From a virus: a DNA stretch of 20,081 bases. Numbering within the stretch: position 1 is the stretch's first letter; each line of letters begins with the position of its first letter. The notes beneath the pieces were generated by a model. The model ran no database searches and had not been told where the DNA came from. It saw nothing but the letters and a program-made list of their open reading frames with translations. Location: positions 1 to 20,081 of IMG/VR virus record IMGVR_UViG_3300031841_005431; one strand, 5' to 3'. Position numbers and translations under genes: made by a program. Positions 1 to 20,081 of this stretch are shown here, piece after piece.

Positions 1-2
1 TA

Positions 3-1103
3 AGCGCGTTAGGTATAAGCGCCGTATTAAGTGCTATAAGTTTAATAGCCGATAGTATATCTATATTACCTATAAAAACTATTAGATATGACGGCGATAA
101 GAAAGTTTTTACCGAAAAACCAAAGTTTTTAGAGCAACCTAACGCTAACCAATCTATTTTTGAAGTTATACACCAAATTATTACTAGCTTACTTATGCAC
201 GGTAATTCATTTTTATTAATAGATAAAGATAGACAGGGTAGGCCTATAGCTATTACCCCTATACATACCGATAGGGTAGTAGTAGAAATGAAAAACGGAA
301 TTAAAACTTATACTATAGGTACTAAAGCTAATAAAAGAGTTTTAACCGACGAAAATATATTACATTTTAAGTGGTTTAGTTATCCGGGACAACTAGTAGG
401 TATAAGTCCGCTACGCGTTAACGGTAATACTTACGGTTTAGCTTTAGCTATGGAAAGACACATAAGCCAATTTTATGGACAAGGCGGTACGCCTAGCAGC
501 ATTTTAGAAACCGATAGGGATTTAACTAGCGAGCAAGCAAAGTTTTTGCAAGAAAATTGGCAACTTAATCATAATAGAAATAGAAAACCGGCCGTACTTA
601 CTGGCGGTTTAAAATGGAAATCTATTAGCGCGGGCGCGGGCGATGAGTTAATAGCAGCTAGAGAGCAAATAGTAAATGAAGTAGCGCGTATATTTAGGGT
701 ACCGGCGCATTTAATAAATAGTAAAGACGCTAGTAACGTTTATAGCAATATTGAAAGCAACGGGTTAGCTTTTATTAGACATACCTTACTTCCTTATATA
801 CGTCGTATAGAGGACGGCCTAACTAAATTATTACCGGGTAAGCAATTAGTAAAATTAGATACCGAAGAATACGCACGCGGGGATATGTTTAGTAGGGTAC
901 GTACTTACCAAGTAGCTATATCTAGTGGGTTAATGACACCTAACGAAGCTAGATATAGATTAGATTTAGAGCCTTACGAAAACGGCGATAACTTTTACTT
1001 AGGCCTACAGGGTGCGCCGGTTGATCCTGCTATCCCACCGTTAGGTAACGACGAACATAACCCTAAAAAAGATTTACTAAACCCGGAAGAAAATAATGAT
1101 TAG
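3..1103 (+). CDS. Phage portal protein, HK97 family (5' partial)
   Basis: The portal forms the dodecameric ring at the capsid vertex through which DNA is packaged and to which the tail is joined. The reading frame is open from the first complete codon at position 3, so the ATG at 195 is internal and the true start lies outside the window. The visible N-terminal part (ALGISAVLSAISLIADSI, then LPIKT) is the usual helix-rich start of HK97-type portals, followed by HGNSFLL, a GGTPSSIL motif and the clip and stem region. About 367 residues are visible; the family is usually 390 to 450, so roughly 30 to 60 residues are probably missing. It overlaps the next gene by 8 bases. The family is recognised with high confidence from the motifs and from its place before protease and capsid. 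Confidence 0.93.
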   Translation, partial: SALGISAVLSAISLIADSISILPIKTIRYDGDKKVFTEKPKFLEQPNANQSIFEVIHQIITSLLMHGNSFLLIDKDRQGRPIAITPIHTDRVVVEMKNGIKTYTIGTKANKRVLTDENILHFKWFSYPGQLVGISPLRVNGNTYGLALAMERHISQFYGQGGTPSSILETDRDLTSEQAKFLQENWQLNHNRNRKPAVLTGGLKWKSISAGAGDELIAAREQIVNEVARIFRVPAHLINSKDASNVYSNIESNGLAFIRHTLLPYIRRIEDGLTKLLPGKQLVKLDTEEYARGDMFSRVRTYQVAISSGLMTPNEARYRLDLEPYENGDNFYLGLQGAPVDPAIPPLGNDEHNPKKDLLNPEENND

Positions 1104-1350
1104 CGAAAGTATAACCGTAGCAGCAGATACGCCGACGCTTATATTAGATAGTTATAACTTTGAGCAACATATTTATATACATAATAATCACTCTAATAAA
1201 ATGTATATAGGCGGTAGTAATGTAAGCGCAAGTAACGGCTTACATTTAGATAATGGAGAGATGATTGAAATTAGAATACCGCAAGATAATTTCCTATATG
1301 CTTTAAGCGAAAGTACTGCCGGTAATATTTCTATATTAAGACCTAGATAA
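1096..1350 (+). CDS. Small beta-rich virion-associated protein
   Basis: This is an 84-residue protein with no cysteine, signal peptide or membrane segment. Its pattern suggests a small beta-sandwich: alternating hydrophobic strands, IYIHNNHSNKMYIGG, a GLHLDNGEMIEI turn and a short C-terminal strand. Short proteins of this look sit between portal and protease in many siphophages and may decorate the head or its vertex, but the role here is inferred from position only. The start overlaps the portal stop by 8 bases and the stop overlaps the protease ATG by one base (TAATG), so translation is probably coupled. No enzymatic motif is seen. Confidence 0.7.
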   Translation: MISESITVAADTPTLILDSYNFEQHIYIHNNHSNKMYIGGSNVSASNGLHLDNGEMIEIRIPQDNFLYALSESTAGNISILRPR

Positions 1351-3032
1351 TGCCTTATTATATTTCAATGGAACACCCGGATTGTAAAGGTGGCCACGCC
1401 GTAGTAAAAGAGGAAAATGACGAATTAATTACTTGTCACGAAACACACGAAGACGCTGAAAAACATTTAACCGCACTTAATATAGCTATGGCCGAAGAAG
1501 AAAAAAGCTTTGATCAAGATTTGGAAACCCGCCAAGTAGATTTAACCGCACCCGCATTTATGAAAAAGAATATGCAGCGCGGGTTAGATAATTTAAACCG
1601 TGCGGGCGACGGGTTAACACCTAAAACTATACGCGACGCTAGAAGTATTATTAGTAGCGGTAAAGTAAGTCCGGCTAAAGCAAAACTTATGTACGCGTGG
1701 CATCAAAGACATTTAAGCGATCTAAAAAGAGAAAAAAGCAACCCTAACGATAGCGATACGTGGCGCGCTAGCGATGTAGCGTTTTTATTATGGGGCAGTA
1801 ATCCGTGGACGGCACCTACGCAAGCGGGCGATTGGGCTAAAAGAAAAATAGACCAAATGAATAATGAAGATAGAAATAGCGACCCTAGTACGCCGGCACC
1901 TAAAAAAGACCAAATAAGCGGTAGCGATAAAAATAAAGAGGGTAGCGCTAGCGGTAAAAGTAATAATATTAAGTTTAATGAAAGTACCTTAAAAGCTATC
2001 CAAACAATAGTAGATGAACATAACGAAAGCGTTAAAGATATGGCTAGTTGGCGTAAATTAAGAATACCTACAGCTAAAGCCGTAGTACGTAGAGGGTTTG
2101 GCGCTTATAGTGGCTCGCATAGGCCGGGCGTTAGTAGGCAAGCTTGGGGTTTAGCTAGATTAAAAGCTTTTAGTTATTTATTACGTAACGATAGGCCACG
2201 TAATAGTAAATACGTTGGCGATAATGATTTACTCCCGGAAAGCCACCCTAGATTTAGTAAGCAAGAGAAAAAAAGCGACGCGTTTTATGACATTAAAGGC
2301 GACGCTATGTCATTAACAACTAATATATTAAATAATAAGGTTAGGATAAATAACGTGAAAGAAAAAGAAAACCGTAGCTTTAATTTAGCTAACGTAGAAA
2401 TAAGAGAAAAAAACGAGGGCGAATTAACTTATAGCTTTAGCGGTTACGCTAGCGTATTTAATAAGCCATACGGCGTAAGGGATAGTAAAGGTACTTACAC
2501 CGAAACTATTAAACCCGGCGCTTTTAAAAAGACACTACAAGAACAAGATGACGTAAGATTTTTAATTAATCACGACGGTATACCTCTAGCACGTAGTAGT
2601 AGCGGTACTTTAAAACTAGAAGAAGATGATTACGGCTTATTCGTTGAATGCGAGCTTGATCCCTCTAACCCTAAAGTTGCAGAAGTTGCTAGCGCTATGA
2701 AACGTGGCGACCTTAACGAAATGTCTTTTGCTTTTGCAGCCGTACGCGATGATTTTAATGGCGAAACACGGGACGTTCAAGAAGTTAGATTATTTGACGT
2801 AAGCGTAGTAACTTACCCGGCTAATAGTTACGCCGGCGCTACTTTAAGAGGTTTAGATATTTCCGAAAACCTTAAAGAATTAGTTGAAAGTAGAAGTGGC
2901 GAAAAAGCAGTTGAAGTTTTAGAGCAAATTATTAACCAACTAGATAAACCTAGCGAGGAAAATGAGCGCTCTAAAAGTAACCCTAAATTAGAAGTCTTAA
3001 AAATTAAGATGAAAAAAGACGGGTTACTCTAA
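1350..3032 (+). CDS. Prohead maturation protease with long N-terminal extension
   Basis: The C-terminal part (about residues 350 to 515) is an HK97-type prohead protease (S78/U35 family), which cleaves capsid and scaffold during head maturation. Catalytic candidates are His408 in LINHD and Ser459 in the MSFAF motif; FSGYASVFN and VVTYPANSYAGA are further family signatures. The protein is 560 residues, against about 180 to 250 for a stand-alone protease. The first 335 residues hold a short domain with HPDCKGGHAVV and TCHETHEDAEKH (1 to 50), a helical region with a YAWHQRHLSDL motif (about 60 to 170), a polar linker, and a second helical region ending in VGDNDLLPESHPRF. An in-frame GTG at 2355, preceded by AGGA, could start a short protease-only form. 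Protease call is firm; extension functions are unknown. Confidence 0.92.
   Translation: MPYYISMEHPDCKGGHAVVKEENDELITCHETHEDAEKHLTALNIAMAEEEKSFDQDLETRQVDLTAPAFMKKNMQRGLDNLNRAGDGLTPKTIRDARSIISSGKVSPAKAKLMYAWHQRHLSDLKREKSNPNDSDTWRASDVAFLLWGSNPWTAPTQAGDWAKRKIDQMNNEDRNSDPSTPAPKKDQISGSDKNKEGSASGKSNNIKFNESTLKAIQTIVDEHNESVKDMASWRKLRIPTAKAVVRRGFGAYSGSHRPGVSRQAWGLARLKAFSYLLRNDRPRNSKYVGDNDLLPESHPRFSKQEKKSDAFYDIKGDAMSLTTNILNNKVRINNVKEKENRSFNLANVEIREKNEGELTYSFSGYASVFNKPYGVRDSKGTYTETIKPGAFKKTLQEQDDVRFLINHDGIPLARSSSGTLKLEEDDYGLFVECELDPSNPKVAEVASAMKRGDLNEMSFAFAAVRDDFNGETRDVQEVRLFDVSVVTYPANSYAGATLRGLDISENLKELVESRSGEKAVEVLEQIINQLDKPSEENERSKSNPKLEVLKIKMKKDGLL
1501..1522 (+). repeat. Coding copy of the TTGATCAA element (protease)
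   Basis: The palindrome TTGATCAA at 1510-1517 lies in a 22-base stretch that matches 5944-5966 except for one inserted T. It encodes SFDQDL at residues 53 to 58 of the protease, at the junction between the N-terminal small domain and the next region. Confidence 0.6.
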
Positions 3033-3090
3033 GACGTAACGCCGGGATAAAACCCACCTTACGCATAAGTACAAGCAAAATTAATTACAT

Positions 3091-3105
3091 AAAGGAATTA
3101 AATTG
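3091..3105 (+). promoter_or_regulatory. AAAGGA-N6-TTG initiation cassette of the capsid gene
   Basis: A ribosome binding site AAAGGA stands exactly six bases before a TTG start codon. The same spacing and start codon recur at 7465 (tail tube) and 12819. It decides the start of the capsid gene, since no ATG in this frame has a comparable site nearby. The 70-base gap before it (3033-3102) shows no clear promoter or terminator. Confidence 0.7.
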
Positions 3106-4431
3106 AAAAAATTAATTGAGTTAAGGGACGCAAAGTCAGAAGAACTTAATGGTTTAGTTTCCGAAATGGAAGAAATGGACGCAGGCGAGGAACTCGACGC
3201 TAAGTTAGAGCGATCAAATGCTTTAGTTTCCGAAATTAAAGAGCTAGACGAAAAAATTAAGGCCGACGCTGATATGCGCGCAACCCTTAAAGAAGTTGAG
3301 GAAAGCAGAAAATCTTTAGATATTAAAGACGAAGACATTTCCGAAACTCGTATGGAAGTTAAAGAGCCTGATATGTATCGCAAAGGTGGAGAAAACTCAT
3401 TTTTCGCTGATATGTACCAAGCTAAATTTAATAGCGACTACGACGCTCAAAAAAGATTAGCCGACCACCAAGAATTCTCTAAAAGAGATGTTGGTACCGG
3501 TGCTTTTACAGGTTTAGTCGTACCGCAGTACCTAGTTGAAGATTACGCACCACTTGCAAGAGCGGGCGCTAATTTTTATAACGCAGTACCAAAAAGAGAT
3601 TTACCTGCTTTTGGAAATAAAGTAGAGATTTCAAGAATTACTACTGGATCAAGCGCTGCAGAACAAGCAAGCGAAAATTCAGCAGTTAGTGAAACTAATA
3701 TGGACGACACATTATTAACAGTTAACGTTGATACTATCGCCGGCCAACAAGATGTTTCAAAGCAAGCACTCGATAGGGGCGGGCAACCGGGCTTTAACCT
3801 TGAAGATATTATCTTTCAAGATTTAGCTGCTGCTTACTACACAAAGCTTGATAATTTACTACTTAACGGTTCCGGATCATCCGGACAACCTTTAGGTCTT
3901 ACTTCAGTTTCCGGAGTTAACTCCGTAACATATACTGACGCAAGTCCTACCGTTGCAGAATTTATGCCTAAATTGGCAGACGCAATTCAGCAAGTAAATT
4001 CAAATAGATTTGCACCTGCTACTGCAATTATTATGCACCCTAGACGTTGGGGCTTTTTAACCGCAGGAGTAGATAGCTCAAATAGACCACTAGTACTACC
4101 TAACGGTAACGCACCGCAAAACGCTTACGGCGTTGGCGATGCTGCTAAGTACGGAATAGTTGGCGAGCTATTAGGCGTACCGGTAATAACCGACGCTAAC
4201 GTTGCAACTAACTTTGGTACAGGAACTAACGAGGACGAAGTCTATATCGTTAGAGCCGAAGACCATATTTTATTCGAGCAAGATGTCTTTACAGCTAAGT
4301 TTGAAGAAACAAACGCAGGATCACTTACTACTAAGTTAGTGGTTTACGGTTATGTTGCTTTTGCTAGCGGTAGATACCCTGCTGGAATTTCCGTAATAGG
4401 CGGAACAGGATTGGTTACACCAACCTTTTAA
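3103..4431 (+). CDS. Major capsid protein, HK97 fold
   Basis: This 442-residue protein has the standard layout of an HK97-type coat. A charged N-terminal coiled coil (about residues 1 to 75, a delta-domain scaffold) is expected to be removed by the protease. A linker follows, and the coat domain begins near residue 128 (GTGAFTGLVVPQY). Family features include AIIMHPRRWGFL, the LLGVPVITD segment, a VYIVRAEDHILFEQD strand and a C-terminal GYVAFASGRYPAGISVI. The start is TTG with a strong AAAGGA site. Codon choice differs from the neighbours, with more GGA, GCA, TCA and CTT, as expected for a very highly expressed gene. Identification is firm from the motifs and from its position after portal and protease. 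Confidence 0.95.
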   Translation: MKKLIELRDAKSEELNGLVSEMEEMDAGEELDAKLERSNALVSEIKELDEKIKADADMRATLKEVEESRKSLDIKDEDISETRMEVKEPDMYRKGGENSFFADMYQAKFNSDYDAQKRLADHQEFSKRDVGTGAFTGLVVPQYLVEDYAPLARAGANFYNAVPKRDLPAFGNKVEISRITTGSSAAEQASENSAVSETNMDDTLLTVNVDTIAGQQDVSKQALDRGGQPGFNLEDIIFQDLAAAYYTKLDNLLLNGSGSSGQPLGLTSVSGVNSVTYTDASPTVAEFMPKLADAIQQVNSNRFAPATAIIMHPRRWGFLTAGVDSSNRPLVLPNGNAPQNAYGVGDAAKYGIVGELLGVPVITDANVATNFGTGTNEDEVYIVRAEDHILFEQDVFTAKFEETNAGSLTTKLVVYGYVAFASGRYPAGISVIGGTGLVTPTF

Positions 4432-4445
4432 TTAAATTAGTTCTA

Positions 4446-4467
4446 GTACGTCGGGCAACCGACGTAC
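4446..4467 (+). other. RNA hairpin with GCAA tetraloop after the capsid gene
   Basis: A perfect 9-bp stem (GTACGTCGG with CCGACGTAC) closes a GCAA loop, which is a GNRA tetraloop. It starts 14 bases after the capsid stop. No T-tract follows, so it does not look like a Rho-independent terminator. A role in protecting or processing the 3' end of the capsid message is inferred. Confidence 0.7.
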
Positions 4468-4488
4468 CGGGACTTATAGGAAAAAATT

Positions 4489-4662
4489 ATGAGTAAAAAA
4501 ACAGAAAAAATTGAAGCTTTAAAAAAAGAATTAAAACACTATGAGCTTTATAAAAAAGCTGACCGTGCCGAAGAAGTTAAAAAAGAAATTAAGGCGCTCG
4601 GCGGTAAAATTGAAAATAAAGCTGCTAAACCTAAAGCCGAAAAAAAGACTATAAAGAAGTAG
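4489..4662 (+). CDS. Small lysine-rich coiled-coil protein
   Basis: A 57-residue ORF with an ATG start preceded by ATAGGA at a suitable distance. The product is extremely rich in Lys, Glu and Ala and forms one charged helix (residues 3 to 38, KIEALKKELKHYELYKKADR), then a short basic tail ending in KKTIKK. There is no membrane segment and no enzyme motif. Genes of this type commonly follow the capsid gene in siphophages. A role in assembly or DNA binding inside the head is possible, but it rests on composition and position only. The next ORF starts three bases after its stop. Confidence 0.65.
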   Translation: MSKKTEKIEALKKELKHYELYKKADRAEEVKKEIKALGGKIENKAAKPKAEKKTIKK

Positions 4663-4664
4663 TT

Positions 4665-4733
4665 ATGCCTAAGCACTATAAAGGCGGTAAAAAAATGAAA
4701 GGCGGTAGTGGTAAAGGCCGTAGGGGTAAATAA
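4665..4733 (+). CDS. 22-residue glycine-lysine miniprotein
   Basis: A very short ORF starting with ATG two bases after the upstream stop and ending three bases before the connector ATG. The product starts MPKHYKGGKKMKGG and carries about ten basic residues with no acidic residue. It fits the tight tiling of this operon exactly, which argues that it is translated. Tiny Gly/Lys-rich proteins near phage capsid genes are known and might bind DNA or the capsid interior; that function is a guess. It is too short for coding statistics, so confidence is moderate. Confidence 0.55.
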   Translation: MPKHYKGGKKMKGGSGKGRRGK

Positions 4734-4736
4734 ACT

Positions 4737-5369
4737 ATGGCTATTACTAACGGGTATATAACCCAAAACGACCTAAAAGCTTTCGTAGGAATACCTACTA
4801 GCGACACCGCAGACGATGATTTATTAGATAACGCTATTAACGGTGCTAGCAGACAAATAGACGCATTTTGCGGACGAAAATTTTACGCGGACGGATCAGC
4901 TACCGCAAGAGAATATTTTACGAACGATTATTTTAGATTAGCCGTCGATGATATATCCACTACTACCGATTTAGTAGTTAAATACGACGACGATGACGAC
5001 GGCACTTACGAAGTTACCGTACCTAGTACCGAATATAAATTACTTCCAATTAACGGTGTAGTAGGCGGTATAGAGGGTAACCCTTTTTACATTATTCAAC
5101 TTAATAGTAACGGTAGTTACGAGTGGCCTATAAGCGATACTAGTAATAGGCCTTACGCTCAAATTACGGCTCGTTGGGGTTATGAAACTACACCCGAGCC
5201 AATTAAATATGCTTGCAAAATGTTAGCTAGCGAGCTTTTTGCTATGCGTAACGCACCTTTAGGGGTAGCGGGCGTAGGCGACTTTGGGGTAGTAAATGTT
5301 CAACAAAATAGAGAAGTAACCCGGTTATTACTACCATTTAGAAAAGCTAGCGTATTAGGTGTCGTTTAA
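4737..5369 (+). CDS. Head-tail connector (adaptor) protein
   Basis: This 210-residue protein fits the HK97 gp6 / SPP1 gp15-like adaptor family, which binds under the portal ring and joins head to tail. The N-terminal helical part (ITQNDLKAFVGI, DDDLLDNAINGASRQIDAFCGRKF, residues 8 to 50) is the typical signature, followed by a beta insertion and a C-terminal helix with YACKMLASELFAMRN. The gene follows the capsid group, as in most HK97-type phages, and its stop overlaps the next ATG (TAATG). The insertion with YDDDDDGTYEV may be a local acidic loop. The family assignment is good; the exact place in the neck is inferred from gene order. Confidence 0.82.
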   Translation: MAITNGYITQNDLKAFVGIPTSDTADDDLLDNAINGASRQIDAFCGRKFYADGSATAREYFTNDYFRLAVDDISTTTDLVVKYDDDDDGTYEVTVPSTEYKLLPINGVVGGIEGNPFYIIQLNSNGSYEWPISDTSNRPYAQITARWGYETTPEPIKYACKMLASELFAMRNAPLGVAGVGDFGVVNVQQNREVTRLLLPFRKASVLGVV

Positions 5370-5794
5370 TGGCGACATTACAAGAAGTCCGGGACGGTAT
5401 TAAAACCACCCTAGAAAATAATATTGACGGTTTAAGGGTTTATGACGTAGTACCGGATTACTCTATTAACTTTCCGGTAGCTATAGTTTTACCTACTAAC
5501 ATAGAATTTAATGTAGCTATGCAACGCGGTACCGACCTTTATAATTTTGATATTTTAGTGGCCGTCCAACGTGGCGAAAGCCGTACGGCGCAAGATAAGT
5601 TAGACCAATATATAACAGGGCAGGGTAGTAGTAGCGTAAGGCAGACTATATTTAATAATAGAACGTTAGGCTTAAACGATACCGACGCTAACGTAACCGG
5701 CGTAAGTAATTACGCAGCGGACGTAAACCTTAACGGTATAGACGCAATCGGTGCCAACATAAGCCTAGAAGTATATACTAAAGGAACGACATAA
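5369..5794 (+). CDS. Tail terminator-like protein
   Basis: A 141-residue protein with the organisation of gpU-like tail terminators, which cap the tail tube and stop its growth. It has an N-terminal helix (LQEVRDGIKTTLENNI), a VYDVVPDYSINFPVAIVLPT strand segment, an FDILVAVQRGE strand, a helix with AQDKLDQYITGQGSSSVRQTIF and a C-terminal beta part. The position between connector and tail tube genes supports the role. Start and stop both overlap neighbours by one base (TAATG). A head-tail stopper is an alternative, since these families are hard to separate by eye. Confidence 0.72.
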   Translation: MATLQEVRDGIKTTLENNIDGLRVYDVVPDYSINFPVAIVLPTNIEFNVAMQRGTDLYNFDILVAVQRGESRTAQDKLDQYITGQGSSSVRQTIFNNRTLGLNDTDANVTGVSNYAADVNLNGIDAIGANISLEVYTKGTT

Positions 5795-5988
5795 TGCCTA
5801 AATTTAAAATAATAGGAACTAAAAAAATAGACGGTAAAGAGCCGGGTAGCACTATAACCATAGAAGACTTAGATAAAATTATTACACTTACTAAAGCCGG
5901 CCATATTACAGCTATTAGTAAAAAAGAAAATTTAAAAAAAGTTAAAAAAGCTTTTGATCAAGATTTAAAAAAAGATGAGGTTAAATAA
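5794..5988 (+). CDS. Small conserved-type protein before the tail tube genes
   Basis: A 64-residue protein. Residues 1 to 42 form a compact segment with a DGKEPGSTITIEDL turn and a helix leading to KAGHITAI, a pattern seen in small phage structural proteins. The last 20 residues are a lysine-rich helix carrying KKAFDQDLKKDE, which is encoded by one copy of the scattered TTGATCAA element. One-base overlaps on both sides place it in the same translational chain as the tail terminator and tube genes. No specific function can be assigned. Confidence 0.62.
   Translation: MPKFKIIGTKKIDGKEPGSTITIEDLDKIITLTKAGHITAISKKENLKKVKKAFDQDLKKDEVK
5944..5966 (+). repeat. Coding copy of the TTGATCAA element (64-residue protein)
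   Basis: The palindrome at 5954-5961 lies in a 23-base stretch that matches 1501-1522 apart from one extra T. It encodes AFDQDL starting at residue 53, ten residues before the C-terminus. Confidence 0.6.
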
Positions 5989-6713
5989 TGGCTAAGTATG
6001 TTTTTACCGACGGTAAATTATTTTTAGGCGGATATGACTTTAGTAGCCATACTAACGCGGTTACTTTAGACGTTACCGTAGATGAGCAAGAAGTTACTAC
6101 TTTACAAAGCGGTGGTTTTAAAGAAAGATTAGGCGGGCTAAAGGATAGCAGCTTATCCATAGACGGTTTTTTTGAAGCCGGTAGTGAAAAACCGGACGCT
6201 TTATTAGGCGCTAGCGTAGGTAACGAAATTATTTGCACCATAGTTCCAGACGCCGGCGTAGGTAATATAGCTTACTTTTTAAAATCTAAATTATTTAGCT
6301 ACCAAATACTCGGGGCTATAGGCGAGGTAGCACCGTTTAGTTTATCTAAAGCTAATAGCACCGATAAAGTCGTTAGGGGTACTATAGAAATAGATAGCGA
6401 CATTACCGCTACAGGATCAAGCACCGGAATACAATTAGGCGCCGTATCATCGACCGAAAGCATATACGCGGCGATACATTGCACCGGCGTAAGCGGTACG
6501 AGTACCCCTACTATTACGTTCGTATTAGAAAGCGATGATAACGCTAGCTTTACTAGTGCTACTACTAGAGCTACCTTTACGGATATAACCGCTATAGCTA
6601 GCGAAATAAAAAAAGTTAGCGGGGCTATAACCGACGATTATTGGCGACTTTCTTATACCGTTAGCGGTACTACTCCTAGTTTTAGTATTCACGCTACGAT
6701 TGGTATAGAATAA
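5988..6713 (+). CDS. Tail tube protein, long form with C-terminal domain
   Basis: The 241-residue product starts MAKYVFTDGKLFLGG and shares a segment of SHTNAVTLDVTVDEQEV and KERLGGLKDSSLSIDGF with the shorter protein at 7477, so the two are paralogues. Residues 1 to about 125 are the tube domain. Residues about 130 to 241 are an added beta domain with YAAIHCTGVSG, SDDNASFTSAT, TFTDITA and DDYWRLSYTVSG, probably exposed on the tail surface. In some siphophages the tube contains a minor long form with an extra domain; here that form would be encoded by its own gene. The ATG overlaps the upstream stop (TAATGG). Whether this or the 7477 product is the main tube subunit is not certain; codon use favours the latter. 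Confidence 0.8.
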   Translation: MAKYVFTDGKLFLGGYDFSSHTNAVTLDVTVDEQEVTTLQSGGFKERLGGLKDSSLSIDGFFEAGSEKPDALLGASVGNEIICTIVPDAGVGNIAYFLKSKLFSYQILGAIGEVAPFSLSKANSTDKVVRGTIEIDSDITATGSSTGIQLGAVSSTESIYAAIHCTGVSGTSTPTITFVLESDDNASFTSATTRATFTDITAIASEIKKVSGAITDDYWRLSYTVSGTTPSFSIHATIGIE

Positions 6714-6887
6714 GCACTTCAACCGGCTATTTTCTGCCGTTCTGACGCGTTTATAATTCATAGCTTTACAAGTTACCGTACCTATAAATTAAATATATTT
6801 TTTTAAAAAAAACTTAAAAACTAAAGACTTATTTACGGTTTTAGTTATATACTGTCGTCATTAAACGAATTACTTAGGGAGGTAATT
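6714..6887 (+). promoter_or_regulatory. AT-rich promoter region of the moron-like insertion
   Basis: This 174-base gap precedes the two unknown genes. It contains a perfect -10 hexamer TATAAT at 6752-6757 and a second one, TATACT, at 6848-6853, which lies closer to the gene. Neither has a good -35 box at 16 to 18 bases. Between them is a run of T and A (about 6788-6816). The strongest ribosome site in the window, GGGAGG, ends six bases before the ATG at 6888. Promoter activity is inferred from the -10 boxes and from the independent layout of the unit. Confidence 0.45.
6870..6881 (+). repeat. Left arm of a 12-bp perfect inverted repeat
   Basis: TTACTTAGGGAG is the exact reverse complement of 7353-7364. 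It contains the GGGAG core of the ribosome binding site of the gene at 6888. The arms bracket the two-gene unit 495 bases apart end to end. No target-site duplication is visible outside them. Confidence 0.7.
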
Positions 6888-7187
6888 ATGAAAACAAAAA
6901 GAAGTTATAGCAAAGTTGCTATAGATATGTTTAATAGCGCGGACGATGTTAAAAATAATTTTAGTATGGTTTGGGGTTATAAAACTTTCGTAGAAGATAC
7001 ATATAAAGGCAAAGCTACTTTTAGATTAGAATTTATAAATAATGATTTTAAAACTAGCTTTATAGATTATAAATTTCCTAAAGGTTGGACTAAAAAAGAA
7101 ATGTTACGTAACGCTTTAGGTAATTTAGGTTTTAATACTTTATTAAATGATTTTGGCGAAGTAGTTTTATTAGATAGAAAATATTAG
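6888..7187 (+). CDS. Unknown 99-residue protein of the moron-like insertion
   Basis: I do not recognise this protein. It starts MKTKRSYSKVAIDMF and is basic, with no signal peptide, membrane segment or cysteine. It seems to be a small alpha/beta protein: a helix (VAIDMFNSADDVKNNF), strands with FVEDTYKGKATFRLEFI and SFIDYKFP, a helix with KKEMLRNALGNLGF and a final strand VVLLDRKY. The coding sequence is much more AT-rich than the flanks (about 25% GC in 6961-7140 by counting, against about 43% in 6181-6240), which fits separate acquisition. It has the best ribosome site in the window (GGGAGG). Its place between two tail tube paralogues, with its own control signals, suggests a moron gene that benefits a lysogen or the infection rather than a virion part. 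Confidence 0.75.
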   Translation: MKTKRSYSKVAIDMFNSADDVKNNFSMVWGYKTFVEDTYKGKATFRLEFINNDFKTSFIDYKFPKGWTKKEMLRNALGNLGFNTLLNDFGEVVLLDRKY

Positions 7188-7197
7188 GGGGTAAATA

Positions 7198-7350
7198 ATG
7201 ATATTAAAAGCAAAAACGCCTTTAGCTAAAACTATGTTAAAACACAAAGAAACTGCTAAAGTAAGCGAATTAGATATACATAACTTGATTAACTTTTTTA
7301 GCCATAAAAAAGAGTTTGCTAATCATTTTGAAATATTAAGCCGTAACTAA
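7198..7350 (+). CDS. Unknown 50-residue protein, second moron gene
   Basis: A short ORF with ATG at 7198, ten bases after the previous stop, preceded by GGGGG. The product is basic and mostly helical (MILKAKTPLAKTMLKHKET, then SELDIHNLINFFSHKKEF) with no membrane segment. It shares the low GC of the gene before it and ends 30 bases before a strong terminator, so the two form one short transcript. No family is recognised. A small regulator or partner of the 99-residue protein is possible, but this is only a guess from the pairing. Confidence 0.6.
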   Translation: MILKAKTPLAKTMLKHKETAKVSELDIHNLINFFSHKKEFANHFEILSRN

Positions 7351-7352
7351 TA

Positions 7353-7364
7353 CTCCCTAAGTAA
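7353..7364 (+). repeat. Right arm of a 12-bp perfect inverted repeat
   Basis: CTCCCTAAGTAA pairs perfectly with 6870-6881. It lies just after the stop of the 50-residue gene and before the terminator, so it would be in the 3' leader of the same message whose ribosome site it complements. Confidence 0.7.
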
Positions 7365-7380
7365 CAGTTACGTACGTATA

Positions 7381-7410
7381 AAAGCCGGGTTTAACGACCC
7401 GGCTTTTTCT
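7381..7410 (+). terminator. Strong Rho-independent terminator
   Basis: A perfect 10-bp stem (AAAGCCGGGT with ACCCGGCTTT) closes a six-base loop and runs into a T-rich tract ending TTTTTCT. It closes the moron-like unit and should also stop most read-through from the head genes, so the tail genes after it need a new promoter or antitermination. Confidence 0.92.
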
Positions 7411-7462
7411 TATGTCATACTACGAAAGTTTTGATCAACGCGACTTAAAATTTAATTATTAA
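7411..7462 (+). repeat. Intergenic ATGTCATA / TTGATCAA element, copy 1
   Basis: TATGTCATA (7411-7419), 11 bases, then TTGATCAA (7431-7438) stand directly after the terminator and before the short tail tube gene. Read from the ATG, a 16-codon ORF (starts MSYYESFDQRDL, stop at 7462) is open, but it has no ribosome site. TTGATC followed at 17 bases by AATTAT could also be read as a weak -35/-10 pair, which would suit the need for a promoter after the terminator. Related copies lie at 12322 and 16497. Confidence 0.6.
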
Positions 7463-7464
7463 GT

Positions 7465-7479
7465 AAAGGAGTTAAATTG
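7465..7479 (+). promoter_or_regulatory. AAAGGA-N6-TTG initiation cassette of the short tail tube gene
   Basis: The ribosome site AAAGGA is exactly six bases before the TTG start. The leader up to the start closely resembles that of the capsid gene, including the TTAATTA before it and the TTAAATTG around the start. Confidence 0.7.
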
Positions 7480-7884
7480 GCAAAGTTTGTATTAACTGAC
7501 GCTAGCGTAACTATTAACAGCGTGGATTTAAGCGACCACGTTGCTAGTGTTACTTTAGATATTACGGCTGATGAAGTTGAAGAAACTGCGTTCGGTCAAA
7601 CTTTTAAAAGTAGATTAGGTGGCCTTAAAGACGGTACCCTAAGTATTGATTTCCAACAAGATTTCGCTGCAAGCGAAGTAGACGCTACATTGTGGCCACT
7701 TTTAGGAACAGTAACTACTTTTGAAATTAAACCAACTAGCGATGCAGTATCTAGTACTAACCCTAAATATAGTGGTAGCGTACTAGTAAACCAACACCAA
7801 CCCGTAGCTAACGGCGTAGGTGAATTAGCAAGTTTTTCCGTAAGTTTTCCAACTAGCGGAACTATAACTAGAGCGACTTCTTAG
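7477..7884 (+). CDS. Major tail tube protein, short form
   Basis: The 135-residue product begins MAKFVLTDASVTINSVDLSD and has the same core as the long form at 5988 (ASVTLDITADEVEET and KSRLGGLKDGTLSIDF). It lacks the C-terminal surface domain. It uses the AAAGGA-N6-TTG start seen at the capsid gene and has a codon mix like that gene, both pointing to very high expression and so to the main tail tube subunit. It is followed after one base by the tail chaperone gene, the standard order in siphophages. It stands downstream of a terminator and a candidate promoter element, so its transcription may be controlled separately from the head genes. Confidence 0.85.
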   Translation: MAKFVLTDASVTINSVDLSDHVASVTLDITADEVEETAFGQTFKSRLGGLKDGTLSIDFQQDFAASEVDATLWPLLGTVTTFEIKPTSDAVSSTNPKYSGSVLVNQHQPVANGVGELASFSVSFPTSGTITRATS

Positions 7885-7885
7885 T

Positions 7886-8152
7886 ATGTCCGCGATGCAA
7901 GGGTTACACCAACTCACACTTGTAATTGAGGACGGTACTAAAAAGGAAGTAACGTTAAGGCCTATAGATTTTGTTGCGTTAGAGCGTAAGTTTGGTTCAC
8001 GACCGGCAAGCGATCTAGAAAAGCTAAGTTTTGAGGAGTTAATGTATTTATGTTGGCACGCTAGTAAGCGTACCGGCGTTACAGAAGACTTTGATAAATG
8101 GCTTAATACCGTAGCAAGTATAGACGGTATAGGTGGCGAAAACCCGGAGTAA
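7886..8152 (+). CDS. Tail assembly chaperone, short (G-like) product
   Basis: An 88-residue protein between tail tube and tape measure genes, the conserved place for tail assembly chaperones, which coat the tape measure until the tube polymerises. The N-terminal strands (LHQLTLVIEDGTKKEVTLRPID) and helices (FVALERKFG, SFEELMYLCWHASKRTG, EDFDKWLNTVASI) fit this family. The reading frame in the -1 position stays open past the stop up to the gp10-like gene, as expected for a chaperone made in two lengths. ATG follows the tail tube stop by one base. Confidence 0.82.
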   Translation: MSAMQGLHQLTLVIEDGTKKEVTLRPIDFVALERKFGSRPASDLEKLSFEELMYLCWHASKRTGVTEDFDKWLNTVASIDGIGGENPE

Positions 8153-8298
8153 CCGGTGGCTATTATTTAGACTTAATAGCCGAAGTTAGTTTAGCCGCCG
8201 GGCTTAATCCTATGGAAGTAGCCGAACTACCGCTACCTATGTTTTTAGCGTTACAACAAGCTTTACAAAAAAGAGCGGAAGAATATAAGAATGGCTAA
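8140..8298 (+). CDS. Frameshift extension of the tail chaperone (T-like part)
   Basis: The -1 frame relative to the chaperone gene is open from 8107 to the stop at 8296-8298 and has no good start of its own. A -1 slip at GAA AAC (8138-8143) would continue as K-P-G-V-T-G-GYYLDLIAEVSLAAGL and end in RAEEYKNG, giving a product of about 136 residues. The helical segment with NPMEVAELPLPMFLALQQAL resembles the T part of siphophage chaperones. The slip site is not a classical XXXYYYZ heptamer, and the only nearby structure is a small CCGG-AGTAA-CCGG hairpin, so the exact site is uncertain. The extension overlaps the next gene by 8 bases. Confidence 0.7.
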   Translation, partial: KPGVTGGYYLDLIAEVSLAAGLNPMEVAELPLPMFLALQQALQKRAEEYKNG

Positions 8299-8887
8299 AG
8301 GTATAACTAAAACTACTAGCGGTACGGGTATAGCCGTAGAGGGCTTAAACGATACTATTAGGGGTTTACGTGATTTATCGCAAGGTAGCGAAGTACGTAA
8401 AGCTTTACGTGGTTTACATAAAGAAATTTCCAAAGAAGTTGAAAGCCAAACTCGTATAGCCGCTTTAAAGCAAAGCGTAAACGGGCGTCCGGCACCTAAA
8501 AGAACGCAGGGTGCTAAAGGTTATGTAGGCGGCGGTACCGACCGTAGCGCTTACTTAGACATACGTAAAACTAATAAATTCGTACGTAACTTAGAATTTG
8601 GACGCGATTATCAATTTTTAAATTTTTATACCCGTAAGCAAGCTACCGGTATGAACGTAAGCGCTAACGCTACCGGTATATTTTTTCCAGCGGATCAACT
8701 TAGACGACGCGTATACAAAAAGTGGGTCGGCAATAAATGGCGTAGTACGGGCGTATTTCCGGAAGGGGCTAAAATACACGGCTACGTCGCCGAGCCAACT
8801 ATAGCTAAGGCCGTACCGGGTATAACGGAAGATTATAGCGATAAAATGTTTGAAACAGTTAAAAAAGCAGTAAAGGAAAATAAATAA
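8291..8887 (+). CDS. HK97 gp10-like tail or neck completion protein
   Basis: This 198-residue basic protein has the pattern of gp10-like proteins: an N-terminal segment with GLNDTIRGLRDLSQG, a helix with VRKALRGLHKEISKEVESQTR, a loop region, then a NLEFGRDYQF strand similar to the EFG motif of that family, and a C-terminal helix (YSDKMFETVKKAVKE). Such proteins usually lie before the tail tube; here the gene is between chaperone and tape measure, so another minor tail role is possible. Its ATG sits inside the end of the chaperone extension, and its stop overlaps the tape measure ATG (TAATGG). Confidence 0.55.
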   Translation: MAKGITKTTSGTGIAVEGLNDTIRGLRDLSQGSEVRKALRGLHKEISKEVESQTRIAALKQSVNGRPAPKRTQGAKGYVGGGTDRSAYLDIRKTNKFVRNLEFGRDYQFLNFYTRKQATGMNVSANATGIFFPADQLRRRVYKKWVGNKWRSTGVFPEGAKIHGYVAEPTIAKAVPGITEDYSDKMFETVKKAVKENK

Positions 8888-11091
8888 TGGCGGCGCAAAG
8901 CACTAAAACATTAAGGTTTGAGTTTTTAGCCGATACTAAAAAGTTTTTAGGCAACATAGGTAAGGTCGGTAAAAAGTTTAACGACTTAGGCGCCGAGATG
9001 AAACAAACCGGCGATAATATAAATAAAGCCGTAGCCGGTATAGGAATTGCTGCAACGGCTGCAGCCGGTAAGTCGTTATTAGCCTTTAGAGATTTTGAAA
9101 CCGGTATGAACGAGGTATTTACTCTTTTACCGGGTACTAGCCAAGAAACTTTTGATCAAATTAATAAAGATGTTTTAAAGCTATCTAAAAGCATAGGTAA
9201 ACTCCCGGAAGATGTTATCCCGGCGTTATATGACTCATTATCAGCCGGCGTACCACCGGATAACGTTTTTGCTTTTTTAGAAACCGCTAATAAATTAGCC
9301 GTAGGTGGTGCTACCGAATTAGGTATAGCGGTAGACGGTTTAACTACCGTAGTAAACGCTTTTGGTAGTGATGTAATTAGCGTAGGCGAGGCGTCCGATA
9401 TTATCTTTACGGCCGTTAAAGGTGGTAAAACTACCGTAGAGCAATTATCTAAAGCTATGTTCAACGTTGCACCGATTGCAGCGTCTATGGGTATAGAGTT
9501 TGGTAACGTTACGGCTGCCGTTGCTACCTTAACCGCGTCCGGTACTCCTACTAGCGTAGCTATGACGCAAATAAGGGCTGCGTTATCGGAATTAGCTAAA
9601 CCTACTACAAAGATAAGTCAACTATTTATGGAACTTACCGGCCAAAGTTTTGAGGAGTTTATAGCTAGCGGCGGCGACCTTAAAAAAGGTTTCGACATAA
9701 TTGCAAAAGGTGCTAAAGATAACGGTAAACCTTTAGCCGAGTACGTAGGGTCGGTCGAGGCTCTCGGTGCTATTCAAACCTTAACCGGTAAAGGTAGCGA
9801 AAAATTTGCTAGCGAGTTAGTAGCGGCAGCTAACGCAGTAGGTGCAACCGATGCAGCTTTTGAGCAAGGATCACAAGGTATAGGTTTAGTTTTAGAAAAA
9901 TTAAAAGCTAGTTTTCAAGTATTACAAATAGAAATAGGCCAAAAGTTAGCTCCGATACTTATTAGCGCTATAGATAATATCCAAACTAAGTTTAAAGAAA
10001 TTCAACCCGGCTTACAGGCTTTCGTAGATAACGTTAAAAGTTTTTTTGCTAGCGATGTAGTCGTTAATACTATAAATAAATTACGCGACGCTTTTAATAG
10101 TTTACAAGAACGTTTAGCGCCGGTAATAGATAAAATAACTGCTTTTTTTAGAGCTAACCCTAAAGTAGCTTTTACGTCGTTAGCGGTCGTTATAGGCGGT
10201 ATTTTATTAGCTAGCGTAATAAGTTTAGCTAGTGCTTTTGCAGCCTTATTTAGTCCCGTTACGCTCATAATAGGGGCAATAGCAGCGCTTGCGGGTGGTT
10301 TTAGATACGCTTACGACAATGTTGAAGTATTTAGAAACTTTATAGATAATACTATGTCGTTTTTAAAAACTTTATTTAGTAACTTTATAGCATTTTTTCA
10401 AAGCGACGGTTTCGTAGCAGCATTTAATAAAGGTTTAGATTTTGTTAAAGCACAATTTGAAAATTTAAAAACAGTATTTAGCGGGGTAGTTAATTTTATA
10501 AAAGCTTTATTTAGTGGCGACGTAAGTTTAGCCGTAGATAGCTTAAAAGATATTTTTAAAGGTTTATTATCGTTTTTCAAAAATAATTGGAATTTATTTG
10601 AAACTTTACGCGATGTATTTATAGGCGCGTTAACTAAAGCTAAAGATTTTATTTGGCCTAGATTAAAAGAATTTGGTAAAGGCTTTATCGAAACTATTAC
10701 TACCGTATTAAAAACTAGTGCCGGCGTCGTACTAGAGGGCGTTAAGTTTGTATTTAATAAAGTTATAGATAAAATTAACGGCTTTATTAATGGTTTAAAT
10801 AGCGGGCTTGCTTTTAGCTTTTTTGGAATAGATATTGATCCACCCGATATACCTAACATACCAAAATTGGCCAAAGGTGGTATCGTAACTAAACCTACTA
10901 TCGCTATGATTGGCGAGCAAGGTGCCGAAGCGGTAGTACCGTTACCCTCGAGAGTTGGCGGGGGTTTTGGCCAAACACCTACTATTAATTTAACCGTTAA
11001 CGCGGGCTTAGGTACCGACGGTGCGGAAGTAGGCCGTATAATAGTCGAGCAAATCGAAAAATATAATAGACGTAATTTAAGGTTCGTATAA
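8887..11091 (+). CDS. Tail tape measure protein
   Basis: A 734-residue protein that sets tail length and is ejected with the DNA. At about 0.15 nm per residue this predicts a tail of roughly 110 nm. The N-terminal helical region (residues 1 to 60) is followed by a TP901-type tape measure core (about 65 to 370) with FRDFETGMNEVFTLLPG, YDSLSAGVPP, ALSELAKPTTKISQLF and VEALGAIQTLTGKG. A hydrophobic stretch at about 427 to 472 could enter the host membrane. Near the C-terminus is the common LAKGGIVTKPTIAMIGEQGA segment (residues about 662 to 681). No lysozyme or peptidase motif is seen. It overlaps both neighbours by one base (TAATGG). Confidence 0.95.
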   Translation: MAAQSTKTLRFEFLADTKKFLGNIGKVGKKFNDLGAEMKQTGDNINKAVAGIGIAATAAAGKSLLAFRDFETGMNEVFTLLPGTSQETFDQINKDVLKLSKSIGKLPEDVIPALYDSLSAGVPPDNVFAFLETANKLAVGGATELGIAVDGLTTVVNAFGSDVISVGEASDIIFTAVKGGKTTVEQLSKAMFNVAPIAASMGIEFGNVTAAVATLTASGTPTSVAMTQIRAALSELAKPTTKISQLFMELTGQSFEEFIASGGDLKKGFDIIAKGAKDNGKPLAEYVGSVEALGAIQTLTGKGSEKFASELVAAANAVGATDAAFEQGSQGIGLVLEKLKASFQVLQIEIGQKLAPILISAIDNIQTKFKEIQPGLQAFVDNVKSFFASDVVVNTINKLRDAFNSLQERLAPVIDKITAFFRANPKVAFTSLAVVIGGILLASVISLASAFAALFSPVTLIIGAIAALAGGFRYAYDNVEVFRNFIDNTMSFLKTLFSNFIAFFQSDGFVAAFNKGLDFVKAQFENLKTVFSGVVNFIKALFSGDVSLAVDSLKDIFKGLLSFFKNNWNLFETLRDVFIGALTKAKDFIWPRLKEFGKGFIETITTVLKTSAGVVLEGVKFVFNKVIDKINGFINGLNSGLAFSFFGIDIDPPDIPNIPKLAKGGIVTKPTIAMIGEQGAEAVVPLPSRVGGGFGQTPTINLTVNAGLGTDGAEVGRIIVEQIEKYNRRNLRFV

Positions 11092-12323
11092 TGGCTACGC
11101 CGGAAGTACGAGTACGCTTAGGCTTTACCCCTAATACATTTACCCTAGACGACTTAGTAAGGGGTGTTTTAGATACCGGGCAACTCGGTGGCGCCGTTAC
11201 ATTAACCGACGTTACTAGCGACGTCCAAAACGTAGCTATAAGTCGCGGGCGATCTAAAGATTTAGATAGCTTTTATACCGGTAGTTGCGCTATTAAATTA
11301 ATAAATAACGAACGTAAATACGAAAATACTAATACTTCTAGTCCTTACTATCCCGGTATAGAGCCATTTATAATTATGCACGTCGACGCTACTACCGACG
11401 GCGGTAGTACATACGAGGACTTATTCGTAGGTTTTGTAGCCGACATTAACTTAACTTACCCGGATAGTAATAACTCTTTTGCTACGTTTACCGGGTTTGA
11501 CGCTTTTATGAAAATTAATAATACCGAATTAGTTAATGCTAGTTTTTCTAGTACCGATAGCGGTAGCTTAATAAATAATATTTTAAGTAGTAGTACGGTT
11601 AAATTTAGCGCTGCTAACCGTGATATAGAAACCGGTATTAGTACTATGCAAGCTTTAAGCGGGGTAACCGATAATACGTTAAACGTTTTACAAACTATAG
11701 AGCGCAGCGAAAATGGACTTTTATTTATGTCTAAAAGCGGTAAGTTAACTTTTAAAAATAGACATACTACTTTTCCGTCTAGCGCGTCTATGACTTTTAG
11801 CGATGACGGTAGCGACATACCATATTCAAGCGTAGATTATATAAACGATGATAACGAAATTTATAACGTTATTAACTTAACCCGTACGGGCGGTACTACG
11901 CAAAGCCAAGAAGATACCGGGAGCCAACTTAAATATTTAATACGTACTTTAACGCGTACCGGTTTATTAAATGATAACGATACCGAAGTTAATGACGCTG
12001 CTTTATACCTATTAGGTAAATATAAAGACGCTTTATTACGGTTTGATAATTTAGAAGTTAATTTAAAAGATATTAGTACTAGTAGCCAAAATAGTATTTT
12101 AGCTAGCGAAGTAGGGGATATAGTTTTAATAGAACTTACGCCACCCGGTAGTGGTTCGCCTAGTCAATTAACTAGTTTTGAAATATTAGATAGTATTACT
12201 TATAGCGTTACGCCTGATACTTTTAAAGTAACTTATAAATTAAGTAAAGCAGAACAACAGGCCTTTATGCGTTTAGATAATTCAATATTCGGTCATTTAG
12301 ACGAAGATAAGTTGGGTTATTAA
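11091..12323 (+). CDS. Minor tail protein, tail hub or baseplate-like
   Basis: This 410-residue beta-rich protein directly follows the tape measure, where distal tail and hub proteins lie. An N-terminal part (residues 1 to 130) with VQNVAISRGRSKDLDSFYTG, CAIKLINNERKYEN and YEDLFVGFVADI resembles the ring domain of hub proteins. The middle contains a helix with DNTLNVLQTIERSENGLLFM, typical of the gp27-like fold, and the end has a SFEILDSITYSVTPDTFKVTYKL strand pair. The assignment as hub is by layout and pattern and is moderately sure; an actinophage-type generic minor tail protein is the cautious label. The stop overlaps the ATG of the intergenic element at 12323. Confidence 0.72.
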   Translation: MATPEVRVRLGFTPNTFTLDDLVRGVLDTGQLGGAVTLTDVTSDVQNVAISRGRSKDLDSFYTGSCAIKLINNERKYENTNTSSPYYPGIEPFIIMHVDATTDGGSTYEDLFVGFVADINLTYPDSNNSFATFTGFDAFMKINNTELVNASFSSTDSGSLINNILSSSTVKFSAANRDIETGISTMQALSGVTDNTLNVLQTIERSENGLLFMSKSGKLTFKNRHTTFPSSASMTFSDDGSDIPYSSVDYINDDNEIYNVINLTRTGGTTQSQEDTGSQLKYLIRTLTRTGLLNDNDTEVNDAALYLLGKYKDALLRFDNLEVNLKDISTSSQNSILASEVGDIVLIELTPPGSGSPSQLTSFEILDSITYSVTPDTFKVTYKLSKAEQQAFMRLDNSIFGHLDEDKLGY

Positions 12324-12364
12324 TGTCATATTGCGTTGATCAAGATTTATTAAGGATATTATAA
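12322..12364 (+). repeat. Intergenic ATGTCATA / TTGATCAA element, copy 2
   Basis: ATGTCATA (12323-12330), five bases, then TTGATCAA (12336-12343). The ATG overlaps the upstream stop as TAATG, exactly like real gene junctions here, and opens a 13-codon ORF (MSYCVDQDLLRIL, stop 12362-12364). This copy could therefore be a translated minigene or the shrunken remnant of one. The GATCAAGATT part is shared with 1512, 5956 and 17645. TTGATC with TATAAA 18 bases on would also pass as a weak promoter. Confidence 0.6.
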
Positions 12365-12368
12365 AACT

Positions 12369-12818
12369 ATGCCTAGTGGATTTAAAACGTTCGTTACCGG
12401 TGAAGTATTAACGGCTAGCGATGTAAATAATTATTTAATGGAACAAAGTATATGCGTATTTGCGGACGCTACGGCACGCGATGCAGCTATTACTAGTCCA
12501 GAAGACGGTCAATTCGTATTTTTAACCGGGACTAGTACTTTACAATTTTACGGATCAAGTACGTGGAATAACTTTATAGGCGAGGGCGATATTACCGGCG
12601 TTACTGCCGGGTCGGGTCTTTCCGGTGGTGGTACTAGCGGTGCTGTAACCCTTAACGTAGATATAAACGGACAAAGTACGGCAACCGTTGCGGGTACTGA
12701 TGAAGTATTAATTGGCGACGTAGATGATAGTAATAATATAAAAAAGACAACAGCGCAAGATATTGCAAACCTAGCACCCGCAGGCGCTACGGTAGGTTTA
12801 ATTTTAGCGTTAGGATAG
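12369..12818 (+). CDS. Tail tip or fibre protein
   Basis: A 149-residue protein. Residues 1 to 80 form a segment common in phage tail tip proteins: GFKTFVTGEVLTASDVNNYLMEQ, FADATARDAAITSPEDGQ, then FYGSSTWNNF. Residues 81 to 130 contain GDITGVTAGSGLSGGG and GAVTLNVDINGQ, the glycine-rich repeat-like pattern of tail fibre shafts. The protein is short for a fibre, so it may be a shaft piece or adapter to which the proteins encoded next attach. The spacing to the ribosome site AAGGA is long at 12 bases. Function is inferred from motif and place. Confidence 0.68.
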   Translation: MPSGFKTFVTGEVLTASDVNNYLMEQSICVFADATARDAAITSPEDGQFVFLTGTSTLQFYGSSTWNNFIGEGDITGVTAGSGLSGGGTSGAVTLNVDINGQSTATVAGTDEVLIGDVDDSNNIKKTTAQDIANLAPAGATVGLILALG

Positions 12819-12833
12819 AAAGGATATACATTG
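12819..12833 (+). promoter_or_regulatory. AAAGGA-N6-TTG initiation cassette
   Basis: Third occurrence of AAAGGA exactly six bases before a TTG start. It decides the start of the 109-residue gene and suggests that this product is also made in large amounts. Confidence 0.65.
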
Positions 12834-13160
12834 GCGGAAAGTTATAAAAATGCGTATTTAGATATTACTTCTAGCGCGCAAACACTTTACACTAATTCAA
12901 GCGGTGGATCAGGGATTATCGTTACCTTACGCGTTACTAATGTTGACGGCGCTACGGACGACACTATAACTGCAGACGTTATTGACGGAACGAGCGGTAA
13001 TGCAAGAATTGCTTATACTTTAAGCGTACCGGCCGATACTACAATAGAGTTAGCAGGTACTTCTAAAATATTTTTAGAAAATGGCGACTATATTCAATTA
13101 CAAGGCGGTAATGCGTCCGGCGATCTTGAGGCTTTTGCAAGTATTTTAGAAATAACCTAA
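12831..13160 (+). CDS. Small beta-sandwich virion protein
   Basis: The 109-residue product starts MAESYKNAYLDIT and is made of alternating strands with short turns (TLYTNSSGGSGIIVTLRVTN, DTITADVIDG, ADTTIELAGTSKIFLENGDY). The GDYIQLQGG turn and the overall plan resemble the small protein at 1096, suggesting a related fold used in decoration or fibre proteins. It shares the TTG start cassette and the codon style of the capsid gene, so it is probably abundant in the particle. Its exact place on the virion is unknown. Stop is ten bases before the next ATG. Confidence 0.7.
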   Translation: MAESYKNAYLDITSSAQTLYTNSSGGSGIIVTLRVTNVDGATDDTITADVIDGTSGNARIAYTLSVPADTTIELAGTSKIFLENGDYIQLQGGNASGDLEAFASILEIT

Positions 13161-13170
13161 AGGGGTAATT

Positions 13171-13797
13171 ATGCCGTATGGTTATTTAGGACAAAATACG
13201 CCAAACCAAACCGTATCTAATAGCGGTGTTTTTTCTATTACCGACGTAGCTGATTTAGATAAGCAAGGTAAATTTGGCGGCAGTTTAGAATTTATTGAGG
13301 AAAAAACTATTACTGCAAGTTCATCTGCAATCTTTACAGATATAAAAGAAACAAAATATGATGTTCATTATTTAACTATTGAAAATTATGCACCTTCAGT
13401 TGACGGAACTGCTTTGGCTTGCAGGTTTTTTGAAAGTGGTGTTGAGGAAAGTGGGGCAGTTTATAGATATGCACTTAATTATGGTAGTCCTAATGTTACT
13501 GTTGGTTTTGCAGAGGAAAAATCAACAGGTATTGCACAATTTTTTTTGACTGCGTCAGCAGGTAACGGAACTAATGAAGTAAGTAATTCATATAATTATT
13601 TTTATAATCTCGGTAATAGTTCTATGTATAGTTATTTCACTAATCAATCAACTACTGTAAGACCTGCAGGTAATTATATTTTTGCTTTTGGTGGTGCGAC
13701 ATTACCGCAAGCGAGTTTAGTGGATCAAATAAAATGTTTTGTAACTAGTGGTACTTATTCAGCAACTTTAAAACTTTACGGGATAAAACAAATTTAG
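13171..13797 (+). CDS. Tail array protein A (receptor-binding candidate)
   Basis: This 208-residue protein is the first of six small beta proteins. The N-terminus YGYLGQNTPNQTVSNSGVFS matches that of the gene at 14818 (YGYVGVNIPDQ, then AGIFS) and is probably the anchoring segment. The rest is beta-rich and ends in LKLYGIKQI, an ending shared by most of the array. From about 13311 the codon style changes to more TCA, GCA, ACA and GGA than in the first 45 codons, which suggests that a conserved anchor is joined to an exchanged head domain. A good ribosome site (AAAGGGG) precedes the ATG. A role in host binding is inferred from place and variability. Confidence 0.68.
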   Translation: MPYGYLGQNTPNQTVSNSGVFSITDVADLDKQGKFGGSLEFIEEKTITASSSAIFTDIKETKYDVHYLTIENYAPSVDGTALACRFFESGVEESGAVYRYALNYGSPNVTVGFAEEKSTGIAQFFLTASAGNGTNEVSNSYNYFYNLGNSSMYSYFTNQSTTVRPAGNYIFAFGGATLPQASLVDQIKCFVTSGTYSATLKLYGIKQI

Positions 13798-13798
13798 T

Positions 13799-14314
13799 AT
13801 GAGTAATTTACGATTAATAAATGAAACTGAAATAACTTCTAGTGTTTCCTATATAGATGTTAATAATATATTTTCAGCAGATTTTGATACTTACTGTATA
13901 GAATATTCGACCGTAGGTAGTGCAGGTAATGCGTTAAGAGGTAATTTACTTAATACTTCAGGTGTTTTATTAAATGGTAGTGATTATGATAACGCTATGA
14001 TTAATCAAATTGATAGTGGCGCATTTACAGAAAGTAGAAATCAAGGCGATACTCGTTGGGAAAGAATTTCAATACACTCGCCTTATGGTCAAAACGCAAC
14101 CACTTGGATTTTTAATCCCTATACGGCTAACTATACTTTCGTTATAACTCAAGGAGTTACATATTATAACGCAGCTGGTATAGGTACTTACGCACAAAAA
14201 CAAGCCGGCGTATATAAACAAACTACTTCAATAGGTGGTATAAGATTTACACCTGCAAGTGGAACTTTAGATAGTGGTATTATTAGAACTTATGGATTGC
14301 GAGTTGATAGCTAG
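13799..14314 (+). CDS. Tail array protein B
   Basis: A 171-residue beta protein that starts one base after the stop of protein A. It begins MSNLRLINETEITSSVSYID, has SRNQGDTRWERISIHSP and ends in IIRTYGLRVDS. It pairs best with the gene at 15435, which has ERNQGGAFRFTIYNP in the same place and a KIYGIKS ending. No anchor segment like that of A is present, so it may join the tip through A. The final base of its stop codon is the first base of the GTG of the next gene. Function unknown; a tip or receptor-binding role is inferred. Confidence 0.65.
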   Translation: MSNLRLINETEITSSVSYIDVNNIFSADFDTYCIEYSTVGSAGNALRGNLLNTSGVLLNGSDYDNAMINQIDSGAFTESRNQGDTRWERISIHSPYGQNATTWIFNPYTANYTFVITQGVTYYNAAGIGTYAQKQAGVYKQTTSIGGIRFTPASGTLDSGIIRTYGLRVDS

Positions 14315-14817
14315 TGGCGGGTAAATTATTACAGGTAGCAACGGAAACCGTAACTAGTTCGGTTTCGTCTGTTACTTTAACAGGAATAGATAGTGATAAC
14401 GTTTATATGTTAGCTATGAACGGTGTTGATCCTAGCGGGTCAACGGACGGCTATTTAAGAGTAACTGTAAGTGGTACTGCTGATACTACGGCAAATTATG
14501 ATTATGCTTATAAAGGATTACGAGCCGATACGACATTTAGTAATTTATCAACTACAAATCTTACTTATTGGAATTACGTTGCAAATTGGTCAACAGATAC
14601 GGTCGGTAATGCAATCGTATATTTATATAATTTTAATAATTCTAGTGAATATTCTTTTATAACTAATGAAAGTGTTACTACTTGGAGTATTGGCGGTCTT
14701 TTAGCTCCAACCGGTGGGGCGGTACATACCGTTGCACAAAGTTGTGACGGTATAGAATTTAGTTATGCTAGTGCAACTATAGACGGCGGAACGTTTACTC
14801 TTTTTAAGGTGTTATAG
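14314..14817 (+). CDS. Tail array protein C
   Basis: A 167-residue beta protein with a GTG start that overlaps the preceding stop by one base. It is clearly related to the gene at 15957: both have SGTADTTANYDYAY or SGTADSTAIYDYAF at similar positions, then NFNNSSEYSFIT or NFPTDSEYSLIT. The ending TLFKVL differs from the YGI/YGL ending of the other five. No signal peptide or membrane segment is present. The next gene begins directly after its stop. Confidence 0.65.
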   Translation: MAGKLLQVATETVTSSVSSVTLTGIDSDNVYMLAMNGVDPSGSTDGYLRVTVSGTADTTANYDYAYKGLRADTTFSNLSTTNLTYWNYVANWSTDTVGNAIVYLYNFNNSSEYSFITNESVTTWSIGGLLAPTGGAVHTVAQSCDGIEFSYASATIDGGTFTLFKVL

Positions 14818-15435
14818 ATGAGTGATAAAACTAATAAATACGGTTACGTAGGGGTAAATATACCGGATCAAAATAAACTTGCTAACGCGGGTATTTTTAG
14901 TGTTAATGAAATAAATGATTTAGTTGCTGATGATAATTGGTCTAGCATAGAAGACGCTTTAGTATTTTTAGCTAGTGAGGAAATTACCGCGTCAACTTCA
15001 TCAATAGAATTTAGAAACTTAGATTTTTACCAAACTTATTTTTTAGTATGGTCGCAATTATCTACTCCTAGTTCAGCAAGAATGACTATGCAATTTTATA
15101 TATCCGACACCTTAGATACTACTACCGGCGCATATAGAGCAGTTCACGAAAATATTGATAGCAACGGATCATCTGCACAAGTACAAAATAACGGTAGTAC
15201 CTCTATAATGGCTACGGGTCAAGGTATTACGAGTGGTTATGGTTATATTTATCAGGGTTATTATAGTTCCGGTTATAGACAATATAATCATCACGCGGTT
15301 AATAGATACACTAGATTAACTGCTAATTATGGCGGTGGACATTCTTCTACTGACGGATTTATAGACGGTATAAAATTAAATTTTAACGCTACTACGACAG
15401 GTTATGCAGCAATTTACGGAATAAGGAATACATAA
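14818..15435 (+). CDS. Tail array protein A' (paralogue of A)
   Basis: This 205-residue protein repeats the layout of protein A: anchor KYGYVGVNIPDQ, the GIFSVNEINDL segment, a strand EEITASTSSIEF that matches EKTITASSSAIF of A, and the ending AIYGIRNT. The middle (residues 90 to 180) differs strongly and is rich in Gly, Tyr and Ser (SGYGYIYQGYYSSGYRQYN), as is common in receptor-binding tips. It begins the second A-B-C set. The stop overlaps the next ATG (TAATGG). Confidence 0.68.
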   Translation: MSDKTNKYGYVGVNIPDQNKLANAGIFSVNEINDLVADDNWSSIEDALVFLASEEITASTSSIEFRNLDFYQTYFLVWSQLSTPSSARMTMQFYISDTLDTTTGAYRAVHENIDSNGSSAQVQNNGSTSIMATGQGITSGYGYIYQGYYSSGYRQYNHHAVNRYTRLTANYGGGHSSTDGFIDGIKLNFNATTTGYAAIYGIRNT

Positions 15436-15953
15436 TGGCAGGTGCTTTACATTTATTAAACTATACCGATACCACTTCGGTATCTGCGGTTGCTTTTCCA
15501 ACAATATTTAAAGATAATCCTCTTTACGAAAATTTTTTGATAATTGGTGAATTTGATAGCGATACTAATTATACCGGTGCAAGAATACGTTTATATAATA
15601 GGGACGGTAACGCTTTTGTTCCAAACAATAGGTGGAATACGCATTTTCTTTCAAGTGGTGCTGCCGAAAGCGTATCAAATAGTAGCAACTATACGAATGG
15701 TATAGCCTATGTAACTCAAAACACTATTGAAAGAAATCAAGGCGGTGCGTTTAGATTTACTATTTATAACCCTTTAGCTAGTAGGGAAACAACAATAGAA
15801 ATGCAAAGTGCCGGTAGTAATGGAACGAGTTTAGTTACGGCAGGTTTTGGTGGTAGTTATTCTAGTCAAAGCTATACGGGTTTTTATTTACAAGAAAGTT
15901 TATCCGCTAATGCTTTTAGAAGTAAGGTTAAAATATATGGGATCAAAAGTTAA
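15435..15953 (+). CDS. Tail array protein B' (paralogue of B)
   Basis: A 172-residue beta protein starting MAGALHLLNYTDTTSVSAVAF and ending RSKVKIYGIKS. It aligns with protein B over the NQGG region and the C-terminal strand, with low overall identity. The central part is Asn- and Ser-rich. ATG overlaps the stop of A' and the gene ends three bases before C'. Function inferred as for the other array members. Confidence 0.65.
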   Translation: MAGALHLLNYTDTTSVSAVAFPTIFKDNPLYENFLIIGEFDSDTNYTGARIRLYNRDGNAFVPNNRWNTHFLSSGAAESVSNSSNYTNGIAYVTQNTIERNQGGAFRFTIYNPLASRETTIEMQSAGSNGTSLVTAGFGGSYSSQSYTGFYLQESLSANAFRSKVKIYGIKS

Positions 15954-15956
15954 ATT

Positions 15957-16481
15957 ATGAGTGCGTCGTTAGTAAAAGTTTCGCAAACTAATATAGTTTC
16001 AGGCGATAGTTCAATTACTATTACCGGGTTAGATAACGAATTTGAAGTGTATTTTATGCAGTTAAATAATATTAAACCTTTAACTGACGCAGCTAATTTA
16101 TATATGCGTGTTACTCAAAGTGGTACTGCCGATAGCACCGCTATTTATGATTACGCCTTTAATGAGGCTTTTGATAATTCAGCAACTATAATCGATACGG
16201 GTTACCAAAATAATACAGTATTTATTATTGGTCATAAATTGACAACAGATAGTACACACCCGTTTAATTCAAGTTTATATTTATTTAATTTTCCAACCGA
16301 TAGCGAATATAGTTTAATTACGCAGTTTTCCACGTCCGTTGATAGCGACGGTAGGAATAGGTCTTGGATAGGTGGCGGTCAATATAAAGGTAATAGTATT
16401 GACGACGGCGTATATCTTTATTTAAGTACTGGAAATTTTGATAGCGGACAAATAAATTTATACGGACTACGTAAAAGTTAA
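15957..16481 (+). CDS. Tail array protein C' (paralogue of C)
   Basis: A 174-residue beta protein that shares with C the SGTAD-T/S-T/A-YDYA segment and the NF..(N/D)SEYS(F/L)IT strand, the clearest pairwise match in the array. It ends INLYGLRKS, like A, B, A' and B'. It is the last member of the second A-B-C set and is followed by the third intergenic TTGATCAA element. The GTG/ATG tiling of the array breaks here. Confidence 0.66.
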   Translation: MSASLVKVSQTNIVSGDSSITITGLDNEFEVYFMQLNNIKPLTDAANLYMRVTQSGTADSTAIYDYAFNEAFDNSATIIDTGYQNNTVFIIGHKLTTDSTHPFNSSLYLFNFPTDSEYSLITQFSTSVDSDGRNRSWIGGGQYKGNSIDDGVYLYLSTGNFDSGQINLYGLRKS

Positions 16482-16496
16482 ACCATTTTAAAAATA

Positions 16497-16525
16497 TATG
16501 TCATATTACATTTAGTTTTGATCAA
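16497..16525 (+). repeat. Intergenic ATGTCATA / TTGATCAA element, copy 3
   Basis: TATGTCATA (16497-16505), 12 bases, then TTGATCAA (16518-16525). The spacer is one base longer than in copy 1, and the frame from the ATG stops after five codons (MSYYI), so this copy is not a working minigene. TTGATC is followed at 17 bases by AATTAT, as in copy 1, but that box overlaps the next start codon. The gene after it has no clear ribosome site. Confidence 0.6.
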
Positions 16526-16544
16526 CTTACTTATACTTTAAATT

Positions 16545-16844
16545 ATGACAGAAGAACAAGCTTTAGCGCAAGCTACTCAAGAAATAGAAGACGCTAAACC
16601 ATTATTTAAGCAAGTTAATAATGAACGTTTAGAGTTTGACGATGCCGATTATGACCAAGCTATTATAGACCGTCAAAATATTATTTTAGATGAATATAAT
16701 AACGGTTATAAAAGAGCTAGACAAGAACAATATTTACCTATCCCGGAACAATTAGATTTACTTTATTGGGACGGCGTTAATGGTACTACTAATTGGAGCG
16801 ATCATATAGCCGAAGTAAAAGCTAATAATCCTAAACCTGCATAA
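16545..16844 (+). CDS. Tail-associated protein with QLD-W-VK-PKP motif
   Basis: A 99-residue acidic, mostly helical protein. The C-terminal half contains QEQYLPIPEQLDLLYWDG, then TTNWSDHIAEVKANNPKPA, a pattern seen in small proteins that follow fibre genes in marine phages. Those are usually left as tail or fibre-assembly proteins of unknown mechanism. No ribosome site is obvious before the ATG, and the upstream 40 bases are the TTGATCAA element. It is directly followed by the HNH gene. Confidence in it being a real gene is high, in the function low. Confidence 0.68.
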   Translation: MTEEQALAQATQEIEDAKPLFKQVNNERLEFDDADYDQAIIDRQNIILDEYNNGYKRARQEQYLPIPEQLDLLYWDGVNGTTNWSDHIAEVKANNPKPA

Positions 16845-17117
16845 TTGACCGAACTTCAAAAAATGCGGGCTATAGCTTTAGAGCGAGCCGGTAATAAATG
16901 CGAGTGGCCTATGTGCAATAATTTTGATCAAAAATTAGAAATGGCGCATATACACGGTATAGGTATGGGCGGTAACCCTAAACGTAAATACGATATAAAT
17001 AACGTAGCTATGTTATGTAAATTACACCACGATATTTACGACGGCCGTAGTATATCACTAGCAAAAAAGGAGTACCGCGTACTGTTAAAATCATATTTAG
17101 ATTATGAGCGACAATAA
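16845..17117 (+). CDS. HNH endonuclease
   Basis: A 90-residue HNH nuclease with the full motif: Cys19 and Cys24 (KCEWPMC), His35 in LEMAHIHG, Asn52/Asn53 in DINNVAMLC, Cys58 and His61/His62. The two cysteine pairs suggest a structural zinc. In tailed phages such proteins often act with the terminase in DNA packaging, while others are homing enzymes; here no intron or insertion is seen. The place, after the tail genes and before the membrane proteins, is away from the terminase, which may mean that the packaging site is not near the portal side only. The TTG at 16845 directly follows the previous stop; ATG at 16863 is an alternative start. Confidence 0.88.
   Translation: MTELQKMRAIALERAGNKCEWPMCNNFDQKLEMAHIHGIGMGGNPKRKYDINNVAMLCKLHHDIYDGRSISLAKKEYRVLLKSYLDYERQ
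16924..16931 (+). repeat. Coding copy of TTGATCAA (HNH gene)
   Basis: The palindrome encodes FDQ at residues 27 to 29, between the first cysteine pair and the catalytic LEMAH motif. The 3' flank (AAAATTAG) differs from the other copies. Confidence 0.5.
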
Positions 17118-17286
17118 TTATACCCAAAAAGAAATGACGGCCAAAATAATGCTAGATATAGAAAAAATTTTTAATAAGTTAGATGAACTCCAAAAAGATA
17201 TAAATACTAGACCTACTAGAGCGGAAATATACGGGTGGATAATCGCCGGTATATCAATAGCTACTTTAGTTAATGTTTTAATGTAA
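17104..17286 (+). CDS. Small membrane protein, holin candidate 1
   Basis: A 60-residue protein with a soluble, charged N-terminal helix (MTAKIMLDIEKIFNKLDELQKD) and a single C-terminal membrane segment (IYGWIIAGISIATLVNVLM, residues 42 to 60). It overlaps the HNH gene by 14 bases and the next gene by one base. Single-span proteins with a cytosolic coiled coil occur among phage holins and antiholins. The cluster of such genes upstream of the endolysin supports a lysis role; which one is the holin cannot be told from sequence. Confidence 0.68.
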   Translation: MSDNNYTQKEMTAKIMLDIEKIFNKLDELQKDINTRPTRAEIYGWIIAGISIATLVNVLM

Positions 17287-17480
17287 TGAAAATAGATTTT
17301 AAGCAACTTACCCCTATTTTAATAACCGCATTATTAGGCGTTATAGGTTGGCTATTTAATACTATTGAAGAATTACAAATAGCTCATAGTTCAATGATGG
17401 AACAATTGCGCATATTAGAAAAAGACTTAGATATGCAAGAAAGTTTATTTAGCGAACTATTATTTAAAATAAGCGGATAA
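17286..17480 (+). CDS. Small membrane protein, holin candidate 2
   Basis: A 64-residue protein with the reverse layout: an N-terminal membrane segment (residues 9 to 26, TPILITALLGVIGWLFNTI) followed by an acidic helix (EELQIAHSSMMEQLRILEKDLDM) that can form a coiled coil. ATG overlaps the stop of the previous gene (TAATG). Together with the 60-residue protein it could form a pair whose helices interact, as in holin and antiholin systems; this is an inference from the mirrored layout. Confidence 0.66.
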   Translation: MKIDFKQLTPILITALLGVIGWLFNTIEELQIAHSSMMEQLRILEKDLDMQESLFSELLFKISG

Positions 17481-17489
17481 AATAACTTT

Positions 17490-17570
17490 ATGGACGCTTT
17501 TATAGTTTTTGCTGCAATAATAGGTATTAACTACCTAGCGTGGTGGTTAATAAAAAAGGATAAAATATAA
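17490..17570 (+). CDS. 26-residue membrane peptide
   Basis: A short ORF starting with ATG nine bases after the previous stop. The product (MDAFIVFAAIIGINYLAWW, then LIKKDKI) is one hydrophobic helix with a short basic C-terminal tail, which orients the tail to the cytosol. There is no clear ribosome site, but the spacing fits the packed tiling and the next ATG follows in two bases. It may modulate the holin; too short for firm support. Confidence 0.48.
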   Translation: MDAFIVFAAIIGINYLAWWLIKKDKI

Positions 17571-17572
17571 TT

Positions 17573-17722
17573 ATGGACTATATAGTAGGTTTTTTATTAG
17601 GGTTTTTTTTAAAAGATATTGTTTCAGTTATTAAAAGAATAAGCGATCAAGATTGGTCTAACCGTAATTATTATGATAGGGCTTATAAATGGCTAGATAT
17701 AGACGAAGACGACCTACCTTAA
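17573..17722 (+). CDS. 49-residue protein with short hydrophobic N-terminus
   Basis: The ORF starts two bases after the previous stop. Residues 3 to 13 (YIVGFLLGFFL) are a short hydrophobic segment, followed by a charged region with SDQDWSNRNYYDRAYKWL and an acidic end (DIDEDDLP). It also carries a degenerate copy of the scattered element (GCGATCAAGATT, 17643-17654, encoding SDQDW). It is the last of the membrane-type cluster and is followed by the promoter of the lysis unit. No family is recognised. Confidence 0.55.
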   Translation: MDYIVGFLLGFFLKDIVSVIKRISDQDWSNRNYYDRAYKWLDIDEDDLP

Positions 17723-17737
17723 AAATATTTTTATAAG

Positions 17738-17790
17738 CTTTTAAACATTTAAAACCCCGATATAATTAGCGTAAGTTATATTAAAGGGGG
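17738..17790 (+). promoter_or_regulatory. Promoter with overlapping inverted repeat before the 90-residue gene
   Basis: A perfect -10 hexamer TATAAT lies at 17761-17766; the -35 region is AT-rich without a clear consensus (CTTTTA at 17 bases). An inverted repeat TTTTAAA-CA-TTTAAAA (17739-17754) covers the -35 region, the expected place for a repressor or activator. A strong ribosome site (AAAGGGGG) precedes the ATG. The 12-base palindrome AAAAATATTTTT at 17721-17732 lies just upstream. Confidence 0.6.
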
Positions 17791-17796
17791 CTGCGT

Positions 17797-18069
17797 ATGA
17801 CAGAACTAAGCTTTGACGAATTTGCGTTAGGTAAAATTAACGTTAGAAATAAAAATAAATTCGAATATAGATATCCAAAAGAAACCGAAATCATTATAAA
17901 TTTACTAAAGCAAGCAATAGCAAAAAGAGCGGAAACTCAATTAAACGTATATAACTACGTAACTATTAGAGATTACTGCCGGGAGGTTTTAGGTTTTACT
18001 ATGGTAAGTAAAGAGGGCTTACGTAAAATAATAAGTCGTATAGCGCAAGAAAACGGTTGCGAATTATGA
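17797..18069 (+). CDS. Small helix-turn-helix-like protein
   Basis: A 90-residue basic protein. Residues about 53 to 84 (YVTIRDYCREVLGF, then SKEGLRKIISRIAQ) look like a winged or simple helix-turn-helix; the first half holds a long helix (ETEIIINLLKQAIAKRAETQ). It starts MTELSFDEFALGK, and the next protein starts MNLDEFVASRK, so the two share a short N-terminal pattern. It is the first gene after a promoter with an inverted repeat and could be its regulator, or a DNA-binding partner of the phosphatase. Its stop overlaps the next ATG as ATGA. Confidence 0.6.
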   Translation: MTELSFDEFALGKINVRNKNKFEYRYPKETEIIINLLKQAIAKRAETQLNVYNYVTIRDYCREVLGFTMVSKEGLRKIISRIAQENGCEL

Positions 18070-19277
18070 ACTTAGACGAATTCGTAGCTAGCCGTAAAGA
18101 TGTACCTACTAGCAAGGGTAAAATGCCTAAAGCTAGTCCGGATTGGACGCCGGGAGTAGAGATGAACGGCGCTAAAGGTAGTATTACTACTAAAGCTATA
18201 CCTAAAGGTAACCCTAATTGGAACGAATGGATAGACTATTGGTTAGGCGACGGCGCTAGTAAAGACTTTTACGTAAGAGAAGACGAGCCGGTTAACTTTC
18301 GTACGTGGCAGGGTTGGGGCGAAAACGGTATTCAAAATTTTTATTATTTTAAAGCTAATATATACGCGCGTAAAAATAATAAGTATCAAGATAAAGAATT
18401 AAAAAAACTAATTAGTAACGCTAAACGTAAAAAAGCCGTTGATCCTGCTAAAAGTAAAAATAAAAAAGCTTTTGTAATATGTATGTCCGATTGGCAGGTA
18501 GGTAAAGAGGGTACCGAAAATATGTTAGATAGATATTATAAAGGCCTAGATAATATAGCCGAGCAAATTAAATACCTTAAACGTAAATATAAAGACTTAG
18601 ATAAATTAATTATTGCGGGGTTAGGCGATTTAGTCGAGTCGTGTTTTGGCCACTACCCGATGCAAACTTTTACGACCGTTTTAGATGAACGGCAGCAAAA
18701 AACACTAGCAAGGCAGATGTTATTAGACGCCTTTAATAGATTTAGTAAAGACTTTAACGAGGTACTCGGGTTATGCGCTTTAGGAAATCACGGTGAAAAA
18801 AGAATAGGTACTAAAGCCGTAACTAGTTTCGGCGATAATAAAGACGGCGAATTATTTGATGAAGTAGCGCAAGTTTTAAAAGCTGATCCTAGTAAAAAGC
18901 ACGTTAAATTTACGATACCGGATAATAGTTTAGCTTATAGCATAGAAGTATTACCGGGTACCGTACTTACCCTAGCGCACGGCCACCAAGCTAAACGCGG
19001 AACGACACCGGCCGCTAGAGTTGAAAATTGGTTTAATAAAATGGCTAGTAAGCAAAGTAAAGGTGGTTTTTACGCTACTAACGTTTTATTAGTAGGACAT
19101 TACCACCACCATTGGAGCAAAGAAAACGAAAGACTTATGTTAGGTTGCACTACCATAGACGACGGCAGCCAATGGTTTGAAGAAGGGGGCGGGGATAAAA
19201 GTTTACCCGGAATAACAACGCTAGTTTTACATAGCACTAAAGATTTAAGGAAATGGAGTGATATAGAAATATTATGA
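18066..19277 (+). CDS. Calcineurin-like metallophosphatase
   Basis: A 403-residue protein with a complete two-metal phosphoesterase site: Asp142 (MSDWQVG), Asp188 (GLGDLVE), Asn241-His242 (GNHGE), His305 and His307 (AHGH), and His345 and His347 (GHYHHH). The N-terminal 130 residues are a separate region with NPNWNEWIDYWLG and TWQGWGENGIQNFY. Phage proteins of this type are usually left as metallophosphoesterases or Mre11-like nucleases; the substrate cannot be told. I chose ATG at 18066, which overlaps the upstream stop as ATGA, over a TTG at 18057. The end overlaps the endolysin ATG by four bases, so the three genes form one unit. Confidence 0.88.
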   Translation: MNLDEFVASRKDVPTSKGKMPKASPDWTPGVEMNGAKGSITTKAIPKGNPNWNEWIDYWLGDGASKDFYVREDEPVNFRTWQGWGENGIQNFYYFKANIYARKNNKYQDKELKKLISNAKRKKAVDPAKSKNKKAFVICMSDWQVGKEGTENMLDRYYKGLDNIAEQIKYLKRKYKDLDKLIIAGLGDLVESCFGHYPMQTFTTVLDERQQKTLARQMLLDAFNRFSKDFNEVLGLCALGNHGEKRIGTKAVTSFGDNKDGELFDEVAQVLKADPSKKHVKFTIPDNSLAYSIEVLPGTVLTLAHGHQAKRGTTPAARVENWFNKMASKQSKGGFYATNVLLVGHYHHHWSKENERLMLGCTTIDDGSQWFEEGGGDKSLPGITTLVLHSTKDLRKWSDIEIL

Positions 19278-20044
19278 GTAGACGAGGAAGTAGTAAGTGG
19301 TACTTAGAGCATTGGAAACACGCTTTAGGTAACACGGAAGATTTAGTAATAATAAACTTTAACGGTACCGGTAGGGCGCAAATTAATAAAGACGTTTTAC
19401 CGGCTTTTACGTTATTAAATATGTGTTTAGTAGAGGACGATTACATAACGCAGCGTAAAACTACCGGCGGTTTTAATTATAGAAAAATAGCTAATACCGA
19501 TAGGTATAGCTGCCACGCGTACGGTTTAGCCGTAGATATAAATTGGCAACTTAACCCGGTAACCCGCGACGGTAGTATAAAAACTAATTTTAATGAAAGT
19601 ACTATTAATAAAATACTTAATATTAAAACGCAAGAGGGTTTACCTATTTTTAGGTGGGGCGGTAACTATAACAGTTATAAAGACCCTATGCACTTTGAAG
19701 TTTATGTAACACCCGAAGAACTTAATAAAGGGATAGTAAGAGAAAATTTTGATCAACGCGAATATATTAAGTTAGGTTTAGCAGCTAAACCTTTACGTAA
19801 AGGCGATAAAGGTAAAGGCGTAAAGTTTATACAGGAACTTTTAAACGAAGTTAATAATTCTAAATTAGTAACCGACGGCGACTTTGGTAGTTTAACGCAG
19901 GCCGAAGTTTTAATGTTTCAAAAAAAAGCCGGGCTTATAGAGGACGGTATAGTAGGTTCTAATACCTACGCTAAATTAATGGAATTTAAGAATGCTAAGC
20001 TAGATAAAAAGAAAGGTAATAATGGCAAATATAAAATCGAGTAA
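19274..20044 (+). CDS. Endolysin: M15 peptidase with peptidoglycan-binding domain
   Basis: A 256-residue lysis enzyme. The N-terminal domain is an M15 (VanY / L-alanyl-D-glutamate type) peptidase with zinc ligands His81 and Asp88 (SCHAYGLAVDIN) and His140 (PMHFE), with Glu142 next to the last ligand. A linker (about residues 150 to 176) is followed by a PG_binding_1 domain (about 178 to 245) with LRKGDKGKGVKFIQELL, DGDFGSLTQAEVLMFQ and DGIVGSNTYAKL. It has no signal peptide, so it needs a holin; four candidates lie upstream. The linker carries a copy of the TTGATCAA element. The last 20 codons overlap the next gene. Confidence 0.92.
   Translation: MSRRGSSKWYLEHWKHALGNTEDLVIINFNGTGRAQINKDVLPAFTLLNMCLVEDDYITQRKTTGGFNYRKIANTDRYSCHAYGLAVDINWQLNPVTRDGSIKTNFNESTINKILNIKTQEGLPIFRWGGNYNSYKDPMHFEVYVTPEELNKGIVRENFDQREYIKLGLAAKPLRKGDKGKGVKFIQELLNEVNNSKLVTDGDFGSLTQAEVLMFQKKAGLIEDGIVGSNTYAKLMEFKNAKLDKKKGNNGKYKIE
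19747..19761 (+). repeat. Coding copy of the TTGATCAA element (endolysin linker)
   Basis: Fifteen bases, TTTTGATCAACGCGA, are identical to 7429-7443 in the intergenic copy 1. They encode NFDQRE at residues 158 to 163, exactly between the peptidase and peptidoglycan-binding domains. Confidence 0.6.
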
Positions 20045-20081
20045 TTGGAAAGCCTATTGGGGTTTTATGTTATCTAAAGCT
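20022..20081 (+). CDS. Unknown gene, 3' partial at the window edge
   Basis: ATG at 20022, preceded by GAAAGG six bases upstream, opens a frame that stays open to the end of the window and overlaps the endolysin end by 23 bases. The visible part begins MANIKSSNWKAYWGFMLSKA. The amphipathic start with tryptophans could lead to a membrane protein such as a holin, but too little is visible to say. Confidence 0.5.
   Translation, partial: MANIKSSNWKAYWGFMLSKA

Follow-up and report, generated by a model that had tools for sequence, protein, structure and literature searches.

At three intergenic places in the window, a 20,081-base virus record from IMG/VR analysed over its full length, the box ATGTCATA is followed within a few bases by the octamer TTGATCAA. 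This raises the question of what the repeated pair does, and whether it is a pair at all. An earlier note, made from the letters of the window, had described a two-part element and offered two readings, a family of late promoters whose box could bind an activator or a family of minigenes whose products begin with MSY.

The proteins encoded in the window form an HK97-type siphophage set (portal, major capsid, two major tail proteins, tape measure, exonuclease and endolysin). The nearest named relatives of its capsid protein are mycobacteriophages at ~40% identity, and a relative at 67% lies inside the single-cell genome of Ca. Actinomarina AG-919-G14, the phage of which has been published previously (PMC7771536). 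Based on these capsid relatives the host is likely a marine low-GC actinobacterium, namely Candidatus Actinomarina or a close marine actinobacterium. The virus itself is probably a virulent siphophage of roughly 30 kb. Relatives, cited below by their G and L numbers, were gathered via the second major tail protein. No near-identical record was present among the phage records searched, and neither known RNA families nor tRNAs were found in the window.

The three copies are real. ATGTCATA starts at 7412, 12323 and 16498 and is followed by TTGATCAA after 11, 5 and 12 bases, in line with the claimed 5 to 12, and the nine-base forms of the box lie at 7411, 12322 and 16497 as described before. The two-part pattern gave no match in 100 dinucleotide-preserving shuffles and no further match in the window. 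The strong terminator noted before copy 1 is likewise present (Table 1). The total intergenic sequence, put at well below 1 kb, measures ~1 kb or 4.9% of the window. That all copies precede tail genes holds roughly: copy 1 lies upstream of a major tail protein gene, copy 2 upstream of a gene with a weak tail-fibre match only, and copy 3 upstream of a gene for a protein with unknown PHROG function.

The pair separates into two independent modules rather than one two-part element. TTGATCAA occurs eight times in the window, so that its three intergenic copies belong to a wider family, and as five of the eight lie inside genes the two halves need not form a single element. TTGATCAA is no promoter hexamer. 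The hexamers previously proposed downstream of it do not provide the -10 either: AATTAT does stand 17 bases after TTGATC at copies 1 and 3, but the conserved -10 hexamers are instead TAAAAT, TATTAT and TATACT at copies 1, 2 and 3, respectively.

Table 1. Predicted promoter modules, palindromes and associated signals in window coordinates
Feature	Position	Strand	Remarks
Intrinsic terminator directly upstream of promoter copy 1	7380..7407	+	12-pair stem, 6 GC pairs, T-rich tail
Promoter copy 1, activator-type box ATGTCATACTAC	7412..7423	+	conserved in relatives; 22 bases before TANNNT
Dispersed palindrome TTGATCAA, copy 1 spacer	7431..7438	.	relatives here: CTGATCAG, AGATCT or no palindrome
Copy 1 -10 hexamer TAAAAT	7446..7451	+	positions 35-40 of aligned instances
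Copy 1 predicted start	near 7458		leader with GGAG before TTG 7477
Promoter copy 2, box ATGTCATATTGC	12323..12334	+	
Dispersed palindrome TTGATCAA, copy 2 spacer	12336..12343	.	
Copy 2 -10 hexamer TATTAT	12357..12362	+	6 bases before ATG 12369; predicted leaderless
Promoter copy 3, box ATGTCATATTAC	16498..16509	+	
Dispersed palindrome TTGATCAA, copy 3 spacer	16518..16525	.	
Copy 3 -10 hexamer TATACT	16532..16537	+	7 bases before ATG 16545; predicted leaderless
Possible fourth, intragenic promoter: ATGACATTAAAG + 22 bases + TAATAT	2287..2326	+	possible, from sequence
Dispersed palindrome in prohead protease gene	1510..1517	.	
Dispersed palindrome, next gene 35 bases on	5954..5961	.	
Dispersed palindrome in tape measure gene	9152..9159	.	
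Dispersed palindrome in small gene (90 aa)	16924..16931	.	
Dispersed palindrome in endolysin gene	19749..19756	.	

In the promoter module a spacer of exactly 22 unconserved bases separates the 12-base box ATGTCATAYTAC from a TANNNT -10 hexamer. Relatives provided 29 distinct instances, and all but one of them (28) place TANNNT at precisely this distance, the exception being at 21. As the first 8 bases of the box served as the search key for these instances, the independent evidence consists only of the -10 and its distance. The same distance stands out in a scan of 11 genomes for leaderless arrangements (AT[GA][TA]C, 7 bases, d bases, TANNNT, 5-8 bases, ATG, with d from 18 to 26): d = 22 gave 20 matches, a few of them probably due to chance, compared to 1 to 6 for any other d.

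The module is conserved at all three sites in close relatives, which carry the same box before the second major tail protein gene and before the genes found at 12369 and 16545 in the window. The copy 2 -10 is at the same place in G001-G010 and L270. At copy 1, AT[GA][TA]C is found exactly 34 bases before TANNNT in 46 of 60 upstream stretches as scanned; the failures inspected were stretches one base short or matches on a different gene, and real variants are L158, with a degenerate box, and L197, with ATACC. Distant relatives keep the 34-base distance between box and -10 and spell the box ATAACACACA or ATAACGTATA, while the single-cell Actinomarina phage has ATATCACACACA and ATGACACACGTA with the same geometry at copies 1 and 2. 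Counterparts of the intragenic box with identical spacing occur in the protease gene of G002, G003, G004, G006 and G008. The exact box-to-(-10) spacing across relatives gives good support to the late-promoter reading of the earlier note with an activator-bound box.

The same comparison leaves the minigenes hardly credible. Here the copies would be short translated MSY peptides, with ATGTCATAY as start plus codons, and in the window the frame indeed runs for 16 codons in copy 1 and for 13 in copy 2. Copy 2 also shares bases with the preceding stop (TAATG), and its frame is open in several relatives. However, the frames as scanned close early in half of 14 copy 1 variants and in four of five copy 3 variants, mostly within 5 to 9 codons, and distant copy 1 boxes mostly start with ATA rather than ATG. 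The peptides are unconserved past MSY, whereas the 22-base distance to TANNNT is conserved.

Another reading takes the box for the -35 of a sigma factor, phage-encoded or alternative, instead of an activator site. A box that is conserved ahead of a -10 and whose spelling changes in distant clades would suit such a factor. The distance between -35 and -10 in sigma recognition is usually 16-19 bases, and the 22 bases from box to -10 are long by comparison. In addition, TANNNT is a housekeeping -10, and among the subset of proteins scanned there was no match to a sigma-factor family, making a sigma element quite improbable. No -35 element is conserved, and the 22 bases between box and -10 are little conserved as well. 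If the predicted start is the ATG at 12369, the box spans -46 to -35 with its centre near -41. Assignment of the layout to class II activator-dependent promoters, which have an upstream site near -41.5 and lack a -35, is well supported at the sequence level. A phage WhiB encoded in G001-G004, G007 and G009 is no more than a candidate for the activator of the box.

With the -10 only 6-7 bases before the ATG at copies 2 and 3, transcripts would be leaderless. Copy 2 has a weak AAGGA ~12 bases before the ATG, which could support translation if the transcript had a leader. The terminator upstream of copy 1 closes a small gene cassette that differs between relatives.

The second module is a palindrome that is dispersed through each genome in a genome-specific spelling. 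With eight copies in 20 kb and 0.076 expected, TTGATCAA has the highest observed/expected ratio of all 8-mers in the window; shuffles contain 0.04. Each box-bearing relative iterates its own GATC-centred motif, and TTCTGATCAGAA, CTGATCAG, GACGATCGTC and TAGATCTA replace TTGATCAA genome-wide. TTGATCAA is present 17 times in G002, CTGATCAG 10 times in G004, GACGATCGTC 7 times in G005, TAGATCTA 9 times in G006 and TTCTGATCAGAA 13 times in G007, where CTGATCAG covers 15 of only 22 GATC. G001 has 13 copies of the asymmetric GTTGATCTAA, and G003 and G008 show a dense GATCTA (n = 84 and 68). Each motif type is represented by few genomes. Overall there is one palindrome per ~2 kb across the genome, and G002, G004 and G007, at 29-31 kb, have 10 to 17 each.

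Inside genes the motifs are far more frequent than expected when the codon order is shuffled within each gene, with 4 to 15 copies compared to 0.00 to 0.95 for the motifs of the window, G002, G004, G005, G006 and G007 (e.g. 9 vs 0.00 for TTCTGATCAGAA, 8 vs 0.13 for CTGATCAG and 4 vs 0.03 for GACGATCGTC). The octamer of the window and G002 is short, and some of its in-gene copies could reflect codon preference (F/V-D-Q).

The palindromes are strongly enriched in the promoter spacers. These 22-base stretches hold 14 of the 67 palindrome sites of six genomes, while 0.21 are expected. The palindrome centre lies 5 to 16 bases after the box, and this variable place fits a repressor operator rather than an activator site. 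The palindrome is missing from some promoter spacers (G001 copy 1, G003, G005 copy 1, G006 copy 2 and G007 copy 1), and distant relatives with the promoter geometry lack it, so that it would not be needed for promoter function and is not part of the core promoter.

Positions are partly kept even where the spelling changes. Between the window and G002, which share the motif and are 87% identical, seven of seven alignable sites are unchanged, while towards G001 and G004 most sites are altered; at copies 1 and 2, for example, CTGATCAG stands in place of TTGATCAA and both of its sides differ. Outside promoters, 25 positions are shared (within 120 bases) between genomes with different palindromes, compared to 9.5 ± 3.0 expected, and none of 1000 random shifts reached 25; as this pair count treats related genomes as independent, the strength of position sharing is approximate. 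The spacing of sites is over-regular in G007 (P < 5e-5), G005 (P 0.003) and also G002, and shows no clear regularity in the window, G004, G006 and G001.

These counts and positions weigh heavily against restriction avoidance, according to which host restriction would have removed GATC in its other contexts and left TTGATCAA behind. As such purging would predict, the window and G001-G009 contain no CATG and lack many NGATCN contexts. However, purging cannot create 13 exact 12-mers (TTCTGATCAGAA) or 7 decamers (GACGATCGTC), nor can it account for over-regular spacing or for the location in promoter spacers, and GATC is enriched rather than avoided in G003 and G008. We therefore regard this origin as very improbable.

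A genome-wide silencing system of the L5/Bxb1 stoperator type, in which a repressor blocks initiation at promoters and elongation in genes, is rather unlikely. Like the sites of Cluster A phages (PMC6550527, PMC9283540), the ~10 to 17 sites per 30 kb are genome-wide, present also at promoters and lineage-specific. Against this, they are palindromic, or without clear orientation bias in the case of G001 (8 vs 5), and the majority is intragenic. No integrase was found in 11 records, including the circular-complete G001 and G009, and no repressor was recognised, many proteins (most other early proteins included) having no known family. The two circular-complete genomes close on themselves with end overlaps of 77 and 124 bases. 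This closure and the lack of an integrase in the 11 records give the phage group a virulent look, which speaks to some extent against a lysogenic repressor.

Unlikely as well, though harder to dismiss, is a counterpart of HIP1, in which a DNA methyltransferase (or mismatch repair) rather than a transcription regulator created or maintains the palindrome. All variants contain a GATC core, palindromes swap between related genomes like alternate HIPs (PMC4390886), and several of these phages carry a methyltransferase gene (G001, G002, G005, G006 and G007; absent from G003). However, L290 and L291 bear the methyltransferase and no motif, and the strong promoter-spacer enrichment is not expected of a HIP. 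The methyltransferase is an unlikely determinant of the palindrome, since its sequence shows no recognition block that varies between motif types. A palindrome mirrored from the host was rejected too, as no counterpart was seen in 42 Actinomarina-genus genomes, a sample that may not cover the true host of the window phage. TTCTGATCAGAA, a 12-mer, occurs once in these 42 genomes, and TTGATCAA reaches 25 to 81 copies in a genome of 0.6-1.1 Mb, far under the phage density; the palindromes are thus not copied from the sampled hosts. A phage-encoded binding protein is the simplest explanation of the palindrome. The sites are then most likely targets of a phage protein with switched specificity, serving as operators in the late promoters and lying dispersed elsewhere.

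Taken together, late promoters combined with a separate palindrome module that has a phage-encoded binder provide the best explanation as a whole, to which we assign a probability of about 0.7. In this model an activator would bind the box at the three places, each with its TANNNT -10, and transcription of copies 2 and 3 would start at the ATG itself. Copy 1 would restart late transcription past the terminator of the small, variable cassette. The palindrome-binding protein would have changed specificity between lineages, with the sites across each genome following, and when bound in a promoter spacer it may act as an operator-bound repressor or modulator. The box, the -10, their exact spacing and conservation, the dispersed genome-specific palindromes, their enrichment in promoter spacers and their shared positions are observed, while promoter activity, leaderless starts, the activator and both the identity of the palindrome binder and the sign of its action are inferred. 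More tentatively, and with odds below even, the palindromes may represent one protein site per ~2 kb throughout the genome, within genes as well as in most late promoters, re-spelled around the constant GATC core whenever the specificity of the protein changes, with positions kept. If true, the re-spelled sites would be a private self-mark of each phage, absent from the host chromosome.

The promoter module offers a sequence-level definition of late promoters (box, 22 bases, TANNNT, often predicted leaderless) for abundant uncultured marine actinobacterial phages that are not yet open to culture study. The palindromes provide a natural series of closely related genomes that have respelled one dispersed site on several occasions, which allows the joint change of a DNA-binding protein and its many sites to be followed directly. 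If the binder is found, nature has already supplied its variants together with the matching targets.

Mu C is an example of an activator of phage late promoters with a class II site. Promoters of the Mu C type resemble those described here in their inverted-repeat-like box near -41, the missing -35, the standard -10 and the position before tail or late genes. In contrast, the window box is unrelated in sequence, two of the three promoters are predicted to be leaderless, and the phage is an uncultured actinobacterial one. The AG-919-G14 phage, with a capsid at 67% and the same promoter geometry at copies 1 and 2, differs in its boxes (ATATCACACACA and ATGACACACGTA) and has no iterated GATC palindrome. 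We file the promoter module as a new member of the activator-dependent late promoters.

For the palindrome, HIP1 is a GATC-core palindrome iterated in cyanobacteria and replaced by a different one in some relatives (PMC4390886), both features being shared by the motifs described here. HIPs, however, belong to cyanobacterial chromosomes, have a cognate methyltransferase and reach 1000-2000 per Mb, whereas the present motifs occur at ~350-570 per Mb in actinobacterial phage genomes where no matching methyltransferase was recognised, are strongest in promoter spacers and are in some cases longer. Cluster A operators and stoperators are tens of dispersed, lineage-specific sites per genome, some of them at promoters, and those of L5 are 13-bp, asymmetric and oriented (PMC6550527, PMC9283540). 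The sites described here are similarly dispersed and lineage-specific, but they are palindromic, mostly intragenic and without clear orientation, in phages where no repressor or integrase was found. Neither fits the palindrome, given the asymmetry and orientation of stoperators and, for HIPs, the chromosomal setting, the higher density and the link to a cognate methyltransferase. HIP1 and L5 stoperators are thus analogues of the palindrome and not families containing it, and we place the palindrome module among dispersed regulatory sites, as a previously undescribed variant with a putative binder.

CATG is absent from the whole length of the window and of the related phage genomes compared with it (G001-G009), where codon-order shuffling predicts 30-57 occurrences in their genes. 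Few or no copies of CGCG are found over the whole length of G003, G008 and G009, and the same holds for GCGC and TCGA in G009. The lack of these short palindromes looks like strong restriction avoidance. GATC is enriched approximately 2-fold in G003 (contig of relative L134), a genome without the ParB-like/methyltransferase gene. In G001, G002, G006 and G007 this gene lies upstream of the small terminase gene.

Additional sites share the geometry of a 12-base box, a 22-base spacer and a TANNNT -10 element. One of the two extra promoters predicted in G007 immediately precedes the small terminase gene.

Additional predicted promoters and apparent pairs of gene types
Feature	Location	Details
Possible intragenic promoter	window 2287-2326	in protease gene; same geometry; counterparts in five genomes
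Extra predicted promoter	G007 (contig of L158, oriented) 1457-1496	variant box ATGTCGGATAAA; GATC-centred palindrome in spacer; leaderless start
Extra predicted promoter	G007 (contig of L158, oriented) 18349-18388	variant box ATGTCGGATAAA; palindrome in spacer; leaderless start
Gene type pair 1	window 13171-16481	protein starts MPYGYLGQN.. / MSDKTNKYGYVG..
Gene type pair 2	window 13171-16481	protein starts MSNLRLINE.. / MAGALHLLN..
Gene type pair 3	window 13171-16481	protein starts MAGKLLQVA.. / MSASLVKVS..

Between the two major tail protein genes the window holds a small cassette (6714-7380) that carries Shine-Dalgarno sites and a terminator of its own; the gene content of this cassette varies among relatives (G001, G007). 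Further downstream, six neighbouring tail-region genes seem to belong to only three gene types, each represented once in either of two sets, which would fit the duplication of a module of three genes; a similar arrangement is present in G001 and G007.
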